DNA of 64,000 nt from contig NZ_JADWYU010000097.1 of the NCBI RefSeq assembly GCF_016786325.1, positions 1-64,000 on the forward strand. The letters run 5' to 3'. Source of the stretch: Frankia nepalensis (GTDB lineage Bacteria > Actinomycetota > Actinomycetes > Frankiales > Frankiaceae). Below are positions 1 to 64,000 of this stretch, piece by piece (within the stretch, counting starts at the first letter, position 1; every line of letters begins with the position of its first letter). Made by a program: the position numbers and the translations under genes. The notes below the pieces were generated by a model. The model worked only from the letters and a program-made list of their open reading frames with translations. It made no database searches and was not told the DNA's origin.

Positions 1-58
1 GCCCTGTGCCGACGGCGGCTTCACGGCTGTGTCGGCCAAACGCGGCCAGTGAATGGCG

Positions 59-556
59 TCAGAGGCCCCGGGACATCCAGATGGACGGCTCGTCCTGGAA
101 GCCGTGGCGACGGTAGAAACGACGGGCCGACTCGTTGGGGGCCTCGGTCTCCAGGAACACACCGAGGGCGCCGGCCGCGCGGCAGGCATCGAGAAGCTCG
201 TGCATCGCGGCCGAGCCCACGCCACGGCCGCGGTCTCGGACGTAGAACTCGTCGATCAGGGCCTCGCGGCCGCCGGACTCCAGGCTGTAGCCCCAGCACA
301 CGACGGCATAGCCAAGCGGACCGGCACCGGCGGCGGCCGGCGCGCCCTCGGCCTCCTCGATCTCCACGGCCTCCCCAATCCCGACAGCCTTCTCGATCAG
401 CCAGACCTGGCCATGCTCGTCGCCTTCGAGGAGCGGGCCGAGGGCGTGGGCGACCCGGGCGTCGTCGTGGTCGTGGCCGTCCACCGCGTTGAACTCCCGC
501 GTCAGCTCAAGCAGATCCGCGAGGTCGTCCGGCCGGGCACGGCGTAGCAGCGGCAT
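59..556 (-). CDS. GNAT family N-acetyltransferase
   Basis: A 165-residue protein with the layout of GCN5-related acetyltransferases, which move an acetyl group from acetyl-CoA to an amine. The N-terminus (LLRRARPDDLADLLELTREF) fits the first strand and helix. A central strand pair ends in IDEFYVRDRGRGVGSAAM, the acetyl-CoA pyrophosphate loop (RGRGVG, about residue 112). The C-terminal ETEAPNESARRFYRRHGF block is the usual last helix-strand. A residue-75 insert rich in Glu and Ala is unusual but mild. It is divergent from the next gene and has no obvious operon partner, so the substrate cannot be named. Positions 1-58 hold nothing I recognise. Confidence 0.85.
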   Translation of the reverse strand: MPLLRRARPDDLADLLELTREFNAVDGHDHDDARVAHALGPLLEGDEHGQVWLIEKAVGIGEAVEIEEAEGAPAAAGAGPLGYAVVCWGYSLESGGREALIDEFYVRDRGRGVGSAAMHELLDACRAAGALGVFLETEAPNESARRFYRRHGFQDEPSIWMSRGL

Positions 557-745
557 CGTGGCATTCTGCCGCCCGCGGCGCGCGGCCGGCTCGATCTGTG
601 CCGACTCGCCAGCTTCTCCAATCTGCCGCCTTCGGCTATGGCGACACGTATGTGGAGAATGTCGCCAGAAGACCGACTTTCACGGGCCACCGTTGACCAT
701 CTGGGCTGGTCGGGACATCGGCCCGCGCTTCGCGAGGGGCGACGC

Positions 746-1876
746 ATGTCAACCACCACGGGCAAGATCCTTGTCGTCACCTGGAACGGCGGCGGCAATG
801 TCCCGCCCGCGCTGAGCCTCGCCGACGAGCTGCGCCGGCGCGGCCACGACGTCCGGGTCCTGGGCCACGGCCCCCAGCGCGCCACCGTCGAGGGCGCGGG
901 CCTGCGGTTCGAGGCGTACCGGCACGCGGCCCCGCACTCGCCGCTGGACCGGGCGAGTTTCGCGAAGTTCGCGGCCGAGTACGTCCGCCTGTATGTCGAT
1001 CCCGGCGCGGGTGTCGACCTGATGGCGTCCCTCGAGCGCGAAGGAGCCGACGTCGTGGTCGTCGACGCCCTGCTGCTCGACGCGCTGCGCGCCCTGCAGC
1101 GTCGGGGAACGCGGCACGTCGTGCTGCACCACACCCTGCTCGGCTACATGACGGGCGGCTTCGCGGCCGGGGCGGGGACGATCACCAGGACGCGCGGTCT
1201 CGCGCCCACCACCCTGTGGGGGCGGGCGGACCGGGTACTGGCGCCGGGCACCGCGTCGCTGGAGCGGCGGTCCACCCAACCCGCGAACGTGCGCCTGACC
1301 GGCCCGATGTGGCCCGTGGGGGTGTCACCCAGGCCGCACCGCGGGGAAGACCGAATCCTGGTCAGCCTCAGCTCGATCCACTACGGGGGGCAGCTCGCGG
1401 CCCTGCGCAGGATCATGGCGGCGGTGGCCGGCCTGCCGGTGCCGGTGGTGCTGACGACCGGCCGCGCCGTCGACCCGGCCGAGCTCGACGTGCCGCCGGG
1501 CGTCGAGGCGCACGGCTTCCTCCCGCACGGCGAGGTGCTGCCGAACGTGAGCATGGTCGTCGGCCACGGCGGGTTCAGCACCACCACGCAGGCGCTGGCC
1601 CACGACCTGCCGATGGTCGTGATGCCGATGTTCACCTTCGGCGACCAGCGGGTGGTCGGGGCGGCGGTGGCGCGCGCCGGCGCGGGGGTCATGGTGCGGC
1701 GCGGCGCGTCGGTCGCGGCGATCCGGGACGCCATCGTCCGGATGCTGGGCGACGGCCCGCACCGGGCCGCCGCCGCCCGCCTCGGCGCCGAGCTGCGCGC
1801 CGCGGGCGGTGCCGCCACCGCCGCCGACGAGATCGAGCTGCTTCTTCCGCGGGTGACCGCGGTCAGCCGAAGGTGA
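746..1876 (+). CDS. UGT-like glycosyltransferase (GT1 / macrolide glycosyltransferase fold)
   Basis: A 376-residue GT-B protein. ILVVTWNGGGNVPPALSLA at the N-terminus is the Gly-rich acceptor-side loop of UGT-type enzymes. The C-terminal half carries the donor-sugar motif around VVGHGGFSTTTQAL and a D-Q pair (FGDQRVVG) that in this family contacts the nucleotide sugar. The ATG at 746 is preferred over an upstream in-frame ATG at 638 because GAGGGG lies eight bases before it and the family N-terminus begins there. Likely role: glycosylation of a lipid or secondary metabolite. Its last 14 bases overlap tail-to-tail with the alcohol dehydrogenase gene. Confidence 0.85.
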   Translation: MSTTTGKILVVTWNGGGNVPPALSLADELRRRGHDVRVLGHGPQRATVEGAGLRFEAYRHAAPHSPLDRASFAKFAAEYVRLYVDPGAGVDLMASLEREGADVVVVDALLLDALRALQRRGTRHVVLHHTLLGYMTGGFAAGAGTITRTRGLAPTTLWGRADRVLAPGTASLERRSTQPANVRLTGPMWPVGVSPRPHRGEDRILVSLSSIHYGGQLAALRRIMAAVAGLPVPVVLTTGRAVDPAELDVPPGVEAHGFLPHGEVLPNVSMVVGHGGFSTTTQALAHDLPMVVMPMFTFGDQRVVGAAVARAGAGVMVRRGASVAAIRDAIVRMLGDGPHRAAAARLGAELRAAGGAATAADEIELLLPRVTAVSRR

Positions 1877-2984
1877 CCACTCCTCGCAGGTTCCGGCCGG
1901 CGCGCAGGTCGGCGTAGCCGTCGTTGATGGTTTCCAGCGTGTACCGGTTGGTGATGAGCTCGTCGAGCTTGAGCCGGCCCTGTCGGTAGAGCGCGAGCAT
2001 CGCCGGGATGTCCTTCGACGGGCTGGAGGCGCCGAACAGCGAGCCCTGGATCCGCTTCTGGTAGAGCACCAGGTGCCGCATCGACACCGGCAGGCCGAGG
2101 TCCTCGTCGGCGCGGCCCATGCCGACCAGCACGCACGTCCCCGCCTTGCGGATCGCCTCCACGCCTTCGGCGACGTGCTCGGGCTTCGCCACGCCGACGC
2201 AGACGATGGCGGAGTCGGCGCCCTGCCCGTTCGTGAAGCCCCGCGCCAGGTCGGTCGCCTCGGCCATGGTGGCGACGGCGTGGGTCGCCCCGAGCGCGAG
2301 CGCCGCCGTCCGCTTCATCTCGACCGGGTCGACGGCGATGACGACCGAGGCGCCCGCGTGCGCCGCGCCCTGCACCGCGTTGATGCCGATCCCGCCGACG
2401 CCCTGCACGATGATGACGTCACCGGGCTTGACCTCGGCGGAGCGGACGGCCGCGCCCCATCCCGTGCTCACCCCGCAGCTGGTCAGGCAGGCGGCCTCCA
2501 GCGGGACGTCCTCCGGGCAGCGCACCGCCGACTGCACCGAGACGGTGGTGAGCTCGCTGAACGTGGCGACACCGGCGGCCTGGCTCACCGGACGGCCGTC
2601 CAGGCTCATCCGGCGGCTGCCGTCGGCGCGCACCCCGGACAGCACCCGGGAGCCGTTGTCGCACAGGTTCTGCAGCCCGGCGGCGCACCACCGGCACAGC
2701 CCGCACATCGGCAGGAACGACAGGACGACCCGGTCGCCGACCTTCCAGCCGGGCGTGTGCGGGCCGACGGCCTCGACGATGCCGGCACCCTCGTGGCCGC
2801 CCGCCATCGGCAGCGACCCGTCCGCCACCGACAGGTCGCCGGTGGCGATGTGATCGTCGGAGTGGCACAGGCCCGCGGCCGCCACGCGGATCAGCAGCTC
2901 GTCCTGCCGCGGCGGCTCGAGCTCCACCTCGGTGATCTCCCACTTGCCGGGCTGTTCGAACAGCACGGCCGCCCTCGTCCGCAC
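1863..2984 (-). CDS. NDMA-type zinc-dependent alcohol dehydrogenase
   Basis: A 373-residue class III-like medium-chain alcohol dehydrogenase, oxidising an alcohol to an aldehyde. The catalytic zinc ligands are visible in GLCHSDDH and GGHEGAG. The structural zinc site is the four-cysteine run within CGLCRWCAAGLQNLC. The Rossmann motif is VQGVGGIGINAVQG. The sequence resembles actinobacterial enzymes that keep NAD(H) bound and can use N,N-dimethyl-4-nitrosoaniline in vitro. It is last in the minus-strand catabolic series, 52 bases after the binding-protein-like gene. With the P450 and aldehyde dehydrogenase upstream it would supply the alcohol-to-aldehyde step. The substrate is not predictable. 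Confidence 0.88.
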   Translation of the reverse strand: MRTRAAVLFEQPGKWEITEVELEPPRQDELLIRVAAAGLCHSDDHIATGDLSVADGSLPMAGGHEGAGIVEAVGPHTPGWKVGDRVVLSFLPMCGLCRWCAAGLQNLCDNGSRVLSGVRADGSRRMSLDGRPVSQAAGVATFSELTTVSVQSAVRCPEDVPLEAACLTSCGVSTGWGAAVRSAEVKPGDVIIVQGVGGIGINAVQGAAHAGASVVIAVDPVEMKRTAALALGATHAVATMAEATDLARGFTNGQGADSAIVCVGVAKPEHVAEGVEAIRKAGTCVLVGMGRADEDLGLPVSMRHLVLYQKRIQGSLFGASSPSKDIPAMLALYRQGRLKLDELITNRYTLETINDGYADLRAGRNLRGVVTFG

Positions 2985-3036
2985 GGTGTTCCCTTCCTTT
3001 CCGCCGGTTCCCTGGTCGCGCTCGGGGCGTGGCCGC

Positions 3037-4161
3037 TCAGTAGTCGTCGGAAGGCGTGAAGAGGCCCTCGAACTCGAGCTTCCCGTCGCGGACCCGGCCG
3101 AAGTGCAGCCAGTCGCCCTTGAACAGCTGATGGTCGTGGGGCCCGCCGGCGATGTGGGTGTTGGGGCCGCCGGTGACCGCCGGCATGAACCGGATCCGCT
3201 CGAGGCCGACCTTCACGCCGGGGCCGGTGAGGACGGGCGCGCGGTGCAGCGCCTCGACGACGGCGGCGGCCATGTCGTACGCGAGGCCCGGGATGGCGTT
3301 CGGCCACATCCACGGGTCCTCGCCGTACCGGGCGACGAACCGCTCGTGGAACCGGTGCATCCGCGGGTTCTCCGGGCACCACTGGTCGATGCCGACCCAG
3401 CCCTCGAGCTGCTCGAAGCCCCAGATGTACTGCATGAACGCCGTGGTCATGATCCGCGGCGGGTCCCAGTCGATGTTCTCCAGCGCGGCCCGCACCGCTC
3501 CGGACACCACCAGGCCGCCGTAGCCGAGCCAGACCAGCGCGTCGGCGTTCGCGTCACGCAGGACCGCGAACTTTTCCGCCAGCTGGTCGGTGGTGGTCGC
3601 GTTGGTGATCTTCTCGATCGCGGCGATCGAGATGCCGAGCCGGCGGCACTCCTGGTGGAAGAACCGGACGTACTCCTCGCTGATCGGCGACCACGGCAGG
3701 ACGACCGCCACCCGCCGGTGCCCGTTGCGCTTCAGCCAGTTGACCATCAGCGCCGGGTCGCCGCCGACGTCGCCGTTGCCCATCCGGAAGCAGTACTCGC
3801 CGTGGAACTGGTCGGTCCCGCACATGCTGACCAGCGGCACCTGGGCGGCGTTCGCGTGCTCGGTGAGCGCGATCGCCGAGTCGGTGTAGTTGGCGCCGAC
3901 GACGGCGAGGCAGCCGGCGTCGACCAGCCGGTGGAACGCGTCGACGCCGCCCTTCGCCGTCCCCTGGGGCAGGCCCGCGTCGTCCTCGAACAGGAACTCG
4001 TAGCGGCGGTCGAGCACCCCGCGCTCGATCCCCTCGTCGAACGCCATCCGGATCTCGCGCTCGAAGCGCGCCCACTCCATGCCGAGCCAGCCGATCTTCG
4101 TGGGCTCGAGACGCAGCCAGCGGTCCTCGATCGACGGCGCCGCGGAACTCCCTGTCGTCAT
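3037..4161 (-). CDS. Branched-chain-type substrate-binding protein without a signal peptide
   Basis: A 374-residue periplasmic-binding-protein type 1 fold, like Leu/Ile/Val receptors and the amide sensor AmiC. IGWLGMEWARFEREIRMAF is the first strand and helix, VVGANYTDSAIALTEHA the ligand-side loop, and MVNWLKRNGHRRVAVVLPWS the second-lobe start. Unlike the lipoproteins at 5505, 22758 and 33627, it begins MTTGSSAAPSIEDRW with no hydrophobic stretch or lipobox. The start is well supported because the ATG shares one base with the stop of the phosphotransferase gene (TGATG). It is therefore probably cytosolic and may be a ligand sensor rather than a transport receptor. That role is inferred. Confidence 0.8.
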   Translation of the reverse strand: MTTGSSAAPSIEDRWLRLEPTKIGWLGMEWARFEREIRMAFDEGIERGVLDRRYEFLFEDDAGLPQGTAKGGVDAFHRLVDAGCLAVVGANYTDSAIALTEHANAAQVPLVSMCGTDQFHGEYCFRMGNGDVGGDPALMVNWLKRNGHRRVAVVLPWSPISEEYVRFFHQECRRLGISIAAIEKITNATTTDQLAEKFAVLRDANADALVWLGYGGLVVSGAVRAALENIDWDPPRIMTTAFMQYIWGFEQLEGWVGIDQWCPENPRMHRFHERFVARYGEDPWMWPNAIPGLAYDMAAAVVEALHRAPVLTGPGVKVGLERIRFMPAVTGGPNTHIAGGPHDHQLFKGDWLHFGRVRDGKLEFEGLFTPSDDY

Positions 4162-5300
4162 CACCACTCCTTGTCGTTGTCGTTCAGCACAGCGGTCAGG
4201 GCATCGTGGTCGGCGACCGCGGTCCCCAGGCGCGTCAGCAGCGCGCCGGTGATCGCCGGGTCGACCTTCAGGGTGATGCCCCACAGGAACAGGCCGTGGA
4301 CGACGCCCCGGCGCACGCGCAGCCAGGCGTCGTCCCAGGCCGGCGCGTCGACGCCACCGGCGCGCAGGTGGTCCAGGTAGTGCCGGACCAGGTCCCTCTC
4401 GGCGCGGCGGCGGTCGTCGACGGTCAGCGCGGACGCGATGTGGTAGCCGACGTCGAGGTACCACGGCCCGCGCTGCGCCAGCTGCCAGTCGACGAACGAC
4501 GGGCGGCCTTCGGCGTTCAGGTACACGTTGCCGACGTGCGCGTCACCGTGGATCACCGACCAGGGCGCCGCGGACGCCGCGTTCTCGGCGAGCCGCCGGT
4601 AGGCGTCGACGAGCCGGTCGGCGTCCCGGACCTCGACCGGCACGCCCGCGCCGATCGGGCCGGCGAAGTTGGCGCGGATCTCGGTCGCCCCGCGCTGCAC
4701 GAGATAGGTCGACAGCCGGGGCGCGAGCCAGCGCGCGTCGGCGAGCGCCGGGGCGCACCAGGTGGCGGCGTGCAGCCTGGCGAGCTCGGCCAGGCTTTCG
4801 GCCGTCTGGTCCGGTGTGTAGGGGGTGAGCGCGTCGAGGAAGACGGCACCCTGGGTGGCGACGTCCTCGGTGAGGACGACGCCGTAGCGGGTCCGCGGGT
4901 CGAAGTCGGCGTACACGGCGCGCAGCGTGCGCATTCCGGCCCAGCCGGCCACGTCCCGGTAGAAGCAGGCCTCCGGCTCGCCCGCCTGCCGGAAGGCGCG
5001 GCCGGCGGCGGTGAAGTAGCCCTTGCCGCACAGGTCCAGCGGCAGCCCGTCCGGCGCGGTGCCGTCCGCGCAGGTGATCCGGAAACGGGCGTTCGTGGCG
5101 ACCCGGCTGATGACCGGGCCGGGCGTGACCGCCGTGACCTGGACGCCGGGGAAGCGGCGGCCAAGCGCCGCGGTCAGCCAGGCCGGCGACAGCATCTCCT
5201 CGAGGGAGTCGGGCACCCGCGGCGCGGTGCCGGCGGACGCGGTGCCGGCGGGCGCGGCGGTGGCGGACGCGGCGGTGGTGTGGTCCCCGGCCGCGGTCAC
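4161..5300 (-). CDS. Phosphotransferase family protein (aminoglycoside phosphotransferase / choline kinase-like fold)
   Basis: A 379-residue kinase-like protein. The Brenner-type catalytic loop WSVIHGDAHVGNVYL (about residue 247) and the metal-binding FVDWQLAQRGPWYLD are both intact, so it should transfer phosphate from ATP to a small-molecule hydroxyl. Relatives in acyl-CoA catabolic clusters are often annotated only as phosphotransferase or ecdysteroid-kinase-like. The first 30 residues are Ala/Thr-rich and probably disordered. The GTG start overlaps the stop of a possible 33-codon ORF (GTGA), and its own stop overlaps the next start (TGATG), indicating tight coupling. A start further inside, near MLSPAWL, is possible. 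Confidence 0.82.
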   Translation of the reverse strand: MTAAGDHTTAASATAAPAGTASAGTAPRVPDSLEEMLSPAWLTAALGRRFPGVQVTAVTPGPVISRVATNARFRITCADGTAPDGLPLDLCGKGYFTAAGRAFRQAGEPEACFYRDVAGWAGMRTLRAVYADFDPRTRYGVVLTEDVATQGAVFLDALTPYTPDQTAESLAELARLHAATWCAPALADARWLAPRLSTYLVQRGATEIRANFAGPIGAGVPVEVRDADRLVDAYRRLAENAASAAPWSVIHGDAHVGNVYLNAEGRPSFVDWQLAQRGPWYLDVGYHIASALTVDDRRRAERDLVRHYLDHLRAGGVDAPAWDDAWLRVRRGVVHGLFLWGITLKVDPAITGALLTRLGTAVADHDALTAVLNDNDKEW

Positions 5301-5398
5301 GGCGCGGCTCCGGTGCCGGCGGGCGGCGACGCGGCGCCGGGCGCGCGGCCGCCGGCGCGCGGCCGGGGCGCGAGATCGGTCAGGACCTGCGGAGGCAT
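5297..5398 (-). CDS. Possible 33-residue leader ORF
   Basis: A short ORF with a good ribosome binding site (GAGGGAG, eight bases before the ATG) encoding a Pro/Ala/Gly/Arg-rich peptide beginning MPPQVLTDLAPRP. Its TGA overlaps the GTG start of the phosphotransferase gene. It lies just downstream of the terminator that follows the 5505 binding-protein gene. It could be a translated leader that feeds ribosomes into the phosphotransferase start. No relatives are recognised and the composition is low complexity, so a chance ORF remains possible. Confidence 0.35.
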   Translation of the reverse strand: MPPQVLTDLAPRPRAGGRAPGAASPPAGTGAAP

Positions 5399-5454
5399 GT
5401 TGAGTTCTCCCTCTCGGGTCGCGGGCGCGGGCCGCCTGGCGGCCGCGCGTTCCG

Positions 5455-5496
5455 CTCCCGGTGGCGGACGGCGCGGTGGCCGTCCGCCACCGGGAG
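5455..5496 (-). terminator. Strong stem-loop after the substrate-binding lipoprotein gene
   Basis: A perfect 17-bp inverted repeat (5455-5471 and 5480-5496, left arm CTCCCGGTGGCGGACGG) with an 8-base loop, starting nine bases beyond the stop of the 5505-6872 gene. There is no U-tract, as is usual for high-GC actinomycete terminators. It should limit readthrough into the phosphotransferase genes. Confidence 0.75.
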
Positions 5497-5504
5497 TGAC
5501 CTCG

Positions 5505-6872
5505 CTAGTTGTTCGGGTACAGCGGCGTGCAGGCGAGCTTGACGGCCTCGGTGTACTTGCCGCCGGCAAGGTGGACGACGGAGGCGCACGGGGCGGCCGC
5601 GTTGTGGTTGACCGGCCACTGGGTCTCGCCGACGGCGCCGGGGACGTGGTAGCTGTAACTGCCCCCGTTGAGGGTCTTGAGCAGGTTCGCGACCGTGAGG
5701 TCGGGGCCGGTCTTCTCGATCGCGTCGAGGAAGAAGTCCGCCGACCAGTAGCCGGCCATCGCGGTCAGGGTGATCGGCTGGCCGGGGGCGTACTTGGCGA
5801 AGTCCGCCTCGAGCTGCTTGACGCCGGCCGAGCCGCTCTCCACGGGCGCCCACTGCACCAGGGTGTAGGTGTCCTCCAGGTCCTTGAAGCCTGTCAGCCG
5901 TGGGTCGTAGCCGAGCGGGGTGAGGATCTTGCCCTCGTAGCCGGCCGCGCGCAGCGCGGTGATGAGCTTGATGGCGGGCGCGAAGTCCACGATGGTGACG
6001 ATCAGGTCCGGCGGGGCGCCCTTGTCGGCGGCCATCAGGTCGTTGACGAGTGCCGTGGGGTCGTTGAGCCCAGCCGCCGGCACGGGGTTCTCGGAATAAG
6101 GCACGGAGAACCCGGCGGCCTTGACGCCCTTCGCGGCCAGGTTGATGCCGTTGACCGCGGAGTCGATGTCGACGCCGACGAACGCCACGCTCTTGTCCGT
6201 GATGCCGCCGAGGATGCCACTGGCGGCCATCGCCCACGTCGTCGAGATCGTCGGCCCGTCCGGCTCGGCGACCAGGCAGCCGGTCACACCGAAGCCGATG
6301 GCGGTGTTGCAGTAGGGCGCGCTCACTCCCCAGCCGAAGAACGGCGTCCCGGACTTGCAGAACGTGTCGGCGAAGTTGCCGGTGCGGACGACGGCGGGCA
6401 CGGCCGCGAAGACGCCGTCGGCGACCAGGGACTGGGCCTCGGTGAGGGTCCGGGCGGAGTCGGCGCCGTCGTCCCGGGTGCCGATGTAGTTGATCTTTCG
6501 GCCGTTGATGCCGCCCTCGTCGTTGGCCCGGCTGAACCGGGCCTTCGCGCCCACGTCCATCCCGGCGTTCACGGGCCCGCTCGTGCTGGACTGGGTGATC
6601 AGTCCGCCGATCTTGATCTCGGTGTCGGTGACGCCGCGGGCCGGCTCGCCGCCGGGCGCGGTGCAGTCGAGCTTGGCCGCGTCGACGGTGATGCCAGAGT
6701 TGCTCCAGCCCGAGTCCGGTCCCGCCTCGAACGCCTCCGGGCCGAGGGCCTGCGCCGACGCCGAGGGCTGCGCGCCACCGCCGGCTCCGTCGTCGTCCCC
6801 GCCGCCGCACGCGGCGACCAGTAAGAGCGCCGCCACGGCGGCGATGGGGACGAGTCTTCGGGAGCTATGCAT
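5505..6872 (-). CDS. Branched-chain-type substrate-binding lipoprotein (orphan receptor)
   Basis: A 455-residue secreted lipoprotein. A Lys/Arg-light n-region, a hydrophobic segment (LVPIAAVAALLLVAAC) and the lipobox LVAAC put the lipidated cysteine at about residue 22. The mature protein has the Leu/Ile/Val-receptor fold: TDTEIKIGGLI, GGINGRKINYIGTRDDGADS, FFGWGVSAPYCN and TAMAGYWSADFFLDAIEK. It is paralogous to the proteins at 22758 and 33627. No permease or ATPase gene lies in the window, so it either serves a transporter elsewhere or acts as a sensor. GGAGG sits before the ATG, and it follows the CoA transferase gene by 41 bases. A strong terminator follows it. Confidence 0.9.
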   Translation of the reverse strand: MHSSRRLVPIAAVAALLLVAACGGGDDDGAGGGAQPSASAQALGPEAFEAGPDSGWSNSGITVDAAKLDCTAPGGEPARGVTDTEIKIGGLITQSSTSGPVNAGMDVGAKARFSRANDEGGINGRKINYIGTRDDGADSARTLTEAQSLVADGVFAAVPAVVRTGNFADTFCKSGTPFFGWGVSAPYCNTAIGFGVTGCLVAEPDGPTISTTWAMAASGILGGITDKSVAFVGVDIDSAVNGINLAAKGVKAAGFSVPYSENPVPAAGLNDPTALVNDLMAADKGAPPDLIVTIVDFAPAIKLITALRAAGYEGKILTPLGYDPRLTGFKDLEDTYTLVQWAPVESGSAGVKQLEADFAKYAPGQPITLTAMAGYWSADFFLDAIEKTGPDLTVANLLKTLNGGSYSYHVPGAVGETQWPVNHNAAAPCASVVHLAGGKYTEAVKLACTPLYPNN

Positions 6873-6913
6873 TGCTGAACCTCCGTTGTGGTGCGGTGCG
6901 TGGTGGCGCGTCC

Positions 6914-8128
6914 TCAGAGGACGGCGCCGGATTCCTTGAGGCGCAAGATCTCGTCCCAGGTGAAGCCGTGCTCGAGCAGAACCTCGTCGGTGTGCTCGCC
7001 GTGGGCGGGGGCCGGGGTCAGGGCCGGGGGTGTGTCGTCGAACTGGGCGGGGCTGGCGACGAGTGGGTAGTCGTGGGAACCCTTCTGGACGGTCGTCACG
7101 AAGCTGTTCGACACCGCCTGCGGGTCGCCCGCTGCTTCTCGGGCGGTCTGCACGAGTGACCACGGCGTCGCGAGCCGCCCGAGCAGTTCGGTCCAGTAGG
7201 CGAGGTCGCGGCCCGCGAAGATCTCGTCGAGCGTCTCGATGCAGGCCGCCGCGTTGGCGGCCCGGGCCGCGGCCGTCGCGAACCGTGGGTCGTCCAGCAG
7301 CTCCGGCCGCTCCACCTCCCGGAAGAACTCCTCGACGTGCTTCTCCGTCTGGATTCCCGACAGGTAGATGAGCCGGTCGTCTCGGGTCAGGTAGGCGGCG
7401 ACGAAGGGGTTCGGCAGCCGTCGGTGCCGGTTGCGCGGGATGGCGTCGACGTCGTAGAGCTGGCTCGCGACGACGGCGGGCGAGAACATCCACATCCCGG
7501 ACGACAGGAGCGAGACGTCGACCACCGCCCCCTGGCCGGTCCGTTCCCGGCGGAAGAGCGCGGCGGCGATGCCGCCGGCGAGGAAGGCGCCGGAGGCGAG
7601 GTCGCCGAGGGCGGGTCCGGGTTGTGGGACGAACTCGTCGCTGACCTGGCTGGCGGCCTGTGCCATGCCGGTGCGGGCCCAGAAGTCGGTGTGGTCGAAG
7701 CCGCCCGCGTCGGCTTCCGGGCCGCGCGGCCCGTGCCCGCTCGCCCTGGCATAGATCAGGTTCGGTTTGACGGCGGTGAGGTCGCCGACGTCGACCCGGA
7801 ACCGGCGCCGCGCGCTGGGCAGCAGGTTGGTGATGAACACGTCGGCCGAGCCGACCAGCGCGGCCATCACCCGCTGGCCCCCGTCGGTGCGCTGGTCGAC
7901 CCCGACGCACCGCTTACCACGGTTGGTGATCTCCCACATGAAGGCGACGCCGACCTCGCGGTCGGGTAGTCCCGCGACCGGGTGGCCGTTCATCGGGTCC
8001 AGCGTCCCGGGTGGCACCACCTTGATGACGTCGGCGCCCCAGTCGGCGAGCACCGCCCCGGCTGACGGCGCGAAGGCGTACATCGACGCCTCGACGACGC
8101 GAACTCCGGCGAGCAGGTTGTAGGGCAT
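6914..8128 (-). CDS. CaiB/BaiF family CoA transferase
   Basis: A 404-residue class III CoA transferase, which moves CoA between acyl-CoA and a free acid through an aspartyl-CoA intermediate. Visible signatures are the N-terminal GVRVVEASMYAFAPSAGAVLADWGAD, the CoA-contact block NRGKRCVGVD, and ALGDLASG, where Asp176 matches the catalytic aspartate of the family. Length is normal. It sits between the amidohydrolase and binding-lipoprotein genes. In this setting it probably activates the carboxylic acid made by the P450, alcohol dehydrogenase and aldehyde dehydrogenase steps. The acid itself is unknown. Confidence 0.93.
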   Translation of the reverse strand: MPYNLLAGVRVVEASMYAFAPSAGAVLADWGADVIKVVPPGTLDPMNGHPVAGLPDREVGVAFMWEITNRGKRCVGVDQRTDGGQRVMAALVGSADVFITNLLPSARRRFRVDVGDLTAVKPNLIYARASGHGPRGPEADAGGFDHTDFWARTGMAQAASQVSDEFVPQPGPALGDLASGAFLAGGIAAALFRRERTGQGAVVDVSLLSSGMWMFSPAVVASQLYDVDAIPRNRHRRLPNPFVAAYLTRDDRLIYLSGIQTEKHVEEFFREVERPELLDDPRFATAAARAANAAACIETLDEIFAGRDLAYWTELLGRLATPWSLVQTAREAAGDPQAVSNSFVTTVQKGSHDYPLVASPAQFDDTPPALTPAPAHGEHTDEVLLEHGFTWDEILRLKESGAVL

Positions 8129-8191
8129 GGCACTCCGTCGATCTCGTGTGGGTCGATTTCGTGTGGGTCGGGTGCGAACGGCCGGCGCCGG

Positions 8192-9352
8192 TCAGCTGCC
8201 GAGCAGCGCGCGCAGGTTCGTCTCGGCGATCTTGGAAGCGTCGCCGTCCGGGACGTCGGCGAGTGTCTTCTCGAGGTAGGCGCGGTTGTTGGGCCACAGG
8301 CCGTCGCCGTGCGGGTAGTCGCCCTCGAAGAGCAGGTTGTCGACGGGTACGTCGCCGAGGCTGCGCAGCGCGAACCGCTCGTCGACCAGGCAGGCGTACA
8401 TGTGCCTGGCGAAGACCTCGCGTGGGGGGCGGGTGTCCTTGGCGCCGGCCTGGCCGATGGTGACGTCGGTGCTGATCCGGTTGTCGTGGAACGCCTTCTC
8501 GGCGCGTTCGAGGATGTAGGGCACCCAGCCGGCGCCGCCCTCGGAGAGGATCACCTTCAGCTTGGGGAATCGCTCCAGGATTCCGCTGAACAGCCAGTCG
8601 ACGCAGGCCATCATCGAGTTGGCCCCGATGAGGGCGACCAGCACCGGCGGCGGGGCGTCGGGCGAGGTGGTCAGCAGCCGTGACGAGCTGCCGATGTGCA
8701 TGCAGACGGGGATCTCGGCGTCGTTGGCGACGGCCCACAGCGGGTCCCAGTGGTCGGTGTGTACCGAGGGCAGGCCGAGCACGGTGGGGTTCTCGGAGAA
8801 GGCGATCGTGCGGGCGCCTTTGGCGAGGACGCGCTTGAGTTCGGCCACTGCCTGGTCGATGTCGTGCAACGGCAGGATCGCGGCGCCGAAGAGCCGGTCG
8901 CGGTCGGTCGCGCACCATTCGTCGAGCAGGTAGTCGTTGTAGGTGCGCAGGCAGGCGAGCGCCAGCTCGTGGTCGGCGACGTTCAGGAAGAACCGGTGGC
9001 CGGCGAACCGGGCGTAGTTCGGGAAGCACAGCTGCCCCCACACGCCGTCGATGTCCATGTCCTTGAGCCGCTCGTCCGGGTCGTAGCAGCCGGGGCGGAT
9101 CTCGTCGAAGCGGGCGGTGCCGGGTGCCGGGGGGTAGCCGGCCTCGGGATGGCCCGGCAGCGCCCGACACGAGCCCATCGGGATGTAGGTGAGCTCGCCC
9201 TCGTAGAGCCAGGCCTGGCGGCCGTCGACCTCGACGATGCGCGGGCAGGCGTCGCGGAACCGCGCCGGCACCCGTTCGACCCACAGGTGCGCCGGCTCGA
9301 TGAGATGGTCGTCAGCCGACATGATCTTCGTGGACTCGGGCAACATCAGCAT
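8192..9352 (-). CDS. Amidohydrolase family protein (ACMSD-like TIM barrel)
   Basis: A 386-residue metal-dependent hydrolase or decarboxylase-like barrel of the amidohydrolase-2 group. SADDHLIEPAHLW is the N-terminal metal-site strand, in the D-x-H form common in actinobacteria. Other signatures are CMHIGSSSR, ILSEGGAGWVPYILER and a late aspartate in FEGDYPHGDGLWP. Members cleave or decarboxylate activated acids and are often encoded beside CoA transferases and luciferase-like oxidoreductases. The gene is 63 bases upstream of the CoA transferase and 55 bases after the thiolase-like gene, so co-transcription is likely. The exact reaction cannot be read from the sequence. Confidence 0.88.
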   Translation of the reverse strand: MLMLPESTKIMSADDHLIEPAHLWVERVPARFRDACPRIVEVDGRQAWLYEGELTYIPMGSCRALPGHPEAGYPPAPGTARFDEIRPGCYDPDERLKDMDIDGVWGQLCFPNYARFAGHRFFLNVADHELALACLRTYNDYLLDEWCATDRDRLFGAAILPLHDIDQAVAELKRVLAKGARTIAFSENPTVLGLPSVHTDHWDPLWAVANDAEIPVCMHIGSSSRLLTTSPDAPPPVLVALIGANSMMACVDWLFSGILERFPKLKVILSEGGAGWVPYILERAEKAFHDNRISTDVTIGQAGAKDTRPPREVFARHMYACLVDERFALRSLGDVPVDNLLFEGDYPHGDGLWPNNRAYLEKTLADVPDGDASKIAETNLRALLGS

Positions 9353-9407
9353 TCCTCCTGTCGGGCGACGGTTCGGGCAAGGGCTCGGGTGAGGGCTCGG
9401 GCGGTGG

Positions 9408-10568
9408 TCATCGGGGCGCGCCGAGGAGCAGTGAGGAGGTGAACTGTTCGGCGCCGCTGGTCACGACAGCCACCTGGGGACCGGAATCGAGCTGGTGAGC
9501 GCCGGCCTCACCCCTTAGCTGCAGGCACGCCTCGAGCAGGCCCCCGTACCCGTGCATCCGGCCGCCCGAGAGCTGCCCGCCGCCCGTGTTCAGCGGCAGC
9601 TCTCCGCCGGGCGCGATCCGGGTGCCGCCGTCGACGAAGTCCGTGCCCTCGTACGGGCCGCAGAAGCCGAGCGCCTCCAGCCACCGGATCGCGTACACCG
9701 TGAACCCGTCGTAGACCTGGGCGACGTCGACGTCGACCGGCTTCAGGTCGGTGCGGGACCACATCATCGCCGCGGCCTCGTCGAAGCCGGACGCGCTGCC
9801 CAGCCCCTCGAAGGTGACCGCGCGGGCCGGATCGGGCACGCTCGCGGCGCGGGAGACGACGAACGCCACCGAGCCGTCCACCGGCACGTCGCAGTCGAAC
9901 ATGCAGACCGGATCGGAGATCATCCGGGCGTCCAGGTACGCCTGGAGCGTGAGCGGCTCGCGGTAGACCGCCGTCTCGGTGCGCGCGGCGTTGCTCCGGC
10001 TGACGAGCGCGACCTGGGCGAACTGCTCCCGGGTGGCGCCGGCGAGCTCCATGCGCCGCCGCATGTCCAGCGCGGCGTGGCACGGGTAGCCGATCCCGAA
10101 CGGGGTGGTCCACTGCGCGAGCTCCCGGCCGAACCGGACCGGCCGGTCGGCCGTGCCCCCGCCGTCCAGCAAGGTAGCGGACCGGCTCCCGAAGCCCTGT
10201 TGCGCGGTGGACTCCCACACCGTCCGGAAGCACAGGACATGGGTCGCGAACCCGGCGGCGACGGCCAGGACGGCGTTGACGACGGAGCCCAGCTGCCCGG
10301 CGGTCTCGCCGCCGCCGCTGTGCCAGCGCAGCCGCAGCCCGAGCATCGCCCGCACGTCGTCGACACCGGCGCCGGTGATCCCCGGCGTCGACCAGAACGC
10401 CCCCGGATAGGTCGACACCCCGTCGATGTCGTCAGGGGTGAGCCCCGCGTCGGCGATCGCGGCGAGCGCCGCGTCCGCCGTCAGCACCCATGGGTCGATC
10501 CCGAGCCGGCGCCCGATCGGCGACCGCCCGACCCCGCTGATGACCGCCCGGCTCTCAGCCCGCTCCAT
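9408..10568 (-). CDS. Thiolase-like protein of the SCP-x/Ltp group, no visible nucleophilic cysteine
   Basis: A 386-residue thiolase-fold protein. The N-terminus (AVISGVGRSPIGRRLGIDP) and C-terminal NTGGGQLSGGRMHGYGG are typical. The loop that carries the nucleophilic Cys in true thiolases reads WHSGGGETAGQLG, with no Cys. A VYDGFTVYAIRWLEALGFC block resembles the tyrosine-containing active-site stretch of Ltp2-type retro-aldolases. It overlaps the DUF35 gene by 14 bases. In cholesterol side-chain catabolism Ltp2 works in a complex with a DUF35 domain, so an aldol-cleavage role is a reasonable inference. The alternative is a degradative thiolase with unusual residues. Confidence 0.88.
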   Translation of the reverse strand: MERAESRAVISGVGRSPIGRRLGIDPWVLTADAALAAIADAGLTPDDIDGVSTYPGAFWSTPGITGAGVDDVRAMLGLRLRWHSGGGETAGQLGSVVNAVLAVAAGFATHVLCFRTVWESTAQQGFGSRSATLLDGGGTADRPVRFGRELAQWTTPFGIGYPCHAALDMRRRMELAGATREQFAQVALVSRSNAARTETAVYREPLTLQAYLDARMISDPVCMFDCDVPVDGSVAFVVSRAASVPDPARAVTFEGLGSASGFDEAAAMMWSRTDLKPVDVDVAQVYDGFTVYAIRWLEALGFCGPYEGTDFVDGGTRIAPGGELPLNTGGGQLSGGRMHGYGGLLEACLQLRGEAGAHQLDSGPQVAVVTSGAEQFTSSLLLGAPR

Positions 10569-11028
10569 CGCCGGCCTCCGGCCGGAAGAGCGGGATGTAC
10601 GCCTCGCCGGCCCTGCTGAAGCACACCTTTACCGGGAGGCCGACGCGCAGCTCCTCCGGTGAGCAGTCGACGACGTTGGTGAGCAGCCGCAGGCCGGGCT
10701 GCTCGACGAGCTCGACGTCGGCGACCACGTACGGCGGCGGCATCGAGGGCACCCAGCCGTAGCGGTTCAACGTCCACGACCACACCGTGCCCCGGCCCGA
10801 GACCGGCGCGAACCCGACGTCGCGCCCCCGGCAGGCCGGGCAGACGGGCCGCGGCGGGTGCAGGTAGCGCCCGCAGCCGTGACAGCGGGCGATCCGCAGC
10901 ACGCCGTCCGCGCCGGAGGTCCAGAACGCGGCCGTCCGCTCGGTCAGCGGCGGCGCCACCCGCTCGAACGCCTCGACGACCAGCGCCGAGCCGTCCGGTG
11001 GCGCGTCGGTCATCGGGTCCGCGGTCAT
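10555..11028 (-). CDS. Zn-ribbon/OB-fold protein (DUF35)
   Basis: A 157-residue protein with a four-cysteine zinc ribbon (CHGCGRYLHPPRPVCPACRG, about residues 49-68) followed by an OB-fold (GRGTVWSWTLNRYG, PYVVADVELVEQPGLRLLTN). DUF35 proteins bind acyl-CoA and partner thiolase-like enzymes or MaoC hydratases. The ATG at 11028 overlaps the P450 stop (ATGA), which favours it over an ATG four codons upstream. The 3' end overlaps the thiolase-like gene. The pairing recurs at 29073-30628. Confidence 0.88.
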   Translation of the reverse strand: MTADPMTDAPPDGSALVVEAFERVAPPLTERTAAFWTSGADGVLRIARCHGCGRYLHPPRPVCPACRGRDVGFAPVSGRGTVWSWTLNRYGWVPSMPPPYVVADVELVEQPGLRLLTNVVDCSPEELRVGLPVKVCFSRAGEAYIPLFRPEAGDGAG

Positions 11029-12284
11029 CGGGCGTCCCACACGACCGGCACCGACGTCGGGCCGCGCTCGTACATCCCGACGATCCGCGGCGCCTCGGCG
11101 TCGGTGTCGAGGCGCAGGCCAGGCAGACGGTCGAGCAGCGCGTCGAGGGCGGTGTGGATCTCCGCCCGGGCGACGTGCATGCCCAGGCAGATGTGCGGCC
11201 CGCCGCCGAAGCCGAGGTGCGCGCCCGGCGGGCGGGTCGGGTCGAACTCGTCCGGGCGCTCCCAGCGGGCGGGGTCACGGTTGGCCGCGGCGAAGCACAG
11301 GTGCACCACCGAGCGGGCCGGGATCTCGACGCCGCCGAGCACCGTGTCCCTGATGGCGTAGCGGGCGAACATCGGGTCGGTCGGCAGCCAGCGCAGGGAC
11401 TCCTCGATCGCCGGGCGCAGCAGCGCCCGGTCGGCGCGGACGGCCTCCAGCCAGCGCGGATGCGTCAGCAGCGCGAGCAGCGTGATGCCCATCTGCTTCC
11501 AGGTGGTGCCGGAGCCCGCGGCGAGCAGAAGGAGCGCGAAGCCCAGGATGTCGGTGTCGGACAGGGCCTCGCGGGTGCCGTCCTCGCCGGTGACCTCGGC
11601 CTGGACGAGCACGCTGATGATGTCGTCCCGCGGTTCGAGCCGGCGTGCCCTGATGATGGGCAGGAGGATCTCGGCCAGCACCGCGCGGTCACGGCCGTCG
11701 GAGGTCGCCGCCTCGCGGATGCGCAGCGCGTCGGCGGCTCCCACTCCGAAGCTGCCGCAGATCGTCAGCAGGGGGATCGCCGCGCAGAACTCGACGTTGA
11801 GGTCGGCCCGCCCGTTGCGCTCGAACGTGTTGATGAGGGCGTGTACGGTCGCGTGGATCCAGCGCTCGGTCCACCAGGCGCCGCGCTTGGGCACGAACGA
11901 CCCCTGGACGAGCGCGCGGTAGCGGCGGTGCCGGTCGCCGTCGAAATAGAGCATGACCGAATCGCTCATGTCGAGCTCGGGGCCGGGCGCGGTCGGTTTC
12001 GAGACGAACGTGTCGCCGTCGCGCAGGACTTCCTGGCAGGTGGCGTAGTCGAAGACCGAGAAATGGGGCAGCTCGGGGTAGGGGAGGCCCTGGAAGAACG
12101 CCGCGCCGTGGTAGCCGACGAGCGGCCCGACGATGCCGGGGTGCACCGGTCCCGTTTCGCGGAGGCGGTGGAAGTCCGGGTACGGGTCCTTCTCGAAGGA
12201 ACCGCCGCGGGTGGCGTACACGTCGCTGCGCAGGTCGAACAGTTCGCGGATCCGCTGGGGGTCCAGCGTCACGGTCTCGCTCAT
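11025..12284 (-). CDS. Cytochrome P450
   Basis: A soluble bacterial P450 of 419 residues, inserting one oxygen atom using electrons from a ferredoxin. The I-helix oxygen-activation motif is LLLLAAGSGTTWKQ, the K-helix ExxR is EESLRW, and the heme loop is HLGFGGGPHICLGMHVAR with the ligand Cys intact. LYFDGDRHRRYRALVQGSF is the C-helix. The start at 12284 has AAGGG ten bases upstream; an in-frame ATG at 12311 would add nine residues. The ferredoxin gene, one gene away, is the obvious redox partner. The P450 is probably the first oxidative step of the cluster. Its subfamily cannot be assigned by eye. Confidence 0.95.
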   Translation of the reverse strand: MSETVTLDPQRIRELFDLRSDVYATRGGSFEKDPYPDFHRLRETGPVHPGIVGPLVGYHGAAFFQGLPYPELPHFSVFDYATCQEVLRDGDTFVSKPTAPGPELDMSDSVMLYFDGDRHRRYRALVQGSFVPKRGAWWTERWIHATVHALINTFERNGRADLNVEFCAAIPLLTICGSFGVGAADALRIREAATSDGRDRAVLAEILLPIIRARRLEPRDDIISVLVQAEVTGEDGTREALSDTDILGFALLLLAAGSGTTWKQMGITLLALLTHPRWLEAVRADRALLRPAIEESLRWLPTDPMFARYAIRDTVLGGVEIPARSVVHLCFAAANRDPARWERPDEFDPTRPPGAHLGFGGGPHICLGMHVARAEIHTALDALLDRLPGLRLDTDAEAPRIVGMYERGPTSVPVVWDAR

Positions 12285-12333
12285 CTCATGCCAGCCCTTT
12301 TCCTGTCCCATTTCTTGTCAGGCGCGTTTCTCG

Positions 12334-12816
12334 TCAGGCGCGTTCGAGGACGACGACGGGAATGCGCCGGGACGTGCGCCGCACGTACTCGTCGTAGTTC
12401 GGCCAGCTCGCGGCCATGATCTTCCAGAGGCGCTCGCGCTCCTCGCCCTCGGCGACGCGCGCCCGCGCCTCGAACCGGTCGGCGAGCACCTGCGCCTCGA
12501 CCCGGGGCTCGGCGACCAGGTTGTGGTACCAGCCCGGATGAGCGGGCAGCCCGCCCTGGGAGGCGATGACGACGTAGTTGTCGCCGTCGCGGCCGTAGAT
12601 GAGAGGTGTCGCGCGGCGCTGGCCGGTTCGCCGGCCGACGGTCCACAGCACGAGGCAGGTGACGCCGTTCCAGGCATGGCCGACGGCGCCGCCGGTCTCC
12701 AGATAACGCCGGACGTGCTCGGCGCCCAGCAGCGCCAGGTCGGGTGACGTGTAGGCCGGCGAGTCCTTCCCACCGCCCTCTTCCGCGGCGTGCTCGTCCG
12801 ATGCGTGCTCCGTCAT
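12334..12816 (-). CDS. Deazaflavin (F420)-dependent nitroreductase family protein
   Basis: A 160-residue split-barrel protein of the Ddn type. The block WTVGRRTGQRRATPLIYGRD followed by NYVVIASQGGLPAHPGWYHN is the cofactor-binding signature, and the C-terminal MAASWPNYDEYVRRTSRRIP closes the domain. Family members use reduced F420 or FMN to reduce quinones or unsaturated compounds. The ATG overlaps the ferredoxin stop (ATGA), with AAGGGA upstream. Its place between ferredoxin and P450 suggests it acts on the same substrate series or protects against quinone by-products. Confidence 0.88.
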   Translation of the reverse strand: MTEHASDEHAAEEGGGKDSPAYTSPDLALLGAEHVRRYLETGGAVGHAWNGVTCLVLWTVGRRTGQRRATPLIYGRDGDNYVVIASQGGLPAHPGWYHNLVAEPRVEAQVLADRFEARARVAEGEERERLWKIMAASWPNYDEYVRRTSRRIPVVVLERA

Positions 12817-13034
12817 GGCGTTTCCCTTCGTCTGAGCGCCCTCGACGGGCAGGAGTCGATGGCCGCGGCGACGGCGGCGGCGTCGTTGGTGTCGGCCGCC
12901 GCGTCGGCCTCGCCCAGCACGACGACCTTCATCTCGTCGTCGAGATCGAACGTTCCCGGCGCGTGGAACGCGCACGAGCCCGATCCGGTGCACAGCTCGC
13001 GGTCCACCTCGAAACCGAGGCCCGAACTCGCCAT
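12813..13034 (-). CDS. 3Fe-4S ferredoxin (P450 partner type)
   Basis: A 73-residue acidic ferredoxin. Cys15, Cys21 (CTGSGSC) and Cys62 (SCPSRAL) are the only cysteines, the arrangement of single 3Fe-4S ferredoxins that reduce bacterial P450s. AGGGAG lies before the ATG. The stop overlaps the start of the deazaflavin-dependent gene by ATGA, and the P450 follows that gene. No ferredoxin reductase is encoded nearby. Confidence 0.92.
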   Translation of the reverse strand: MASSGLGFEVDRELCTGSGSCAFHAPGTFDLDDEMKVVVLGEADAAADTNDAAAVAAAIDSCPSRALRRRETP

Positions 13035-13053
13035 CTCGTCGCTCCCTGTGTCC

Positions 13054-14541
13054 CTAGCGGGCGCCGGCGACGACGACGTGCTTGAGCTCCTGGTACTCCC
13101 GGAAACCCGCGACGCCGCGTTCGCGGCCGATCCCGCTCTGCTTCACTCCACCCATCGGCGTATAGGCGTTCGCGATACCCCGGTTCACCTGCACGGTTCC
13201 CGAACGGATCCGTTCGGCCACGCTCAGGCCGAGCTTCAGGTCACCGGTGTAGATCCCGCCCGACAGGCCGTAGTCCGAGTCGTTCGCGATGTCGACGGCC
13301 TGGTCGAGGTCGTCGTAGCCCTGGATGGTGACCACCGGGCCGAACGCCTCGCGCTGGGCGGCCGGGTTGCGGTTGTCGTCGACCAGCAGGACGGTCGGCG
13401 CCACGTAGTAGCCGACGTCGAGATGCGCCGGCCGGTCGCCGCCCGCGACGAGCTTCCCGCCGGCGTCGACACCGGCCGCGACCAGCCGCTCGATCCGGTC
13501 GCGCTGCGCCGCCGAGATGACGGGCCCGACGGCCGTCTCGGGGTCGCGCGGGTGCCCGACGCGCAGCGACCGCGCCACGCCCGCCACCCGCTCGACGGCG
13601 TCCGCGAGGTTCTCCCGGGGCACCAGCACCCGGGTCTGCAGCGCGCAGCCCTGGCCGGCCATCGATCCGAAGACGGTCGCGACCCCGCTCTCCAGCCCGC
13701 CCGGCCCGAGCGCGTCCGGGAGGTACAGCGCCACCGACTTGCCGCCGAGCTCCAGCACGACCCGTTTCACCGTCGGCGCCGCCTGCGCGGCGATGCGCCG
13801 GCCGACGTCGGTCGAGCCGGTGAACGAGACGCAGTCGACCCGCCGGTCGGCGGTGAGCAGTTCCGCGCCGGCCGAACCGGCCTCGACGACGACGTTGAGC
13901 GTGCCGGGAGGCAGACCCGCCTCCCGCGCGGCGGCGCCGAGCGCCAGCGCGGTGATCGGCGTCAGCGGGCTCGGCCGCAGGACCACCGAACAGCCGGCGG
14001 CCAGCGCCGAGAACACCTTCCACACGCTCGTCTGCAGCGGGAAGTTGTACGGCGTGATCGCCGCGACGACTCCGCAGGGCTCGTAACGGCGGATGCTGAG
14101 CACCACGTCGCGGCCGGTCGGGTCGAGCGAGTCCGCCAGCGGCAGCTCGTTGTGCTCCCAGTCGGGCAACGTCGCGAACAGCTCCGGCAGCGCCCGGGCG
14201 TGCTCGAGCGCCATGTCCACCTGGGCCCACCGCGCGACCAGCGCCGTCGAGCCGGTCTCGCGGATCGCCGTCTCGACGAGCTCGGCGTGGCGCGCGGCCA
14301 GCGCGTCCGCCATCCGGGCGAGCGTGGCCGCCCGCTCGCGGGCGGGCTGCCGGCTCCATGGCCCCCGGTCGAACGCGCGCCTGGCCGCCTCGATCGCCGC
14401 GTCGACCTGCGCGAGCGACGCGGTGGGCACGGTGGTGAAGATCTCCTCGTGCGCCGGGTCCTCGACGCCAAGCGTCTCCGACGCCCCGTCGACGGGTAAT
14501 CCATCGATATAGAGCTGCGCGAAACTGAGATGGTCTGCCAA
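13054..14541 (-). CDS. NAD(P)-dependent aldehyde dehydrogenase
   Basis: A 495-residue aldehyde dehydrogenase. The cofactor fold shows ITPYNFPLQTSVWK and VSFTGSTDVGRR. The general-base glutamate is in VVLELGGKS and the nucleophilic cysteine in GQGCALQTRV. The C-terminal MGGVKQSGIGRERG is also typical. I chose a TTG start at 14541 (ADHLSFAQLYIDG) because GGAG lies seven bases upstream and the length then matches the family; an ATG at 14688 would add an Arg-rich tail unlike the family. It is first in the minus-strand catabolic series, facing the TetR gene across the palindromic region. It probably oxidises the aldehyde from the alcohol dehydrogenase step. Confidence 0.93.
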   Translation of the reverse strand: MADHLSFAQLYIDGLPVDGASETLGVEDPAHEEIFTTVPTASLAQVDAAIEAARRAFDRGPWSRQPARERAATLARMADALAARHAELVETAIRETGSTALVARWAQVDMALEHARALPELFATLPDWEHNELPLADSLDPTGRDVVLSIRRYEPCGVVAAITPYNFPLQTSVWKVFSALAAGCSVVLRPSPLTPITALALGAAAREAGLPPGTLNVVVEAGSAGAELLTADRRVDCVSFTGSTDVGRRIAAQAAPTVKRVVLELGGKSVALYLPDALGPGGLESGVATVFGSMAGQGCALQTRVLVPRENLADAVERVAGVARSLRVGHPRDPETAVGPVISAAQRDRIERLVAAGVDAGGKLVAGGDRPAHLDVGYYVAPTVLLVDDNRNPAAQREAFGPVVTIQGYDDLDQAVDIANDSDYGLSGGIYTGDLKLGLSVAERIRSGTVQVNRGIANAYTPMGGVKQSGIGRERGVAGFREYQELKHVVVAGAR

Positions 14542-14703
14542 GGTCGGACTCCGGTCCCTGAGCGTGGATCTGCCGCGAGGACGCGCCGGTGCACGGAGCA
14601 ACCGACACGACGAATCGACGGCAGGCCGGCACGTATTTCTGGCGCGTGCCGCGCGGCGTGCCGAAAAGACTTTTCCTGGGATCGCCAACGGGGTCGTCGT
14701 CGT

Positions 14704-14737
14704 CTCTAGTCAACTGACTATAGCCATGTGACTAGAG
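14704..14737. promoter_or_regulatory. Three-half-site palindromic operator, probable TetR site
   Basis: TAGTCA (14707-14712) and TGACTA (14715-14720) form a dyad with a two-base centre, and a third half-site TGACTA lies at 14729-14734. The outer pair extends to a perfect 9-bp inverted repeat, CTCTAGTCA and TGACTAGAG. The site sits between the divergent aldehyde dehydrogenase and TetR genes, the expected location for a TetR operator controlling both. Confidence 0.7.
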
Positions 14738-14798
14738 CCACGCAAGGGGTCGCCGCGGACAGCGGCCGGGCGGCGGGCGAGCGGCTTACGATCCACGC

Positions 14799-15491
14799 GT
14801 GGCAGTTGCCGGCAACACCTCAGAACCCGCGGACACGGCTGCGCCGGAGGCATCCGGGGCGCCCGAGGCGGGCACCCCCGCGCGGCGGCCACGCGGCCGT
14901 CAGGAGGTCCGGGAGGCCCTGCTCGAGGCGGCGCAGCGACTGATCGCCGAGCAGGGGCCGGCAAATGTGCGGCTGCGTGAGATCGCGGACGCCGCCGGCG
15001 TGAACTTCGGCCTCGTCTACCAGTACCTCGGCACCAGAGAGGACCTGCTGCACGAGGTTTACCAACGGGTCGCGGTCCGGTCGGCGACCCGTTTCGAGCA
15101 CATCGAGGCACTCGCCGATGTCGTCGACATCTTCCTGACGATCGCGGACGGCAGCATCGGCCGCATCATGGGCTGGGCGGCGCTCGAGGGCGGCTATTCC
15201 GTCGACGGAGTTTTCGGCCACTCGCCCGCGCAGGACCAGGTCGCCGGGATCATCTCCCGCGAGGCCCGCCAGCACGATCACGAGGTGCCGGACGAGGAGG
15301 CGCGGGTCTTCGCGGCCTTCCTGCAGGTGGTCGCCCTCGGCTGGCGGCTGTTCCGGCCGATCGGGCTGGCCACCGCGGGAGTCGACCCGGCCGCGGTCGA
15401 CGCCGACGCGCTGGTCACGAAGTGGCTGCACCTGCTGTCCGACGCGGTGGTGCGCGGCGACCCGGCCACCCACACCGCTCCGCCCGCCTGA
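14799..15491 (+). CDS. TetR family transcriptional regulator
   Basis: A 230-residue regulator. About 35 Ala/Pro-rich residues precede a TetR DNA-binding domain: REALLEAAQRLIAEQGPANV, then RLREIADAAGVNFGLVYQYL with the recognition helix, then GTREDLLHEVYQR. The remaining helical region is the ligand and dimer domain. Start is GTG at 14799. It is divergent from the P450/aldehyde-dehydrogenase operon and has a palindromic site about 60 bases upstream. It is therefore the likely local repressor, released by a pathway intermediate such as an acyl-CoA. The effector is inferred, not seen. Confidence 0.93.
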   Translation: MAVAGNTSEPADTAAPEASGAPEAGTPARRPRGRQEVREALLEAAQRLIAEQGPANVRLREIADAAGVNFGLVYQYLGTREDLLHEVYQRVAVRSATRFEHIEALADVVDIFLTIADGSIGRIMGWAALEGGYSVDGVFGHSPAQDQVAGIISREARQHDHEVPDEEARVFAAFLQVVALGWRLFRPIGLATAGVDPAAVDADALVTKWLHLLSDAVVRGDPATHTAPPA

Positions 15492-15575
15492 CCGTCCTCC
15501 CGAAACCGGACGCCGGGCCAGGCCCTGCCGCGAGTCGGTCCTACCGCCAGTCGGTCCGGCGGATCCTGGTCGGAG

Positions 15576-16352
15576 TCAGACCTTGTATCCGCCGTCGACA
15601 CTGATGACCTGGCCGGTGATGCCCGTCCCGTCCTCGCCGGCGAGCAGCGTCGCCATCCCCGTCAGCTCCTCCGGGGCGAGGACCCGGCGCTGCAGGTTCT
15701 CCTGACAGGCGCGTTCCTCCTCCTGCTCGGGTGTGGTCCCGCGCCGGCCCGCGATGCGCGCGAAGTCGAGCAGCGACGTGCGCGTCCAGCCGGGGCAGAG
15801 CAGGTTCACGTTGATGCCATGCGGCGCGACGTCCGCCGCCAGCTGCTTCGTCAGCCCGACGAGCCCGTGCTTGCCGGCGGTGTACGGAATGGAGCCACCA
15901 ACGTGCTTCGACGCCCCGGAACCGATGTTGACGATCCGGCCGTACCGCTGGTCCCGCATGGTCGGCAGCGCGGCCGTCGTGGTCCACCAGGCCGACATCA
16001 GGCACAGGACCAGGGTCTTCTCGAAGGCGTCGTCATCCCCGTCACCGGCGAACGGGTCCACGCCGCCCACGGTCCCGCCGACGTTGTTCACCAGGATGTC
16101 GACCCGGCCGAAGCGCGCCACCGCCTCCCGGACCGGCCGGCGCGCGTCCGCGGGGTCCATCGCGTTCGCCACGACCGCCAGCCCGCGCGCCGCGCCAAGC
16201 CCGGCCGCCGCGAGAGTGGCCTCCAGGTCCTCCCTCGTCCGGGACGAGATGACGACGCTCGCGCCTTCCGCGGCGTACCGCAGGGCGATGGCCTGCCCGA
16301 TACCGCGTCCGCCGCCCGTGACGACCGCGACCCGGTCATCCAGTCTCCCCAT
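15576..16352 (-). CDS. Short-chain dehydrogenase/reductase
   Basis: A 258-residue classical SDR. The cofactor loop is VVTGGGRGIGQAIA, the structural motif VNNVGG, and the active site has Ser in GSGASKHVG with YTAGK. It ends GQVISVDGGYKV. The ATG at 16352 has GAGGGAG upstream; a GTG five codons earlier overlaps that site and is less likely. An insertion around FAGDGDDDAFEKT is slightly longer than usual. Likely a 3-hydroxyacyl-CoA or hydroxysteroid-type dehydrogenase. A large hairpin separates it from the luciferase-like gene upstream, so it may have its own promoter. Confidence 0.92.
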   Translation of the reverse strand: MGRLDDRVAVVTGGGRGIGQAIALRYAAEGASVVISSRTREDLEATLAAAGLGAARGLAVVANAMDPADARRPVREAVARFGRVDILVNNVGGTVGGVDPFAGDGDDDAFEKTLVLCLMSAWWTTTAALPTMRDQRYGRIVNIGSGASKHVGGSIPYTAGKHGLVGLTKQLAADVAPHGINVNLLCPGWTRTSLLDFARIAGRRGTTPEQEEERACQENLQRRVLAPEELTGMATLLAGEDGTGITGQVISVDGGYKV

Positions 16353-16432
16353 GGCAGTCTCCCTCACCCGTCCGTCCCGGCCGCGGCGACCAGCACCGGC
16401 CCCGCCAGGGTTCGCCCTGCCTCGAGGCCGGA

Positions 16433-16511
16433 CATGATCGCCGTTCCTGCCCTGGGGAGGTCGTGACCTCGCCTTGTCCGCGACCTCCCCAGGGCACTAT
16501 CGGCGATCATG
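16433..16511. terminator. Long inverted repeat (79 nt) after the luciferase-like gene
   Basis: Inner arms GCCCTGGGGAGGTCG (16449-16463) and its complement (16481-16495) pair perfectly. Outer arms CATGATCGCCG (16433-16443) and its complement (16501-16511) also pair. The two stems are separated by a symmetrical 5-by-5 internal loop, and the apical loop is 17 bases. It starts 32 bases after the stop at 16543, so terminator is the simplest reading. Its length and symmetry would also fit a small palindromic repeat element. Confidence 0.6.
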
Positions 16512-16542
16512 TGTTGCGGGCCAACGTTCGTGGCCGCGGCGA

Positions 16543-17562
16543 CTAGCTCTCGAGCCGGGCCGCCGGGCCGGTCGCGTCGGTGTCGCCGCCGGAGTTCCGG
16601 ACCGCCTCGCGTACCGGGCCGCACCACAGCTCGACGTGGCGCTCGACCAGGTCGTCGGGCATGTCGGCGAGGCTCAGCCAGGCGAAGACATGGTGGGCCG
16701 GCAGGCCGTCGAGGCGCCGACGCAGTTCCGCTACCGCGCCCGCCACGTCGAGCACCTGGAGCGCGCCGAGCCGCCCGGTGGCGGCGAGCCGTTGGCGCAC
16801 CTTGTCCTCGTCCAGCGGCGACGGGCGCGACCCGTCCGGACGGCGCATGAGCGCCCGGTAGGTGTTCTGCTGGTGCAGCCAGTGGGGGAGCAGCCGTTCG
16901 GCGGCGGCCGGGGGGTCGTCGGCCACCAGGATGTCGACGAGCCCGCCCATCCGCGCGTCGCCCGGATCGTGGCCACCCGCGGCCAGGCCCTGGCGGTAGG
17001 GCTCGAACAGGGCGCGGTCGAGGCTGAGCAGGCCCATACCGGCTCGCCCGGCCCGGTGGGCGCCCTTCGGTCCCTGGTAACCCAGCCAGAGCGGAAGCGG
17101 CCGTTGGACGGGGCCGGGGGTCACGTCGCCGGAGCCGAGCAGCCGTCTGACCTCCAGCGCGACGGAGTCGGTCCTGTCGAACCGCCGGGCCATGTCGACG
17201 TCGAAGGCGTCGTACTCGGCTTGCGCGTAGCCGGCGCCGAGGCCCAGCTCGACGCGGCCCGAGGAGATCACGTCGACCAGCGCGGCCTCCTCGGCGATGT
17301 GCCGGGGATGGCGCAGCGGCGCGAGCACGACCGCCGTGCCCAGCCGCAGGTTCGTCGTCCGCGCGGCCACGGCCGCGGCCAGCACGAGCGGCTGGGGCAG
17401 GTAGCCGTCGGCGAAGCCATGGTGCTCGGTGAACCAGGCGGCGTCGCATCCGAGTGCCTCGGCGCCCGCGAGCAGCTCCAGGGTGCGCGCGCCGTGCGCG
17501 GCCGCCGACCTGCCCGACGAGTCCAGCCGGCGGAAGTCGACGAAGAGCCCGAAGGTCGTCAC
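16543..17562 (-). CDS. LLM class flavin/F420-dependent oxidoreductase
   Basis: A 339-residue luciferase-like TIM barrel using FMN or F420. Diagnostic stretches are DAAWFTEHHGFADGYLPQPL, NLRLGTAVVLAPLRHP and VISSGRVELGLGAGYAQAEY. The first strand TTFGLFVDFRRL follows a GTG whose bases overlap the stop of the SnoaL-like gene (GTGA), which fixes the start. Enzymes of this class oxygenate or reduce small substrates; two others occur at 20634 and 31396. A large hairpin follows it. Confidence 0.88.
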   Translation of the reverse strand: MTTFGLFVDFRRLDSSGRSAAAHGARTLELLAGAEALGCDAAWFTEHHGFADGYLPQPLVLAAAVAARTTNLRLGTAVVLAPLRHPRHIAEEAALVDVISSGRVELGLGAGYAQAEYDAFDVDMARRFDRTDSVALEVRRLLGSGDVTPGPVQRPLPLWLGYQGPKGAHRAGRAGMGLLSLDRALFEPYRQGLAAGGHDPGDARMGGLVDILVADDPPAAAERLLPHWLHQQNTYRALMRRPDGSRPSPLDEDKVRQRLAATGRLGALQVLDVAGAVAELRRRLDGLPAHHVFAWLSLADMPDDLVERHVELWCGPVREAVRNSGGDTDATGPAARLES

Positions 17563-18158
17563 GAGCCGTCCCTGGTGTGCTGAGAGCCGCCCTGCCCGGT
17601 ACCGCCGTCCCGCGCGCCGCCGTACTGGGGGTCCGCGCATTCGGCCCAGAAGGCGCGCCAGGAGGGTTCGTCATACGGCACGGTGCCCACGCCGTCATGA
17701 TGCTCCGGCCACCGCGCGGCGCGCTGGCCCAGCGGGCGCTCGGCCGTCTCGACCCCGAACCACAGCTCGTGGCCGCGCGAGACGAACCGCCACGCGCCGT
17801 CCACCCGGCGGTAGCTGTCCCGGTAGAGGATCGCCTGCTCGACGAAGCGCCCCGGGTGGGGACCGTCCCGGGTCTCGATGTACCCGCGGCAGTAGACGAG
17901 CCCGTGCGCCTCGTCGTCGTCGTCGAAGTCGATGAGGTGGTTGCCGACGAAGAGGACCGTGACGCCCACCTCGCTCATCGACCGGCGGAACCGCCGTTTC
18001 ATCGCCTCGACGGCGGACGGTATCCACAGCTCGGCGACCGCGTCCGTGTCCCGGCTGTCGAGCCCCCAGGCATACCGATAGGCGAGCTGGCGGATCTCGT
18101 CCCGGTCCCCGACCCGCCGTAAGCGCCGCAGGTCCTCCGTGGTCAGGTCAGTGGTCAT
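17559..18158 (-). CDS. SnoaL-like / NTF2-fold protein
   Basis: A 199-residue alpha-plus-beta barrel protein. DRDEIRQLAYRYAWGLDSRDTDAVAELW is the opening helix pair typical of SnoaL_4 proteins. Later strands VGNHLIDFDDDDEAHGLVYCRGYIE and AILYRDSYRRVDGAWRFVSRGHELW complete the cone. Such proteins act as hydratases, isomerases or small-ligand carriers beside SDR and luciferase-like genes. The last 35 residues are Gly/Arg-rich. A four-base overlap with the next start shows coupling. The function is not specified by visible catalytic residues. Confidence 0.82.
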   Translation of the reverse strand: MTTDLTTEDLRRLRRVGDRDEIRQLAYRYAWGLDSRDTDAVAELWIPSAVEAMKRRFRRSMSEVGVTVLFVGNHLIDFDDDDEAHGLVYCRGYIETRDGPHPGRFVEQAILYRDSYRRVDGAWRFVSRGHELWFGVETAERPLGQRAARWPEHHDGVGTVPYDEPSWRAFWAECADPQYGGARDGGTGQGGSQHTRDGS

Positions 18159-18203
18159 GACAGCCGTATCCCTCCGGTAGCCGGATCGCCGCGGTAGGGC
18201 GGC

Positions 18204-18983
18204 CTACTTGGGCTGGAGGCGGGCGCCGCCGTCGATGCGGATGACCTCGGCGTTCAGGTAGCTGTTGGTGATCAGTTCGACGGCGAGCGTGGCGAACTCG
18301 TCGGCGGTGCCGAGCCGATGCGGGAAGAGGACGTCCCGCTTGAGCTTCTCCTTGAACGCCTCGGAGCCGGGGCCCTCGCCGTAGATCGGGGTGTCGATCA
18401 TGCCGGGGGCGATGCAGTTGACCCGTACCCCGATGACGGACAGGTCGCGGGCGACCGGCAGCGTCATGCCGACGACCCCGCCCTTGGAGGTGGAATAGGC
18501 GGCCTGGCCGATCTGGCCGTCGAAGGCCGCCAGCGACGCGGTGTTGACGATCGCGCCGCGCTCCCCGTCGGCCGTCAGCGGGTCGGTGGCCGCCATCGCG
18601 GTCGCGACGATCCGGATGGCGTCGAACGTGCCGATCGTGTTGACCTCGATGACCCGGCGGAACGCGTCGAGGCTGTGGGCCGAGTCGTAGGTGCCGTCCC
18701 TGCCGATGGTGCGCCCGGCCCAGCCGATGCCGGCGCAGTTCACCAGGGCGCGCACCGGCCCCAGACCCTTGGCCACCTCGGTCGCGGCGATGATGGCCTC
18801 GGTCGAGGTGACGTCGACGTGCGCGAACACGCCGCCGACCTCCTCCGCGACGGCCGCGCCCTTCGCGTCGTCCCGGTCGGCGACCACGACGCGCGCGCCC
18901 CGCGCCGCCAGCAGCCGCGCGACCGCCGCGCCCAGCCCCGACGCCCCGCCGGTGACGATCGCCACCGAGTCCCTGATGTCCAC
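18204..18983 (-). CDS. SDR, 3-hydroxyacyl-CoA dehydrogenase type II-like
   Basis: A 259-residue SDR opening [20 protein letters not shown], close in style to HSD10/type II 3-hydroxyacyl-CoA dehydrogenases. It has [12 protein letters not shown], a Ser in [11 protein letters not shown], the catalytic pair YSTSK, and an N-terminal-like aspartate in ADRDD that favours NAD. The GTG start is preceded by GGAGG at five bases. It is divergent from the carboxylase gene and first in an operon with the SnoaL-like and luciferase-like genes. The likely step is oxidation of a beta-hydroxyacyl-CoA to the keto form. Confidence 0.92.
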
Positions 18984-19024
18984 GCCGTCCTCCGGTCCAT
19001 CCCGTCCGACCCGCTGGATTCCGC

Positions 19025-19039
19025 TGGAACTGCATTCTA
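19025..19039 (-). promoter_or_regulatory. Candidate promoter/operator between SDR and carboxylase genes
   Basis: On the minus strand TAGAATGCAGTTCCA contains a -10-like TAGAAT about 50 bases before the SDR start. It also forms an imperfect dyad (AGAAT and GTTCC) that recalls half-sites of TetR-type lipid regulators. The 145-base divergent spacer has no other clear signal. Confidence 0.3.
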
Positions 19040-19128
19040 GGGATGGCGGGTCCGAGAGAAGCGGAACCGGCCCGGCGCGGCACGCTGACCTCTTGCGGCG
19101 GAGAAACAGGGTTCCATACTGTGGTCGG

Positions 19129-20637
19129 GTGGCGGACGACTTGCACGGGTGGGGCCCGGCGCTGGCCGAGATCGGCGGCCGCAAGGCGGTGGCCGCCGCC
19201 ATGGGTGGCGAGGGCCGCCTCGTCCGGCAGGCCGCGCGCGGCCGGCTGAACGCCCGCGAGCGGCTGGCCGCCCTGTTCGACAAGGACACCTTCTACGAGA
19301 TCGGCGCTCTCGTCGGCGCCACGGACGACCCGCCGGCGCCCGCCGACGCGTTCGTCGCCGGTGCCGGGCGGATCGACGGGCGCCCGGCGCTCGCCGGGGC
19401 CGAGGACGTCACCGTGCTCGGCGGCTCGATCGGCACCGGCGCCGCCGACAAGCGCTACCGCCTGACCCAGCTCGCCCGCCAGGAGCGGGTGCCGCTGGTG
19501 ATGATGCTCGAGGGCGCGGGCCACCGGGTCACCGGACACGCGACCGGCCGCCGTCCTGGCGACCTCGGCGGACTGGTCGAGCTGTCCGGCCTGGTGCCGA
19601 TGGTCTGCCTGGTGCTGGGCGCCTCCGCCGGCCACGGCGCGCTGACCGCCCCGATCTGCGACTTCGTCGCGATGACCGCGACCGCGTCGATCTTCTCCGC
19701 GGGCCCGCCGCTGGTCCGCTCGGCGACCGGTGAACAGATCAGCAAGGAGGACCTCGGCGGGCCTGACGTCGCCGCCGCCACCGGTGGCGTCGTGCACAAC
19801 GTCGTCGCCGACGACGCCGAGGCGATCGCGCTCGCCCGCCGCTACCTGCGCTACTTCCCGCTCAATTCCGTCGAGCCACCACCGCGGCGGCTCGACGGCC
19901 CGGACGTCGGGCCGCGCCGGGTCGACGAGCTGCTCGAACTGATCCCGCCTGATCCCCGCCGGCCTTACGCCATCCGGCCGGTGCTCGAGGCCGTCGTCGA
20001 CGACGGCGAGCTGCTGGAGGTGCAGCCGCACTTCGGCTCCTCGCTGGTGACCGCGCTCGCCCACCTCGGCGGGCACGCCGTCGCGATCGTCGCCAACGAC
20101 CCGAGCGTGCTCGCCGGCGCCATCGACTCGGACGCCGCCGACAAGGCGGCTCACTTCCTGCAGGTGGCCGGGGCGTTCGGCCTGCCGTGCGTGTTCCTCG
20201 CCGACAACCCCGGGGTGCTCGCCGGCAGCGCCGCCGAGCGGGCCGGCATCCTGCGCCACGCCGCCCGGATGTACGCCGTCCAGCACCGGCTGACGGTCCC
20301 GAAGCTGCATGTGACGCTGCGCAAGGCGTTCGGGTTCGGGTCGTCGGTGATGGCGATGAACCCCTTCGACGGCCAGACGCTCACGCTGGCCTTCCCGTCG
20401 ATCACGCTGGGCGCGCTGCCGGCCGGCTCCACCGCGAGCAGGATCGAGGATCCCGAGGAGCGGGCGCGGGTGGCCGCCGAGCAGGCGAGGGCGTCCGTCA
20501 CCGGCGGCGCGAGGCTCTCCTACGACGACGTCATCGACCCGCGCGAGCTGCGCAACGCCCTGCTCGCCGGACTGATGCTCAGCGAGGGCCGCGAGTGGGG
20601 TGGCTCTTCCCAGGCGCCCGCCGGGATCCTCCCGTGA
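19129..20637 (+). CDS. Acyl-CoA carboxylase beta subunit (carboxyltransferase)
   Basis: A 502-residue carboxyltransferase with two crotonase-like halves. GRLNARERLAALFDKDTFYEIG opens the domain. The first oxyanion region is in MMLEGAGHRVTGHATGRRPG, and the second half shows VFLADNPGVLAGSAAERAG and AFGFGSSVMAMNPFDGQT. It would transfer CO2 from biotin to an acyl-CoA alpha carbon, or act in reverse. It needs a biotin carboxylase/carrier subunit, which is not in the window. Start is a GTG with weak upstream spacing support. The stop overlaps the next start as GTGA, so the two are co-translated. Confidence 0.9.
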   Translation: MADDLHGWGPALAEIGGRKAVAAAMGGEGRLVRQAARGRLNARERLAALFDKDTFYEIGALVGATDDPPAPADAFVAGAGRIDGRPALAGAEDVTVLGGSIGTGAADKRYRLTQLARQERVPLVMMLEGAGHRVTGHATGRRPGDLGGLVELSGLVPMVCLVLGASAGHGALTAPICDFVAMTATASIFSAGPPLVRSATGEQISKEDLGGPDVAAATGGVVHNVVADDAEAIALARRYLRYFPLNSVEPPPRRLDGPDVGPRRVDELLELIPPDPRRPYAIRPVLEAVVDDGELLEVQPHFGSSLVTALAHLGGHAVAIVANDPSVLAGAIDSDAADKAAHFLQVAGAFGLPCVFLADNPGVLAGSAAERAGILRHAARMYAVQHRLTVPKLHVTLRKAFGFGSSVMAMNPFDGQTLTLAFPSITLGALPAGSTASRIEDPEERARVAAEQARASVTGGARLSYDDVIDPRELRNALLAGLMLSEGREWGGSSQAPAGILP

Positions 20638-21683
20638 CGGCGACCGGAGTCGCGCTCAAGCTGGGACTGCGGCTGAGCCTCTACCGGGCGGCGCGGCTCG
20701 CGGTGCCCGTCGACGAGGTCCGGCACGCCGAGAGCCTCGGCTACCACTCGGTCTGGACCGCCGAGGCCTACGGCAGCGACGCGCTCACCCCGCTGGCCTA
20801 CCTCGCCGCGCACACCGAGCGGATCCGGCTTGGCACGGCGGTCGTCCAGCTAGCCGCCCGGCCGCCGGCCACGCTCGCGATGCAGGCGATGACGATCGAC
20901 GCGCTGGCCGGCGGCAACCGGGTGATCCTCGGGGTCGGACTGTCCGGCCCGCAGATCGTCGAGGGCTGGTACGGCCAGCCGTGGGGCCGGCCGAACGCGC
21001 GGCTGCGGGACTACGTGACGATCGTGCGCAAGGTGCTGGCGCGCGAGGAGCCCGTCGCCCACGACGGCCGGGAGATCCGGCTGCCCTACACCGGGCCGGG
21101 CGCGCTCGGCCAGGGCAAGCCGCTCAAGTCGATCATGCATCCGGTGGCGCCGGTCCCGATCTGGCTCGGCGCCGGCGGGCCGCGCAACACCGCGCTCGCC
21201 GCCGAGCTGTGCGACGGCTGGCTGCCGATGGGGCTGCCCGCCGACGGCGTGCCCGCCCCGGCGCGGGAACGGGTCGAGCACGGCGGTTTCGAGATCTTCA
21301 CCGGCGCTTCCGTCACCATCACCGACGACGTGCGCGGCACGCTCGACGCGATGCGCCCGCTCACCGCGATGTACGTGGGCGGGATGGGCAGCGAGACGCA
21401 CAACTACCACCGCGACGCGATGGCACGCCGCGGCTTCCCGGAGGCGGCGGACCGGGTCGTCGAGCTGTGGCGCTCGGGGCGCAGGACCGAGGCGATGGCG
21501 GCCGTCCCCGACGACTACCTGGAGCAGAGCGCCCTCGTCGGCTCGCCGGCCAGGATCCGGCGGCGCTGGGCGGCGGGGTACGTCCCGCCGGGGGTCACCG
21601 GCCTGATCGTCGACGCCCGCCAGCCGGAGGCGCTGGAGCTGATGGCCGACCTGGCCGGTACCAGGGAGGGCACCGCGCCATGA
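20634..21683 (+). CDS. LLM class F420-dependent oxidoreductase
   Basis: A 349-residue luciferase-like protein. VRHAESLGYHSVWTAEAYGSDALTPLAYLAAHTERIRLGTAV is the N-terminal barrel signature. NRVILGVGLSGPQIVEGWYGQPW and PVPIWLGAGGPRNTALAAELCDGWLP are typical of F420-dependent members. The GTG start overlaps the carboxylase stop (GTGA), and its own stop overlaps a short downstream ORF (ATGA). It probably oxidises or reduces the acyl-CoA or alcohol handled by its neighbours. Length is normal and nothing looks broken. Confidence 0.9.
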   Translation: MTATGVALKLGLRLSLYRAARLAVPVDEVRHAESLGYHSVWTAEAYGSDALTPLAYLAAHTERIRLGTAVVQLAARPPATLAMQAMTIDALAGGNRVILGVGLSGPQIVEGWYGQPWGRPNARLRDYVTIVRKVLAREEPVAHDGREIRLPYTGPGALGQGKPLKSIMHPVAPVPIWLGAGGPRNTALAAELCDGWLPMGLPADGVPAPARERVEHGGFEIFTGASVTITDDVRGTLDAMRPLTAMYVGGMGSETHNYHRDAMARRGFPEAADRVVELWRSGRRTEAMAAVPDDYLEQSALVGSPARIRRRWAAGYVPPGVTGLIVDARQPEALELMADLAGTREGTAP

Positions 21684-21775
21684 GTGACCGCGGCACGGAC
21701 GACGGCGAGAAGAGCGACGGCGACATGAGTACCTACGACATCGAGTGCCTACGACATCGAGTGCCCACGAGATGA
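21680..21775 (+). CDS. 31-residue coupling ORF between oxidoreductase and hydratase genes
   Basis: A charged peptide beginning MSDRGTDDGEKSDGDMSTYD. Its ATG overlaps the luciferase-like stop (ATGA) and its TGA overlaps the hydratase ATG (ATGA), so translation could pass through without a gap. It begins with the same ATGAGTGAC as the hydratase gene and contains a tandem 16-bp duplication. It may be a remnant of the hydratase 5' end after local duplication, or a functional coupling ORF. Confidence 0.4.
   Translation: MSDRGTDDGEKSDGDMSTYDIECLRHRVPTR
21732..21763. repeat. Tandem 16-bp duplication before the enoyl-CoA hydratase start
   Basis: CCTACGACATCGAGTG occurs twice in a row, followed by CC. 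Sixteen is not a multiple of three, so gain or loss of a unit changes the frame of the short coupling ORF. Confidence 0.85.
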
Positions 21776-22662
21776 GTGACTACGAGCACCTGCTGGTCGA
21801 CGCGCCCGCGGCCGGGGTCCGGCGGATCACGCTGAACCGGCCGGAGAAGCGCAACGCCATCTCCACCCCGTTGCGGACCGAGCTGCTCGACGCGCTGCGG
21901 GCCCATGACGTCGACCCGGACGTGCGGGTGAGCATCATCCGGGGCGCGGGGCCGTGCTTCTCGGCCGGCTACGACCTGGGCTCACCGCTGATGGCCGACC
22001 CGCCGTTCTACTCGGCGCCCGGCCCTGGGCAGTGGGCCCGCCAGGTGGGCGACACCTGGTTCAGCCTCTGGGACCTGGCCAAGCCGGTGATCGCCCAGAT
22101 CCACGGCTACGCGATCGCCGGCGCCACCGAGCTCGCCTCCGCCTGCGACCTGGTCTACGTCGCCGAGGACGCGATGATCAGCTACCCGGTGGTCCGGGTG
22201 GCGAGCCCCCCGGACTGGCAGTACCACACGGTGCTGCTCGGCCTGCGCCGCGCGATGGAGCTGATGCTGACCGGCGACGGCATCGACGGTGTCGAGGCCG
22301 CCCGGATCGGCTTCGCCAACCGGGCCTACCCGGCGGACCGGCTCGCCGACGAGGTACTCGCCATCGCGGTCCGCGTCGCCGGCGTGCCCAGCGACCTCAC
22401 CCAGATCAACAAACGGTCGGTGCATCGCGCGTTCGACGTCTGGGGCGCCCGCGCGGCGATCCGCGCCGGCACGGAGCTCGCGGCGCTCGCCACCCACACC
22501 GACTCGGCGGCGCATTTCCGCCGTGACGCGCTGGGCGCCGTGAAGTCCGCCGTCGCCGATGGCGCCGGCGGTGGCGGCGGCGTTACTGGCGCCGCCAGCG
22601 CCGCTGGCGCCGCTGGCGCCGCTGGCGCCGAGAAGAATGGAAAGGATAACAACACGGACTGA
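21772..22662 (+). CDS. Enoyl-CoA hydratase/isomerase family protein
   Basis: A 296-residue crotonase-fold protein. RITLNRPEKRNAISTPL, the oxyanion loop in GAGPCFSAGYDL and HGYAIAGATELASACDLVY are clear. The first catalytic Glu position (ATELASACD) is kept. The second, normally P-E-x-x-L-G, reads SYPVVRVASPPDW here, so a standard hydratase mechanism is doubtful. The last 35 residues are a Gly/Ala-rich tail built from a GCCGCTGGC DNA repeat. The ATG at 21772 fits the fold and the ATGA junction with the small ORF upstream. Likely acyl-CoA substrate; reaction uncertain. Confidence 0.88.
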   Translation: MSDYEHLLVDAPAAGVRRITLNRPEKRNAISTPLRTELLDALRAHDVDPDVRVSIIRGAGPCFSAGYDLGSPLMADPPFYSAPGPGQWARQVGDTWFSLWDLAKPVIAQIHGYAIAGATELASACDLVYVAEDAMISYPVVRVASPPDWQYHTVLLGLRRAMELMLTGDGIDGVEAARIGFANRAYPADRLADEVLAIAVRVAGVPSDLTQINKRSVHRAFDVWGARAAIRAGTELAALATHTDSAAHFRRDALGAVKSAVADGAGGGGGVTGAASAAGAAGAAGAEKNGKDNNTD

Positions 22663-22757
22663 CTTGTGTCGCGTTGTGGGCTGTGTCACCCTCGAATTCG
22701 AAAAGGCGTGCGCGGATTGACGCGCATGTTCCCCAGTTGCGAGGGTGAGGTATTCCT

Positions 22758-24131
22758 GTGCGATTACATCGCATTGCCGCCGTGGCGGCGGCCGGGTTGC
22801 TGTGCGTCGCCGCGTGCGGCGGCGGTGGCGACGGCGCCGGCGCGAGTGGTGGTGGCGGGTCGGCGGCGACGCCGACGGTCGACCCGAATGCCTTCCGGCC
22901 GGGCGCGACGACCGGCTGGTCCGACGGCGGGGTGACGGTCGACGCGGCGGGCCTGCGCTGCGCGGACGCCCCCACGGACCCGGCGCGTGGTCTCACCGCG
23001 ACCGAGATCAGGGTGGGTGGCCTGGCGAGCCTCACCGCCCCGGGCGGCGCCGCCCTGGCCGGCGCGGAGCTGGGCGCCGAGGTCCGCTTCAAACGGGCCA
23101 ACGACTCGGGCGGCGTGCACGGTCGAAAGATCAACTATCTGGGCACGAAGGACGACGGGACCGACCCCGGCCGTTCCGTGCAACTGGCACAGAGTATTGC
23201 CGAGCGTGACCAGGTCTTCGCTGTCGTCCCGGCTATCTCCGCGTTCCCGAACTTCCTCGACCCGCTGTGTCAGGCAGGTATCCCGTTCTTCGGGTGGGGC
23301 ACGAACACCGCGATGTGCGAGAACGCGCTCGGTTTCGCCTTCACCGGCTGCCTGTTGCAGACCGACGACAAGTCCGTCCCGAGTTCCACCGGAATGCTCA
23401 CGAACACCGTGCTCGGTGGTGACCTCGCGGGCAAGACCGCCGCGGTGCTCGGCTCCGACAACGACTCCGCCCGCCAGGGCGTCGAGGTCTTCAAACGCAC
23501 CCTGGGGCTCGCCGGCCTGAAGGTGACGTACGCCGAGGCGGCGGCGCCGACCAGCGGCGTGAACGACGCGACCCCGATCGTCAACGCCATCATGACGTCC
23601 AACAAGGGTGCCCCTCCGGAAATCATGATCCTCAGCCTGTCGTTCCCCGCCACACTGAAGATCACGGAGGCGTTGCGCGCCGCCGGCTTCACCGGCGAGA
23701 TCGTCAACCAGGTCGGCTACGACCCGCGGCTCGCCAACTTCGCGTCGTTCAAGGACTCGCTCACCTATCTGCAGTGGGCGCCGCTGGAGTCGGCCGCGTC
23801 CTCGCCAGCCCTCGACCAGCTGAAGAAGGACTTCGCCGAGTACGCCCCGGACCAGACGATCAGCCTGACCGCGATGGCCGGCTACTGGTCAGCCGACTTC
23901 TTCCTCGCGGCGGTCGAGAAGGCCGGCCCTGACCTGACCGCCGCCTCGCTGCTCGAGTTGCTCAACGGCGGCGGTTACACCTATGAGGTTCCCGGCGCCG
24001 TCGCCGAGAGCCGCTGGCCGCTCAACCACAACGTCCCCACTCCCTGCGGCTCCGCGGTCCGGCTGGCCGACGGCCGCTTCGAGGTCGTCCAGCCCCTGGC
24101 CTGCGGCGCCACCATCCCCACCCGCGGCTGA
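22758..24131 (+). CDS. Branched-chain-type substrate-binding lipoprotein (orphan receptor)
   Basis: A 457-residue paralogue of the 5505-6872 protein. The signal peptide (IAAVAAAGLLCVAAC) ends in a lipobox. The mature part shows TATEIRVGGLASLTAPGG, GGVHGRKINYLGTKDDGTDP, FFGWGTNTAMCENALGF, GSDNDSARQGVEVFK and TAMAGYWSADFFLAAVEK. GTG start with GAGG upstream. It lies 95 bases after the hydratase gene and is followed by a stem-loop. As with its paralogues, no permease or ATPase is encoded nearby. The near-identical architecture suggests duplication and use with different catabolic modules. Confidence 0.9.
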   Translation: MRLHRIAAVAAAGLLCVAACGGGGDGAGASGGGGSAATPTVDPNAFRPGATTGWSDGGVTVDAAGLRCADAPTDPARGLTATEIRVGGLASLTAPGGAALAGAELGAEVRFKRANDSGGVHGRKINYLGTKDDGTDPGRSVQLAQSIAERDQVFAVVPAISAFPNFLDPLCQAGIPFFGWGTNTAMCENALGFAFTGCLLQTDDKSVPSSTGMLTNTVLGGDLAGKTAAVLGSDNDSARQGVEVFKRTLGLAGLKVTYAEAAAPTSGVNDATPIVNAIMTSNKGAPPEIMILSLSFPATLKITEALRAAGFTGEIVNQVGYDPRLANFASFKDSLTYLQWAPLESAASSPALDQLKKDFAEYAPDQTISLTAMAGYWSADFFLAAVEKAGPDLTAASLLELLNGGGYTYEVPGAVAESRWPLNHNVPTPCGSAVRLADGRFEVVQPLACGATIPTRG

Positions 24132-24161
24132 CCCCACCCGCCGCCGACCTCGCTCCGAAGG

Positions 24162-24204
24162 CGGGCTGGCGCCCGTCCGGCCTCGCCGCGCCGGCGCCAG
24201 CCCG
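24162..24204 (+). terminator. Stem-loop after the binding-lipoprotein gene
   Basis: A 12-bp perfect inverted repeat, CGGGCTGGCGCC (24162-24173) and its complement (24193-24204), 30 bases past the stop. High-GC terminator without a U-tract. Confidence 0.65.
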
Positions 24205-24304
24205 TCGTCCCCGGCCGCGAGCCGCGCGGCGGCCGGGCGGCAAGTGCCGTACCCAGCGACGTTCGCTCGGCCCGCTGGCCACTCATCCCGTGAGTGGCGG
24301 GCTC

Positions 24305-24354
24305 GAAGTGTCCGCCAGAACGCGAGCCAGGGACCGCGCTACCGCGGACACTTC
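24305..24354. repeat. 11-bp inverted repeat in a convergent spacer
   Basis: GAAGTGTCCGC (24305-24315) and its exact complement (24344-24354) flank 28 bases. The spacer 24132-24435 lies between the convergent lipoprotein and MarR genes, so this may be the MarR-side terminator. No gene is seen in that spacer. Confidence 0.6.
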
Positions 24355-24435
24355 ACCGGCGCCGGCACCGGCCCACGGCGCGGGCAAACTTCGCTGATGC
24401 GGCACTGGGCGGCGGGGTGGCGGGGCGCTACTCGC

Positions 24436-24939
24436 CTACGAGCCGCGGGGCCAGCGGCGGCCGGGGCCCTGGCCCTTTTCCATGGACATGTTGAACCGGG
24501 TGAGCAGGTGGGCGAGGGTCGCGAGGTCGGCCTGGTCCCAGTCGTGGACGTACTTGGTGATGCCGTTGACGGCCCAGGCGCGGTCGGCGCCCAACCGGTC
24601 CAACCCGTGCTCGGTGATTCGCAGCTTGCGGGCGATCCCGCCGTCCGGGTCCGGGATGCGCTCGACCAGACCGGCTCGTAACATCGCCGCGGTCTGTCGG
24701 TTGATCGTCGACGTGTCCAGGCCGAAGGCCTCGGAAAGCTGTCCGATGGACATCGGCCCCCCGGCCTCGATTCGGCTGAGCAGCAGATAGGCACTGCGGT
24801 CCAGCCGCTGCTCGGCCCCAGGAGCGGCGGCGCGCGCTGCCGCCGTCATGACCACGTATCTGCTGATCAGCATCAGCTCGCGCTCGATGTCCGCGACCTC
24901 GGCTAGCCCAATCGTGTCCGCGGTGGCTTGAGGCTTCAT
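24436..24939 (-). CDS. MarR family transcriptional regulator
   Basis: A 167-residue winged-helix regulator. RLDRSAYLLLSRIEAGGPMSIGQLSEAFGLDTSTINRQTAAMLRAGLVERI contains the helix-turn-helix, and PDPDGGIARKLRITEHGLDRL is the wing. N- and C-terminal helices would form the dimer. It faces the ArsR gene across a 186-base spacer with two near-identical palindromes just upstream of its start, consistent with autoregulation. Targets could include the upstream lipoprotein operon or the ArsR gene. The ligand is unknown. Confidence 0.92.
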   Translation of the reverse strand: MKPQATADTIGLAEVADIERELMLISRYVVMTAAARAAAPGAEQRLDRSAYLLLSRIEAGGPMSIGQLSEAFGLDTSTINRQTAAMLRAGLVERIPDPDGGIARKLRITEHGLDRLGADRAWAVNGITKYVHDWDQADLATLAHLLTRFNMSMEKGQGPGRRWPRGS

Positions 24940-24987
24940 CCGACGCTCCTCCCGCGTCCCCTTGGCCGACTTCCAGCGTACCTGCGA

Positions 24988-25020
24988 TGTGCGTAGTGCA
25001 CATTCTGTGCATGATGCACA
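24988..25020. promoter_or_regulatory. Tandem palindromic MarR-type operators
   Basis: Two 15-bp dyads three bases apart: TGTGCGTAGTGCACA (24988-25002, arms TGTGC/GCACA) and TGTGCATGATGCACA (25006-25020, perfect 7-bp arms around G). They lie about 50 bases upstream of the MarR start. The 18-bp spacing of equivalent positions would put two dimers on a similar face of the helix. Confidence 0.75.
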
Positions 25021-25086
25021 TGGAAGTGGTCAAACTCTCGCTCGAGGGTCGACGGCGCCGATGGTGCCGAGGCCGCCAGCGGTTGC

Positions 25087-25110
25087 CGACTTGATAACTT
25101 CTTCAAGTCG
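25087..25110. promoter_or_regulatory. Candidate ArsR operator
   Basis: CGACTTGA (25087-25094) and TCAAGTCG (25103-25110) form a perfect 8-bp dyad with an AT-rich 8-base centre, ending 15 bases before the ArsR GTG start. The position would block transcription or translation initiation. Confidence 0.65.
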
Positions 25111-25125
25111 ATAAGGGGTGACGCC

Positions 25126-25488
25126 GTGGCGGTCCCGCTCTACCAGGCAAAGGCCGAGTTCTTTCGCATGCTTGGTCATCCGGTTCGGATCCGGGTGCTG
25201 GAGCTGCTGCAGGACGGCCCCAGGCCGGTGCGTGACCTCTTGGTCGCCACCGGCGTGGAACCTTCCAGTCTCTCCCAGCAGTTGGCCGTGCTGCGCCGCG
25301 CCGGGATCGTCCGGGCGACGAGAGAGGGAGGAACAGTCGTCTACGAGCTCGCCGGCAGCGACGTAGCCGAACTGTTGCGCGCCGCCCGCCGGATCCTCGC
25401 CGAACTTCTCGCCGGCCAGGAGGACCTGCTCGCCGAGCTGCGTGACGCCGAGATGGGCTCCGGCACGCGCTCGCGGCGAAGCGCATGA
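25126..25488 (+). CDS. ArsR/SmtB family winged-helix regulator
   Basis: A 120-residue regulator. FFRMLGHPVRIRVLELLQDGPRPVRDLLVATGVEPSSLSQQLAVLRRAGIVRATREGGTVVYEL covers the helix-turn-helix and wing. No cysteine or histidine metal cluster typical of metal-sensing ArsR proteins is visible, so a non-metal signal is more likely. GTG start just after a palindrome. The stop overlaps the ATG of the malic-enzyme-like gene (ATGA), so the two are made together and may interact. Confidence 0.9.
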   Translation: MAVPLYQAKAEFFRMLGHPVRIRVLELLQDGPRPVRDLLVATGVEPSSLSQQLAVLRRAGIVRATREGGTVVYELAGSDVAELLRAARRILAELLAGQEDLLAELRDAEMGSGTRSRRSA

Positions 25489-26753
25489 CGCGAGGCCAGC
25501 TCCAGGTGAACCCGGCGTTCAGCCTCGCGGTGCGGGTGCCGACGACGGCGGTCGAGCGGGTCCGGCGGGTCGTGGCCGAGGCACCGGGCGCCGCGGCCTG
25601 CCTGGTCGACCACCCGCGCGATGACAGCCATCCGCGCGACGACAGCCACTCAGATGGCGACACCGGTTTCACGGTGGTCACCGTCGAGGCAGACGGCGCC
25701 GACACGCTGAACTGGCTGGACGCGACCCTGCGGGCGCGACTCGGCACGGACCTGCTCGACGTCACCGACCTGGCCTTCAGCGTCGCCGCCGGCGGCAAGC
25801 TCGGGCTGTTGCCGCTGGCGCGGATCGTCACCGACCTGGACATCGCCCAGCTCGACGCCGACGCGGACCGCCGCGTCGTCACCCATCTGGCCGCGAATCC
25901 GCGCGCCGCCGACCGCTACACCGGCCGCGCCCGCCGGGTCGCGCTGCTCTCCGACGGCACCGCCGTGCTCGACCTGGAACCGATCGCGGCGTCGACCGCG
26001 CTGCCCGCGCTGGAGTCGCAGGCGCTGCTGCTGCACCGCGCGAGCGGCCTGGACGTGATCCCGATGCCGGTCGCCGCCCCGCGCGCCGCCGACGTCGTCT
26101 CGGCGATCTCCCTGCTCGCGCCCGGCTTCGGCGCGACGGTGCTCGTCCACACCGACCTCGCCCGGGTCGCCGTGATCCGCGACGGCCTCGCCGACGCCGG
26201 CCTGGTCGTTCTCGACGCGGTCAACGACGGCCTCGCCGTCGCCGCGGCCGCCGCCGTGCTCTCCACGCTGCGCGCCCAGGGCACCCAGCCGCCGGCCGCG
26301 CGGGTGGTCATCGTCGACCCGTCGCGTGGAGGCGAGCTCGCCGGTCTGCTCGTCGCCGCCGGCGTCGGAGACATAACGCTCTACGATCCGGTCCGCTATG
26401 GCATCGCGGCGCTGCATCAGCTCACAGCGGAGGCGGGCGCGGTGGATCTCGTCATCGACCTGATCGGCCTGGCCGCGCCACCGACGACGGTCCAGGTGCT
26501 GCGCACCCGCCCGCAGACTCCGCCCCGCTTCGCGGCGGCGACCACCGCGCCGCGCCCGCTGCACGCTCTGCCGGGCCTGCTCACCGCCGCGCTCGCCGCC
26601 CACCGGCCGCCGACGACCGCCGCCCGCCTTGCCGCCGCCCGTGCCCTGTCGGACCTGGCGGCCTCCGGCGACCTCCTTCCGCCGCTGGACCACCCCGACC
26701 TGACGACGAAGATCGCCGCCGCCGCGGCGGCCGCCCTGCCAGCCGACGGTTAG
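25485..26753 (+). CDS. Malic-enzyme-like protein with eroded active site (probable pseudoenzyme)
   Basis: A 422-residue protein. An ACT-like N-terminal segment (NPAFSLAVRVPTTAVERVRRV) precedes a region that follows bacterial NAD(P)-malic enzymes through its length: ARRVALLSDGTAVLDLEPIA, TALPALESQALLLHRASGLD, ISLLAPGFGATV and a C-terminal LPGLLTAALAAHRPPTTAAR. Key residues are missing: the YTPGVA tyrosine region is LDADADR, the MEGKA lysine is Gln (LESQA), HDDQHGTA is DAVNDGLA, and the Gly-rich nucleotide loop reads VVIVDPSRGGELAG. Catalysis is therefore unlikely, while a ligand-binding fold may persist. It starts inside the ArsR stop, suggesting a sensor or co-regulator. This is inferred from by-eye alignment. 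Confidence 0.8.
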   Translation: MTRGQLQVNPAFSLAVRVPTTAVERVRRVVAEAPGAAACLVDHPRDDSHPRDDSHSDGDTGFTVVTVEADGADTLNWLDATLRARLGTDLLDVTDLAFSVAAGGKLGLLPLARIVTDLDIAQLDADADRRVVTHLAANPRAADRYTGRARRVALLSDGTAVLDLEPIAASTALPALESQALLLHRASGLDVIPMPVAAPRAADVVSAISLLAPGFGATVLVHTDLARVAVIRDGLADAGLVVLDAVNDGLAVAAAAAVLSTLRAQGTQPPAARVVIVDPSRGGELAGLLVAAGVGDITLYDPVRYGIAALHQLTAEAGAVDLVIDLIGLAAPPTTVQVLRTRPQTPPRFAAATTAPRPLHALPGLLTAALAAHRPPTTAARLAAARALSDLAASGDLLPPLDHPDLTTKIAAAAAAALPADG

Positions 26754-26806
26754 GCCCATTTACCCGGCCGGCGCCGGCCGGGAGAACCTCGAACAAGGCT
26801 TGCGTG

Positions 26807-26880
26807 TCAGCGGGCGGCGACGAGGCCGCCGTCGACGAGGAGACCTGGCTGGTTGTGAAGCCGTCGGCGTCGGGCGCCGT
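26807..26880 (-). pseudogene. SDR 3'-end relic
   Basis: The last ~24 codons of an SDR gene, nearly matching the end of the intact gene at 27866. On the minus strand it reads APDADGFTTSQV, then after a one-base deletion LLVDGGLVAAR and a stop. It ends four bases from the toxin stop codon. No upstream SDR sequence remains. Confidence 0.7.
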
Positions 26881-26884
26881 CCGG

Positions 26885-27322
26885 TCAGACCGATACGACC
26901 CTGACGGCCGACGGGGGTGCCTCGCGGCCGGGCCCGGTGCGGTCGAGGTGGTCGGCGAGCAGGGCCGAGAGGTCGTCCGGGTCCGACGTCAGGACGGTCG
27001 CCGGCTTGTCCTCCGCGTCGAGGGCGGTGGCGGCGACCATCGCGTCGATCGCGTGCTCGTGGCCGTGCCTGTCCGCGTCCTTGAGCAGGCTCGATGCGGA
27101 GCGCGCGAGATCCTGGCTCAGCGGGACGACTGTCAGCCGCGACAGCACCCAGTCCAGCCGGGCCCGGTGAACGCCCGCGTGATCCGCCTCGACGATGGTG
27201 GCGGCCGTGATTGCGATGCGGACGTCTTCCCGCAGGGCGGCTGTGAGTCTCGCGGCCATCTTTCGGTCGGCGCGCAGGTGCAGCGACAGTGCCTCGCTGT
27301 CGAGGATCAGAGTGCCGCTCAT
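26885..27322 (-). CDS. PIN-domain ribonuclease, VapC-like toxin
   Basis: A 145-residue PIN domain. The acidic metal-binding set is visible: Asp8 (LILDSEAL), Glu45 (TIVEADHAG), Asp93 (HAIDAMVAATAL) and Asp114 (LTSDPDDLSAL). VapC toxins cut RNA, often tRNA, when freed from the antitoxin. The ATG overlaps the antitoxin stop (ATGA), the standard VapBC order with antitoxin first. Base composition just upstream is lower in GC than neighbours. The unit sits between two SDR 3'-end copies. Confidence 0.85.
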   Translation of the reverse strand: MSGTLILDSEALSLHLRADRKMAARLTAALREDVRIAITAATIVEADHAGVHRARLDWVLSRLTVVPLSQDLARSASSLLKDADRHGHEHAIDAMVAATALDAEDKPATVLTSDPDDLSALLADHLDRTGPGREAPPSAVRVVSV

Positions 27323-27582
27323 GCCTTCTCGCTCCGTGTGCCTGATCCGAAGAGCTCCTGGCGCGCGGCCTGGGTTTCCTCCTCGGTGATCTTTCCGTGG
27401 ATGGCCTCGCTGGCCTCGATGAGCTCGCGGAGGTTGTCGCGTTCGATCTGGCGCCGGACGGCGCGCTCGATGTACGCGGAGACGCCGCGCTTGCCGACCC
27501 GCTCCCGGACGGACGCGATCACACTGGCGTGCAGTGACACTGACACCGAGACCGTCGGATCCGGATCTCCGTCGTCGCCCAC
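27319..27582 (-). CDS. VapB-like antitoxin
   Basis: An 87-residue protein from a GTG at 27582. An N-terminal strand (PTVSVSVSLHASVIASVRERV) followed by GVSAYIERAVRRQIERDNL resembles a ribbon-helix-helix DNA-binding region. An acidic C-terminus (EAIHGKITEEETQAARQEL) would bind the toxin. An in-frame ATG at 27624 is possible, but neither start has a clear Shine-Dalgarno. A -10 ending seven bases before the GTG suggests a leaderless transcript. The module is probably autoregulated. Upstream 27625-27865 has no gene. Confidence 0.75.
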   Translation of the reverse strand: MGDDGDPDPTVSVSVSLHASVIASVRERVGKRGVSAYIERAVRRQIERDNLRELIEASEAIHGKITEEETQAARQELFGSGTRSEKA

Positions 27583-27589
27583 GATGAGG

Positions 27590-27598
27590 AGACTAGCA
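27590..27598 (-). promoter_or_regulatory. Extended -10 element for the antitoxin-toxin operon
   Basis: TGCTAGTCT on the minus strand fits TGnTAnnnT. It lies in an AT-richer stretch and would place the transcription start at the GTG of the antitoxin. Confidence 0.4.
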
Positions 27599-27865
27599 AA
27601 AGGATTGCCAGAAGGAAGAATCATGATCGTGCCAGGTGGCTGCCACTCGATTGGAGTCGTCGGGCGCTCCATGGTGATGGCCAGATTGGCTGGGGGTGGT
27701 GCATGCGTGGTAGCGAGCACTGGGACCGCAGAAGTCGATGTGATGGGTCAGACACTGCCTGGGTAGACAGTAGCTCCTCCGGTCGAAAACGGTCAAACCG
27801 GCCGGTCTGGCCCTGGCTGGGGCGCCGGCCAGCGGCTGGGCCGTCGTCCAGTCGGCGGTTCGGGG

Positions 27866-28639
27866 TCAGCGGGCGACGACGAGGCCGCCGTCGGCGAGGA
27901 CGACCTGGCCGGTCATGAAGCTGCCGGCGTCGGAGGCCATGAGCAGGGCGGGGCCGACCATCTCGTCGGGGTGGGCGGCGCGGGCGAGGTGGCTGGCCCT
28001 GGCCATCCGCTCCTGGGCCTCGGGGGTGGTGGCGCGGACCATGTCCGTGTCGACCGTGCCAGGCGCCAGGGCATTCACCCGGATGCCGCGGCTGGCGTAT
28101 TCGGCGGCCATGGAGCGGGTGAAGGCGACCAGAGCGGCCTTGGCCGCGGCGTACATCGAGACGGCGGGGGAGTGCAGGAAGGCGCCGGCCGAGACGACGT
28201 TGATGACCGAGGCGGCCGGGCTTTCGGTGAGATAGGGGAGGGCTTCCTGGACGAGGAAGACGGGGCCGCGCAGGTTGACGTCGAACGACTTGGCCCAGGC
28301 GTCGGCGGTCATGGCGCCGAGGGGTTGGGCGAGGCCGGTGGCGGCGTCGTTGACGACGATGTCGATGCGGCCGAAGGTCTGCGCGGCGCGGTCGACCAGA
28401 GCATGGAGCGCGTCGAGGTCGCCGACGTGGGTGGGAACGCCGAGCGCCTCGCCGCCCATGGCCCTGAGGTGGGCTTCGGTCTCGGCGCAGGCGGCTGGTT
28501 TGCGGCTGGCGACGACGACGGTGGCGCCGGCGGCGACGAAGCCTTCGGCGATCGCGCGGCCGATGCCACGGGTGCCTCCGGTGATGATCGCGACCCGGCC
28601 GGTCAGGTCGAACAGCGACCGCAGCTTCTCAGCGTCCAT
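27866..28639 (-). CDS. Short-chain dehydrogenase/reductase
   Basis: A 257-residue intact SDR. IITGGTRGIGRAIAEGF binds the cofactor, IVVNDAATG is the structural motif with Asp in place of the second Asn, and VSAGAF with MYAAAKAAL supplies Ser, Tyr and Lys. It ends FMTGQVVLADGGLVVAR. The 3' end is repeated as relics at 26807 and 28988. It may be a 3-oxoacyl or alcohol dehydrogenase of the catabolic island. It has a 433-base spacer upstream and so probably its own promoter. Confidence 0.92.
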   Translation of the reverse strand: MDAEKLRSLFDLTGRVAIITGGTRGIGRAIAEGFVAAGATVVVASRKPAACAETEAHLRAMGGEALGVPTHVGDLDALHALVDRAAQTFGRIDIVVNDAATGLAQPLGAMTADAWAKSFDVNLRGPVFLVQEALPYLTESPAASVINVVSAGAFLHSPAVSMYAAAKAALVAFTRSMAAEYASRGIRVNALAPGTVDTDMVRATTPEAQERMARASHLARAAHPDEMVGPALLMASDAGSFMTGQVVLADGGLVVAR

Positions 28640-28987
28640 GCGGGCATCGTGTGATCGGTAGAACCCGGTGTCAACCGATGAGCGTGACCGGAGGAGGGAG
28701 GCCGCCGATCAGCATCCTGGCCGAGCCAGCGAGCTAGAACGAAGTTCTCGTCGATGGGCGACGACCAGGGCCATGCCTGGCGACGTTCGCCCTGTGCCCG
28801 CGTGCGGCGGTGTGCCCGTCTTGTCCGGCGTCACGGGGAATCGTGTCCGACACCAGAGCCAGGACCAGCGCCGTTTCGTGGCCCTGATGTCCGACAGGAC
28901 GGCCGGGATCCCTCGGTGTCTGCCACGGCGCGGGAGAGGAGTGGCGGGGCGCCGCTCTGTCTGTCCGCCGGCAGGCAGACATTGCCC

Positions 28988-29055
28988 GCGCGGCACCAGG
29001 TCGCCGTTGACGAGGACGACCTGGCCGGTCACGAAGCCGTCCGCGTCGTGCCGTC
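28988..29055 (-). pseudogene. SDR 3'-end relic
   Basis: On the minus strand RHDADGFVTGQVVLVNGDLV is the last part of an SDR, matching the tail of the 27866 gene. No start, cofactor loop or active site remains. It lies inside the 28640-29072 spacer, where no functional gene is seen. Confidence 0.6.
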
Positions 29056-29072
29056 CTGAGCGTCGCGTTGCC

Positions 29073-30218
29073 CTAGGCGCCGCGGCCCAGGATGATCGCG
29101 CTGCGGCCGGCGGCGGCCAGGACGTGCCGGACGTCGCTCACCTGGTTGGCGGCGGTGCCGCGCAGCTGGCGGACCGCCTCCAGGATGTTGTTCACCCCGT
29201 GGATGTAGGCCTCGCCGAGCAGGCCGCCGTGAGTGTTCACGGGAATGGTGCCGTCGAGGTCGATGTGGCCGTCGGCGATGAAGTCGCGGGCCTCGCCCGG
29301 CTTGCAGAAGCCGTACGCCTCCAGCTGGTAGAAGACGACGGGGGAGAAGTTCTCGTAGAGCATCGCGACGTCGATGTCGGCGGGGCCGAGGCCGGTCGTC
29401 TCGTACAGGATCCGCGCGCCCATCTCCGCCTCGGGGAAACGGGCGATGTCCGGGTGGTAGTAGTTGAACAGCACGTCGCCGTCGATCACGTTGCCCTGCG
29501 TCGCCGCCTCGACGGTGACGAGTGGCTGGCGCAGGTCCCGGGCGCGCTCGGCCGTGGTGACGACGAGCGCGACGCCGCCGTCGCTTTCCTGGCAGCAGTC
29601 GAGCAGGCGCAGGATCGGCTCGACGATCCACCGCGAGTTCTGGTGGTCGGCGAGTGTGATCGGCTTGCCGTGGAACCAGGCGTTCGGGTTCGTCGCCGCG
29701 TGGCGGCGCGCGACCACCGAGTAGAGACCGAAGTCGGCGTTGGTCAGCCCGTAAACGTGCATGTACCGCTGGAACCAGAGCGAGTACATCTTGGTGGGCG
29801 CGTCGAGGCCGTACGGCAGATAGAAGTTGAAGCCGGCGGAACGTGCCTGTTGGGCGGGTTGGCCGAACCGGTGGCCGGAGCGCTCGTTGAACGCCCGGTA
29901 CACCACGACGACGTTCGCCATTCCCGAGATCACCGCGGCGGCCGCGTGCTCGACGGTCGCGGACGCGCCGCCGCCCCCGAACGGGGTGCGCGACGCCCAG
30001 CGGATCTCCTCGATGCCGACCGCGCGGGCCAGCGCCAGCTCGTCGTTCGTGTCCTGGGTGAAGGTGACCGTGCCGTCGACGTCGCGCCCGGACAGCCCGG
30101 CGTCGGCGAGCGCGGCGCGCACGGCCTCCGCCGCCAGTTGCAGCTCGCTACGCCCGGAGTTCTTGGAGAACTCGGTCTGCCCGATCCCGACGATCGCGGC
30201 TTTCGCGCTGGCCGCCAT
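29073..30218 (-). CDS. Thiolase-like protein of the SCP-x/Ltp group, no visible nucleophilic cysteine
   Basis: A 381-residue thiolase-fold protein. AAIVGIGQTEFSKNSGRSEL opens the fold, and NTHGGLLGEAYIHGVNN is the conserved C-terminal block. The nucleophile loop reads TPFGGGGASATVEHAAAAV, with no cysteine. The VAMLYENFSPVVFYQLEAYGFC segment matches the tyrosine-bearing block of Ltp-type proteins. The ATG shares one base with the DUF35 stop (TGATG), the same pairing as at 9408-11028. A retro-aldolase-like role with DUF35 is inferred. Confidence 0.9.
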   Translation of the reverse strand: MAASAKAAIVGIGQTEFSKNSGRSELQLAAEAVRAALADAGLSGRDVDGTVTFTQDTNDELALARAVGIEEIRWASRTPFGGGGASATVEHAAAAVISGMANVVVVYRAFNERSGHRFGQPAQQARSAGFNFYLPYGLDAPTKMYSLWFQRYMHVYGLTNADFGLYSVVARRHAATNPNAWFHGKPITLADHQNSRWIVEPILRLLDCCQESDGGVALVVTTAERARDLRQPLVTVEAATQGNVIDGDVLFNYYHPDIARFPEAEMGARILYETTGLGPADIDVAMLYENFSPVVFYQLEAYGFCKPGEARDFIADGHIDLDGTIPVNTHGGLLGEAYIHGVNNILEAVRQLRGTAANQVSDVRHVLAAAGRSAIILGRGA

Positions 30219-30628
30219 CAGACGCTCACCTCCTGGGCCGCCGCCGGGCGGAACTGGGGCAGCCTGAAGCCGTCGACCTCGTCGAAGAACACCTCGACCG
30301 GCATTTCGTTCGACACGTCGGCCGCGTCGACCTCTCGCAGGTTCGACACGAGCCGAATGCCCTCCTCGAGGTCGACGAGGATGACGATGCGCGGCGCGTC
30401 GTCGGGCTGGGACGGGTGGCGCGACACGATCCAGCTGTGGATCGTGCCGCGGCCGGACAGCTCGCGTTCCGTCCAGTCGACCGAGCCGCAAGCCGGGCAC
30501 ATCGGCGACGGCGGGTGCGCGATCCGGCCGCAGCCGGCGCAGGCGCGCGTGACCAGCCTGCCGTCCCGCGCGGCCTCCCAGAAGAAGGCGTCGTCGAGGT
30601 CGGGGACCGGGCGGATGACGCGTGGCAT
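30218..30628 (-). CDS. Zn-ribbon/OB-fold protein (DUF35)
   Basis: A 136-residue protein. The four-cysteine ribbon CAGCGRIAHPPSPMCPAC (about residues 30-47) is followed by an OB-fold with GRGTIHSWIVSRHPSQPDD and IVILVDLEEGIRLVSNL. Its stop overlaps the thiolase-like start. It is the likely acyl-CoA-binding partner of that protein. An SDR relic lies directly upstream and appears to have landed in the original 5' region. Confidence 0.88.
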   Translation of the reverse strand: MPRVIRPVPDLDDAFFWEAARDGRLVTRACAGCGRIAHPPSPMCPACGSVDWTERELSGRGTIHSWIVSRHPSQPDDAPRIVILVDLEEGIRLVSNLREVDAADVSNEMPVEVFFDEVDGFRLPQFRPAAAQEVSV

Positions 30629-30639
30629 GAATCCTCCAG

Positions 30640-30849
30640 CCTTGTTTGGTCGCGAAGAGCGGCCTCATGTCGGGGAAGGCGCGCGGCGTGTGCCCGCCGT
30701 CGACGCTGATGCGCTGACCGGTGACCCAGCTCGACTCCTGGCCGGCGAGGAAACGGCCCGCCGCCGGCGAGCGGCAGCGCGCTCGCGAACCCCGGCCCGC
30801 CGCCGCCCACGACCAGGGCACGCAGCCCGTCGAGCGGTCCCTAGGGCAT
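30640..30849 (-). pseudogene. SDR gene with internal deletion and early stop
   Basis: AGGAGG precedes ATG CCC TAG at 30849-30841, then the frame reads GPLDGLRALVVGGGGPGFAS, an SDR cofactor loop. It runs straight into, with a frame change, RFLAGQESSWVTGQRISVDGG and HTPRAFPDM, an SDR C-terminus. About 200 codons of the middle are missing and codon 3 is amber. The ribosome binding site is still good. Confidence 0.7.
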
Positions 30850-30883
30850 CGTCTGCCTCCTGAACAGCCGAGAAAACGGAGGG

Positions 30884-31405
30884 TCAGCGGTGCGACTGGC
30901 TGCCGGTGACCGGCTCGACCCGTTGCCAGAGGACGTTCACGGCGCGCCGGGCGAACCGCCAGACGCCGTCCGTGCCGCGGGCGTAGGCGTCCGCGTAGCG
31001 GATCGCCATCCGCAGGTCGACCGGCGTGCCGCCCTCGTCGAGGTGCAGGTGATGCGCCTCGCAGTAGGTCTCGCCGACGGCTGTGTCCCCGTCGACCTGG
31101 CAGCGGTGGTTGCCGACGAAGTGGAACGTCTCGGTGAACCGGGCGCGCAGCGCCCGGGGGATCCCGGCCAGCGCGGCGGGACCGACGACCGGGCGGTTCG
31201 GCTCGGCCTGGTCCGCGTAGCTGACCCGCAGCACGCCCTCGTCGGTGAACAGCGAGGCGAACAGCTCCCCGTCGCCGGCGTCCGCCGCGGCGGCGTAGCT
31301 CGCGGCCAGGTCGCGCAGGGCGAGCCGGTCGGCCGCGTCGCCGGACGAGCGGCCCGCGGCGAGCAGGCCCGCGGGTCGGGGCTTGCCGTCGGTCGTCAGC
31401 TCCAC
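30884..31405 (-). CDS. SnoaL-like / NTF2-fold protein
   Basis: A 173-residue cone-shaped alpha-plus-beta protein. DRLALRDLAASYAAAADAGDGELFASLFTDEGVLRV opens the fold, FHFVGNHRCQVDGDTAVGETYCEAHHLH forms the central strands, and RMAIRYADAYARGTDGVWRFARRAV closes it. GGGAG lies five bases before the GTG at 31405. It overlaps the luciferase-like gene by ten bases, as the 17559 homologue overlaps its own luciferase-like partner. A hydratase- or isomerase-type role is likely, not proven. Confidence 0.8.
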   Translation of the reverse strand: MELTTDGKPRPAGLLAAGRSSGDAADRLALRDLAASYAAAADAGDGELFASLFTDEGVLRVSYADQAEPNRPVVGPAALAGIPRALRARFTETFHFVGNHRCQVDGDTAVGETYCEAHHLHLDEGGTPVDLRMAIRYADAYARGTDGVWRFARRAVNVLWQRVEPVTGSQSHR

Positions 31406-32343
31406 AGCTTCTCCCACCGCTGGCCGAGGTCGGCGATCCAGGCGGTCGCCTCGGCGCCGTCGCGCACGAACGCGGAGATCGGGACCGAGACCTCGGTGAC
31501 GCCGAGATCGGCGAGCGCCGGCGCGCCGGCGAGCGTGCGGTCCAGGTCCAGCGACCCGTCGTCGTCGCGGGCGATCGGCAGGCTGTGACGCACCCGCGGG
31601 GTCTCGTCGCCCCGGCCGGCGGCCGCCCAGGCCTCGCGGATCTTCGCGAGGCCGGCGGCGACGCCCTCCACGGTCTCACCCATGATCGGGATCCAGCCGT
31701 CGCCCAGCTCGGTGATCCGGCGCAGGTTGCGTCGCGTCAGCGGGCCGCTGAACAGGATGGCCGGGCCGTTCGGCTGGGTCGGCTTCGGGTCGCACCAGAT
31801 CTTCTCGAAGCGGGCGGTCGGCAGGTCGACGGCGGCGGGCCCAGGCGCCCACAGCGCCCGGCACGCCGCGATCGTGTCGTCGAGGATCTGGGCGCGGTTG
31901 GCGAAGTCCAGGTCCAGCGTCTCGTACTCCTCCGGCTGCCAGCCGGTGCCGACACCCAGCTCCAGGCGGCCCCGCGAGAGCGCGTCCAGGGTGGCCGCCT
32001 GCTTGGCGAGCAGCGGGGCGCGGCGCAGGCCGGCGATCAGGATGCCGGTGGACAGGCGCACCCGCGCCGTCGCCCCGGCGATGACCGACAGCAGCGTGAC
32101 GGGCTCGAGCCAGGGCGAGCCGTAGGGGTAGCGGAAGGGGCCCCACGGATACCGGTCGAGCCGCTCGCCCATGATCACATGGTCGCTCTGCACCAGGGTG
32201 TCGACGCCCGCCTCGTCGGCGGCGCGGGCCAAGTCGATGATCTTGTGTTGCTCGTCGGACCTGTACATGGACTCGCCGACGGGCAGGCCGAGCGCGAGAC
32301 GGGGTCGCGCCGTCGGGCCAGCAGCGGGTTGGGTCGCCGTCAT
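31396..32343 (-). CDS. LLM class F420-dependent oxidoreductase
   Basis: A 315-residue luciferase-like barrel. LARAADEAGVDTLVQSDHVIMG, VRLSTGILIAGLRRAPLLAKQAATLDALSRGRLELGVGTGWQPEEY and the late RRNLRRITELGDGWIPIMG are typical F420-dependent signatures. The ATG at 32343 is set by GGAGG seven bases upstream. It overlaps the SnoaL-like gene. It is one of three luciferase-like enzymes in the window and is coupled to a hydrolase gene 22 bases upstream. Confidence 0.9.
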   Translation of the reverse strand: MTATQPAAGPTARPRLALGLPVGESMYRSDEQHKIIDLARAADEAGVDTLVQSDHVIMGERLDRYPWGPFRYPYGSPWLEPVTLLSVIAGATARVRLSTGILIAGLRRAPLLAKQAATLDALSRGRLELGVGTGWQPEEYETLDLDFANRAQILDDTIAACRALWAPGPAAVDLPTARFEKIWCDPKPTQPNGPAILFSGPLTRRNLRRITELGDGWIPIMGETVEGVAAGLAKIREAWAAAGRGDETPRVRHSLPIARDDDGSLDLDRTLAGAPALADLGVTEVSVPISAFVRDGAEATAWIADLGQRWEKLWS

Positions 32344-32365
32344 ACCTGAGCCTCCTTCAGCAACA

Positions 32366-33412
32366 TCATGTATATTGTCTACCATTTGCCGACGGGGCGG
32401 GCGATGGTCGGTGGACGCGCAGGTCCGTGACCCGGTCGACGATGGCCCAGTCCACGATCCGGTCCCAGAGCTCGGCGCGTCCTGGGGCGACGTTGCTGTT
32501 GTGGTACGCCCCCGCGAGGACGTGCAGCGTGACGTCGGGGCAGCCGGGCAGGTAGCCCGGTGCCTCGCGCGGCGGACCGGCGATGTCGTGCTCGGCGAGA
32601 CCGATCAGCACCGGGACGTCGATCGCCGCGAGAGCGTCACGGTGGCTGCCGGGAATCATCGACGCGAGCCCGCACGGGGTGATCAGGCTGTCGGCGCAGC
32701 CGGCCAGCGCGGCGGCCGCCGCCGGCGGCAGGCCTGGCCCGACGAGCAGCTCCAGCACTCCTGACGAGCTCGGCACCAGCGCCCGGCCGAACCGGGCCCG
32801 CGCCAGGTCGGCGACCGACGCCCGCGCCCTGACCGGGTCGCCGGCGACCGCGAGCTCGCCGGGGCCGAGCATCTCGGGCCACCCGCGGCCGGAGTGACCC
32901 AGCAGCACCAGCCCGGCGTAGGGCCGGTGGCGGGCCTGCGCCAGCGCGACCAGCATCCCGCCCATCGAGTGGCCCAGGCCCAGCACCACCGGGTCGACCA
33001 GCCCGAGGCCGGCGACGGCGCGCGCCGCGGCGGCCGCGTCGACGTCGGCGACCGTCTCCGGCACGAGTGCCCACGGGTCGGCCGGGGTGTCGCTCCCGCC
33101 GGTGGCCAGGTGATCGACGAGCACGACGACCAGCCCGGCGGCGGCCAGGTACGCGGCCATGTCATAGCCGGGCTGGGCATGGCCAGGCTGGGCATGGCCA
33201 GGCTCGGCATGGGCGGGCTCGTCGCGGGTGGCACGGCCGGCGCCGGCGAGCTCGAAGTATCGCGCCGACATGCCGCCGCCGGCGAAGCAGCACAGCACGA
33301 CGGGTCGCTCCGGAGTCCGGTCCGGGTCTCGGACGATCCGGACCGACACCTCCGCCGCCCCGGCGGGCGCGACGTCGTCGACCCGGACCCGCGCGCTGGT
33401 TCCTTCGAGCAC
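32366..33412 (-). CDS. Alpha/beta hydrolase
   Basis: A 348-residue hydrolase. PVVLCCFAGGGMSARYFELA is the oxyanion region, LGLGHSMGGMLVALAQ the nucleophile elbow (GHSMGG), and a late Asp and His occur in VLIGLAEHDIAG and LAGAYHNSNVAPGR. The GTG at 33412 has GGA upstream. A run of Pro-Gly-His-Ala-Gln repeats is encoded by a 15-bp DNA repeat at 33171. Possible thioesterase or lactone/ester hydrolase for the catabolic set. Substrate unknown. Confidence 0.8.
   Translation of the reverse strand: MLEGTSARVRVDDVAPAGAAEVSVRIVRDPDRTPERPVVLCCFAGGGMSARYFELAGAGRATRDEPAHAEPGHAQPGHAQPGYDMAAYLAAAGLVVVLVDHLATGGSDTPADPWALVPETVADVDAAAAARAVAGLGLVDPVVLGLGHSMGGMLVALAQARHRPYAGLVLLGHSGRGWPEMLGPGELAVAGDPVRARASVADLARARFGRALVPSSSGVLELLVGPGLPPAAAAALAGCADSLITPCGLASMIPGSHRDALAAIDVPVLIGLAEHDIAGPPREAPGYLPGCPDVTLHVLAGAYHNSNVAPGRAELWDRIVDWAIVDRVTDLRVHRPSPAPSANGRQYT
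32369..32395 (-). promoter_or_regulatory. AT-rich promoter candidate
   Basis: On the minus strand GGTAGACAATATACATGATG stands out in base composition and includes TATACA as a -10-like hexamer. It overlaps the 3' end of the hydrolase gene and would serve the luciferase-like gene. Confidence 0.3.
33171..33215. repeat. 15-bp tandem repeat inside the hydrolase gene
   Basis: Three copies of GGCTGGGCATGGCCA with small changes. They encode Glu/Gln-Pro-Gly-His-Ala repeats and are in frame, so copy number can change without breaking the gene. Confidence 0.85.
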
Positions 33413-33588
33413 GGCTGTCCTTCCTCGTGGTGCTGGCGCCCCCCGCGGCGTCGGCGCCGCAGGGGTGACCAGTCCTGGCAATGGCCGTGATCCCGGCCTC
33501 GCGGGCCCGGCGGCTCGGGCGCCGGCTGGGGACGGTGGCTCACCCCAACCGGCTGTTCCGGTCTGATCGCGAGGCGCGGCTGGCGGTG

Positions 33589-33626
33589 CCGCCACCGGCG
33601 GCGGCCGGTGGCAGCGCCGGTGGCGG
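33589..33626 (-). terminator. Stem-loop after the truncated binding-protein gene
   Basis: CCGCCACCGGC (33589-33599) pairs with GCCGGTGGCGG (33616-33626), immediately after the stop of the minus-strand gene at 33627. Confidence 0.65.
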
Positions 33627-34920
33627 TTACTTCCTGACGAGCAGCGAGCCGCAGGACAGCTCGGTGACGGGATGCCAGGCGCCGTCCTTCAGCTGGCTGA
33701 TCGAGCTGCACGGTGTCGTGGCGAAGTGGTTGAGCGGCCACCGGGTCTCGGGTACCGCGCCCTCGCCGCCGTGCACCCAGTCCTTGTTCAGGAAGTCGAC
33801 GAACGTGTCCACCGTCAGGTCCCTGCCGGCGGCCGAGAGGGCATCGACGAACAGGTCGGCCGACCAGTAGCCGGCGAGTGCCGAGATGCTGATCCGCTGG
33901 TCGGGCGCGTACTTCTTGAAGTCCGCGACCATCTTGGTTGCCTTCACGTTCGTGTCGTCGATGCCGGGCAGCCAGCTGCTGGTGGCGTACATGCCGTCGA
34001 AGTCCTTCAGGCCGACCAGCGCGGGGTCGTAGAACGGGCTGAGAAACTTGCCGGGATAGCCGGCGGCTTTCAACGCCTGCACGAGCTTCTGGCCGGACGC
34101 GAAGTCGGTGATGAAGTAGACGACGTCCGGCGGCGCGCCAGCGTTCGAGCTCATGACCGCCTGGACGAGCGCGGTCGTGTCGGCCAGCCCGCTCGCGGGA
34201 ATCGGCGACTCCGCGTAGGTGACCTTGACCCCACCCGCCTCGGCGTATTTCTTGAGGTTGCCGAGCGCGGCGCGGCTCGAGTCGAGGTCGATGCCGACGA
34301 GGGCCAGGGTGTGGTTCCGGTCGTCCTCGAACAGCGAGTTGACCATGCCGGCCAGGTTGTTGGCCAGGACCCCGTCGTTGTACTGGCAGCCGGTGATGCC
34401 GAAGCCGACCGCGGTTTCGCAGAAGCCTTCGTTGGTGCCCCAGCCGAAGAAGGGAACCTTCTCCTGGCAGAACGTGTCGGCGTAGCCGGCCTGGCTGGTG
34501 ATGACCGGCACGGCGGCGAACGCCCGGGTCTGGGTGGCGATCACCTTGGCCTGCGCGATGTTACGGCTGGAGTCCTGCCCGTCGTCGAGTACGCCCGTGA
34601 AGTTGATCCGCCGACCGTTGACGCCGCCCGCGTCGTTGGCGGCGTCGAACCGGACCTTCGCGCCGACGTCGGCGCCCTGCATGGTGGAACCGCCGGGGCT
34701 GGTCAGATACGCGAGGCCCTCGACGGTGATCTCGGTGTCGGTGACGCCACGGGTCGGGTCGGCCGCCGGCTGGGTGCATTTCAGTGTGCTGGCGTCGACG
34801 GTGAGGCCGCCGTCGCTCCAGCCGGTGGACGGGCCGCTGGTCGGGCCGACCTTGACCCAGGCGGACTCGTCGGTGAGCTGGGCGACGGGCGCGCCGTCGC
34901 CGCCGCCCGGCGCGCCCCCG
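33627..34920 (-). pseudogene. Third substrate-binding protein, 5' end and signal peptide missing
   Basis: About 430 codons match the lipoproteins at 5505 and 22758: GWSDGGLTVDASTLKC, TDTEITVEGLAYLTSPGG, GGVNGRRINFTG, FFGWGTNEGFCETAVGF and ALAGYWSADLFVDALS. The frame stays open upstream, but no ATG, GTG or TTG, signal peptide or lipobox occurs where the paralogues have them. Upstream sequence instead matches the antisense of the membrane-protein gene. The 5' breakpoint is near 34,885-34,930. Either the gene is dead or an unusual distant start is used. A stem-loop follows the stop. Confidence 0.6.
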
Positions 34921-34934
34921 GCCCCCGGGCCGCC

Positions 34935-35756
34935 GAACGGGAACGAGAACGGGAACGGGCCAGGCTCGAGGCGGCCCGGGCCGCCTGGCGGGCCGCCTCG
35001 GCCGCCACCGCGGATCCCCGCTGGGCCCGGCCGGGCGCGGCCACGGCCGGTGGAGAGATCGCCGCGCCCGAGCCCCCGGACGCCGGGCCGCCGAATGGCT
35101 GGCCGGAGGGCGGTGGTACCCAGCCGCGTTCCGGGAGCGCGCCGCCCACGGAGCCGGGCGACGCGCCCACCGGGCGGGAGCCCGACGCGGCGGGCCCGGG
35201 CGCGGCGACGGTTCCGACGCGGCGCGAGCGGCCCGCCCGGCCGGTGCTGGTCCTGCCGGCGGCGCTCGCCGCCGTGGGGGCGGCGCTGACGATCGTCGCG
35301 TCGACGATGACCTGGGCGACGGTGCGCGCCTGGGGACTGGTCGAGTACTCGGTCGCCGGGCTCGACCCGACCCAGCACGGCCGGCTCACGCTGGGGCTCG
35401 GGATGATGGCCGGGCTCGCGGCCCTGGGCCTGGCGACCCGCCCGCGCGGGCACGCCGCCCGGCTGGCCGCCGGCGTCACCGGCGTCGCCGGGCTGACGAC
35501 GGCTCTGGTCGCGCTCATCGACATCGGCTACCTGCGAGGCGGCGGCCTGATGACGGGGTCGACCACGGCGGCGGTCACGATCATCGGCCCTGGGCTGTGG
35601 CTCGCGCTCCTCGGTGGCCTGCTCGGCCTCGTCGCCGCGCTGCTCGTCCGGCCGGGCCAGCCCGGCGCCTCGGGCCAACGACGCCGGGCGGCGCCACGCG
35701 GGCCTGGCGGGCGTCGCGGCCGGGGAGGGCGTCGCGGCCGTGGCGGCGCGGGATGA
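34935..35756 (+). CDS. Membrane protein with charged N-terminal helix; start not found
   Basis: About 273 codons, open at the 5' end. It begins with an ERERERER-type charged helix, then RLEAARAAWRAASAAT, a Pro/Gly-rich linker, and three to four hydrophobic segments around VLVLPAALAAVGAALTIVAS, LTLGLGMMAGLAALGLA, LAAGVTGVAGLTTALVALI and TIIGPGLWLALLGGLLGLV. It ends in an Arg/Gly-rich tail. No plausible start codon with a ribosome site is seen before the charged helix. A GTG at the first hydrophobic segment is possible. Together with the broken gene on the other strand this suggests a shared deletion. Confidence 0.6.
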   Translation, partial: ERERERERARLEAARAAWRAASAATADPRWARPGAATAGGEIAAPEPPDAGPPNGWPEGGGTQPRSGSAPPTEPGDAPTGREPDAAGPGAATVPTRRERPARPVLVLPAALAAVGAALTIVASTMTWATVRAWGLVEYSVAGLDPTQHGRLTLGLGMMAGLAALGLATRPRGHAARLAAGVTGVAGLTTALVALIDIGYLRGGGLMTGSTTAAVTIIGPGLWLALLGGLLGLVAALLVRPGQPGASGQRRRAAPRGPGGRRGRGGRRGRGGAG

Positions 35757-35800
35757 CCGGACGAACGGCGGTGACGGACCGGCTGGCGTCATCCGCCAGA

Positions 35801-35843
35801 TCCGGTAGGCGCCGGGGCCGGCGTGGTCCCGGCGCCTACCGGA
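35801..35843 (+). terminator. Strong stem-loop after the membrane-protein gene
   Basis: A perfect 16-bp inverted repeat, TCCGGTAGGCGCCGGG (35801-35816) with its complement (35828-35843) and an 11-base loop, 45 bases after the stop. Confidence 0.75.
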
Positions 35844-36106
35844 GACCCGCGGGGACGGACCGCGGTGTCGCCGGCGCCTCTCCGGGCGGCAGCTGTCCTG
35901 CCGGCTCGGTGCCGGGTGGCCGCTCACGTCCCCCATTCGGGGCACGTGAGATTGGGACCAAAGTGCTGGTGACCGAACTGTCCGTTTCCGGCAGACTCGG
36001 TCACGCCAGTCGGTTCGGGGAGACCGGACCAGCCTTGGGGGAGGAGGTCCAGGTCGCCGACTGGGGCGTCACGTTGCTACGCGGGGTACGACGTGACGCA
36101 TCCTGA
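35844..36106. other. Gene-free spacer with dyads
   Basis: Between two terminators I see no convincing gene. It holds a dyad CTCACG/CGTGAG (35923-35950) and another GTGACCGA/TCGGTCAC (35969-36004). A plus-strand reading beginning near 35963 gives a 47-residue ORF (MLVTELSVSGRLGHASRFG) with poor codon support. Confidence 0.4.
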
Positions 36107-36141
36107 CGGGTGCCGGCAGCCCGCGAGCCTGCCGGCACCCG
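36107..36141 (-). terminator. Stem-loop after the response-regulator gene
   Basis: A 13-bp perfect inverted repeat, CGGGTGCCGGCAG (36107-36119) with its complement (36129-36141) and a 9-base loop, 32 bases beyond the stop at 36173. Confidence 0.7.
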
Positions 36142-36172
36142 TCCCCCGCGGCGGGAGGCCCGTGCCGTCCGC

Positions 36173-36979
36173 TCAGGACGACGCGGTGGATGAGTCCTTG
36201 GCCGAGCCGAGGAGATGGCCGTCCTCCTCCGCGCGGTGGAGAAGATCGATCTTCGTGCTGGCCGGCCGGCCCACGTCGCGGTACTTCTTCCGGACTCGGT
36301 CGATGTACTGCTTGGCGGTCTCCGGCGCGACGCCCATCTTCTCGGCGACCATCCGGATGGACAGGCCCGCCGCGTAGAGCCGGAGCGCGTGTTTCTCCTG
36401 CGGCGACAGCGCCGGCCGGTCCGGGGCGTCGTCGGTGAGCAGCATGAACGCGACCGGTGGCGAGATCCACCCGACGCCACTGGCGGTGGCCCGCACCGCC
36501 CGCGCCACGTCATCCAGGTGGTCGGTCTTCGCGACGTATGCCGCCGCTCCTGCTCGCAGGGCCGCCCGTACCGTCTCCGCGTCCGCGGACGCGCTGTACA
36601 CCGCGACCGCCCTGCCCAGGCCGATCAGCCGCCGGATCGTCTCGGCCGGATCGGTTCCGTCCCCGAGATCCAGGTCCAGGAGCACGACGTCGGCCTCCAG
36701 GCCTGGGCCCGCGAGCAGCTCGGCGACCGAGGTCGCCGTCGCCGTGAGCGTGAGCCCGGGCAGCTGCCCGAGCGCGGTGGCGAGGCCTTCCAGCACGATC
36801 GGGTGGTCGTCGACCGCGGCGAAGCTGACCGGCGGCTCCTGACCGCCGCTCCAGCCCGCGGCCGCGCCGTCTTCGCTGGCCTGGACAGGGTCCGTGGTGG
36901 GGCCGGGCTCCCGGGCGGGGCCCGGCGGGGGATGGGTGTCGTCTGGAGCGCCGGCCGGGGAATCGGGGGGAGGACTCAC
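36173..36979 (-). CDS. NarL/FixJ-type response regulator
   Basis: A 268-residue regulator. About 50 Pro/Gly-rich residues precede a receiver domain: the acidic pair is in VDDHPIVLEG, the phosphorylatable Asp in VVLLDLDLG, and the conserved Lys in YVAKTDHLDD. The C-terminal LuxR-type HTH is LSPQEKHALRLYAAGLSIRMVAEKMGVAPETAKQYIDRVRKKY. No histidine kinase is adjacent, so it is an orphan regulator or uses a distant kinase. A terminator follows. Start chosen at ATG 36979; a start nearer the receiver domain is possible because the extension is disordered. Confidence 0.9.
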   Translation of the reverse strand: MSPPPDSPAGAPDDTHPPPGPAREPGPTTDPVQASEDGAAAGWSGGQEPPVSFAAVDDHPIVLEGLATALGQLPGLTLTATATSVAELLAGPGLEADVVLLDLDLGDGTDPAETIRRLIGLGRAVAVYSASADAETVRAALRAGAAAYVAKTDHLDDVARAVRATASGVGWISPPVAFMLLTDDAPDRPALSPQEKHALRLYAAGLSIRMVAEKMGVAPETAKQYIDRVRKKYRDVGRPASTKIDLLHRAEEDGHLLGSAKDSSTASS

Positions 36980-37049
36980 GGGACCATTTCAGCAGACGTG
37001 CCCACCCGCCGGATCTCCATCCCGCCCGGCGACGACCCGCCGCGAGGCG

Positions 37050-38405
37050 TCAGCAGTTGCAGTCGCAGCAGCCGCAGCAGTCGCCGCAGCAGTCGCACCC
37101 GTCACAGCAGTCACAGCAGTCACCGCGGGAGCAGAACCCTTCTTTGCGCTGGCCGTCGTAGGGCGAGGTGTACTCGCCGCACATCTGGCAGGTGCAGAAC
37201 ATTCCTGTCGCGGCGAGGCAGGTTCCGAGGGCCAGGCCACGTCCCGGCCGGCCCGGGCCGCCGGGGCCGCCCGGACCACCGGGACCGGGGTGGGGCGGAT
37301 GCCCGGGCCCGGGCTGTGGTCCGTACCCAGGCCCGGTGGGACCGGGCCCACCGGGCGGCGGCCAGGCGGAACGGAACGCCGTGTCGACGGCCCGCTCCAG
37401 CTCGTGGACCAGCAGCAGATGCGCCAGCCGGGCGTTCGGGTCGCGGCTGGCCCGCTCCCGTTCCGAAACGCCCGTCACCGTCGCGCCCGTCTCGGGGGTG
37501 GCCGGGTCGTGCCTGGCGGGGCACGCGCCGCCCTGATGCCGCTCGCCCCTTTTCGCGGACCGCCGCGCGCCCGGCGGCCCGGTGCGCGGCGTGCCGGGGT
37601 GCGCCGGCTCGTCCCGGCCCGGCGCGAACTCGACGTCGCGCAGGGCCAGCCGGATCCCCATGAGCGCGTCGTCGCACAGCGCTCGCGCCTCGGCGAGGGT
37701 CGTCCCGGTCGCGGTCAGCGGGTTCCAGGCCCGGTTGGCATCGTCGGCCGCCTGGTCGGCGACGGCGTCCACCAGGTGCGCCACCCGGCCGAACAGCCGG
37801 CCGATCTCGGCAAGCGGCTCGGCGTTGCCCGGCAGCCCGGCAAGCACGGCGGTGTGCGCGAACGCGGCCGCCGCGGCCTCCTCGGCTGGAGCCGTGACCA
37901 CGGTCAGCGCCGTTCCCGGGCCCGCCGCCGCCTCAAGGGCGCGCTGCCGGCCGGCGGCACGTTCCATCACCTCGACGTCGAAGCCCAGCTCGGCGCCGGT
38001 GCGCGCGCCGCCGCGCGCCGCCGCGCCGGCGAACCTGCCGGCGAGCGCCGCGACCGGGCGGCGGGCGAACGGTCCGTCACCGTCGGCGACGTGGTCGTCC
38101 ACGTTGGCCGCGGCGGCGGTCAGCGACACGGCGGCGGCGAGCAGCGCGCCCCCGTCGTTCGAGGCGCGGACCTCGGCGGGCCGTAGGCCGCGCAGCGCGC
38201 ACGGCCCCGCCCGTCTGGTCGCCCCCTCGCCCGACTGCGCCGCGACCAGCACCGACAGCACGAGCCCGTCGACGTTGGTCGCGGCCCGCGCCCACTGCCC
38301 ATGCCGGTCCCGCAGGGCCAGGCACATCCCGCACAGGTGGGACATCCAGGTGGACGTCAGCTCATCGCCCATCCGGTGGCGACACGGACGAAGGATGCCA
38401 AACAT
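37050..38405 (-). CDS. DUF5685 family protein with cysteine-rich tail
   Basis: A 451-residue protein beginning MFGILRPCRHRMGDELTSTWM and HLCGMCLALRDRHGQWAR, the signature start of DUF5685. A helical Ala-rich middle contains VDAVADQAADDANRAWNPLTATG. A Pro/Gly linker leads to a CTCQMC pair and a terminal block in which 13 of the last 24 residues are Cys. The tail could bind metal ions or form disulfides. Function is not known. GAGGG precedes the ATG. The gene is divergent from the metallo-hydrolase gene. Confidence 0.88.
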   Translation of the reverse strand: MFGILRPCRHRMGDELTSTWMSHLCGMCLALRDRHGQWARAATNVDGLVLSVLVAAQSGEGATRRAGPCALRGLRPAEVRASNDGGALLAAAVSLTAAAANVDDHVADGDGPFARRPVAALAGRFAGAAARGGARTGAELGFDVEVMERAAGRQRALEAAAGPGTALTVVTAPAEEAAAAAFAHTAVLAGLPGNAEPLAEIGRLFGRVAHLVDAVADQAADDANRAWNPLTATGTTLAEARALCDDALMGIRLALRDVEFAPGRDEPAHPGTPRTGPPGARRSAKRGERHQGGACPARHDPATPETGATVTGVSERERASRDPNARLAHLLLVHELERAVDTAFRSAWPPPGGPGPTGPGYGPQPGPGHPPHPGPGGPGGPGGPGRPGRGLALGTCLAATGMFCTCQMCGEYTSPYDGQRKEGFCSRGDCCDCCDGCDCCGDCCGCCDCNC

Positions 38406-38650
38406 GGCCGTACCCTCTCAGATGGCGGCGGCCGGGACCCGTGTTTCGGGTTGGGAAAGTGCAGGTCGCCACGTCCGGGCCCCGTCTCCCACCGCCCACG
38501 GACGATCCCCGCCCACGACGCCCGCGCCCGCCTGGCCGGGCCCGTGGCAACCGCCCCGCGCGGCGCCTCCGCCGGTTCCGGCCGCGGCCCTCGCGGCCGG
38601 GACCGCGACCCGGCAGCCTGATCGCCTCCCGGTTGGCTAGCCTGGCGAGC

Positions 38651-39364
38651 ATGGCCGACCGACTGTATTTCCGCCAGCTGCTGTCGGGGCGGGACTTCGC
38701 CGTCGATGATCCCATCGCGCGGCAGATGGTCAACTTCTGCTACTTCATCGGGGACCGGGAGACCGGCGAAGCCGTCATCGTCGACCCCGCCTACGCCGCC
38801 GACGACCTGCTCGGGCTTCTCGAAGCCGACGGGATGCGGCTGGTCGGCATGCTGGCCACGCACCATCACCCGGACCACGTCGGTGGCTCGATGATGGGCT
38901 TCTCCCTGGCCGGGATCCAGGACGTGCTGGCGAAGGCGCCGGCGCCGGTGCACGTCCACCGGAACGAGGCCGAGTTCGTCCGCCGGGTCACCGGCGTCTC
39001 CGAGACCGACCTGGTCTCCCACGACCACGACGACACGGTCGACGTCGGCGCGATCCCGATCCGGCTGCTGCACACCCCCGGCCACACCCCGGGCAGCCAG
39101 TGCTTCCTGGTGGACAACCGGCTCGTCGCCGGCGACACGCTGTTTCTCGACGGCTGTGGTCGCACCGACTTCCCCGGCGGCAGCCCGGCCGAGATGTACG
39201 ACAGCCTGCAGCGCCTCGCCGCGCTCCCCGACGACCCGGTCGTCTACCCGGGCCACTTCTACTCGCCGCCTCGCGCGAGCGCGCCGATGGCGGACGTGCG
39301 GGAGTCCAACATGGTCTACCGCCCGCGCACCCGTGAGCAGTGGCTCCTCTACTTCGGCGGCTGA
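38651..39364 (+). CDS. Metallo-beta-lactamase-fold hydrolase (glyoxalase II-like)
   Basis: A 237-residue enzyme. The zinc motif ATHHHPDHVGG (HxHxDH) at about residue 77, LLHTPGHTPGSQCFL with the next ligand His, and VAGDTLFLDGCGRTDFPGG with the bridging Asp are intact. VYPGHFYSPP supplies the last ligand. The shape fits glyoxalase II or persulfide-dioxygenase-like hydrolases that cleave thioesters or thiols. No partner gene marks the substrate. The coding end runs into a tandem repeat that also covers the stop codon. Confidence 0.88.
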   Translation: MADRLYFRQLLSGRDFAVDDPIARQMVNFCYFIGDRETGEAVIVDPAYAADDLLGLLEADGMRLVGMLATHHHPDHVGGSMMGFSLAGIQDVLAKAPAPVHVHRNEAEFVRRVTGVSETDLVSHDHDDTVDVGAIPIRLLHTPGHTPGSQCFLVDNRLVAGDTLFLDGCGRTDFPGGSPAEMYDSLQRLAALPDDPVVYPGHFYSPPRASAPMADVRESNMVYRPRTREQWLLYFGG

Positions 39365-39449
39365 CACGCTCGTACGCCGGCGGCTGGCACGGCCGTACGT
39401 CGGTGGCTGACGTGGCCGATGGCTGAGACGGCCGGTGGCTGAGACGGCC
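39356..39449. repeat. Degenerate tandem repeat across the hydrolase stop codon
   Basis: Two 23-bp units (GGCGGCTGACACGCTCGTAC... type, 39356-39378 and 39379-39401) followed by three 16-bp units of the form GGTGGCTGAGACGGCC. The first unit includes the last codons and TGA of the metallo-hydrolase gene. The repeats fill the convergent spacer to the M28-like gene. Confidence 0.75.
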
Positions 39450-39462
39450 GGGCGCCGGCCGC

Positions 39463-40971
39463 CTACCGGGTGACGAGGCCGGCGCGCAGCTGGGCGGCGG
39501 TGACGCCCCGGGTGGACTCGATGATCCTCGCGGCGGCGCGGCCGATCGGGAGCAGGCTGTCGGGGTCCACCTTGTCGAGCGTGTCGGCCTCGTCGAACAG
39601 GTACCAGGGGGCGGCGAGGAACTGGACCACCGGCACGCCGGCCGTGTGGTAGTGGGCGCCGTCGGACATCGGCATGTCCCCGAAGGCGTTCGGGGCCAGC
39701 AGCATCGACCGGCCCAGCCGCTCAGCCTCGATGGCGTCGTAGACGGACTTCTCCAGCGTCGGGATCGTCGACGTGAAGAACCAGCGCGGCGTGGGGCGCC
39801 CGGTCGGCGCCAGCCGGCCGTCGCGGGCGGCCACGTCGCGGGCCGCGTGTTCCAGATGCACCTCGAGCACCACCTTGTCGAGCTCGGCGCGGTGCCTGTC
39901 GACATAGTCGATGAGCCCGGCGCCGCCGCACATGTGCCCACCCTGCAGGATGAAGCGCATCCGGTGCGGCCGCTCGGCCGCGGGCACCCCGGCCCAGTAG
40001 GCGGCCTGGGCGAGCACCATCGCGATCCCGGTGCCGTCCTCGACCGCCGACGCCCAGGGCCCGTCGTGGTGCGACCCGACCAGCACGAGCTCGTCGTCGC
40101 CCGGCGGGCCGGGCAGGTCCCCGACGATGTTGTCACTGCGCGCCGGGGCGCTGCTGGTGGCGACGTCGAGGCGGACCTGGACGGGCCCGCGGGCGAGCCG
40201 CTCGCTCAGCCAGCGCCCGTCGCTGCCCTTGATCCACACTCCGGGGATGTCGGTCGTCCGGCCGTGGTAGGGGAAGTAGTACCGGCATCCGTCGCCCGGG
40301 TAGTCGTGCAGCGCGCCGATGAAGGCGGCGCCGCGGGCCTCGACCACCTTGTCGATGAGGCCCTCGGAGCCGGCCACGAGCGGCACGAGGTGCGTCTCAC
40401 CGGTGAACGTGCCGTCGGGGTCGTACACCCGTGGCGTGCCGTCCTTCGGCGCGCTCCCGAACTCGGCGGGCAGCGCCGGCGGCAGCCCGATGATCTTCGC
40501 GTCGACCAGCGCTGCCCGCCCGGCGACCGCGGCCAGGTCGGCCTCGTCGAAGCGGGCGAGCGGCACCTCCAGCCCGTCGGCCGGCACGGCGAACGGCAGC
40601 GGGAAGCACTCGAGCTCCACCGGCGCCTCGCCCGCCGGCGTGGCCACCAGCGAGTACCGCAGCGGCTCCCAGCGGGTCACCGTGACCGGCTCGGCATGGA
40701 CGTCGGTCAGGCCGAACTCCCGGAACTTCGCCGTGACGAACTCCTGCGCCCACTGGTCCGCGGCGTATCCGGGCCGGCGCACGCCGCGCGCAACCACCTG
40801 CTCGACCCAGTCCATCATCGTGTCGGTGTCGGGCAGCGCGGCCTTGGCCGTCGGGGTCGCCGCGGGCGCCGGGGTGGCGCCTCCCGACCCGCAACCGGCG
40901 AGCCCGCCGGTCGTGACGGCCGCCGCGGCGGCAAGCGTCCCTCCGAGGAACTCCCGGCGCCCCAGCATCAT
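39463..40971 (-). CDS. M28-type metallopeptidase-like exported protein
   Basis: A 502-residue protein with a Tat-like signal (GRREFLGGTLAAAAAVTTGG) ending in a lipobox-like LAGCGS. The M28 fold is visible in SDNIVGDLPG, GSHHDGPWASAVEDGTG with the first His and Asp ligands, and SDGAHYHTAGVP with the last His. The usual glutamate pair (GEE-x-GL-x-GS) reads QGGHMCGGAGL here, so the general base is Gly and the next ligand is His. Peptidase activity is therefore uncertain. Start at ATG 40971 (a second ATG follows). It is convergent with the metallo-hydrolase gene. Confidence 0.85.
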   Translation of the reverse strand: MMLGRREFLGGTLAAAAAVTTGGLAGCGSGGATPAPAATPTAKAALPDTDTMMDWVEQVVARGVRRPGYAADQWAQEFVTAKFREFGLTDVHAEPVTVTRWEPLRYSLVATPAGEAPVELECFPLPFAVPADGLEVPLARFDEADLAAVAGRAALVDAKIIGLPPALPAEFGSAPKDGTPRVYDPDGTFTGETHLVPLVAGSEGLIDKVVEARGAAFIGALHDYPGDGCRYYFPYHGRTTDIPGVWIKGSDGRWLSERLARGPVQVRLDVATSSAPARSDNIVGDLPGPPGDDELVLVGSHHDGPWASAVEDGTGIAMVLAQAAYWAGVPAAERPHRMRFILQGGHMCGGAGLIDYVDRHRAELDKVVLEVHLEHAARDVAARDGRLAPTGRPTPRWFFTSTIPTLEKSVYDAIEAERLGRSMLLAPNAFGDMPMSDGAHYHTAGVPVVQFLAAPWYLFDEADTLDKVDPDSLLPIGRAAARIIESTRGVTAAQLRAGLVTR

Positions 40972-41021
40972 GATCCAGACAATGATGCGTGCCGGCGGTC
41001 CTGTCCACCCCACAACGGGGG

Positions 41022-42335
41022 CTAGCGGGTGGCGCGGTCGAGTGCCTCGGCGAGCCGGTCGAGATCGGCCAGGGTGCTGTGGACGTGCGGGCTCACCCGC
41101 AGCGCCGGCACGGCGTCGCGGGCCCGGGTCCGGTCGATCGCCGAGGTGAGGATGCCCGACTCGCGGCGCAGCCGCTCCCGCGCCACCGCCGGGTCGACGC
41201 CGGCGGGCGGCGTGAGCGTGACGATCCCGCACGGGGAGGCGACGTCCTCGCCGAGCCGCCAGCCCGCGACCCCGTCGAGCCGGCGGCGGGCCGCGGCGGC
41301 CAGGGCCTGGACGCGGGCGCGCACCGCCTCCGGGCCGGCCTCGACGTGCTCGGCCAGCGCCGCCGCCAGCCCCACCCGGGCCGCCATCGCCGCCTCGCCG
41401 ACGTCGAACCTGCCGACGCCCTCGAACGCGACGAGGCGGCCGCCGCCGGCCGCCGCCGGATCGGGCTCCCAGCGGGCCGTGTAGCCGGTCGGCGCGGGCA
41501 CGCCGAGCCGCTCGACGAAGTCGGGCCGCACGGCGAGGAAGCCGACGCCGCGCGGGCCGCACAGCCACTTGCGGGACGTGCCGACGCAGGCCGTCACGCC
41601 GCCGGTGGCGCCGCCCGCCGCCACGTCGACCTGACCGAGGGACTGGGCGGCGTCGAGCAGCAGCGGCACTCCCGCGTCCCGGCACAGCGTGGCCACCGCC
41701 GCGGTCGGCTGGACGACGCCGCGCTGGCTCGGCACCTCGGGGAACGTCACCAGGTCCAGGCGGTCCAGCGCCGCCGGTCCCTCGCCGCGGCCGAGCCGGT
41801 CGACGTCGACGCGTCCGTCGGGCAGCAGCGGCAGGTCGACGAGCTCCAGGCCGTCGCGCGCCGCGCGGGCGCGCAGCGTCAGCAGGTTCGAGGAGAAGTC
41901 GCTCGGCACGATCCCGACCCGCCCGCCGGGCGGCAGTGGCCAGGCGCCCACCAGCGCGGCGAACGCCGAGGTCGCGCTGTGGTGGAAGGCGACGTCGGCG
42001 CCGGTCAGCGCCGGGCCGAGCAGCCCGGCGAGCGCGGCCCGCGCCGCGTCGAGGCGCTCGGCGGCCAGCTCCTGGGCGGCGTACGAGCCGAGCCTCGCCT
42101 CGGCGGCCAGGTGCGCCACCTGCGCGTCGACCACGGCGCCGCTCGCCGCGCCCGCCGCCGCCGCGTCCAGGTGGACGACCGCCAGTCCCGCGCGCGCGGC
42201 GCGCCACCGCGCCCCGAGCTCCTCGGCCGGCGGCTGGGAGCCGCCCGGCGACGGCTGCCTGGACGCCGGTGGCGCCGGAGCCGCGGCGTCGTCGCAAGGG
42301 CCAGCCTTCTCCAGATGCTCCACCGCGTCGGCCAT
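41022..42335 (-). CDS. egtE: PLP-dependent aminotransferase class V protein, EgtE-like
   Basis: A 437-residue PLP enzyme resembling EgtE, the C-S lyase of ergothioneine synthesis. RWRAARAGLAVVHLDAAAAG and AEARLGSYAAQELA match its N-terminus. The PLP-binding Asp is in LLLDAAQSLGQVD and the Schiff-base Lys in TSRKWLCGPRGVGFLAVRP. The C-terminal ALRVSPHVHSTLADLDRLAEAL is also EgtE-like. The first 45 residues are extra and Pro/Ala-rich. No egtA-D genes are in the window. A cysteine desulfurase-like or kynureninase-like role is the alternative. Confidence 0.78.
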   Translation of the reverse strand: MADAVEHLEKAGPCDDAAAPAPPASRQPSPGGSQPPAEELGARWRAARAGLAVVHLDAAAAGAASGAVVDAQVAHLAAEARLGSYAAQELAAERLDAARAALAGLLGPALTGADVAFHHSATSAFAALVGAWPLPPGGRVGIVPSDFSSNLLTLRARAARDGLELVDLPLLPDGRVDVDRLGRGEGPAALDRLDLVTFPEVPSQRGVVQPTAAVATLCRDAGVPLLLDAAQSLGQVDVAAGGATGGVTACVGTSRKWLCGPRGVGFLAVRPDFVERLGVPAPTGYTARWEPDPAAAGGGRLVAFEGVGRFDVGEAAMAARVGLAAALAEHVEAGPEAVRARVQALAAAARRRLDGVAGWRLGEDVASPCGIVTLTPPAGVDPAVARERLRRESGILTSAIDRTRARDAVPALRVSPHVHSTLADLDRLAEALDRATR

Positions 42336-42395
42336 GCTGGCAGCGTCGCATCCGGCGGCGCCCGCGCGAAGGGCTCGGTGACCTCTTCCGTCGCC

Positions 42396-42437
42396 TTCCC
42401 GCCAGCCCGCCGGCCGCCTCCGGTGGGCTGGCGGGAA
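42396..42437. promoter_or_regulatory. 13-bp inverted repeat in a divergent promoter region
   Basis: TTCCCGCCAGCCC (42396-42408) and its exact complement (42425-42437) flank 16 bases, between the divergent EgtE-like and quinone-oxidoreductase genes. It could be an operator or a 5' hairpin. Confidence 0.5.
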
Positions 42438-42510
42438 TTCGGCGGAGACCGGTCGCGGTTGCCTGCCGACGGGTGGTGACCGGCGCCTGTGGGGGAAGGG
42501 GTACTCGACG

Positions 42511-43476
42511 ATGAGCGGTCCGACGGTGACCAGAGCGGTCCGGCTGGCGGCGGCCGGCGAGCCGCCGCGGCTGGACGAGCAGGCCGAACTGCCCGTGCCG
42601 GGCGACGACGAGGTGCTCGTCGAGCTCGACCACGCCGGGGTCAACCCGATCGACGGCTATGCCGCCGCTGGGCAGATCGGCGACCTCAGCCACCTGCCGC
42701 GCACCCTCGGCGTCGAGGGGACCGGGATTCTCGCCGGCACTGGCACGCGCGTCGTCCTCGCCGGATCAGGGCTGGGGCTCACCCGCGATGGCACCTGGGC
42801 GGGCGCGGTCGTCGTGCCGCGAGACGCGGTCGTCGAGGTGCCGGGCGAGCTCGACCCGGCGCAGGCCGGCGCGATCGGCACCGCGGCGGTCACCGCCTAC
42901 AACGCGCTGCACGTACTCGGCCGGATCGAGCCCGACGACCGGGTGCTGGTGCTCGGCGCCGGTGGCGGGGTCGGCGTGGTCGCCGTGCAGCTCGCGAAGC
43001 TCGCCGGGGCGAGCGTCGTGGGCCAGGTCGGATCGCCGGCCAAGCGGGCCGCGGTGGCGGGGCTCGGCGCGGACCGGGTCGTGGTGGCGGGCGTGGGGAA
43101 CCTGGCGGCCGAGGTCGGCGACTTCCGCCCGACGCTGGTCGTCGACCCGCTGGGCGGCGGCTTCACTCCGAGCGCGGTCGAGTTCGCCGCGGTCGGCGGC
43201 CGGATCGTCATCGTCGGCGTCTCCGCGGGCCAGGACATCTCCTTGCCCGGGCGGACCTTCTACCGCAAGGGGCTGAGCCTGCTCGGCTATGCGGGGCTCG
43301 TCGTCACCCCCGAGGGCCGCGCCACCGCGACGCGCGCCCTCGCGGCCGACGTAGTCGCCGGCCGGCTGCGGATCCCGGTCGACGAGGTCGTCCCGCTCGA
43401 CCGCTTCGACGAAGCCTTCGCCCGTCTGCGCGACCGCTCCGTCCTCGGCAAGGTCGTCCTCGCCACCCAGCGGTAG
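42511..43476 (+). CDS. Zinc-independent MDR / NADPH quinone oxidoreductase
   Basis: A 321-residue medium-chain reductase. LVELDHAGVNPIDGYAAAG is the substrate-side start, AIGTAAVTAYNALHVLGRIEPDDRVLVLGAGGGVGVVAVQLAK contains the Rossmann motif, and VVDPLGGGFTPSAVEF is the usual second half. No structural-zinc cysteine cluster is present, so it is a quinone oxidoreductase-like enzyme. It is divergent from the EgtE-like gene across a dyad. The substrate is likely a quinone or enone. Confidence 0.9.
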   Translation: MSGPTVTRAVRLAAAGEPPRLDEQAELPVPGDDEVLVELDHAGVNPIDGYAAAGQIGDLSHLPRTLGVEGTGILAGTGTRVVLAGSGLGLTRDGTWAGAVVVPRDAVVEVPGELDPAQAGAIGTAAVTAYNALHVLGRIEPDDRVLVLGAGGGVGVVAVQLAKLAGASVVGQVGSPAKRAAVAGLGADRVVVAGVGNLAAEVGDFRPTLVVDPLGGGFTPSAVEFAAVGGRIVIVGVSAGQDISLPGRTFYRKGLSLLGYAGLVVTPEGRATATRALAADVVAGRLRIPVDEVVPLDRFDEAFARLRDRSVLGKVVLATQR

Positions 43477-43520
43477 GCGCGCCGCGCCCGCGTCGCTGGA
43501 GCGCGTCGGCCAGGCTGGCC

Positions 43521-43566
43521 CGGCCCCCGGCCCCCGGCCCCCGGCCCCCGGCCCTCGGCCCTCGGG
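43521..43566. repeat. 7-bp microsatellite
   Basis: Repeats of CGGCCCC/CGGCCCT in the spacer after the quinone oxidoreductase gene. A TATATA stretch near 43615 may belong to a promoter for the next gene. Confidence 0.8.
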
Positions 43567-43700
43567 GCCCGAACGGGCCGGAGCGGCCGGACAGGCGTGG
43601 AACGCTCCACCTGCGTATATATGGGTGGAATGGGCTGGAACACCCCGAGTTGGCCCCGGGCCGGTGGCCGGTGGGGCTGGGGGTCGGGCAGTCTCGTCGC

Positions 43701-44780
43701 ATGGCCGATTCGGCGGCGGGCTCGGCGTTGCCCGCCTACCACGACGCTCCGGGCGTGACCAGGCCGGGCGAGCGGTCCTCCCGCGCCCGGTCGGGGATCG
43801 TGGCGCCGCCGGGGCCGGAGATGGACTTCGTCACCGGCCGGATCGTCCGGCCGGCCTCGCCGCGCGCGGGTACGCCGCCCGCCAGGGTCGCCGTCATCGG
43901 TGCCGGGGCGGTCGGCGGCTACTTCGCGGCCAGAGCCGCCGCGACCGGTGCCGAGGTGTGGCTGTGCGTCCGCCGGCCCTTCGACCGGCTGGTCGTGGTC
44001 TCCACCGGTCAGGACGGCCGCGACGTCGAGGCCGAGGTGCCGGCCGAGGTGGTCGCGGACCCGGCTCTGCTGCCCACCTACGGGTTCGACTGGGTGCTGC
44101 TCGCCACCAAGGCGCATCAGGTACCCGCCGTCACCGGCTGGCTGCGGGCGACCGTCGGCCCCGGCACCGGCGTCGTCGTGCTGCAGAACGGGGTCCGGCA
44201 CGCCGAGCGGGTCGCCGCGGTCGCCCGCCCGGACCAGGTGCTGCCCGCCGTCGTCTACATCAACGCCGAGGCCGAGGGGCCCGGAATGATCCGCCACCGG
44301 GCAGGCGGGGTCATCCAGGTCCCGGACGTCCCGCTGGCCGAGCGGCTCGCCGAACGGGCGCTCACCGCCGGCGAGGTGCGGCTGATCGACGACTTCGCCA
44401 CCGCGGCCTGGACGAAGCTGTGCGTCAACAGCGCCGCCAACACCGTCACGGCGCTGACCGGCCGCCGCCTGGAGGTGCTGCGGCGCGACGACGTCGCCCA
44501 CCTGGCGCTCGCCATCATGGCCGAGACGGTCGCGGTCTCCGCCGCCGAGGGCGCCGAGATCCCCGAGGGCCTGCCCGAGTTCACCGTCCGCCGGCTGCGT
44601 GGCCAGCCGCCGGGCGCCGGCACGTCGATGCTCTACGACCGCCTCGCCGGCCGCCGCCTCGAGCACGAGGCCCTGATCGGCGCGGTCGTCCGCATCGGCG
44701 CCGAGCACGGGATCGCCACCCCGACCTGCGCGACCGTCCTTCCCCTGCTGGCCGCGATCAGCGACAGCCCGGCCGGCTGA
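43701..44780 (+). CDS. 2-dehydropantoate 2-reductase family protein (PanE-like)
   Basis: A 359-residue reductase. VAVIGAGAVGGYFAARAAATGAE binds NADPH. VLLATKAHQVPAVTGWL and VVVLQNGVRHAERVAAV are typical PanE blocks. WTKLCVNSAANTVTALTG carries the catalytic Lys. The first ~60 residues are an extension not found in PanE; an internal ATG at 43821 (DFVTGRIVRP) is possible but has GGAG directly against it. It may make pantoate or reduce another 2-keto acid. Its end is 18 bases from the convergent LhgO-like gene. Confidence 0.85.
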   Translation: MADSAAGSALPAYHDAPGVTRPGERSSRARSGIVAPPGPEMDFVTGRIVRPASPRAGTPPARVAVIGAGAVGGYFAARAAATGAEVWLCVRRPFDRLVVVSTGQDGRDVEAEVPAEVVADPALLPTYGFDWVLLATKAHQVPAVTGWLRATVGPGTGVVVLQNGVRHAERVAAVARPDQVLPAVVYINAEAEGPGMIRHRAGGVIQVPDVPLAERLAERALTAGEVRLIDDFATAAWTKLCVNSAANTVTALTGRRLEVLRRDDVAHLALAIMAETVAVSAAEGAEIPEGLPEFTVRRLRGQPPGAGTSMLYDRLAGRRLEHEALIGAVVRIGAEHGIATPTCATVLPLLAAISDSPAG

Positions 44781-44798
44781 CGGGCGCCTGGGCCCCGG

Positions 44799-46100
44799 TC
44801 AGGAGGTGGGGTCGGCCTGGGGCTCGGGGACGAGCTTGGCGACGATGTACTCGGCGATCGCCAGGGACGCGGTGGCACCGGGCGACGGGGCGTTGCGGAC
44901 GTGCAGGACCCGGCCGCGGTGGGCCAGCACGAAGTCGTCGACCAGGCTGCCGTCGCGGGCGACGGCCTGCGCCCGCACGCCCGCGGGGCCGCGCACCACG
45001 TCTGCGGCGGTCAGCTCGGGCACGTAGCGGCGGGCCTCGGCGACGAACGCCCGCTTGCTGGCGGTGCGCAGCATCTCCTTCGCCCCGGTCTTCCAGTGCG
45101 CCTTCGCGAGCTTGCGCATGCCCGGCCAGGCGAGTGTCTCCCGCAGGTCGCCGCCCTTGAGAGTGCCGAGCGTGTAGCCCTCGCGGGCGCCGGCGAGCAC
45201 CGCGTTCGGGCCGACGAGTATCTCGCCGTCGACCCGCTTGGTCAGGTGGATCCCGAGGAACGGGTAGCGCGGGTCGGGCACCGGGTAGATCAGGCCGCGG
45301 ACCAGGTCGCGCCGCTCCGGGCGCAGCAGCCAGTAGTCGCCCCGGAACGGGATGATCCGCGGTGACGGGTCCTCGCCGGTGAACGCGGCGACCTGGTCGG
45401 AGTGCAGCCCGGCGCACGAGACGAGCAGGTCGAACGGGCCGACCAGCTCGGTCACCTCGCGCACCTCGGCCTTCGCGGCGGCGCTCGCGCCGTCCGGATG
45501 GTGCCCGTTCGGCGCCACCGGAGCGGTGCCGCGCGCCCGCAGCCGCAGCCACACCCCGTCGGCCTTCTCCTCGATCCCGACGACCTGCGCGCCGGTGCGC
45601 ACCGCGCCACCGGCGTCGAGGACGTCCGCGCGCAGCGCCCGGCAGACCGCCGGATAGTCGACGATCGCCGTCGTGGGGGAGTGCAGCGCGGCGACGCCGC
45701 GCGCGTGCGGCTCGATCGCGCGCAGCTCGGCGGCGTCGAGCCACCGGCAGTCCGGCACGCCGTTGGCCTCGGCCCGCCGGGCGATCTCCTTGAGACGGTC
45801 GATCTCGGTGTCATCGACCGCGACGACGACCTTGCCGCACTCCTCGTACCGGATGCCGCGCGCGTCGACGTACTCGCGCAGCAGGCCCACGCCGCGCCGG
45901 CACAGCGTCGCCTTCAGCGAGCCCGGCGTGTAGTACAGCCCGGCGTGCACCACGCCGCTGTTGCGGCCGGTCTGATGGCGGGCGATGTCCTGTTCCTTCT
46001 CGAAGACGGTCACCGCGGCCGACGGGTCCACCTGCCCCAGGCGCCTGGCGACCGCCAGTCCCAGAATGCCGCCTCCGACGACCGCGATTCGCCCTGCCAC
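44799..46100 (-). CDS. lhgO: L-2-hydroxyglutarate oxidase
   Basis: A 433-residue FAD enzyme of the DAAO/GlpA group. VVGGGILGLAVARRLGQ is the FAD-binding loop, HQTGRNSGVVHAGLYY the family signature, and PFRGDYWLLRPERRDLVRGLIYPVPDPRYPFLGIHLT fits LhgO. It would oxidise L-2-hydroxyglutarate to 2-oxoglutarate. An insertion of ~20 residues around PNGHHPDGASAAAKAE is longer than usual. GTG start with GGGAGG upstream. Confidence 0.92.
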   Translation of the reverse strand: MAGRIAVVGGGILGLAVARRLGQVDPSAAVTVFEKEQDIARHQTGRNSGVVHAGLYYTPGSLKATLCRRGVGLLREYVDARGIRYEECGKVVVAVDDTEIDRLKEIARRAEANGVPDCRWLDAAELRAIEPHARGVAALHSPTTAIVDYPAVCRALRADVLDAGGAVRTGAQVVGIEEKADGVWLRLRARGTAPVAPNGHHPDGASAAAKAEVREVTELVGPFDLLVSCAGLHSDQVAAFTGEDPSPRIIPFRGDYWLLRPERRDLVRGLIYPVPDPRYPFLGIHLTKRVDGEILVGPNAVLAGAREGYTLGTLKGGDLRETLAWPGMRKLAKAHWKTGAKEMLRTASKRAFVAEARRYVPELTAADVVRGPAGVRAQAVARDGSLVDDFVLAHRGRVLHVRNAPSPGATASLAIAEYIVAKLVPEPQADPTS

Positions 46101-46438
46101 GGATGTTGCCTCCCGCTTCGTCTACCCCCATGCCGTCGTCCAGTATCCAAGCTCGCCGGTTGGCCTGGTCCGCCGGTCCCGGGCGCCTGGCGCCCGCCGC
46201 GTGACCTTGGTGACGTCTTCGGCCACTTCGGCGGCCGTCGCCACCCGCGCGCCGCCCGCGCGCCGTCCGCGAGCACCCGGCTCCAGACGCGTTCGGCCCG
46301 GCCACGGTGAGCGCGGCCGGGCCGAACGCGCCCATGGCCACGAGCCCAGCCGTGCCCGCGGGCGTGGCCGGGTCTCGCGCCCGCGGCGGGACCTCGCTGG
46401 TCCTACCTGGTTCCCACCTACCTGGTTCCCACCGGCTC
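46101..46438. other. 338-nt spacer
   Basis: Between two minus-strand genes I see no convincing gene. A 15-bp unit CTACCTGGTTCCCAC is repeated twice at 46403-46432. A 40-codon minus-strand reading at 46122-46241 (MATAAEVAEDVTKVTRRAPG) is short and unconfirmed. Confidence 0.4.
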
Positions 46439-47212
46439 CTACACGCCGACGGCGTGGAAGCCGCCGTCGACATGGATGATCTCGCCGCTGGTGGCCGGGA
46501 ACCAGTCGGACATCAGGGCGACGCAGGCGCGGGCGGCCGGCTCCGTGTTCTGGACGTCCCAGCCGAGCGGGGCACGCTCGTCCCAGACCTCCTCGAACTT
46601 CTCGAAGCCGGGGATGCTCTTGGCCGCCATGGTGCGCAGCGGGCCGGCGGAGATCAGGTTGACCCGCACCCCGCGCGGCCCGAGGTCGCGGGCCAGATAC
46701 CGGGTGGCTGAGGCAAGACCGGCCTTCGCCACCCCCATCCAGTCGTAGGACGGCCAGGCGACGGAGGCGTCGAAGTCGAGGCCGACGACGCTCGCGCGCT
46801 CGCCGAACAGCGGCAGCGACGCCCGGGTGAGCGCCGCCAGCGACCACGTCGACACCTGCAACGCGGTGCCCACCTCCGGCCAGGCGGCCTCGACGAACGG
46901 CTTGCCGCCAAGCACCGACTCGGGCGCGAAGCCGATCGCGTGCAGCACGGCGTCGAGGCCGTCGACGTGCTCGAGCACCTTGTCGGCGAGGCCACCGAGG
47001 TGCTCCTCGTTGGTCACATCCAGTTCGAGGACGGGCGCCTCGGTCGGCAACCGCCGCGAGATCCGGCGGGTAAGCGAGAGCCCGCGGCCGAAGCCGGTGA
47101 GTATGACCGTCGCGCCCTGCTCCTGCGCGATCCGGGCCACGGCGAACGCGATCGACGCGTCGGTCAGGACGCCGGTGACGAGGACCCGCTTGCCTTCGAG
47201 AAGTCCGCTCAT
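46439..47212 (-). CDS. inhA: Enoyl-[acyl-carrier-protein] reductase (InhA type)
   Basis: A 257-residue enzyme of the last fatty-acid elongation step, reducing enoyl-ACP with NADH. GKRVLVTGVLTDASIAFAVARIAQEQGATVILTGF is the InhA start, LDVTNEEHLGGLADKV and HAIGFAPES follow. YDWMGVAKAGL keeps the Tyr-x6-Lys pair and AAKSIPGF is the substrate-side loop. It ends DWFPATSGEIIHVDGG. ATG 47212 is chosen over two upstream ATGs by family length. FabG and ferrochelatase, its usual neighbours in mycobacteria, lie 11 kb away on the other strand. Confidence 0.93.
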   Translation of the reverse strand: MSGLLEGKRVLVTGVLTDASIAFAVARIAQEQGATVILTGFGRGLSLTRRISRRLPTEAPVLELDVTNEEHLGGLADKVLEHVDGLDAVLHAIGFAPESVLGGKPFVEAAWPEVGTALQVSTWSLAALTRASLPLFGERASVVGLDFDASVAWPSYDWMGVAKAGLASATRYLARDLGPRGVRVNLISAGPLRTMAAKSIPGFEKFEEVWDERAPLGWDVQNTEPAARACVALMSDWFPATSGEIIHVDGGFHAVGV

Positions 47213-47288
47213 GGTTGGCATCCTGCCAAAGGCAGGTTCTATGTCGACACACATCCGGTGCGCGCGCCGCCGCCGCCCAGCGGCCGGG

Positions 47289-48581
47289 TCAGCCGGCCGG
47301 CGCCGCGTCGCCGGCGGCGGTCGTGGCGGGGGCGGTCGTGGCGGGGGCGGTCGCGGTGGGGGCGGTCGGGGTGGGAACCGTGGTGGTCGCGGCGGTGGGT
47401 GGCTTGCGGTCCCGGCGGCGCAGGGCTGCCCGGGTCACCGGCTCGACGAACCGGGCGGCCAGCGGGCCGAGCACGGCCATCAGCAGGACGTAGCTGGCGG
47501 CGAGCGGGCCCAGCCGGGGGTTGATCCCGGCGGCGACCGCGAGACCCGCGATGACGATCGAGAACTCGCCGCGGGCCACCAGCGCCGCTCCGGCGCGGAA
47601 CCGTCCGAGCGTCCCGATCCCGGCCCGCCGGGCGGCCCACCAGCCGGTGATCATCTTCGTCGCGACCCCGGCGATCGCGAGCAGCGACGCCGCGAGCAGG
47701 ACGGGCGGGATGTCGGCCGGGTCCGTGCTCAGCCCGAAGAACACGAAGAACACGGTGGCGAACAGGTCACGCAGCGGGGCCAGCACCTCGCGCGCGCCCT
47801 CGGCCACCGGCCCGGACAGCGCGATGCCGACCAGGAAGGCGCCGACCGCCGCGGACACCTGCAGCTGCTGGGCGACGCCCGCGACCAGCAGGGTGAGCCC
47901 GAGCGCGCGCAGCAGGATGATCTCGTCGTTGCGGTCCGAGGCCGGGTTGAAGACCAGCCGGGTGACCTTCGAGCTGTGCCGCAGCGCGATGTACAGCACG
48001 GCGACGAGCGCGCCAAGCGCCACGGCGAGCGTCAGCGACCCGCGCGCGATCGTCATGTTCGCCAGCAGCGCGGTGAGGATCGGCAGGTAGACGGCCATCG
48101 CGAGGTCCTCGAGGACCAGCACCGAGAGCACCACCGGCGTCTCCCGGTTACCGAGCCTGCCCAGGTCGCCGAGGACCTTCGCGATGATCCCGGACGACGA
48201 GATCGCGGTGACGCCGCCCATCACCACGGCGGCCTGCCAGCCCCAGCCGAGGATGAGGGCCGCCGCGACCCCTGGCGCGGCGTTGAGCGGCAGGTCGAGG
48301 GCGCCCGCCGGCGCCTGCCGGCGAAGCTCGTGGACCAGTTCGTCGGCGGTGTACTCGAGCCCCAGGGTCAGCAACAGCAGGACGACGCCGATCTCGGCGC
48401 CGGTCTCGATGAACTCCTCGCTCGCGCCGAGCGGGAGCAGCCCGCCGTGGCCGAACGCGAGGCCCGCGATGAGGTAGAAGGGGATCGGGGAGATGCCGAT
48501 CCAGTTGGCGATGTGCCCGAGCACCCCCAGGGTGAACAGGACGGCGCCGAGCTCCAGGAAGATCGATGCAGTGTGTTCCAC
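47289..48581 (-). CDS. Monovalent cation:proton antiporter, CPA2/KefB type (KhtU-like)
   Basis: A 430-residue integral membrane protein with about 12 hydrophobic segments. ISPIPFYLIAGLAFGHGGLL and GVVLLLLTLGLEYTADELV are typical of the CPA2 family, and the SSSGIIAKVLGDLG and VLSVLVLEDLAMAVYLP blocks follow. It would exchange K+ or Na+ for protons. The last 40 residues are a Thr/Pro/Ala repeat tail encoded by a 15-bp DNA repeat near 47325-47390. The KhtT-like gene lies 13 bases upstream. Confidence 0.9.
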   Translation of the reverse strand: MEHTASIFLELGAVLFTLGVLGHIANWIGISPIPFYLIAGLAFGHGGLLPLGASEEFIETGAEIGVVLLLLTLGLEYTADELVHELRRQAPAGALDLPLNAAPGVAAALILGWGWQAAVVMGGVTAISSSGIIAKVLGDLGRLGNRETPVVLSVLVLEDLAMAVYLPILTALLANMTIARGSLTLAVALGALVAVLYIALRHSSKVTRLVFNPASDRNDEIILLRALGLTLLVAGVAQQLQVSAAVGAFLVGIALSGPVAEGAREVLAPLRDLFATVFFVFFGLSTDPADIPPVLLAASLLAIAGVATKMITGWWAARRAGIGTLGRFRAGAALVARGEFSIVIAGLAVAAGINPRLGPLAASYVLLMAVLGPLAARFVEPVTRAALRRRDRKPPTAATTTVPTPTAPTATAPATTAPATTAAGDAAPAG

Positions 48582-48594
48582 GCTGGCGCCGCCG

Positions 48595-49077
48595 TCAGCC
48601 TGTGCTGAACAGGTCCGCGACAGCCGCGGTGTTCTCGGGCGTCCCGACGACGACGACCACGTCGTCCGGGTGGAACCGGAAGTCGGGCCTCGGGGAGGCG
48701 AGGACCTCCTGGTCGCGGACGACGGCGACGATCGACGCGCCGGTGCGGGTCCGCGCCTGCGTGTCCCCGAGCAGCCGGTTGGCGTACGGCGAGTCCGGCG
48801 TGATCCTGATCCGTTCGCCGACCAGGCCGGCGAACGCGGCGCTCAGGTCAGCCAGCTTCTCCACGATGTGCGGCGCGCCGAGCAGCTCGGACAGGGCGTC
48901 GCTCTCCTCGGCGGTGAGCGCGAGCGACTCGGCGACGGAGTCCGGGTCGTGGGCGTCGTAGATCACCAGTTCGCGCCGTCCCTTGTGGTGCGACACGACG
49001 CCGATCCGCCGTCCGGAGCGCGTCTGGAACTCGTGCCGTAGGCCGATTCCGGGAAGCGCGGTCTCCTCGATGTCCAC
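48595..49077 (-). CDS. TrkA-C/RCK_C-domain regulatory protein (KhtT-like)
   Basis: A 160-residue cytosolic protein. DIEETALPGIGLRHEFQTRSGRRIGVVSHHKGRRELVIYD is the N-terminal half of KhtT-type regulators. The RCK_C region shows LVGERIRITPDSPYANRLLGD, ASIVAVVRDQEVLASPRPDFRF and DDVVVVVGTPENTAAVADLF. The GTG at 49077 has AAAGG upstream. Paired with the antiporter gene, it probably gates it in response to pH, cations or a nucleotide. Confidence 0.85.
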   Translation of the reverse strand: MDIEETALPGIGLRHEFQTRSGRRIGVVSHHKGRRELVIYDAHDPDSVAESLALTAEESDALSELLGAPHIVEKLADLSAAFAGLVGERIRITPDSPYANRLLGDTQARTRTGASIVAVVRDQEVLASPRPDFRFHPDDVVVVVGTPENTAAVADLFSTG

Positions 49078-49544
49078 GATGGGGCCTTTCGGGCTGTCGG
49101 CGATCAGGAGCAGATGACGGTCGGGGCGCGCGTTCGACGGCCTCCGGCGGCGTGCGCGAACGCCGGGCGCGCCCGCGCGGCCGGTGGCCGGCGGTCCAGC
49201 CCACCACTGGGCCCACAGTAGACGTTGCTGCCGTCCTGCCTGGTTGGTACAGGTTGGTGCCCCACCGGCGGGACCGCGCGGCCTCGCCGGCGAGGAGCAG
49301 GTACCCGCCGCGGGGTGGCGGAAGCCGGCGACGGCCTGGCCCCGGGCGCGGTCGCGCATAGTCACCAATGGGAGCCCACGGGTCGACGCGCCCACCCGCC
49401 GGCGGCGAGGGCTGGCTCACGTATCGGGTTTCCGACCTGCTTCTACGGGACAAACGAGCGGCGAGCGCCGCCGTCGCCAGGCACCATGGAACGTGGCGCT
49501 CGGGGGGGCGGACGCGTCGGCGAACCAGGGAGGAGCCGCCAGCC
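49078..49544. other. 467-nt divergent spacer
   Basis: Lies between the KhtT-like and PGPGW-like genes. No gene or riboswitch consensus is recognised. Promoters for both flanking genes must lie here. The sequence includes short GC dyads only. Confidence 0.4.
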
Positions 49545-50057
49545 GTGCTCAGGTCACCTGCCCGCCTGCTTCGGCGGATCGTGCTGACGGTGCTGGGGGT
49601 CGCCATCCTCGGCCTGGGGGCCGCGATGCTGGTGCTGCCCGGCCCGGGCTTCCTCGTCGTCGCTCTCGGTTTCTTCGTCCTGGGCCTCGAGTACGACTGG
49701 GCCAGAGAACGCTTCGAGGCGGCGCGGCAGAAGGCCGCGGACCTCGCCGACCTCGCCGCCGCGCGGGTCTGGTCGACGGCCGGCTCGATCGTGTTCGGCC
49801 TCGGCATGGTGGCCGCCGGCGTGCTGTGGATCATCTACGACGACCTGCCCGGGTCGTCGGCCTGGAGCGGCGGTAGCGTGATCTTCGGCGGCCTGGCGGT
49901 GCTGGCCACGATCTTCGTCAGCCTCTGGCAGGCGCGCCAGGCGCGCAGGGCCGGCCAGCCCACGCCGGCCGAGGTGCTGGAGGCCCGTCGCCACGACGAG
50001 GAGGACGCCGACGAGGCCGCGCCGACGCCCGCCGGCTCCCAGTCGGCTCGCGGCTAG
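49545..50057 (+). CDS. PGPGW-type small membrane protein
   Basis: A 170-residue protein with three to four membrane segments. The first two, RRIVLTVLGVAILGLGAAMLVLPGPGFLVVALGFFVLGLEYDWA, carry the PGPGF version of the family's PGPGW motif. Two further segments are around GSIVFGLGMVAAGVLWIIY and SVIFGGLAVLATIFVSLW. The C-terminus is charged. Start GTG with AGGAG upstream. Function is not known. Confidence 0.8.
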   Translation: MLRSPARLLRRIVLTVLGVAILGLGAAMLVLPGPGFLVVALGFFVLGLEYDWARERFEAARQKAADLADLAAARVWSTAGSIVFGLGMVAAGVLWIIYDDLPGSSAWSGGSVIFGGLAVLATIFVSLWQARQARRAGQPTPAEVLEARRHDEEDADEAAPTPAGSQSARG

Positions 50058-50068
50058 CGCTGCCGCGG

Positions 50069-50635
50069 CTACTGGCCCTGGGTCTGAGTGGTGATCCCCT
50101 CCACGCCGGGCCGCCCCTGGACGCAGGCGAACACCTTCGCGCGGTCGCCGGTGGAGGCGTCCGTCAGGTTGTAACGCAGCGGGTAGACGCGGGTGATCGC
50201 GAGGTCGTTGCGGTCCGGTGGCTCCTGAACCGCCCCGCCGACAGTCGGGCAGGCGGCGCGGACCGCGTCCTTCTGCGCCTCGGTCGCCTGTGCCGTGAAG
50301 ACGACGACCGCCTCGACTCGCGGCGGCGGGCCCTCGAGGACGGCGTACACCCCGAACACCAGGATTCCGACCAGGCAGATCAGCCCGAACACGACCGGCA
50401 CCCGGCGGCGCGGGTCGCGCAGGTAACGCGCCGCCTCGGCGAGTGGCGAGGGCTTCGAGCGTGTCGGCGGCGTCGCGCGCGCGCCCGCGCCCGCCGGCTG
50501 ACCGGCGGCCGTGTCGGAAAGGGGACCCGGCCGCGCGGGGTCACCCGGTGATGGTGCACGCTGTAGGGCCGTCGGGGCACCGAGATCCAGCACGGGGGGA
50601 GGAGACGGCTCCGGCGGGGGAGTGGTAGCGGTCAC
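50069..50635 (-). CDS. Single-pass membrane protein with exposed C-terminal domain
   Basis: A 188-residue protein. The N-terminal half is Pro/Ala-rich, followed by a hydrophobic helix (VPVVFGLICLVGILVFGVYAVL) and an outside domain of ~90 residues with FTAQATEAQKDAVRAACP and two Cys. The outside domain vaguely recalls FtsX-type extracytoplasmic domains, but it lacks the rest of FtsX. GTG 50635 is preferred with AGGGA ten bases upstream. It is convergent with the PGPGW-like gene with 11 bases between. Function unknown. Confidence 0.7.
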   Translation of the reverse strand: MTATTPPPEPSPPPVLDLGAPTALQRAPSPGDPARPGPLSDTAAGQPAGAGARATPPTRSKPSPLAEAARYLRDPRRRVPVVFGLICLVGILVFGVYAVLEGPPPRVEAVVVFTAQATEAQKDAVRAACPTVGGAVQEPPDRNDLAITRVYPLRYNLTDASTGDRAKVFACVQGRPGVEGITTQTQGQ

Positions 50636-51165
50636 TTCGGAAGATCCCTGTCGGGTCGGGGCATGACATCGGCTCCGGCTCACGCGGGGACCACCCGGAT
50701 GGGCCGAACTCCCAAACTAGTCCGCTGTCCGGGCTCATAATCTGTACCGCCTTGACCAACACGGCTGGCCGAACGCCAGCCGCGGAGGTCTCGGGGAGAC
50801 ATGGCTGTGGGCTGGCCGCGGCGGCTCCGGACGTCTGAGGTGACGAGGCCTTCAGACGGCGCCCGGTGTCGCCGGCACGGCTGTGACCCGACCCGGCCGG
50901 CGCCGACGCCGGCCATGGTGGCGGAGCGGCCACCGGGACAGGGCGGCCACGGTGGCGGAGCGGCCACGGTGGTGGGGCACGGCGCGCCGACACCCGGCGC
51001 GACACCGTGCCCGGACAGGCAACGCGGACGGCGACGAGCCGGTGTGGCGTCTCGCGCCGTTCGTCGGCGCGTCCGCGCCGCCGGGCGTCGTGGCTCGAGC
51101 GGCATCAGAACTTCCAACAATCCTCCGGCGAAGCCCGCCGGCTCATCATCGTGCTAGGAGCAACG
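50636..51165. other. 530-nt divergent spacer with a direct repeat
   Basis: No gene is recognised between the membrane-protein and GH15 genes. A 17-bp direct repeat GGTGGCGGAGCGGCCAC occurs at 50917-50933 and 50951-50967. A long plus-strand frame enters the GH15 gene but has no supporting start. Confidence 0.5.
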
Positions 51166-52998
51166 GTGGCATCCCTCATCGAGGACTACGCGCTGATCGG
51201 GGACACCCATTCGGCCGCGCTCGTCGCCCGGGACGGTTCGATCGACTGGTTGTGCCTGCCCCGCATCGACTCTCCGGCGTGCTTCGCGGCGCTGCTCGGC
51301 GACGAGAACGCCGGGCGCTGGCGGATCGCGCCGACCGAACCCGTCCTCGGCGTCACCCGCCGCTACCGCGGCGACACCCTCGTCCTCGAGACGGACATGA
51401 CCACGGCGACCGGGACCGTCCGGATCACCGACGCCATGCTCCCGCGGGCCGGGACGCATGCCGTGCTTCGGCTGGTGGAGGGCCTGGCCGGCAGGGTGCG
51501 GATGCGCAGCGAGGCCCGGTTCCGGTTCGACTATGGCTCGATCGTGCCATGGGTGCGCCGGCGGGACGAGCACACGATGACGGCGACCGCCGGGCCCGAC
51601 GCCGTCACGTTGCGTACCACGGCGCCGATGGAGGGCCGCGACTCCGCCACCTTCGCCGAGTTCGAGGTGGCCGCGGGCCAGTCCGTCCCGTTCTCGCTGA
51701 CCTGGTACCCGTCGCACCAGCCCACGCCGCCCGCCCCCGCCGTCCGGCAGATGATCGCCCAGACCGAGGCGTGGTGGAACGACTGGATGGCCGGCTGCTC
51801 CTATGACGGCCTCTACCAGGCCGCCGTGCGTCGCTCGCTGATCACGCTGAAGGCGCTCACGTTCGCCCCGACCGGCGGGATCGTCGCCGCCGTCACCACG
51901 TCGCTGCCCGAGCACATCGGCGGCGTCCGTAACTGGGACTACCGGTACTGCTGGCTGCGCGACGCCACCATCACGCTGCTGGCGCTGCTCGACGCCGGGT
52001 TCACCAGCGAGGCGCTGGCCTGGCGGGAGTGGCTGCTGCGGGCCGTGGCCGGCGACCCCTCGCGCGTCCAGATCATGTACGGGGTGGCGGGCGAGCGCCG
52101 GCTGCCCGAGTACGAGGTCCCGTGGCTGCCCGGCTACGAGAACTCGGCTCCGGTGCGGGTCGGCAACGCCGCCGTCGACCAGTTCCAGCTCGACGTCTAC
52201 GGCGAGGTCCTGGACGCGCTGCACGTCGCCAGGATGGCCACCCAGGTCGACGGCCGCGACGACTCCTGGCCCCTGCAGACCAAGCTGATGGAGTTCCTCG
52301 AGACCGGCTGGCGCAAGCCGGACGAGGGCATCTGGGAGGTGCGCGGCCCGCGCCGGCATTTCACCCACTCCAAGGTGATGGCCTGGGTCGCCGCCGACCG
52401 CGCGGTCAAGGGCATCGTCGAGTCGGGCCTGCCCGGCCCGGTGGAGCGCTGGGCGGCGCTGCGCGACGAGGTGCACCGCGAGGTGTGCGCCCGTGGCTTC
52501 GACCAGGAGCGCAACACCTTCACCCAGTTCTACGGCTCCTCCGAGCTCGACGCGGCGCTGCTCTACATGCCGCTGGTCGGCTTCCTGCCCGCGACCGACC
52601 CGCGGGTGGTCGGCACGGTGGCCGCGATCGAGCGCGAGCTGCTGGAGGACGGCTTCGTCAACCGTTACCCGACGGCCGAGGACGGCGCGGTCGACGGCCT
52701 GCCAGCCGGCGAGGGCGCGTTCCTGGCGTGCACGTTCTGGCTGGCGGACAACTACGCCCTGTCGGGCCGGGTGCGCGAGGCCCAGGAGCTGTTCGAGCGG
52801 CTCCTGGCCCTGCGCAACGACGTCGGGCTGCTCGCCGAGGAGTACGACCCGCGGCTGGGCCGGATGACCGGCAACTTCCCGCAGGCGTTCAGCCACGTCC
52901 CGCTGGTGAACACCGCCCGGACGCTGACCGACGCCCTGCGCGGCATGCCCCGCTCCCGCACCGACCGCGCCTACCCGCCCGGCCACTTCTTCGGCTAG
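51166..52998 (+). CDS. Glycoside hydrolase family 15 (trehalase/glucoamylase-like)
   Basis: A 610-residue cytosolic enzyme with no signal peptide. IEDYALIGDTHSAALVARDGSIDWLCLPRIDSPACFAALLG is the actinobacterial GH15 start. HIGGVRNWDYRYCWLRDATITLLALLDAGF is the central (alpha/alpha)6 signature, KPDEGIWEVRGPRRHFTHSKVMAWVAADRAVK contains a catalytic Glu region, and GAFLACTFWLADNYALSGRVREA follows. It probably hydrolyses trehalose or alpha-glucans. GTG 51166 has AGGAG five bases before it. A hairpin follows the stop. Confidence 0.92.
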   Translation: MASLIEDYALIGDTHSAALVARDGSIDWLCLPRIDSPACFAALLGDENAGRWRIAPTEPVLGVTRRYRGDTLVLETDMTTATGTVRITDAMLPRAGTHAVLRLVEGLAGRVRMRSEARFRFDYGSIVPWVRRRDEHTMTATAGPDAVTLRTTAPMEGRDSATFAEFEVAAGQSVPFSLTWYPSHQPTPPAPAVRQMIAQTEAWWNDWMAGCSYDGLYQAAVRRSLITLKALTFAPTGGIVAAVTTSLPEHIGGVRNWDYRYCWLRDATITLLALLDAGFTSEALAWREWLLRAVAGDPSRVQIMYGVAGERRLPEYEVPWLPGYENSAPVRVGNAAVDQFQLDVYGEVLDALHVARMATQVDGRDDSWPLQTKLMEFLETGWRKPDEGIWEVRGPRRHFTHSKVMAWVAADRAVKGIVESGLPGPVERWAALRDEVHREVCARGFDQERNTFTQFYGSSELDAALLYMPLVGFLPATDPRVVGTVAAIERELLEDGFVNRYPTAEDGAVDGLPAGEGAFLACTFWLADNYALSGRVREAQELFERLLALRNDVGLLAEEYDPRLGRMTGNFPQAFSHVPLVNTARTLTDALRGMPRSRTDRAYPPGHFFG

Positions 52999-53012
52999 CC
53001 CCAGGACGCCCG

Positions 53013-53062
53013 CCCGCCCGTGGCCCTGTGGTGGAGACCACCCGGTCCTGACCACGGGCGGG
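53013..53062 (+). terminator. Stem-loop after the GH15 gene
   Basis: CCCGCCCGTGG (53013-53023) pairs with CCACGGGCGGG (53052-53062), with an internal GGTGG/CCACC stem. It starts 15 bases past the stop. Confidence 0.7.
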
Positions 53063-53283
53063 TGCCGCCCCGCGGCCGGACGCCGGGGGCCACCCCGGCA
53101 CCACCGGGCGCGCGACGGGCGGTGGCGGGCGGTGGCGGCATGCCTGGCCCGCGGCCGGCGCGAGCGTGGGTGGTGACGGGGCGCGACACAGGCTGCGCGT
53201 CGCGTGGCCAAGGTCGCGACTTATCCGAACTGGAGCGGCAAGCGGCGGTGTGGCCGGGCCGGAGGGCTACTACTCTTCCGGAT

Positions 53284-54459
53284 ATGGACGACCACGCAGG
53301 TCAGGTCGCGGCCACCGGACAGCAGCTGACCCCGCAGAATCTCGAGCGGCTGGCCCGGCTCGCCCGGGAGCGTGGCGACCTCGACACCCTGCTGACCGCG
53401 CTCGACGCGCTGGTGTCGGTCAGCAGGGAGCGGGTTGCCTCGGCTACCAGCGGAGTCGCCGACCTGGCGCATCTGGCCGCCGTGCTGATCGAGCACGGCG
53501 ACGCGCTGCTTGACCACGGCCGGGCGGCGCCGGCGCAGGAGAACTACGAGGAAGCGCTACGGATCAACCGGCACCTGGCGACCGCCGACCGCACGCCCGA
53601 GTCCGAGCACCGCCTCGGCGTCAGCCTGGAGCGCGCCGGCGCCGCCCGCGCCGCGCTCGGGGATCTCGTCGGCGCGCTCGACATCCAGACCGAGTGCCTG
53701 GCGCTCGCCCACCGGATGATCGCGGACGGGGCGTCGGCGCCGCAGGCCCGGCAGCGGCTCGCCAACACCCTCGAGAAGATCGGCGACCTGCGTCAGCAGC
53801 AGGGAGACACCAAGGCCGCGCTGGACGCCTACACCGACGCGCTGGAGGTGCGCCGCGGGCTGCTCACCGTCTACGGCGAGGTCGCGCCGCTGCTGCGCGA
53901 CATCTCCCGCGGCCTGCTCGACGTGGGCGACATGCTGCGGCTGCGCGGCGACGTCGCCGGCGCGCTGGCCCGCTACGGGGAGGCCGTGACGACGGCCCGG
54001 CGCGCGCTCGCCGCCGCCGGCGCCACCGAGATCGACCCGACCGTGCCGCGTGCCCTGTTCCACTCGCTGAGCCTGGTGGGCAACATGCGCTACGACCAGG
54101 GGGACGTCGCCGGCGCGCTGGAGTCGTACGCGGAGTCGCTCGCGCTGGTGCGCTGGCTGCGGACCGAGTACGGCGAGCACCCGACCGTGCTGCGCGACCT
54201 GTCCGTCGGGCTGGACAAGGTCGCCGGGGCCAGGGAGGCCCTCGGAGACCTGGACGCGGCGCTGGAGGGTTTCGAGGAGGCGCTGGCCGTCGAACGCCGC
54301 CGCCGCCAGATCGTCGGTGACCGGCCGGAGATCCTGCGCGACCTGGTGTGGGCCCTGGAGCAGGTCGCCCGCGTCCGCGCCGCCGGCGGTGACACCTCCG
54401 GCGCCCAGGCGGCCGGCCGCGAGGCCCTCGCGCTGCGCGACGCGGCCGTCGCCCTCTAG
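53284..54459 (+). CDS. Tetratricopeptide-repeat protein
   Basis: A 391-residue all-helical protein. TPR-like pairs recur: AHLAAVLIEHGDALLDHGRAAPAQENYEEAL, HRLGVSLERAGAARAALGDLVGALDIQTECL, ANTLEKIGDLRQQQGDTKAALDAYTDAL, RGLLDVGDMLRLRGDVAGALARYGEAV, and two more. It has no signal or catalytic motif, so it probably serves as a scaffold. ATG at 53284. It is convergent with the E1-like gene (79-base spacer), but no functional link is shown. Confidence 0.85.
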   Translation: MDDHAGQVAATGQQLTPQNLERLARLARERGDLDTLLTALDALVSVSRERVASATSGVADLAHLAAVLIEHGDALLDHGRAAPAQENYEEALRINRHLATADRTPESEHRLGVSLERAGAARAALGDLVGALDIQTECLALAHRMIADGASAPQARQRLANTLEKIGDLRQQQGDTKAALDAYTDALEVRRGLLTVYGEVAPLLRDISRGLLDVGDMLRLRGDVAGALARYGEAVTTARRALAAAGATEIDPTVPRALFHSLSLVGNMRYDQGDVAGALESYAESLALVRWLRTEYGEHPTVLRDLSVGLDKVAGAREALGDLDAALEGFEEALAVERRRRQIVGDRPEILRDLVWALEQVARVRAAGGDTSGAQAAGREALALRDAAVAL

Positions 54460-54538
54460 CTCCCCGCGCGGTCGGGGGACGGGCGCCCCCGGGTCCGGGC
54501 AGTGCGCCGCGGGTCCGGGCCGTGATCCCCCGATTCCG

Positions 54539-57500
54539 TCACGGGGTGGTGAGGGAGAGCTTCAGGGCCGCCTCGACGACGGCGGCCACCTCGACCGGGG
54601 GCCGTCGGCCCGTCCCCGCGGCGGGGCCCGACGGCATGGCGGGCCCGACGGCGGCGAGGCGGTCGCCGTGGATGCCGGCCAGGAAGGCGAGCTGGCTGGG
54701 GTCGCCGGCGGTCACGGTGACCAGCGGCCCGCGCAGGTGCGCCGGGAACATCTCGTCCAGTACCGACACGGCGCCCGCGTCCGCGTCGGCCAGGCTGTCG
54801 CGGGCACGCAGCGCGTCGAAGAGCAGGTCGGCCGACGTCACGACGACCACACCCACCTCACGGCCCAGCCGGGCCGTCAGCTCGTCGGCCGCGGCCAGCA
54901 CCTCCGGCAGGCAGTCCCCCATGCCGACCAGCGTCGGCGCCGGTGCCGGGCCGCCGGCGCGCAGCCGGTAACCGCCCGCGAGCACGCCCGCGCGCCGCCC
55001 GGCCCGCTCGTCCCCGCCGGCCGGCACGGCCGCCAGGCGCTGGTCGACGGGCCGCGCGGACAGCCGCAGCAGGGTCGACGAGCCTCCTGCCCGCCCCAGC
55101 CGTCCCAGCGCCGCCAGCAGGCACCAGGACAGGTCCTCGGCGAAGGCCGGCTCGAAGCGGGTCACCCCGGGCAGCCCGGCGGCCCCGGCGGCGGCCAGCG
55201 CGAGTGCCGGGCCGATGAACGGCCCGTCGGCGCCCGTGTCGGCGACGGCGAGCACGGAGCGTCCGTCCGCGGCGCAGCCGGCGGCCCACGCCGGCAGCAC
55301 CCGGCCGGCCACGGCCTCGTCGGTCACCCCGATCGGCAGCAGCGGCAGGCCCTGCCGGTTCCAGGCGACCGCCAGGTTGCCGAGCGCCCCGGCGAACGCG
55401 CCAGGCGAGAGCGCCCCGGCGACGTGGCGCCGCCCGGTCGCCGAGGCGAGCACCCCCGCCGGCTGACCTCCCGGCTGACCTCCCGGAGGTGGCGCGGGCG
55501 GCGCGGTGGCGGGGCCGCCGGCCGGTCCCGCCGGGTCGAGCCAGCCGGCGACGACGGGGTCGGCGTCCCGGGTCGAGACGGTGACGACCACGCTGACCAC
55601 CTCCGGGGCGAGCGCGGCGAGGCCGCGCAGCAGACCGCCGAACGCCGCCTGGGTGGAGGTCACCGCCCCGCCGCTCCCACCCGCCCGGGCGGCGGCGGGG
55701 CCGAGATCGATCGGCACGGCCGGTGGAGACGGTGCCCGCCGCGGCGCCCGGTCCAGGTAGGAGGCCACGTGGGCCGCCAGCCGCGCGCCGCGGGTCCCCG
55801 CCGAGGGCGCGAGCCCGGTGCCCTCCGGCGTGTCCCCTCCCGGTGGCAGCACGACGGCGCCCGCGCCCATCGGCCGGATCGACGTGATCCCGACCGGCGG
55901 GGATCCCCGCCGCGCGGCGGGGGACTCGCGGCCGTCCGGGCCACGGGTCGAGGCGTCGTGGGTGTGCGCGAACAGCACCGTCGGCCGGTCCGCGGCCACG
56001 TCGTCGAAGGCGTCGATCAGCAGCGCCAGGTCGTGACCGCCGAGGTCACGCAGCGCGTCGTGGATCTCGTCGTCGGTCATCGGCTCCAGCAGCCCCGCCA
56101 CGCCGGCCCCCGCCGCGCCCGGCCCGGCGAGCCGGCGGCGCAGCTCGGGCCCATGGGCGGCCAGCAGTTCGTGGTACTCGTCCTGGCGCATCCGGCCCAG
56201 CCGGGCGCGCAGCGCCTGGCCACCGGGGCGGCGGAACAGCGCCTCCAGCCGCCGGCCGTAGCGCAGGGTGAGCACCTGCCAGCCGGCGGCCTCGAACATC
56301 CGGGCGGCCCGTTCCGGCCCGCCCGGCCCGGCCAGGCCGGCCCGGGGGTCGCCGTCGGCCTCGCTCCCGACCGCGGCGCCTGTGACCAGCACGACCCAGA
56401 ACAGCTCGCCCAGGTAGGGCGTCCGCTCGTCGGTGACGGCCTCCCAGACCGCCGCGTCGCGCAGCTCCGCGTACTCCAGGAGGCAGATGGACCGCCCGCC
56501 GGGGATGTGATCGAAGCGGGTGCCGGCGAACCGGCGGGCGAGCGCACCCCAGACCGTGCCGCTCGGCCCGACGAGGCCGGCGCCGGTCGCCCGCAGCGTC
56601 CGCGCCGAACGGCCCGCGGGCGCGGGCAGCCGGGCGTCTGCCTCGTCGCCCGGCCGGTCACCAGCCTGGCCGGCGTCGTCGTCCTGGCCGGCGGCGTCGT
56701 GGACGCTCGCGGGCCGGGAGGCCTCCAGGACCTGATGGACGGCGGCGAGCAGCGGCGCGGCGCGCGGCGTCACGCTGACCCGGTCCTCGGCGCGCAGCGC
56801 GTCGAACCACAGCACGGCGGCGACGGAGGACGCGGCCGTCGTCAGCGAGTGGCGCTGGGTGGCCGCCCGCGGGCCCAGCCCCCCGTCCCGGGCGGCCTCG
56901 TCGACGCCCGTGGCCGCGAGCCGGCACAGCCGGTCCTCGACCTCGGCGAGCGCTCCCAAATCGAGCACGCCGCCCGGCGGACCGGGGATGATCGCGCCTG
57001 GCCGTGCCGAGGCCGGGGCCGGCTCGGGCGGCGCGGCCGGAGCGTGCGGCCGGGCGCCGGCGTCGACCTGCCCTGGCCAGGGCCGCGCCGCGGCGGCCGG
57101 CCCGGCGAGCCAGGGGCCGCCGGCCGGGGCACTGCCGGGTGCCGGCCCGGAGGGGCGCGGCGGCTGGGGCGGCGGCCGTCGCGGCCGCGGCTGACCGACG
57201 GCGGGACCGTGGGCCGGCCGCGCGGGCACCTCGGCTGGCGGCTGGCCCGGCGCGGGCGGTGCCGCCTCGAGGGAACCGGGAGCCTGGGCAGGCCGCGCGG
57301 CCCAGCCGGCGACCGCCGCCTCGTCGGGCGGAAGGCCGGCGATCGGGGCCCCGCCGGCCGCGGGCTCGGCGCCCCCGGGCTCCGCCGCGGGGTCGGGCCG
57401 ACCGGGTGGTTCGTACGACCGCTCCCGTGGCCGGTACTCCACGTGCCGGATCCCGGGCCTGAACACGACGCCTGTCACTCCAGTCCCGACGCGAGAGCTC

Positions 57501-57571
57501 CCCGGCGCGTTGCCCGCCCGCGGGGCTCTCCCCGCCGCCGACGCGCCGCTCCAGCCTCCATCTTCCTTCAC
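54539..57571 (-). CDS. Pyruvate-dehydrogenase-E1/transketolase-like protein with eroded cofactor motifs
   Basis: A 1010-residue protein. The first ~230 residues are Pro/Ala/Gly-rich and disordered. The rest follows homodimeric (AceE-type) E1: AVWEAVTDERTPYLGELFWVVLV, ARMFEAAGWQVLTLRYGRRLEALFRRPGGQALRARL, DLGGHDLALLIDAFDDV, GLPLLPIGVTDEAVAGRVLPAW and RLSARPVDQRLAAV. The thiamin/Mg motif (GDGE...N) reads LLEYAELRDA...VLVT. The usual GIAE-M glutamate region reads GALSPGAF. Catalysis is doubtful. No other E1-E2-E3 genes are nearby. A regulatory or structural role is an inference. Confidence 0.75.
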   Translation of the reverse strand: MKEDGGWSGASAAGRAPRAGNAPGSSRVGTGVTGVVFRPGIRHVEYRPRERSYEPPGRPDPAAEPGGAEPAAGGAPIAGLPPDEAAVAGWAARPAQAPGSLEAAPPAPGQPPAEVPARPAHGPAVGQPRPRRPPPQPPRPSGPAPGSAPAGGPWLAGPAAAARPWPGQVDAGARPHAPAAPPEPAPASARPGAIIPGPPGGVLDLGALAEVEDRLCRLAATGVDEAARDGGLGPRAATQRHSLTTAASSVAAVLWFDALRAEDRVSVTPRAAPLLAAVHQVLEASRPASVHDAAGQDDDAGQAGDRPGDEADARLPAPAGRSARTLRATGAGLVGPSGTVWGALARRFAGTRFDHIPGGRSICLLEYAELRDAAVWEAVTDERTPYLGELFWVVLVTGAAVGSEADGDPRAGLAGPGGPERAARMFEAAGWQVLTLRYGRRLEALFRRPGGQALRARLGRMRQDEYHELLAAHGPELRRRLAGPGAAGAGVAGLLEPMTDDEIHDALRDLGGHDLALLIDAFDDVAADRPTVLFAHTHDASTRGPDGRESPAARRGSPPVGITSIRPMGAGAVVLPPGGDTPEGTGLAPSAGTRGARLAAHVASYLDRAPRRAPSPPAVPIDLGPAAARAGGSGGAVTSTQAAFGGLLRGLAALAPEVVSVVVTVSTRDADPVVAGWLDPAGPAGGPATAPPAPPPGGQPGGQPAGVLASATGRRHVAGALSPGAFAGALGNLAVAWNRQGLPLLPIGVTDEAVAGRVLPAWAAGCAADGRSVLAVADTGADGPFIGPALALAAAGAAGLPGVTRFEPAFAEDLSWCLLAALGRLGRAGGSSTLLRLSARPVDQRLAAVPAGGDERAGRRAGVLAGGYRLRAGGPAPAPTLVGMGDCLPEVLAAADELTARLGREVGVVVVTSADLLFDALRARDSLADADAGAVSVLDEMFPAHLRGPLVTVTAGDPSQLAFLAGIHGDRLAAVGPAMPSGPAAGTGRRPPVEVAAVVEAALKLSLTTP

Positions 57572-57692
57572 CAGTCCTCTCGAGGGCCCGTGCCGGGGGC
57601 CGCCGCCCCGTCGGCCCCGGCGGCGGCCGTGGGCCTCGCGGGCTCCTCGGGCCTGACAGGGCCGCTCACGGTGACCGGCGGGGCCCGGACCG

Positions 57693-57974
57693 TCAGCGGG
57701 AACGGCGCAGAGCGGTGAGGCGCTCGCGCAGGGCGGCCTCGTCGGTCGCGTTGATCTCGACCAGCTTGGCGCGGCTGGTGGCGCCGTGGACGAGGGTGAC
57801 GTCGCGGCGGCGCAGCCCGAGCGCGTCGGCGAGCGCCCGCAGCGCCGCCTCCGTCGCCCTGCCGTCGACGGCGCGCGCCGAGACCCGCACCACCAGACTC
57901 GGCTGTCCGTCCGCGGTGGCCACCTCCCCGCCGACCGCCGTCCGGCTCGCCCCCGGCTGCACCCTGATCGTCAC
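57693..57974 (-). CDS. DUF167 family protein (YggU-like)
   Basis: A 93-residue protein. TIRVQPGASRTAVGGE and SLVVRVSARAVDGRATEAALRALADALGLRRRDVTLVHGATSRAKLVEI are the complete DUF167 domain. GGAAGG lies six bases before the GTG at 57974. Function is unknown across bacteria. It is divergent from FabG. Confidence 0.88.
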   Translation of the reverse strand: MTIRVQPGASRTAVGGEVATADGQPSLVVRVSARAVDGRATEAALRALADALGLRRRDVTLVHGATSRAKLVEINATDEAALRERLTALRRSR

Positions 57975-58136
57975 CCGCACCCTTCCATCGTCACCGGCCC
58001 GTCGTCGCCGACCGCCGCCGCCTCGGCCCACGGTCCGCCGGGATCGAGACCGCCTCCGGTCGCGGTGAGGAACGTGACGGGGTCGGACGCCCGCGCCGCC
58101 GCCCGGGTGGGGGGAACGGCGGTTAACATCCGCTCC

Positions 58137-58853
58137 ATGGTCGAGAACGAGGGTCGGGTGGCACTGGTCACCGGTGGTAACCGAGGGATCGGCGCCGCCT
58201 GCGCCGCGGCCCTGGCGGCGGACGGGCAGCGGGTGGCGGTGGCCAGCCGCGGGGGGGAGGCGCCGGCCGGGATGTTCGGCGTCCGGATGGACGTCACGAG
58301 CACCGAGTCGGTGGAGAAGGCGTTCGCCGAGGTCGAGGCCGAGCTGGGGCCGGTCGACATCCTCGTCTCCAACGCGGGTGTCGTGCGGGACACGCTGCTG
58401 CTCACCATGTCCGAGGACGCGTTCCGCGACGTCGTCGACACCAACCTGCTGGGCGCGTACCGGGTCGCCAAGCGGGCCGCCCGAGGCATGATCCGGCGCC
58501 GCTACGGCCGGCTGGTCTTCATCTCCTCCGTCGTGGGCCTGTCCGGGCAGCCCGGACAGGCGAACTACGCGGCCTCCAAGGCGGGCCTCGTCGGCTTCGC
58601 CCGCTCGCTCGCCCGCGAGCTCGCCCCTCGCTCGATCACCGCGAACGTCGTGGCGCCCGGCCCGATCCGTACCGACATGACCGACGCGCTCACCGACGCC
58701 CAGCGGGAACTGCTCGTCGCCAGCGTCCCGGGCAAGCGGATCGGCGAGCCGGAGGAGGTCGCCGCCGCGGTCGCCTTCCTCGCCTCCGAGCGCGCCGCGT
58801 ACATCACCGGCGCCGTCCTCCCCGTCGACGGCGGCGTGGGCATGGGGCACTGA
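58137..58853 (+). CDS. fabG: 3-oxoacyl-[acyl-carrier-protein] reductase
   Basis: A 238-residue FabG. VALVTGGNRGIGAACAAAL binds NADPH, LVSNAGVVRDTLLLTMSEDAF and VDTNLLGAYRVAKRA are characteristic, and the catalytic set is Ser in FISSVVGLSG with NYAASKAGLVGF. It ends ITGAVLPVDGGVGMGH. It reduces 3-ketoacyl-ACP in fatty-acid synthesis. Its neighbour is ferrochelatase, as in mycobacterial fabG-inhA-hemH, but inhA is absent between them. Confidence 0.93.
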   Translation: MVENEGRVALVTGGNRGIGAACAAALAADGQRVAVASRGGEAPAGMFGVRMDVTSTESVEKAFAEVEAELGPVDILVSNAGVVRDTLLLTMSEDAFRDVVDTNLLGAYRVAKRAARGMIRRRYGRLVFISSVVGLSGQPGQANYAASKAGLVGFARSLARELAPRSITANVVAPGPIRTDMTDALTDAQRELLVASVPGKRIGEPEEVAAAVAFLASERAAYITGAVLPVDGGVGMGH

Positions 58854-58927
58854 CCGGCGGGGGTTGGGCGAGTCCTGCTCGCTGCCCTTCGGTCAGCTTC
58901 GCCGGGACCGCCGGTCAGGATGTCTGC

Positions 58928-58979
58928 CCAGGGGGATGACCCCCTGGAACCCCCAATGTCAGGGGCTCCGCCCCCGACA
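58928..58979. terminator. Paired stem-loops after fabG
   Basis: CCAGGGGG-loop-CCCCCTGG (58928-58947) and TGTCAGGGGC-loop-GCCCCCGACA (58957-58979, one mismatch). The second stem resembles a GC-rich dispersed palindromic unit common in actinomycete spacers. The rest of 58854-59186 holds no gene. Confidence 0.65.
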
Positions 58980-59186
58980 CCCCCGGTGGCTCGCGCTTCG
59001 CGCATCGCCGCCGTCCAGGTTGGCTTTCCATCCGGGGCGGCCGGCTGTGTCAGTGTGGTTGTTCGGCGGCATCGTGGTGGAGCGGCTGAACGGCCGGGGC
59101 CCGGCTCAGGTTGGTTGGGCGGCCCTGGACCTTGAGGGCTGGCCGCGGGTTGTTTGCCGGGGGTGGGGCTGGGAGAGAATGGCCTG

Positions 59187-60536
59187 ATGCGTCAGTCTTC
59201 AGCCGGGACCAGGGGGCCGGCGGCCGCCGAGCGGGTGGCTCGCCGGCCGGGCCGGGGGCCGGTGGAGCGCGGCGAGCGGACGGCCGGGGCGGGCCGGCCG
59301 GGTGAGGCCGAGATCGACGCCGTGCTGCTGGTGACGTTCGGGGGCCCGGACGAGCCGGCGGACGTGCTGCCGTTCCTGCGGAACGTGACCCGGGGGCGCG
59401 GGGTACCGGAGGAACGGATCGCCCAGGTCGCGGAGCACTATCACCAGCTCGGCGGGCGCAGCCCGATCAACGACCAGAGTCGCGAGCTGCTGGCCGCGCT
59501 GCGCGACGAGCTCGCGCCGCTGCCGGTCTACTGGGGCAACCGGAACTGGCGGCCCTACCTGCGCGACGCGCTGGCCGAGATGCGCGCGGACGGCGTGCGG
59601 CTGGCCGCCTGCTTCATCCCGTCGGTCTTCTCGACCTACTCCGGCTGCCGGCAGTACCGGGAGAACCTCGCCGAGGCGCTCGACGAGCTGGGCGCCGCCG
59701 GCGAGCCCGCTCCCGCGTTCGTCAAGCTGCGGGTGTTCTTCAACCATCCCGGGTTCCTGGAACCGATGGCCGACCGGGTCCAGGCGGCCCTCGAGACGCT
59801 CCCGGCCGACCGGCGCGACGGCGCCCACCTGGTCTTCGTCGCCCACTCGGTGCCGCGCTGGCAGGCGGTCGAGAGCGGGCCCGCGGGGGGTGCCTACGAG
59901 CGCCAGCTGCTGGCCGCGAGCCGGACCGTCGCCCGGCTGCTCGCCGAGCGGCGTGGCCGGGAACAGCCGTGGGACGTCGCGTACTGCAGCCGCAGCGGCT
60001 CGCCCCGGGTGCCGTGGCTGGAGCCGGACGTCGGTGACTGCCTCGAGCGGTTGGCCGCCGAAGGCGCGGAGTCGGTAGTGATCGTCCCCATCGGGTTTGT
60101 CAGCGACCACATGGAGGTCATCCAGGACCTCGACCGTGAGGCGCTGGCGCGAGCCGGGAAGCTAGGACTGACCGCGGCGCGGGCGGGCACGGTCGGCGCG
60201 GATCCGCGGTTCGTCCAGATGATCGTCGAGCTTGTCGAGGAGCGGCGCGACCCGAGCCGGCCTCGGCGGGCGCTCGGCGAGCTGGGCTCGTTTCCGGATG
60301 TCTGCCCGCTCGACTGCTGCGGCTCGCCGGCGACCGAGGACCGCCGGCCCGCGATGGCCGGCCTTCCCGAGGACGCGCTCGGTCGAGGGAGGTACCGGCG
60401 CGGCGCGGCCGAGCGCGGCGGGCCGGCGACGGCGGGCGGCCCCGGGCACTCGGAGGATGGCCGGCGTGTCTGGCGGACGGGGATACTGGATGAGGAGCTT
60501 CCGGACGCCCGGCCCGGGCGGCCGGACCGGCGCTGA
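59187..60536 (+). CDS. hemH: Coproporphyrin III ferrochelatase
   Basis: A 449-residue chelatase inserting iron for heme synthesis. AEIDAVLLVTFGGPDEPADVLPFL begins the domain, and HYHQLGGRSPINDQSRELL, VYWGNRNWRPYL, FVAHSVPRW and VPIGFVSDHMEVIQDLD are hallmarks. The cysteine-rich VCPLDCCGSPA matches the 2Fe-2S-bearing end of actinobacterial enzymes. An extra ~75 C-terminal residues and ~40 N-terminal residues are unusual. ATG 59187 with GGGAGAG upstream. Confidence 0.93.
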   Translation: MRQSSAGTRGPAAAERVARRPGRGPVERGERTAGAGRPGEAEIDAVLLVTFGGPDEPADVLPFLRNVTRGRGVPEERIAQVAEHYHQLGGRSPINDQSRELLAALRDELAPLPVYWGNRNWRPYLRDALAEMRADGVRLAACFIPSVFSTYSGCRQYRENLAEALDELGAAGEPAPAFVKLRVFFNHPGFLEPMADRVQAALETLPADRRDGAHLVFVAHSVPRWQAVESGPAGGAYERQLLAASRTVARLLAERRGREQPWDVAYCSRSGSPRVPWLEPDVGDCLERLAAEGAESVVIVPIGFVSDHMEVIQDLDREALARAGKLGLTAARAGTVGADPRFVQMIVELVEERRDPSRPRRALGELGSFPDVCPLDCCGSPATEDRRPAMAGLPEDALGRGRYRRGAAERGGPATAGGPGHSEDGRRVWRTGILDEELPDARPGRPDRR

Positions 60537-60591
60537 CCCTGACGGGGTCAGCTGGCCCTGACCGGATCGTGTGACGGAGAGTGCGCAAGTC

Positions 60592-61107
60592 ATGCAGCGT
60601 TTCGTGTTCGACCCCCCGGAGCGGTTCGTGGTCGGGACCGTCGGGCAGCCGGGCGAGCGCGCGTTCTTCCTGCAGGCCGCTTCCGACGGGCGGCTGGTCA
60701 CCATCGGGCTGGAGAAGGCCGAGGTGACGGCGCTGGCGGAGGGCCTGTCGGCGCTGCTCGGCCAGGTCGGCCAGCAGCAGGGCGTGTCGGTGCCGGCCGC
60801 CGCCGACGTCGAGGTGGACCTCGCGCCGCTGCAGGCGCCGTTCGAGGAGGACTTCCACCTCGGCCAGCTCACGGTCTCCTGGGACGGCCGGCGGGTGTTC
60901 GTCGACGCCGCCGGCCTTGCCGCCGGCCAGCTCGGGACGGCGGCCAGCGAGGAGGACGTCGACTCGCTGCGCGTCGGCCTGACGATCTCGCAGACGAGGG
61001 CGTTCATCGAGCGGGCCCGCAGCATCGTCGCGGCCGGCCGCCCGGCCTGCGTCCTGTGCGGCCGGCCCGACGGTCCCGACGGCCACTTCTGTCCCCGCCT
61101 GAACTGA
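60592..61107 (+). CDS. DUF3090 family protein
   Basis: A 171-residue protein. QRFVFDPPERFVVGTVGQPGERAFFLQAAS and FHLGQLTVSWDGRRVFVDAAG are the DUF3090 core. The C-terminus CVLCGRPDGPDGHFCPRLN has three Cys, possibly metal-binding. ATG 60592 fits the family and has GGAGAG ten bases upstream; a GTG seven codons earlier is possible. Function unknown; it is 55 bases from ferrochelatase and may share its transcript. Confidence 0.88.
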   Translation: MQRFVFDPPERFVVGTVGQPGERAFFLQAASDGRLVTIGLEKAEVTALAEGLSALLGQVGQQQGVSVPAAADVEVDLAPLQAPFEEDFHLGQLTVSWDGRRVFVDAAGLAAGQLGTAASEEDVDSLRVGLTISQTRAFIERARSIVAAGRPACVLCGRPDGPDGHFCPRLN

Positions 61108-61235
61108 GGCGGGCCTTCGGGGCAGCCCGCTCACGCTGGGCGCGGCGCCGTCCGGCCGCGTGGGCGCGGCGTTTACGGATCCGCGCGTGACCGCGCGGGG
61201 CGGGCGCCCACGGATGCGCCGCCGGTCACGCAGGC

Positions 61236-61366
61236 GTTGGCCAACGTTCTGACACCTGTTCGGCCAACAGGGCCTGCGTGTTCGCGAATGCCAGTATTGT
61301 GGCCTTCGGGTCACTGCTGGTGTGCACGACGTCTGATGTACATCGCGTCTGGGCGTACATGACGTC
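61236..61366. promoter_or_regulatory. Cluster of nested palindromes upstream of the repeat-rich protein gene
   Basis: GTTGGCCAAC (61236-61245), CCTGTT/AACAGG (61255-61271), GATGTACATC (61335-61344) and a longer dyad GACGTC..ATGTAC with GTACATGACGTC (61328-61366). The 61108-61453 spacer has no gene. The outermost site could end the DUF3090 transcript, while the palindromes look like operators. Confidence 0.45.
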
Positions 61367-61453
61367 CGGTGCGCGCGGCGTCGGCACGGCGGCGGACGCC
61401 CAGGCGCCACCACCGGACCCGCCAGCACCTGACCTTGAAGGAGCGGCTCGCAG

Positions 61454-62854
61454 GTGAGCCCGCAGAGCGGCCCAGATCCAGCGGCGCCGGGGGCCAAGCC
61501 CGCCGGCGCGGGGCACGAGGCGTCGGCATCCGGACCGGAGCAGGCCGCTCCCACAGAGCCGATCGCTCCCACGAAGCCGATCGCTCCCACGAAGCCGATC
61601 GCTCCCACGAAGCCGATCGCTCCCACGAAGCCGATCGGTCTCGACAAGAAGCCAGTCGCCGCCACGGAGCCGACCGGTCCGGCCAATCCGGCCGGCGAGG
61701 TCGCCTCTGGGAACCAGACAACCTCCGAAGACCAGGTCGCCTCCGGGGACCAGGCAGCCTCCGAAGACCAGGTCGCTTCCGGGGACCAGGCAGCTCCAGC
61801 CGAGGGCGCTCCCGCCGGGCCTCGGCGGCGGCGGAGGCCCGACAGCGCGTCCGCGGCTCGCAAGCGCCGGCGCACGTTCGGCCTGACCCAGCTCCTCGCT
61901 CTTCCGGCGATCGCCCTGCTGCTGCTCCTCGGCGGTGGATACCGCCCCTCCGACACCGAGGGTGACACCGTCACCGCCGCTCCCACCGGAGGGCTGACCG
62001 ACGCGACCGGCCTGCCGACGCTGACCGCGCAGCCCTGGGACACCGAGACCACCCTCGGGGGCTACACCCCGCTGGTCACGACGTCGCCGGACGATCTCGT
62101 GCCGATCCGGGTCGGCACGACCCCGCCGGGCGGCCGCGTCACCACGCGGCCTCCGGTCAGGACCAGCGCTCCGGTCCTCAGCCCGCCGCCGGTGATCACG
62201 ATCAGCCCGACCGCCACCGTCGGCGTGACGCCGACCGTCACCGCGACCTCCCCCTCCGTCACGGCTAGCGCGAGCTCGACCGGCGTTCCGACGGTCACGG
62301 TCAGCGCGAGCGTGAGCGCCAGCCCCACGGCGTCCGTGAGCCCCACCAGGTCCGCGAGCCCGACGGCGTCCGCCAGTCCGACGGCGTCCGCGAGCCCGAC
62401 CGGGACCGGTTCACCGACACCCATCGTCACGCTGACCGCCAACCCCGGCTGCCCGACCATCAAGCTGACCATGAGCAGCCTCGCCGCGAGGGTGATCACG
62501 GCGGCGGACGCGCCGACCCTCGAGGTCGTCGGCGACTACGCCGCGCCGAGCGCCACCGCCACCGGCCAGACCGTGATCCATGCCGAGGCCCGCGCGAGCG
62601 CGACCAGCGCCACCCCGCTGACCGAGTCGGACACCACCGTGCCGACGCGGCCGGGCGACGAGCCCGCGGTGCTGGCCAGGATCGACCTGGGCGAGCTCAC
62701 CACCACGCCCAGCACGCTCACGCTGACCCTCACCACCTCGCCGGCGCGCTGCGATCCGGTCACGCTCGCCACCGTCGTGATCGTCGGCATCACGAACGCG
62801 CTGCCCACCACCCCCCCGACCGCGTCGGCCACCCCGGACCCGCCGGCGAACTGA
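61454..62854 (+). CDS. Repeat-rich single-pass exported protein
   Basis: A 466-residue protein. The N-terminal ~130 residues have PIAPTK repeats and ASEDQVASGDQA repeats, then an Arg-rich stretch and a membrane helix (FGLTQLLALPAIALLLLLGGG). A Ser/Thr/Pro-rich outer stalk (ASPTASASPTASVSPT type) is followed by a ~100-residue domain with Cys pairs (NPGCPTIKLTMSS, SPARCDPVTLATVV). The GTG starts at 61454. It resembles actinomycete wall-associated proteins that could be glycosylated on Ser/Thr. Function unknown. Confidence 0.75.
   Translation: MSPQSGPDPAAPGAKPAGAGHEASASGPEQAAPTEPIAPTKPIAPTKPIAPTKPIAPTKPIGLDKKPVAATEPTGPANPAGEVASGNQTTSEDQVASGDQAASEDQVASGDQAAPAEGAPAGPRRRRRPDSASAARKRRRTFGLTQLLALPAIALLLLLGGGYRPSDTEGDTVTAAPTGGLTDATGLPTLTAQPWDTETTLGGYTPLVTTSPDDLVPIRVGTTPPGGRVTTRPPVRTSAPVLSPPPVITISPTATVGVTPTVTATSPSVTASASSTGVPTVTVSASVSASPTASVSPTRSASPTASASPTASASPTGTGSPTPIVTLTANPGCPTIKLTMSSLAARVITAADAPTLEVVGDYAAPSATATGQTVIHAEARASATSATPLTESDTTVPTRPGDEPAVLARIDLGELTTTPSTLTLTLTTSPARCDPVTLATVVIVGITNALPTTPPTASATPDPPAN
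61555..61638. repeat. 18-bp tandem repeat, ~4.7 copies
   Basis: GAAGCCGATCGCTCCCAC repeated in frame; it encodes the Pro-Ile-Ala-Pro-Thr-Lys hexads. Confidence 0.9.
61722..61793. repeat. 36-bp tandem duplication
   Basis: Two copies, differing at one base, encode ASEDQVASGDQA twice. In frame. Confidence 0.85.
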
Positions 62855-62940
62855 GCCGGCCCGTTCCCAGTGCCTGGCTCGCCTGGTCCGTTCCGCGACC
62901 GGTGGCGGCCGGCCGGCGGGACCAGTCGCCACCGGGACGG

Positions 62941-63747
62941 TCAGCGTGACGGGGGCGACGTCGCGTGGCTGGGGTCGAAGGCGTCGTACGCGGCCTCGTA
63001 GGAGCGGCGGACGGCCGCGGACAGTCCGCGCAGCGCGGCGGTGCGCCGGCCGATCTCGCCGGCGGTGACCGCGGCGCCGTCGTCCAGCGCGGCCAGGTCG
63101 AGCAGGGCGCGCAGCCGCTCGGCGCGGGCGAGCAGCGCGTGCGCGGCCGGGGGATAGCCCGGGCCGAGGCCGGGGCCCGGCTCCGCGTCGCCCCGGTCGC
63201 GCAGCAGCGCCAGCACCTCGGGCCGGGCACTGGCGATGTCCAGGTCGAGCAGCGTCGAGGTGGTCCTGCGGATCGCGTCGGACAGCTCGTGCTCGGCGGC
63301 GGGCACCGGGCTCGGCGGCGCCGGTACCCGGGCCGCCGGCAGCACCCGCCAGTGCACCGACTCCAGCACGCCCTCCACCGCCGGCCCGTGCACCTCCACG
63401 GACGGGACCAGCAGCAGCGGCGGGTTCGGACCGATGACGATGACCGCCTCGCCGGCGGCCAGCGCGTCGCCGTTCACGGCTGGCGGCCCGGGCAGCCCCG
63501 ACACGTCACCCGGAACCGGCATGACGAGCCGGAAACGCTCGGCGCGCGCGGCGCGCAGCGCGCCGAGGCCGAGCAGCAGTGGCTGGCCGTCGATCGTGTG
63601 CTGGCCTGGGCCGATCGCCTGCTGGACGCGGGTCAGGACGTCGTCGGAGCCGACGAACCCGGCCAGCCAGGCGTTCCCCCAGCCGGTGAGCACGCCGGAC
63701 CGTGGCGCGGGCAGGAGAGCGTGGTACACGGGGCCTACGGTAGGCAC
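62941..63747 (-). CDS. Conserved-looking hypothetical protein
   Basis: A 268-residue protein with no recognised domain. The N-terminal part has VYHALLPAPRSGVLTGWGNAWLAGFVGSDDVLTRVQQAIGPG, then strands around LLLGLGALRAARAERFRLVMPVPGD. The C-terminal part has helical Arg/Ala-rich segments such as LLARAERLRALLDLAALDDGAA. Coding is supported by composition and by the absence of a better frame. The GTG start sits beside a 13-bp palindrome. Function unknown. Confidence 0.65.
   Translation of the reverse strand: MPTVGPVYHALLPAPRSGVLTGWGNAWLAGFVGSDDVLTRVQQAIGPGQHTIDGQPLLLGLGALRAARAERFRLVMPVPGDVSGLPGPPAVNGDALAAGEAVIVIGPNPPLLLVPSVEVHGPAVEGVLESVHWRVLPAARVPAPPSPVPAAEHELSDAIRRTTSTLLDLDIASARPEVLALLRDRGDAEPGPGLGPGYPPAAHALLARAERLRALLDLAALDDGAAVTAGEIGRRTAALRGLSAAVRRSYEAAYDAFDPSHATSPPSR
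63733..63745. promoter_or_regulatory. 13-bp palindrome at the start codon
   Basis: GCCTAC-G-GTAGGC covers the first codons of the minus-strand gene starting at 63747. It could be an operator or an mRNA hairpin that hides the start. Confidence 0.45.
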
Positions 63748-63837
63748 ATCGGCGCCGTCATGTGGCGCTGACGGCCACAGAACGTGTCCTGGGGCACCGG
63801 ATCCGCGCAGGTAGGGCGTCGTTCGTCCCGGGCTCTC

Positions 63838-64000
63838 CTAGGCGGCGCGGGGCAGGCCGTCGCTGTCGCCGCGGCCGGTGGGCAGGGTCAGCGGCGTAGC
63901 CGTGGCCGGGGGGGCCTCCTGGCCGTGGAGCGCGAGGAAGCCTTCGACCGTGGCCGACCAGGGGTACTGCTCGGCGCGGGCCCGGGCGGCCGCCCGCCGC
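63838..64000 (-). CDS. C-terminus of a family 4-like glycosyltransferase (runs off the window)
   Basis: The last 54 codons before the TAG at 63838-63840 read ARARAEQYPWSATVEGFLALH then a Pro/Thr-rich tail. The first part matches the end of actinobacterial GT4 mannosyl/glycosyltransferases. The start and active site lie outside the window. The 90-base gap before the next gene holds no feature. Confidence 0.6.
   Translation of the reverse strand, partial: RRAAARARAEQYPWSATVEGFLALHGQEAPPATATPLTLPTGRGDSDGLPRAA

Follow-up and report, generated by a model that had tools for sequence, protein, structure and literature searches.

A cysteine-free thiolase-like/DUF35 pair of Frankia nepalensis, a putative retro-aldolase encoded next to a dinuclear oxygenase-like gene

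In the 64,000-nucleotide stretch of DNA analysed here (the window), from the soil actinobacterium Frankia nepalensis, a thiolase-like gene lacking the nucleophilic cysteine of thiolases overlaps a gene for a DUF35 protein, which raises the question of what reaction such a pair may catalyse and on what substrate. A sequence-only reading of the window had likened the pair to the Ltp2–DUF35 retro-aldolase of steroid catabolism and proposed that it cleaves a β-hydroxyacyl-CoA-like side chain. Both ORFs are real. The thiolase-like catalytic subunit, of a YDGF/GR-H type, is encoded on the minus strand at 9408..10568 (386 amino acids), and its partner, comprising a zinc ribbon with four retained cysteines (49, 52, 63, and 66) and an OB fold, on the same strand at 10555..11028; the two genes overlap by 14 nt, in agreement with the overlap noted before. 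The DUF35 ORF extends over 10555–11040, but the ATG at 11028 is preferred as the start because it overlaps the stop codon of the P450 gene as ATGA. Pfam places Thiolase_C_1 (6.4e-30) in the thiolase-like protein, and OB_ChsH2_C (1.5e-18) together with zf-ChsH2 (4.1e-10) in its partner. For both subunits the closest solved complex by sequence is indeed the Ltp2–DUF35 aldolase, 6ok1 (E=2.4e-45 for the thiolase-like protein and 8.6e-20 for DUF35), and these values, together with the recurrence of the gene order in relatives, put the match far above chance. The AlphaFold2 model of the thiolase-like protein, a monomer without DUF35 or ligand (pLDDT 82.4, pTM 0.87), has the thiolase fold, with 6ok1 as its top structural match (VIA Z 44.2, rmsd 2.7, 356 aligned), followed by Z values of 40.1 to 6esq, 39.0 to 7pxp, and ca. 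30 to biosynthetic thiolases.

The nucleophile loop of the thiolase-like protein reads WHSGGGETAGQLG, without a cysteine, and the block VYDGFTVYAIRW keeps its tyrosine, both as the earlier reading gave them. In the alignment the nucleophile column, filled by Cys in 7yvy and 7pxp and by Gly83 in TcLtp2, is occupied by Thr89, adjoined by Glu88; the search for a conserved cysteine at this position ended with Thr89, and the earlier view that thiolase chemistry by way of the usual cysteine is lacking is supported. The protein has six cysteines (113, 163, 222, 226, 303, and 348), and with all of them placed, none lies in the nucleophile loop, at the YDGF block, or beyond residue 348. The histidines of the HDxF and GHP motifs of 7pxp and 7yvy are aligned with Tyr286 and Arg337, respectively. 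In Ltp2, according to the available part of PMC12329534, Tyr294 is the base, Tyr344 the acid, and His296 a member of the oxyanion hole; these residues align with Tyr286, Arg337, and Gly288. Alignment with the Ltp2 tyrosines had been named beforehand as a refuting test, and it divides the claim: Tyr294 has its counterpart in Tyr286, while Tyr344 is replaced by Arg337. The Tyr302/Cys304 pair of Sal is likewise kept in its tyrosine only, with Gly288 corresponding to Cys304. Since neither the Ltp2 Tyr acid nor the Sal Cys304 acid is present, any proton donor named for this protein is a guess. It may be added that arginine is an unusual general acid.

The pair can be compared with several known systems, in which the residues at Ltp2 positions 294, 296, and 344 serve to name the motif (Tyr/Gly/Arg in the window protein). 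Ltp2–ChsH2(DUF35), the steroid aldolase of T. curvata (6ok1), shares with it the thiolase fold, the DUF35 partner, the absence of the nucleophile cysteine, the base tyrosine, and His346, equivalent to His339 (39% identity over 353 aligned residues), but differs in the acid and oxyanion residues and belongs to a sister clade, and the operon described here is without a hydratase gene among those scanned. The bile acid aldolase CtSal–Shy(DUF35) (9myr) also has the fold, the DUF35 partner, and the Tyr base motif and lacks the nucleophile cysteine; it differs in Cys304, in Gln352 at the place of Arg337 (30% identity over 318 aligned residues), and, according to the abstract of the Sal paper, in the zinc ribbon of Shy, which is of C3H1 type whereas four cysteines are found here. 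IpfD/IpfE of ibuprofen degradation, encoded on pIBU218, is again a thiolase-like/OB-fold pair with a Cys-free loop, to which the available part of the MPO218 paper (PMC9195938) ascribes propionyl-CoA release. IpfD, whose gene on pIBU218 was assigned by gene order, is however of the Tyr/Ala/Tyr type, 38% identical, and adjoins aromatic-ring dioxygenase genes; the second pair of pIBU218, whose protein accession is shared by H40, is Tyr/His/Tyr. The SCP2-type thiolases (6hsj, 3zbg) and the benzoylsuccinyl-CoA thiolase BbsAB (7pxp), of which BbsB also has an OB-fold partner, are alike in fold but rely on a nucleophilic Cys and on the histidines of HDxF and GHP, in whose places Thr89, Tyr286, and Arg337 stand here.

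Orthology with Ltp2 was rejected, as the thiolase-like protein scores 222.3 bits with NF005892/PRK07855 versus a curated cut-off of 469, its acid and oxyanion residues are changed, and it belongs to a separate clade. Of 41 genomes, 10 contain matches above the NF005892/PRK07855 cut-off, 15 in all, and the model probably stands for Ltp2, because matches such as L042 have 6ok1 as their best solved relative (3.8e-176). The independent test of the grouping is a tree computed without the motif columns by a rapid search, in which long branches were flagged and from which nine of 84 rows were omitted (the fragments L018 and L017_3 and the near-duplicates L028, L031, L039, L040, L045, L049, and L077). 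In this tree the window protein lies in a 29-row core that is wholly Tyr/Gly/Arg (SH-aLRT 96) and stands beside the Tyr-x-Tyr clade of Ltp2; exceptions within the wider clade are L080 (Tyr/Gly/Ala) and L083 (Tyr/Cys/Tyr). The motif of this sister clade is YDGF...GGQLSxGRxH, its members come from Actinomycetota, Proteobacteria, and a Myxococcota MAG, and several of them, paralogues and plasmid genes, combine DUF35 and the thiolase domain in one fused protein. We know of no Tyr/Gly/Arg member with a characterised activity.

Conservation was counted in 52 Tyr/Gly/Arg rows out of 104, near-identical orthologues included, and in 29 Tyr-x-Tyr rows (alignment omitting L018 and L017_3). Both sets were chosen by their residues at Ltp2 positions 294, 296, and 344, which are constant by construction, so Tyr286, Gly288, and Arg337 were left uncounted. 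The rows were collected because they resembled the window protein, NF005892, or the clade alignment A1 (one collection dropped the duplicate L068 and rows shorter than 300 aa), and the share of Tyr/Gly/Arg among them is not its natural frequency. Trp296 and Asp227 occur in 52 of 52 Tyr/Gly/Arg rows and 0 of 29 Tyr-x-Tyr rows, and Glu or Asp at position 88 in 44 of 52 versus 1 of 29. Asp287, Tyr211, and the rest of the Asp225-Cys226-Asp227 stretch are also present in all 52 and His339 in 51; H8 has Asn in place of His339, and H22 is Tyr/Gly/Gly. The F. nepalensis genome itself holds 28 thiolase-like matches, some of which are fragments of a single gene; with fragments merged by hand into 25 places, 22 have a DUF35 gene no more than 2.5 kb away.

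What is new in the present analysis is a reading of the adjacent gene (8192..9352, minus strand), Amidohydro_2 by Pfam, whose sequence points to a dinuclear oxygenase of the PtmU3/DitZ type. PtmU3 is a dinuclear β-hydroxylase of CoA-linked diterpenoids, and DitZ presumably belongs to abietane degradation. The best matches of the encoded protein are DitZ (PDB 8uyr, its closest solved sequence, 3.2e-50) and PtmU3 (1.3e-42), with decarboxylases reaching 5.4e-10 at best. Aligned to both, it keeps seven of seven metal-site residues, Asp14, His16, His219, Glu271, Asp345, His348, and the acid Asp350, in a list comprising the six metal ligands of AibH2 and the extra acid (Glu313 of PtmU3) as given in the available part of PMC7782822. 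An ACMSD/LigJ-type decarboxylase or hydratase was set aside, DitZ and PtmU3 being the best matches and the dinuclear residue set complete. Among the 20 best oxygenase-like matches in the same genome, all above 215 bits and taken by score rather than by metal residues, seven have a DUF35 gene at a distance of 10 kb or less; the expected number is 0.86 if placement is even, with three neighbours on C397 counted as independent.

The remaining genes of the run, on the minus strand unless stated otherwise, code for a CaiB-type (family III) CoA-transferase, the proposed acyl-CoA maker (6914..8128), a cytochrome P450 (11025..12311), an F420H2-dependent reductase of the nitroreductase family, deazaflavin-dependent (12334..12816), an aldehyde dehydrogenase (13054..14565), and a divergent TetR-type regulator (14799..15491, plus strand). 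Beyond the CaiB-type gene lie two Peripla_BP_6 solute-binding proteins (5505..6902 and 3037..4164), an APH/EcKL-like kinase (4161..5300), and a zinc-type alcohol dehydrogenase (1863..2984), likely the last gene of the run. Among solved sequences the P450 comes closest to a CYP125 ancestor (7.6e-46), with 4ggv almost level (6.5e-45). A steroid setting gains no specific support: the genome has four KshA_C matches over the cut-off, and its top score with a biphenyl-diol dioxygenase model is 48.7 versus 366 bits, a weak test since the model does not represent the steroid enzyme itself.

The DUF35–thiolase-like–oxygenase–CoA-transferase block recurs at four other Frankia-group loci and on an Acidimicrobiia MAG contig. 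The L031 locus is without the aldehyde dehydrogenase and F420 reductase genes, and the L029 oxygenase reads in two frames; some gene lists of relatives, including L031 and the PtmU3-type loci, come from a codon-composition rule rather than annotation. The link between the oxygenase and the pair is frequent and not universal. In Frankia AgB1.9 (L028) the pair has no orthologous oxygenase or CoA-transferase adjacent, and a distantly similar Amidohydro_2 gene (57 bits) lies nearby. Fifteen Tyr/Gly/Arg plasmid loci were opened, a sample to which H10, H13, H15, and H17 (>40% identity) do not belong. An oxygenase-like gene is present in seven of the 15 and none was found in another seven; the whole seven-residue motif occurs in five (H3, H5, H6, H9, and H18), and six of the seven are found in H11, while the gene of H14 is cut by the stretch end and that of H29 split over two frames. 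No OB-fold gene is annotated in the H3 and H16 stretches in the PLSDB table, which is incomplete. Oxygenase-like genes also adjoin pairs of other types (L063, L020, L080, and H22), and some relatives have MaoC/FAS1-DH-type genes in their vicinity (L033 and L035 by Pfam; H3, H4, H14, H16, and H18 by annotation). A plasmid of Rhodococcus oxybenzonivorans carries a fused DUF35/thiolase-domain member beside a P450; among the matches listed, searched by title and abstract start, no paper on a benzophenone-3 gene in this species was found.

A thiolase-like/DUF35 pair also lies near PtmU3. In a Streptomyces-like genome (G619) coding for a protein 99% identical to PtmU3, the order is PtmU3, a CoA-ligase-like gene, thiolase-like, and DUF35; the oxygenase type and the joint presence of both genes are as in the window, but the thiolase-like protein is Tyr/Pro/Trp and the setting biosynthetic, not catabolic. 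Six of 21 further PtmU3-type matches were opened (L136–L141): a thiolase-like/DUF35 pair without the Cys occurs at L139 and L141, DUF35 accompanied by a thiolase with the Cys at L138, and a BbsB-type ORF at L136 and L137, while in L140 none was seen. Tentatively, the more distant pair near PtmU3 may be proposed as the enzyme that cleaves the A ring in platensimycin biosynthesis. Among the matches listed, no publication joined PtmU3 or DitZ with DUF35, nor PtmU3 with retro-aldol cleavage, a comparison to which the original PtmU3 paper did not belong; none was found that treats OB-fold, thiolase, cytochrome P450, amidohydrolase, and CoA transferase together.

The conserved residues and the neighbouring genes suggest cleavage of a C–C bond in bulky molecules directly after hydroxylation by a metal oxygenase. 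On balance, we read the pair as a DUF35-dependent retro-aldolase with a third type of active site, coupled to the oxygenase that makes its substrate. The P450 with the alcohol and aldehyde dehydrogenases would convert a methyl substituent on a bulky and probably alicyclic molecule to a carboxylate, the CaiB protein would form the CoA thioester, and the PtmU3/DitZ-like enzyme would place a hydroxyl on the β carbon, after which the thiolase-like/DUF35 heteromer would cut the α–β bond in a retro-aldol reaction. Tyr286 may take the hydroxyl proton; bond breakage would yield, besides a ketone or aldehyde, the enolate of an acyl-CoA, which Arg337, with His339 and possibly Glu88, may hold and reprotonate in place of Tyr344 of Ltp2. 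The β-hydroxyacyl-CoA substrate of the sequence-only reading is likely because the next gene is a PtmU3/DitZ-type oxygenase; its "side chain" is unsupported, and ring opening seems as likely as side-chain cleavage.

An alternative we consider rather unlikely, while taking it seriously, is that the pair acts as an Ltp2/Sal-like retro-aldolase on a β-hydroxyacyl-CoA formed by dehydrogenation and hydration elsewhere in the cell or by the P450, the dinuclear enzyme having another role such as an earlier hydroxylation. The fold and partner are as in Ltp2, MaoC/FAS1-DH-type genes occur near those relatives, and some Tyr/Gly/Arg loci are without the oxygenase; but the operon genes scanned include neither an acyl-CoA dehydrogenase nor a MaoC hydratase, and in Ltp2 and Sal the hydratase is bound by way of DUF35 (PMC12329534, in its available part), whereas DUF35 here stands alone and is fused in relatives. 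The loop without a nucleophile speaks against a Cys-free retro-Claisen cleavage or decarboxylation of a β-keto or malonyl-type CoA ester attacked directly by water or CoA, and so does the kept Tyr base, which better suits an alcohol substrate. Such a reaction would accord with the thiolase fold and the CoA-type operon, and what is available of PMC12329534 cites weak malonyl-CoA decarboxylation by TbSLP; the same text reports that Sal, equally without that cysteine, made no acetyl-CoA from malonyl-CoA, and we hold this reading improbable. Loss of the classical catalytic residues, and the naming of other thiolase-fold proteins as lipid-transfer proteins, could also point to a non-catalytic, binding pseudoenzyme, such as one that carries acyl-CoA to the oxygenase, yet a polar set strictly conserved over phyla is unlike a decayed site and makes this very improbable.

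The coupled retro-aldolase remains our preferred reading, and its wider form is put forward tentatively as one joint proposal: a third class of Cys-free thiolase-fold C–C lyases, with a Tyr base and Arg for the acid, acting after an amidohydrolase-fold dinuclear oxygenase, the two together forming an "oxygenate, then retro-aldol" module, distributed across Actinomycetota and Proteobacteria, which would cut C–C bonds at carbons where β-oxidation cannot reach. If this is true, many genes at present annotated as thiolase, lipid-transfer protein, and amidohydrolase would code for two successive reactions within a single type of pathway, β-carbon hydroxylation of a bulky acyl-CoA and then cleavage of the bond. 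The large paralogous set of the F. nepalensis genome would gain a testable function, the family would offer a natural experiment on one fold swapping its catalytic acid (Tyr, Cys, and Arg), and candidate genes would be named for the ring-cleavage step of platensimycin biosynthesis.

The thiolase-like gene (9408-10568, minus strand) is a part of a run of genes on the same strand, comprising an ALDH (13054-14565), an F420H2-dependent reductase (12334-12816), a P450 (11025-12311), a DUF35 protein (10555-11028), the thiolase-like protein itself, an Amidohydro_2 protein (8192-9352), a CaiB-type CoA-transferase (6914-8128), two Peripla_BP_6 proteins flanking an APH/EcKL-like kinase and, beyond these, an alcohol dehydrogenase (1863-2984); a TetR gene (14799-15491) is divergent from the run. 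The P450 and DUF35 genes overlap by 4 nt (ATGA) and the DUF35 and thiolase-like genes by 14 nt, while 55 nt separate the latter from the Amidohydro_2 gene and 63 nt the Amidohydro_2 gene from that of CaiB. By the thiolase-like gene, the nearest named relatives belong to Pseudofrankia, Frankia, and Parafrankia (92-80% identity). The order DUF35, thiolase-like, Amidohydro_2, CaiB is also seen at four loci of the Frankia group (L025, L026, L027, and L031, the last without the ALDH and F420 genes) and on L029, a short contig of an Acidimicrobiia MAG, whose Amidohydro_2 gene lies in two frames and whose end cuts CaiB. Locus L028 retains the TetR, ALDH, F420, P450, DUF35, and thiolase-like genes; neither an Amidohydro_2 nor a CaiB orthologue adjoins them, and the only Amidohydro_2 gene there is a distant one (57 bits) on the opposite strand.

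The sequence-only reading took the pair for an Ltp2-like retro-aldolase devoid of the thiolase cysteine. The alignments bear out the loss of the nucleophile, whose column is occupied by Thr89, directly preceded by a conserved acid, Glu88. According to the available text of PMC12329534, the base of TcLtp2 is Tyr294 and its acid Tyr344, with His296 contributing to the oxyanion hole, while in CtSal Tyr302 and Cys304 are catalytic and Gln352 takes the place of Tyr344. The expected likeness to the Ltp2 tyrosines holds only by half: the block with the base is kept (Tyr286), but the second tyrosine is gone, Arg337 standing at the place of Tyr344/Gln352, which is also that of the thiolase GHP-motif histidine. 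Gly288 replaces His296/Cys304, and His339 corresponds to His346 of TcLtp2.

This set of residues (Tyr/Gly/Arg at TcLtp2 places 294/296/344, with His at 346) was found in 38 of 84 thiolase-like proteins collected by likeness, in part with the clade's own alignment, and Tyr/His/Tyr/His in 14. When 75 of them were placed in a quick tree without the motif columns, the window protein fell in a 29-row group consisting entirely of Tyr/Gly/Arg proteins (SH-aLRT 96), within a wider 36-row clade (SH-aLRT 97) of 34 such rows and two exceptions; TcLtp2 lies in an adjoining 23-row clade (SH-aLRT 99), Tyr-x-Tyr in 22 rows. In a set extended to 104 rows with named plasmid members (52 Tyr/Gly/Arg, 29 Tyr-x-Tyr), Trp296 and Asp227 are present in 52/52 of the former and 0/29 of the latter, Tyr211 in 52/52 and 7/29, and an acid at position 88 in 44/52 and 1/29, respectively. 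None of the ten clade members scanned, the window protein included, reached the cut-off of any NCBIfam model. Matches above 360 bits to the clade alignment occur in 14 of 296 genomes sampled from the phylum, the own genome included, and exceed 470 bits in 11; the next match among those listed scores 318 bits, against 273 for a G027 protein that passes the NF005892 model. A plasmid search yielded members in Rhodococcus, Mycobacterium, Streptomyces, Massilia, Caulobacter, Sphingobium, Sphingopyxis, and Sphingomonas. As judged from the sequences, the Tyr/Gly/Arg type is a clade and not a one-off.

Four own-genome paralogues (L052, L054, L055, and L056) and a Rhodococcus rhodochrous plasmid gene (L108, annotated merely as "OB-fold domain-containing protein") carry zf-ChsH2, OB_ChsH2_C, and Thiolase_C_1 in a single ORF. 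Genes of fusion size (537-561 aa) were found in four of 15 opened Tyr/Gly/Arg plasmid loci (H4, H5, H6, and H8; the Pfam scan covers H6). A DUF35 match within 2.5 kb accompanies 22 of the 25 thiolase-like places in the own genome; in plasmid locus H9 the OB-fold gene is three genes distant, and in H3 and H16 none was present within the stretch opened. The fused ORFs, this proximity, and the 14-nt overlap argue for a predicted DUF35-thiolase heteromer. The AlphaFold2 model of the window protein (mean pLDDT 82.4, pTM 0.87) is closest in fold to 6ok1, the Ltp2-ChsH2 steroid aldolase (TMq 0.82 by Foldseek; by VIA, Z 44.2 with 356 residues superposed at rmsd 2.7), and its weak part, residues 128-159, overlaps a loop described as disordered in both Ltp2 and Sal (PMC12329534, available text).

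The Amidohydro_2 neighbour resembles DitZ (8uyr, 3.2e-50) and PtmU3 (6omp, 1.3e-42). A decarboxylase identity was set aside, the best such match (5.4e-10) being far behind these two. In the accessible parts of the sources, PtmU3 and AibH2 are classed as amidohydrolase-related dinuclear oxygenases (PMC10811679), and PtmU3 is described as a beta-hydroxylase of diterpenoid biosynthesis acting on CoA-ligated substrates (PMC7782822). The latter also specifies the AibH2 metal ligands and PtmU3 Glu313; of these the neighbour retains all six ligands and the extra acid (Asp14, His16, His219, Glu271, Asp345, His348, and Asp350).

We lean slightly towards the window pair being a retro-aldolase supplied by a beta-hydroxylase. 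The P450, ADH, and ALDH would form an oxidation route, CaiB would provide CoA activation, and the operon would itself supply beta-hydroxylation before the retro-aldol cut; the dehydrogenase and MaoC hydratase needed by Ltp2 and Sal are absent from the operon genes scanned. Arg337 as the acid is a guess, and Glu88 or His339 may act instead. The P450 says little on the substrate, since its nearest solved sequence, a CYP125 ancestor, is nearly tied with 4ggv. A precedent for Cys-less pairs beyond steroid metabolism is IpfD/IpfE, credited in the available text of PMC9195938 with propionyl-CoA release from ibuprofen, as its loop has no Cys (pattern Tyr/Ala/Tyr). On pIBU218 the Cys-less thiolase-like gene adjoining an OB-fold gene (L113:13229-14827), ipfD by its place, is recorded as hypothetical. 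A Carboxyl_trans (acyl-CoA carboxylase) gene lies near the window cluster (18691-20637, plus strand), possibly for propionyl-CoA freed by such cleavages.

In platensimycin/platencin biosynthesis, the C-5 hydroxyl introduced by PtmU3 precedes A-ring cleavage; as it is beta to the acyl-CoA borne by C-4, the following step would be a retro-aldol cut. Among 392 genomes of one genus, by inference Streptomyces, one has a 99% PtmU3 match, followed in a platensimycin-type cluster (L134:9202-13429) by a CoA-ligase-like gene (identified by eye), a thiolase-like gene (no loop Cys, Tyr/Pro/Trp, 35% identity to TcLtp2), and a DUF35 gene (OB_ChsH2_C, 1e-21), a candidate A-ring-cleaving pair. Six further PtmU3-type loci were opened out of 21 matches. 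L139 and L141 have adjoining Cys-less thiolase-like and DUF35 genes (Tyr/Gly/Ala and Tyr/His/Tyr, respectively), at L138 the thiolase accompanying DUF35 bears the Cys, a BbsB-type ORF with no DUF35 listed is present at both L136 and L137, and at L140 neither gene was seen. The last, from a Streptomyces-like genome, has three Amidohydro_2 genes resembling the window's oxygenase within 5 kb (9860-14863).

In the own genome, a DUF35 match lies within 10 kb of 7 of the best 20 oxygenase-like matches (0.86 expected; three on one contig). Seven of the 15 Tyr/Gly/Arg plasmid loci have an oxygenase-like gene, with the whole metal motif at H3, H5, H6, H9, and H18, the gene being cut by the stretch end at H14 and split over two frames at H29; that of H11 has 6/7 motif residues, and seven opened loci have none. 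Among other-type plasmid loci it occurs in one of six (H22), while CaiB-type genes are common at both types and do not discriminate. By the Rhodococcus YL-1 pair, the oxygenase-like gene (L124:11888-13032) lies in two overlapping frames, perhaps owing to a frameshift. The link of oxygenase and pair is frequent, not universal, and not confined to the Tyr/Gly/Arg subtype.

DUF35-dependent thiolase-fold aldolases are an already known kind; the active-site set, the DUF35-thiolase fusion, and the tie to a dinuclear oxygenase are new, and none of the papers listed in searches mostly confined to literature outside subscription joins these parts. The window also has a second thiolase-like/DUF35 pair (29073-30628, minus strand), which at 545.9 bits clears the 469-bit cut-off of NF005892/PRK07855, still has a Tyr where Ltp2 has Tyr344, and carries YENF in place of YDHF. 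The own genome (10.73 Mb, 398 contigs) contains, pieces included, 28 thiolase-like, 23 DUF35, 63 Amidohydro_2-neighbour, and 68 CaiB-type matches, which is a very large catabolic expansion, and its thiolase-like and DUF35 complement points to use on many compounds.

Follow-up and report, generated by a model that had tools for sequence, protein, structure and literature searches.

A malic-enzyme-derived pseudoenzyme paired with an ArsR-family repressor in Frankia nepalensis and its relatives

In this work we have analysed a 64,000-nucleotide stretch of DNA from Frankia nepalensis, referred to here as the window, in which the gene of an ArsR-family repressor overlaps that of a 422-residue protein related to malic enzymes. 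The residues on which malic enzymes depend have been replaced in this protein and throughout its family, and the replaced site has itself been conserved. We consider it moderately probable that this malic-enzyme-derived pseudoenzyme family has been drawn into an ArsR-autoregulated module for anion transport by SulP proteins. The features of the locus are collected in Table 1.

Table 1. Features of the arsR-pseudoenzyme locus (positions in the window)
Feature	Position	Strand	Basis
Candidate ArsR operator, CGACTTGA-N8-TCAAGTCG, perfect 8-base arms	25087..25110	.	Sequence and comparison
ArsR-family repressor, 120 aa, GTG start	25126..25488	+	ORF, profile matches, alignment of relatives
Malic-enzyme pseudoenzyme, 422 aa	25485..26753	+	ORF, PDB sequence match, AlphaFold, residue alignment
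N-terminal ferredoxin-like (ACT/PII-like) domain, residues about 9-98	25509..25778	+	AlphaFold models, fold match, collinearity
Malic-enzyme core, replaced site D124, Q179, V221, H222, V246, DPSRGG 278-283, R357, H360	25779..26753	+	

The original prediction held that the second protein keeps the malic-enzyme layout, and the motifs quoted in its favour are all present. The NF009501 malic enzyme profile matches the window protein with E=1.4e-13 and also matches all 27 members of the family, phmmer against the PDB returned 2a9f (E=1.2e-14) and 5cee (E=1.8e-13), and hhalign with a canonical Streptomyces malic enzyme gave 98.5% with residues 11-404 collinear. An AlphaFold model built from the 27 family sequences, with a mean pLDDT of 75 and its highest confidence over residues 190-420, matched solved malic enzymes with Z up to 29.1 (rmsd 2.8, 273 aligned). 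Profile, sequence and structure comparison thus agree, with Pfam alone silent, and on these sequence and model comparisons we are certain that the protein is a true malic-enzyme homologue. The Pfam scan gave no credible match in any of the 27 members, so Pfam by itself would label the protein as unknown.

The signature motifs of malic enzymes carry both catalysis and cofactor binding. We compared these positions in the 27 family members and in 13 canonical enzymes taken from the window's own genome and from other actinobacteria; in the residue pairs that follow, the first number refers to the canonical copy of the same genome (L063, on contig C164) and the second to the window protein. At the YTPGVA and EGKA positions the catalytic residues have changed from Y117 to D124 and from K172 to Q179, in 27 of 27 members. 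The metal ligands E214, D215 and D240 are V221, H222 and V246 in the window protein, and across the 27 members the Glu has given way to Val or Ile, the first Asp to His222 and the second to Val, Ile or Leu. The malate-binding N391 and N394 have become R357 and H360, and the NAD loop has gone from GAGASG to DPSRGG, the general change in the family being from GAGxxG to DPxRGG. In contrast, the signature residues are intact in all 13 canonical enzymes, L063 included. The loss of catalytic residues that had been noticed in the single protein (Gln for the MEGKA lysine, and no HDDQHGTA or YTPGVA residues) therefore holds for all 27 members. It had also been claimed that a Gly-rich NAD loop is absent; the GxGxxG motif was indeed not found in the 27 members when they were aligned with the canonical enzymes, but the loop itself has been remodelled into the conserved DPxRGG. 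A malic-enzyme profile match was found and an intact set of residues was not, so the prediction stands in both respects. Set against bacterial NAD(P)-malic enzymes such as MaeB, Thermotoga TM0542 and the ACT-type enzymes of Streptomyces, with which it shares the fold and the collinear residues 11-404, the pseudoenzyme has all of its signatures replaced, those of general acid-base catalysis as well as those for the metal, malate and NAD, and from the alignment it is almost certain that malic-enzyme activity has been lost in the family.

Could the new site catalyse a different reaction? Eleven polar positions (D124, D128, R129, R130, Q179, H222, D244, N247, D248, R357 and H360) are invariant or nearly so, much as in an active site. 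We nevertheless find a new enzyme improbable, because the parental metal ligands, the general base and acid and the dinucleotide loop have been lost together, and because the gene has no conserved enzyme partner in its operon. We also give little credence to the idea that the protein is a regulatory subunit, which would tune the canonical malic enzyme as a hetero-oligomer while ArsR sets only its amount. Malic enzymes are oligomers, plants use paired NAD-malic-enzyme subunits, and the window's own genome does hold a canonical enzyme with all residues intact. However, the pseudoenzyme is only about 26-34% identical to canonical enzymes and its C-terminal (second) domain is shorter than theirs by several tens of residues, which makes conservation of the interface doubtful.

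In genome contigs, relatives were recovered by an alignment-based scan, whereas a single-protein scan found none. Among 394 genomes of the class, 24 carry the pseudoenzyme and all 24 belong to Frankiaceae, the named hosts including Frankia, Protofrankia and Parafrankia; most of the Frankiaceae genomes examined have a copy, at 50-60% identity. Outside Frankiaceae it occurs in a few Streptomycetaceae, of which Streptomyces lanatus and two Embleya species are closest, while identity is about 41-44% for Streptomyces copies that are more distant. A relative from the same genus, otherwise lacking the pseudoenzyme, retains a remnant that is 67% identical over 49 residues (G006:C1:7614100-7614246, L061). 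Such remnants (this one, another beside ArsR1 and SulP in G020, and truncated Streptomyces copies) are what one would expect of a malic enzyme that had been duplicated and was now being lost. The replaced residues, however, are strictly conserved across four Frankiaceae genera and Streptomycetaceae, and dN/dS is about 0.11-0.35 among close pairs, values which indicate that purifying selection maintains the protein. We therefore regard decay as very improbable and largely refuted by this conservation: the shared replacements and the low dN/dS point to a pseudoenzyme family that selection maintains, a new enzyme being the less likely alternative.

The first gene of the pair had been called an ArsR regulator, and its product exceeds the cut-offs of both Pfam (PF01022, HTH_5 winged helix: E=7e-11, 42.3 bits, cut-off 22) and NCBIfam (NF033788, HTH_metalloreg: 76.3 bits, cut-off 55). 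As was also proposed, its stop overlaps the start of the pseudoenzyme gene, and the coordinates of the two reading frames confirm that they share the bases ATGA. We use ArsR1 for the ArsR type of the window, which in relatives is paired with the pseudoenzyme or with SulP. The Cys/His metal site of ArsR/SmtB sensors was not found in 15 aligned ArsR1 proteins: Cys is absent from all of them and His18 is the sole conserved His. Downstream of the pair, at 26885-27720 on the minus strand, lies a convergent two-gene pair with the look of a VapBC toxin-antitoxin system, the VapC match being weak (E=0.028).

A survey of genomes showed the linkage to be genuine and to be conserved from genus to genus. 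The pseudoenzyme is preceded directly, and on the same strand, by an ArsR sharing 67-83% identity with that of the window in about 18 Frankiaceae loci, and many loci have a gap of tens to a few hundred bases between the two genes in place of an overlap. ArsR1 occurs about once per Frankiaceae genome and, where present, is found beside a pseudoenzyme or SulP gene. Both genes are present in 17 of 35 Frankiaceae genomes, the pseudoenzyme only in seven, ArsR1 only in one and neither in ten (Fisher p=0.0009, not corrected for phylogeny). The seven genomes have only ArsR-less copies and no ArsR1 anywhere, and the ArsR-less Frankia copies at a fixed locus are under stronger constraint, with dN/dS of 0.11-0.17. 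Since these copies persist without ArsR1 or the candidate operator at such values, the role of the pseudoenzyme cannot be wholly dependent on ArsR1. In Streptomycetaceae, ArsR genes are mostly nearby but in other gene orders.

Several of these loci have neighbours worth recording. The ArsR-less pseudoenzymes of Frankia (L037-L046, L053, L054) occupy one fixed chromosomal place, with a DtxR-like regulator on one side and a dehydroquinase-like gene on the other, and with an ammonium transporter and PII further upstream of the regulator; at L041 an ArsR and SulP are found at this same locus. In Parafrankia (L057, L056, L047) the pair has as neighbours a gene for phosphoenolpyruvate carboxykinase, another ArsR with about 50% identity to the first and a principal-type sigma factor, and L056 and L057 have SulP as well. 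A single 567-codon frame in Candidatus Frankia nodulisporulans (L079) results from a small deletion near the end of arsR (5796-5960) which merges the two frames, and we rejected it as evidence of a fusion.

It was originally proposed that the retained fold serves as a ligand or metabolite sensor working with ArsR. In such an arrangement the pseudoenzyme would bind a metabolite, contact ArsR directly and thereby switch the binding of ArsR to DNA, the part that SrnQ plays for SrnR. The overlapping genes, the pairing conserved in many loci and the lack of the usual metal- and thiol-sensing residues in ArsR1, with no Cys and one conserved His, are all in keeping with this. There is also a published precedent from Streptomyces griseus, in which the ArsR-family protein SrnR forms a complex with SrnQ, which is described as nickel-binding and without resemblance to known proteins (PMC7055735). 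The likeness lies in an ArsR-family DNA-binding protein having a partner protein; the putative partner in the window is instead a malic-enzyme derivative. Of the proposal, the kept fold, the lost residues and the linkage to ArsR have held up; joint sensing of a ligand and the two-component-like arrangement stay conjectural, and several observations speak against an obligate partnership. The same ArsR type serves SulP elsewhere without an adjoining malic relative, the pseudoenzyme persists in the seven genomes without ArsR1, and in many loci the two genes do not overlap. Because of the ArsR1-SulP pairs and the stronger constraint seen where ArsR1 is missing, we treat a co-sensor as a rival rather than the leading explanation, and think it unlikely.

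The palindrome upstream of arsR is a candidate operator of ArsR's own gene. With its core, TTGATAACTTCTTCAA, at 25091-25106, it ends 15 bases before the arsR start, and a palindrome of the form TTGM-N8-KCAA precedes arsR in nearly all of the pairs, L036 being the exception. The pattern was drawn from these loci and its presence in them is partly circular, while genome-wide and out-of-family matches, and likewise the sites in G024 and G017, are independent of its derivation. The strict form, TTGMNNANTTCTKCAA, was derived from the same loci and then searched for in whole genomes. In Frankiaceae it gave 14 sites, 13 of them before ArsR1 (followed in 12 cases by the pseudoenzyme and in one by SulP), and the 14th is on a contaminant contig. 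This contig (L156, Frankia sp. CIT1, G009:C139) resembles plant mitochondrial DNA and probably represents host contamination of a nodule sample. Outside Frankiaceae, nine of the 17 loci fetched with the strict form are ArsR-SulP pairs. The matches at L151-155, L161, L162 and L169, which have no ArsR1 or SulP in the fetched stretch, were set aside as apparent chance occurrences. The loose form, TTGM-N8-KCAA, is found 22 times in the Streptomycetaceae loci against 1.35 expected from shuffles, and other spacings of the arms gave 0-6. In front of two solo Parafrankia copies such a site lies some 100 bases from the gene; upstream of the Frankia fixed-locus copies TTGM-N8-KCAA was not found. Taken as we read it, ArsR control of the pair is likely.

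What connects the pair with anion transport is the recurrence of SulP. In G022 (Frankia torreyi) sulP comes third in a row that begins with arsR and continues with the pseudoenzyme gene, in G016 sulP is divergent from the pair, and in G020 ArsR1 and SulP flank the pseudoenzyme remnant. G008 and G023 have SulP no more than 6 kb away, along with PEPCK, another ArsR and a sigma factor, and three Streptomyces genomes have ArsR-SulP pairs or a SulP gene 1-4 kb from the pseudoenzyme. As the number of SulP matches per genome is only about one to nine, such proximity is unlikely to arise by chance (about 1% per locus, by a rough count). No SulP was found near the window pair, the matches in its own genome sitting on other contigs. 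In the actinobacterial ArsR-SulP pairs, an ArsR of the same type, 54-80% identical, follows the same palindrome and is followed by SulP, whereas here the pseudoenzyme follows ArsR, and SulP comes after it (G022) or is absent nearby (the window). The best PDB match of the SulP proteins is 6ki1, which we take to be the bicarbonate transporter BicA, although this match does not fix the substrate of SulP here. Islands in Streptomyces (L133-L138, L072) contain up to five ArsR paralogues, SulP, STAS proteins, carbonic anhydrase, hydrogenase-like subunits and many TTGM-N8-KCAA palindromes.

The N-terminal domain of the pseudoenzyme has the order beta-alpha-beta-beta-alpha-beta in the AlphaFold models. 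ACT/PII-like domains are of a kind that often binds regulators. The best fold match is the PII-like SbtB (Foldseek E=1.6e-3, Z 9.8), but unrelated ferredoxin-like domains reach Z 8.6. When the N-terminal domain was compared by itself with its canonical counterpart, the match had an E of only 0.12. SbtB proteins regulate bicarbonate transport and share the order of strands and helices; the likeness is nonetheless weak and generic for ferredoxin-like folds, and the sequence of the pseudoenzyme favours instead a relation with the ACT domain found in malic enzymes. Descent from ACT would be simpler than descent from PII, since the domain is collinear with that of the canonical Streptomyces malic enzyme, whose N-terminal domain is itself a weak Pfam match to ACT.

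Our preferred explanation, the ArsR-autoregulated SulP module, would work as follows. A dimer of the cysteine-free ArsR would bind the TTGM-N8-KCAA palindrome and repress arsR together with the gene of the pseudoenzyme, as well as sulP in loci where that comes next, until some signal causes its release from DNA. The pseudoenzyme, co-expressed after this release, would be a regulatory protein binding a small molecule, probably an anion of the C4-acid or bicarbonate kind, and would modulate SulP uptake or feed back on ArsR. Neither the order of genes nor their shared regulation reveals by itself what a protein does, and a ligand-binding regulatory role of this kind is a reasonable guess. Perhaps the malic fold has even become a sensor of metabolites or anions whose ligand pocket is remodelled yet invariant and which signals through the otherwise sensor-less ArsR or through SulP, but we put this forward tentatively.

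A literature search returned nothing on ArsR with malic enzyme in Frankia, on malic pseudoenzymes or on ArsR with bicarbonate transporters, and within the literature searched the family is apparently undescribed. Regulators that are pseudoenzymes of central metabolism have been recognised as a class, with few documented cases, and none derived from malic enzyme was met in that literature. The present family lends itself to testing: it offers 27 natural variants that share one replaced site, the promoter site is defined, and genomes are available both with and without ArsR or SulP. The findings also point to a general actinobacterial ArsR-SulP module with a shared operator, whose ArsR proteins lack the usual metal sites. 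If the tentative sensor reading is true, ArsR, the pseudoenzyme and SulP would constitute a system of uptake control that has not been previously described.

Follow-up and report, generated by a model that had tools for sequence, protein, structure and literature searches.

A family-wide, apparently ThDP-less relative of short E1 enzymes retained beside fabG in the Frankiaceae

The window analysed here, 64,000 nucleotides of a Frankia nepalensis contig, encodes a large protein that resembles the E1/transketolase enzymes and yet seems to be devoid of their thiamin motifs. Is it a decaying copy of an enzyme of central metabolism, or a member of an established family that keeps the E1 fold for some other role? 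The open reading frame itself (54539-57571, reverse strand) and the AceE-like stretches quoted in the initial annotation are both present as described. Its GC content by codon position (0.84/0.65/0.93) is the signature of a coding gene and hence marks it as real; the overlapping forward-strand frame at 54317-57718, ruled out as a gene by its codon composition, is therefore antisense noise. Two observations favour the GTG at 57466 as the likely start, giving about 975 residues: five genomes of the genus share V(F/H/Y)RPGIRHVEYRPRE from this codon onwards, and a GGAG precedes it; the initial 35 codons of the frame are probably untranslated. Given this start, the Pro-rich N-terminus, previously put at 230 residues, shortens to about 165, with Pro and Ala accounting for 28% and 23% of residues 36-200. 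Scans for sigma-70 promoters and terminators at the gene found none.

The homology of this protein, hereafter pseudo-E1, to E1 is well above chance. As a single sequence it matched the profiles TIGR03186 (2e-11) and aceE (2e-8), and a comparison with AceE structures, proposed as a check in the initial annotation, recovered E. coli AceE at 5e-4 with one sequence and at 5e-10 with a profile of 11 orthologues. Against TIGR00759 (AceE/homodimeric PDH E1) it scored 32.6 bits, below the curated cut-off of 859.9 bits, and PF22613 was matched with E 0.005 by the core and 0.007 by the full length, 9 of the 11 orthologues matching at E<=0.01 (best 2e-5). Profile-profile comparison (hhalign) gave E 4e-9 for AceE versus 3e-107, over 754 columns, for a family of short E1s of about 780 residues. 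These nearest relatives, annotated as 'transketolase' or 'pyruvate dehydrogenase E1', occur in actinobacteria and alphaproteobacteria (Rhodococcus rhodochrous WP_159419544, Arthrobacter BCW86422), including on plasmids of Rhodococcus, Streptomyces, Mycobacterium, Arthrobacter, Azospirillum and Mesorhizobium; their genes often adjoin one for an Lrp/AsnC regulator and once an E2 gene, and they are probably ThDP-competent. Pseudomonas MdeB is, we presume, a possible further relative, and a literature search on it found nothing usable.

In the tree, pseudo-E1 groups with actinobacterial members of the short E1 family (support 99/100) and forms a monophyletic clade (100/100) whose stem measures 0.96 changes per column, arising from active actinobacterial short E1s, with the exact sister unsure owing to some long branches and uneven composition. 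Sequence comparison thus points to a derivation from the often AsnC-linked short E1 family, and the tree together with the profile-profile comparisons rules out a direct duplicate of aceE. Of the previously proposed 'inactive paralogue', the first half stands, in that the protein, a relative of E1/AceE, appears to be ThDP-less and inactive, but it is a divergent member of the short E1 family and not a paralogue of aceE. The same genome also carries a motif-intact short E1 on C352 (L006:8489-10804), a 771-residue protein with 38-40% identity over most of the length. It lies in a catabolic-looking cluster of FAD monooxygenase, fumarylacetoacetate-hydrolase-like, AMP-ligase and dioxygenase-like genes with two PucR-like regulators, all named by eye from translations; a similar cluster flanks the short E1 copy of Rhodococcus pNit.

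The absence of the GDGE motif, its Asn partner and the thiamin-activating Glu, as read earlier from the single sequence, was upheld by an alignment of 29 proteins that includes AceE, 11 short E1 relatives and the pseudo-E1 orthologues. In every AceE sequence and in all 11 short E1s the full set is present: both His, the Asp of GD(G/A)E with its Asn/Gln metal partners, the Asp of the pyrimidine domain, the activating Glu and the His of EGGAH/EGLQH. Across the 12 readable copies of pseudo-E1 (the G015 copy is masked across half of the motif positions), all of these catalytic positions are replaced save the second His, which is kept in most orthologues and is Arg in the window protein. There, GDG has become EYA (366-368), the metal-binding Asn and Gln T397 and A399, the activating Glu P723, the GGH His R240 and the pyrimidine-domain Asp R668, while the EGGAH His is lost. 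Among the orthologues, the 11 best-aligned copies have (E/R/D)(Y/F) for GD and the two most divergent ones DA or DH; Asn has given way to T, S or P and rarely to A or R, Glu to P or A, and Asp to Arg (Gln in G011). The mobile active-site loops of AceE, 401-413 and 541-557 (PMC6270654), correspond to variable, Pro/Gly-rich low-complexity stretches. Since all the motifs were lost together, normal binding of ThDP/Mg appears very unlikely, and the protein is very probably incapable of E1 chemistry. Around the Asn site, the copy L021 (G006:C146) reads EGAPAARPPYRGARGGGGRAAGAAGG where other copies have EAVTDERTPYLGELFWVVLVTGAAVG, probably through two compensating frameshifts, whether a sequencing error or real.

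Table 1. Features of the pseudo-E1 locus, in positions of the 64,000-nucleotide window.
Feature	Position	Strand	Basis or remark
Pseudo-E1 gene as open reading frame	54539..57571	-	1010 aa/codons, GTG start; coding GC signature
N-terminal tip motif (V)FRPGIRHVEYRPRERSYEPPGRP, conserved	57395..57466	-	In G000, G001, G002, G003, G004
Second short N-terminal motif, LPPDEAAVAGW	57302..57334	-	LPxDEAAVA(G/D) in G000, G001, G003, G004, G007
Pro/Ala-rich arm, variable, containing LPPDEAAVAGW	56963..57394	-	Length and sequence differ among orthologues
ThDP-diphosphate-domain-like region, residues 205-545, without metal/diphosphate motif	55937..56959	-	Alignment to short E1 and AceE
LLEYAELRD replacing (L)xGD(A/G)E(L/M)DE	56456..56482	-	Asp230 position Tyr/Phe in 11 best-aligned copies
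LVTGA replacing DLNRQ/NCNLQ; Mg-ligand Asn and Gln lost	56375..56389	-	Alignment
Variable Pro/Gly-rich stretch at AceE inner active-site loop 401-413 (His407)	55781..55951	-	Alignment; loop from PMC6270654
Pyrimidine-domain-like region, residues 600-845	55037..55774	-	Profile-profile and residue-level alignment
STRDAD replacing SPDVSS; Asp to Arg668	55559..55576	-	Alignment
Low-complexity Pro/Gly stretch at region with AceE outer loop 541-557	55424..55525	-	Alignment; loop from PMC6270654
GALSPGAF replacing GIAETNL; activating Glu to Pro (Ala in others)	55394..55417	-	Alignment
Region of lost EGGAHQS (AceE His640)	55172..55240	-	Alignment
Transketolase C-terminal-like domain, residues 855-1005	54557..55009	-	PF22613 below curated cut-off
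DUF167/YggU gene, upstream, same strand as pseudo-E1	57693..57974	-	PF02594 E 1e-22
fabG-type dehydrogenase gene, divergent from pseudo-E1	58137..58853	+	Named from sequence, by eye
hemH (ferrochelatase-like) gene, conserved neighbour	59154..60536	+	Named from sequence, by eye

A search of genome collections (samples) with a 202-residue segment as query recovered orthologues in 13 genomes: all eight of the genus, and the remainder spread over four other genera of the Frankiaceae, which brings the total to five genera. This confirms the form as conserved in the family, where it constitutes a single clade, a question that the initial annotation had posed. In two genomes of the same family, G010 (63% complete) and G013, only the motif-intact short form was found, and in a third, G009, only AceE. 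Absence outside the Frankiaceae is defined by one peptide-pattern scan and by nine genomes sampled in other families of the same class, which had no pseudo-E1 and at most AceE.

The genomic position is likewise fixed: at each orthologue locus where the contig extends to that side, pseudo-E1 is adjoined by a divergent fabG, together with hemH. The immediate neighbours here are TPR, GH15, DUF167, fabG, hemH and DUF3090 genes, none recognised as coding for AsnC or E2 (small frames were scanned in part). DUF167, TPR, GH15 or fabI genes are often near the orthologues; DUF167/YggU, which stands between fabG and pseudo-E1 in several genomes, is present at the locus in G007, G001, G003 and G012 as well, and none was detected at the locus in G004, G002, G014 and G008. 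The surroundings seem to have been rearranged repeatedly. In the window, fabI (46439-47254, reverse strand) is about 11 kb from fabG, and it lies close beside pseudo-E1 in G008, G012 and G014.

Pseudo-E1 is under purifying selection. The dN/dS among orthologues is 0.31-0.48 in close and distant pairs alike, and 0.11-0.25 for AceE and motif-intact short E1, estimates that are rough and probably too high at a GC3 near 95%; substitution by codon position is 0.18/0.21/0.39. Within the clade, identity averages 0.67, 0.65 and 0.60 in the three regions, and conservation is weaker than that of the active E1s. Homology to an enzyme family, loss of the catalytic residues and retention under selection are hence found together, and we conclude with high confidence that pseudo-E1 is a retained, established pseudoenzyme with the E1/transketolase fold rather than a decaying copy, because the loss of motifs is clade-wide, the fully supported clade sits on a long stem and selection is purifying. 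The description of the enzyme as 'eroded' is accordingly misleading, as the loss is ancient. Further, since nearly all the thiamin residues are gone and yet the gene has been kept across at least five genera, its job is probably new and non-thiamin; the family-wide conservation of the form fits the retained 'new role' that had been proposed.

As to what that role might be, we favour, with moderate confidence, a non-catalytic, dimeric E1-fold scaffold or regulator. Under this proposal, pseudo-E1, its E1 chemistry very probably lost with normal ThDP/Mg binding, would have been fixed beside fabG-hemH before the split of the sampled Frankiaceae genera that carry the gene and kept since. A rigid core would hold the dimer, probably a homodimer by analogy with AceE-type E1s, while the Pro/Ala arm, flexible and bearing short conserved motifs at its tip, would act as a tether docking a partner in acyl/acetyl metabolism; a guess at that partner would be either the PDH complex or FabG/FabI, the fatty-acid enzymes whose genes lie nearby. 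We infer dimerisation and docking alike, and the position beside fabG, joined in several genomes by fabI, suggests the link to acyl metabolism. The arm, for its part, may not be the working part, because the tip motif (V)FRPGIRHVEYRPRERSYEPPGRP occurs in five of the eight copies of the genus (those of G005 and G006 are cut by contig ends and that of G007 differs) and is absent from the other genera. An AlphaFold prediction of the core from two sequences, the second that of Frankia HOG45C, had a pLDDT of 31 and was not used.

The main rival to this scaffold or regulator reading, unlikely but deserving serious weight, is a new ThDP-independent enzyme or ligand-binding protein in which the old cofactor cleft has been rebuilt to bind another metabolite. 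In its favour, many sites close to the former active site, conserved in the parent, now hold another residue, invariant in 10 orthologues, with R371, D372, T667, R668, D751, E752 and D778 as the new invariant residues. However, although newly invariant sites at first seem enriched around the old active site (Fisher p 4e-6), a comparison confined to lost parent-conserved sites reduces the contrast to 14 of 39 near the site against 11 of 42 elsewhere, which is not clearly above the background, and no recognisable new motif is seen. The former active-site columns are conserved about like the rest of the protein, no more, and the pocket is therefore not drifting freely. Quite improbable, in our estimate, is the specific scenario of a Frankiaceae-specific former E1 rebuilt as a regulator or ligand sensor that links acetyl-CoA supply to the neighbouring fabG/fabI fatty-acid synthesis.

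The active sites of E1s and transketolases form at dimer interfaces. A dead subunit could hence pair with an active E1 as a heterodimer and tune its activity, in the manner of non-catalytic subunits elsewhere, a reading that we consider rather improbable. An active candidate is at hand: an intact aceE, for which the initial annotation had advised a search, is present on C105 with its motifs intact, and PDH_E1_M matches of AceE strength occur in all eight genomes of the genus. Yet this co-occurrence is weak evidence, because AceE is nearly universal in these bacteria, and AceE is only about 21% identical to pseudo-E1. The short E1, its nearest active relative, is found in three of the eight genomes and so is not a general partner.

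Two further readings are far less probable. A decaying, essentially neutral relic of a short E1, acquired horizontally or vertically, would accord with a dN/dS two to three times as high as in active E1s and with the low-complexity insertions and variable length, but such a pseudogene is disfavoured by frames open in 13 orthologues of five genera (one copy partly masked), a dN/dS that stays well under 1 in close pairs too, the codon-position pattern of substitution and the fixed genomic place. Equally remote is retention of ThDP with catalysis through non-canonical residues: loss of the Glu would by itself be no proof of inactivity, because in glyoxylate carboligases, for which another mechanism is assumed, Val takes its place (PMC3534367), but pseudo-E1 lacks all at once the Asp, Asn and Gln of the metal/diphosphate site, the Glu, most His and both loops, with Tyr/Phe standing for the Asp.

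A search of the open-access literature for pseudoenzymes of ThDP-dependent E1s in bacteria found no relevant paper, and such proteins seem little described. Being family-wide, syntenic and old, pseudo-E1 offers a clean case of the E1 fold used without its cofactor, and, in a family whose members include nitrogen-fixing symbionts of plants, it is a candidate regulator of acyl metabolism. Its place among known systems can be drawn from three comparisons. With AceE it shares a core alignable in the same order, with AGWxV, GGHD and transketolase C-terminal features conserved, but it has none of the ThDP motifs and its N-terminus is unrelated to that of AceE, which binds the E2 PSBD (PMC6270654). 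To the short E1 family it aligns along the whole core, whereas both His, GDAE, DxNRQ, GIAE and EGGAH, kept in that family, are none of them intact in the pseudo-E1 clade, which has in turn added the N-terminal arm and has fabG as its neighbour. Finally, among transketolase-like pseudoenzymes, of which TKTL1 is an example, it finds a parallel as a member of the transketolase superfamily that was retained despite a damaged cofactor site; the two differ, however, in family and lineage, and in pseudo-E1 it is not one stretch but nearly all of the cofactor motifs that have gone.
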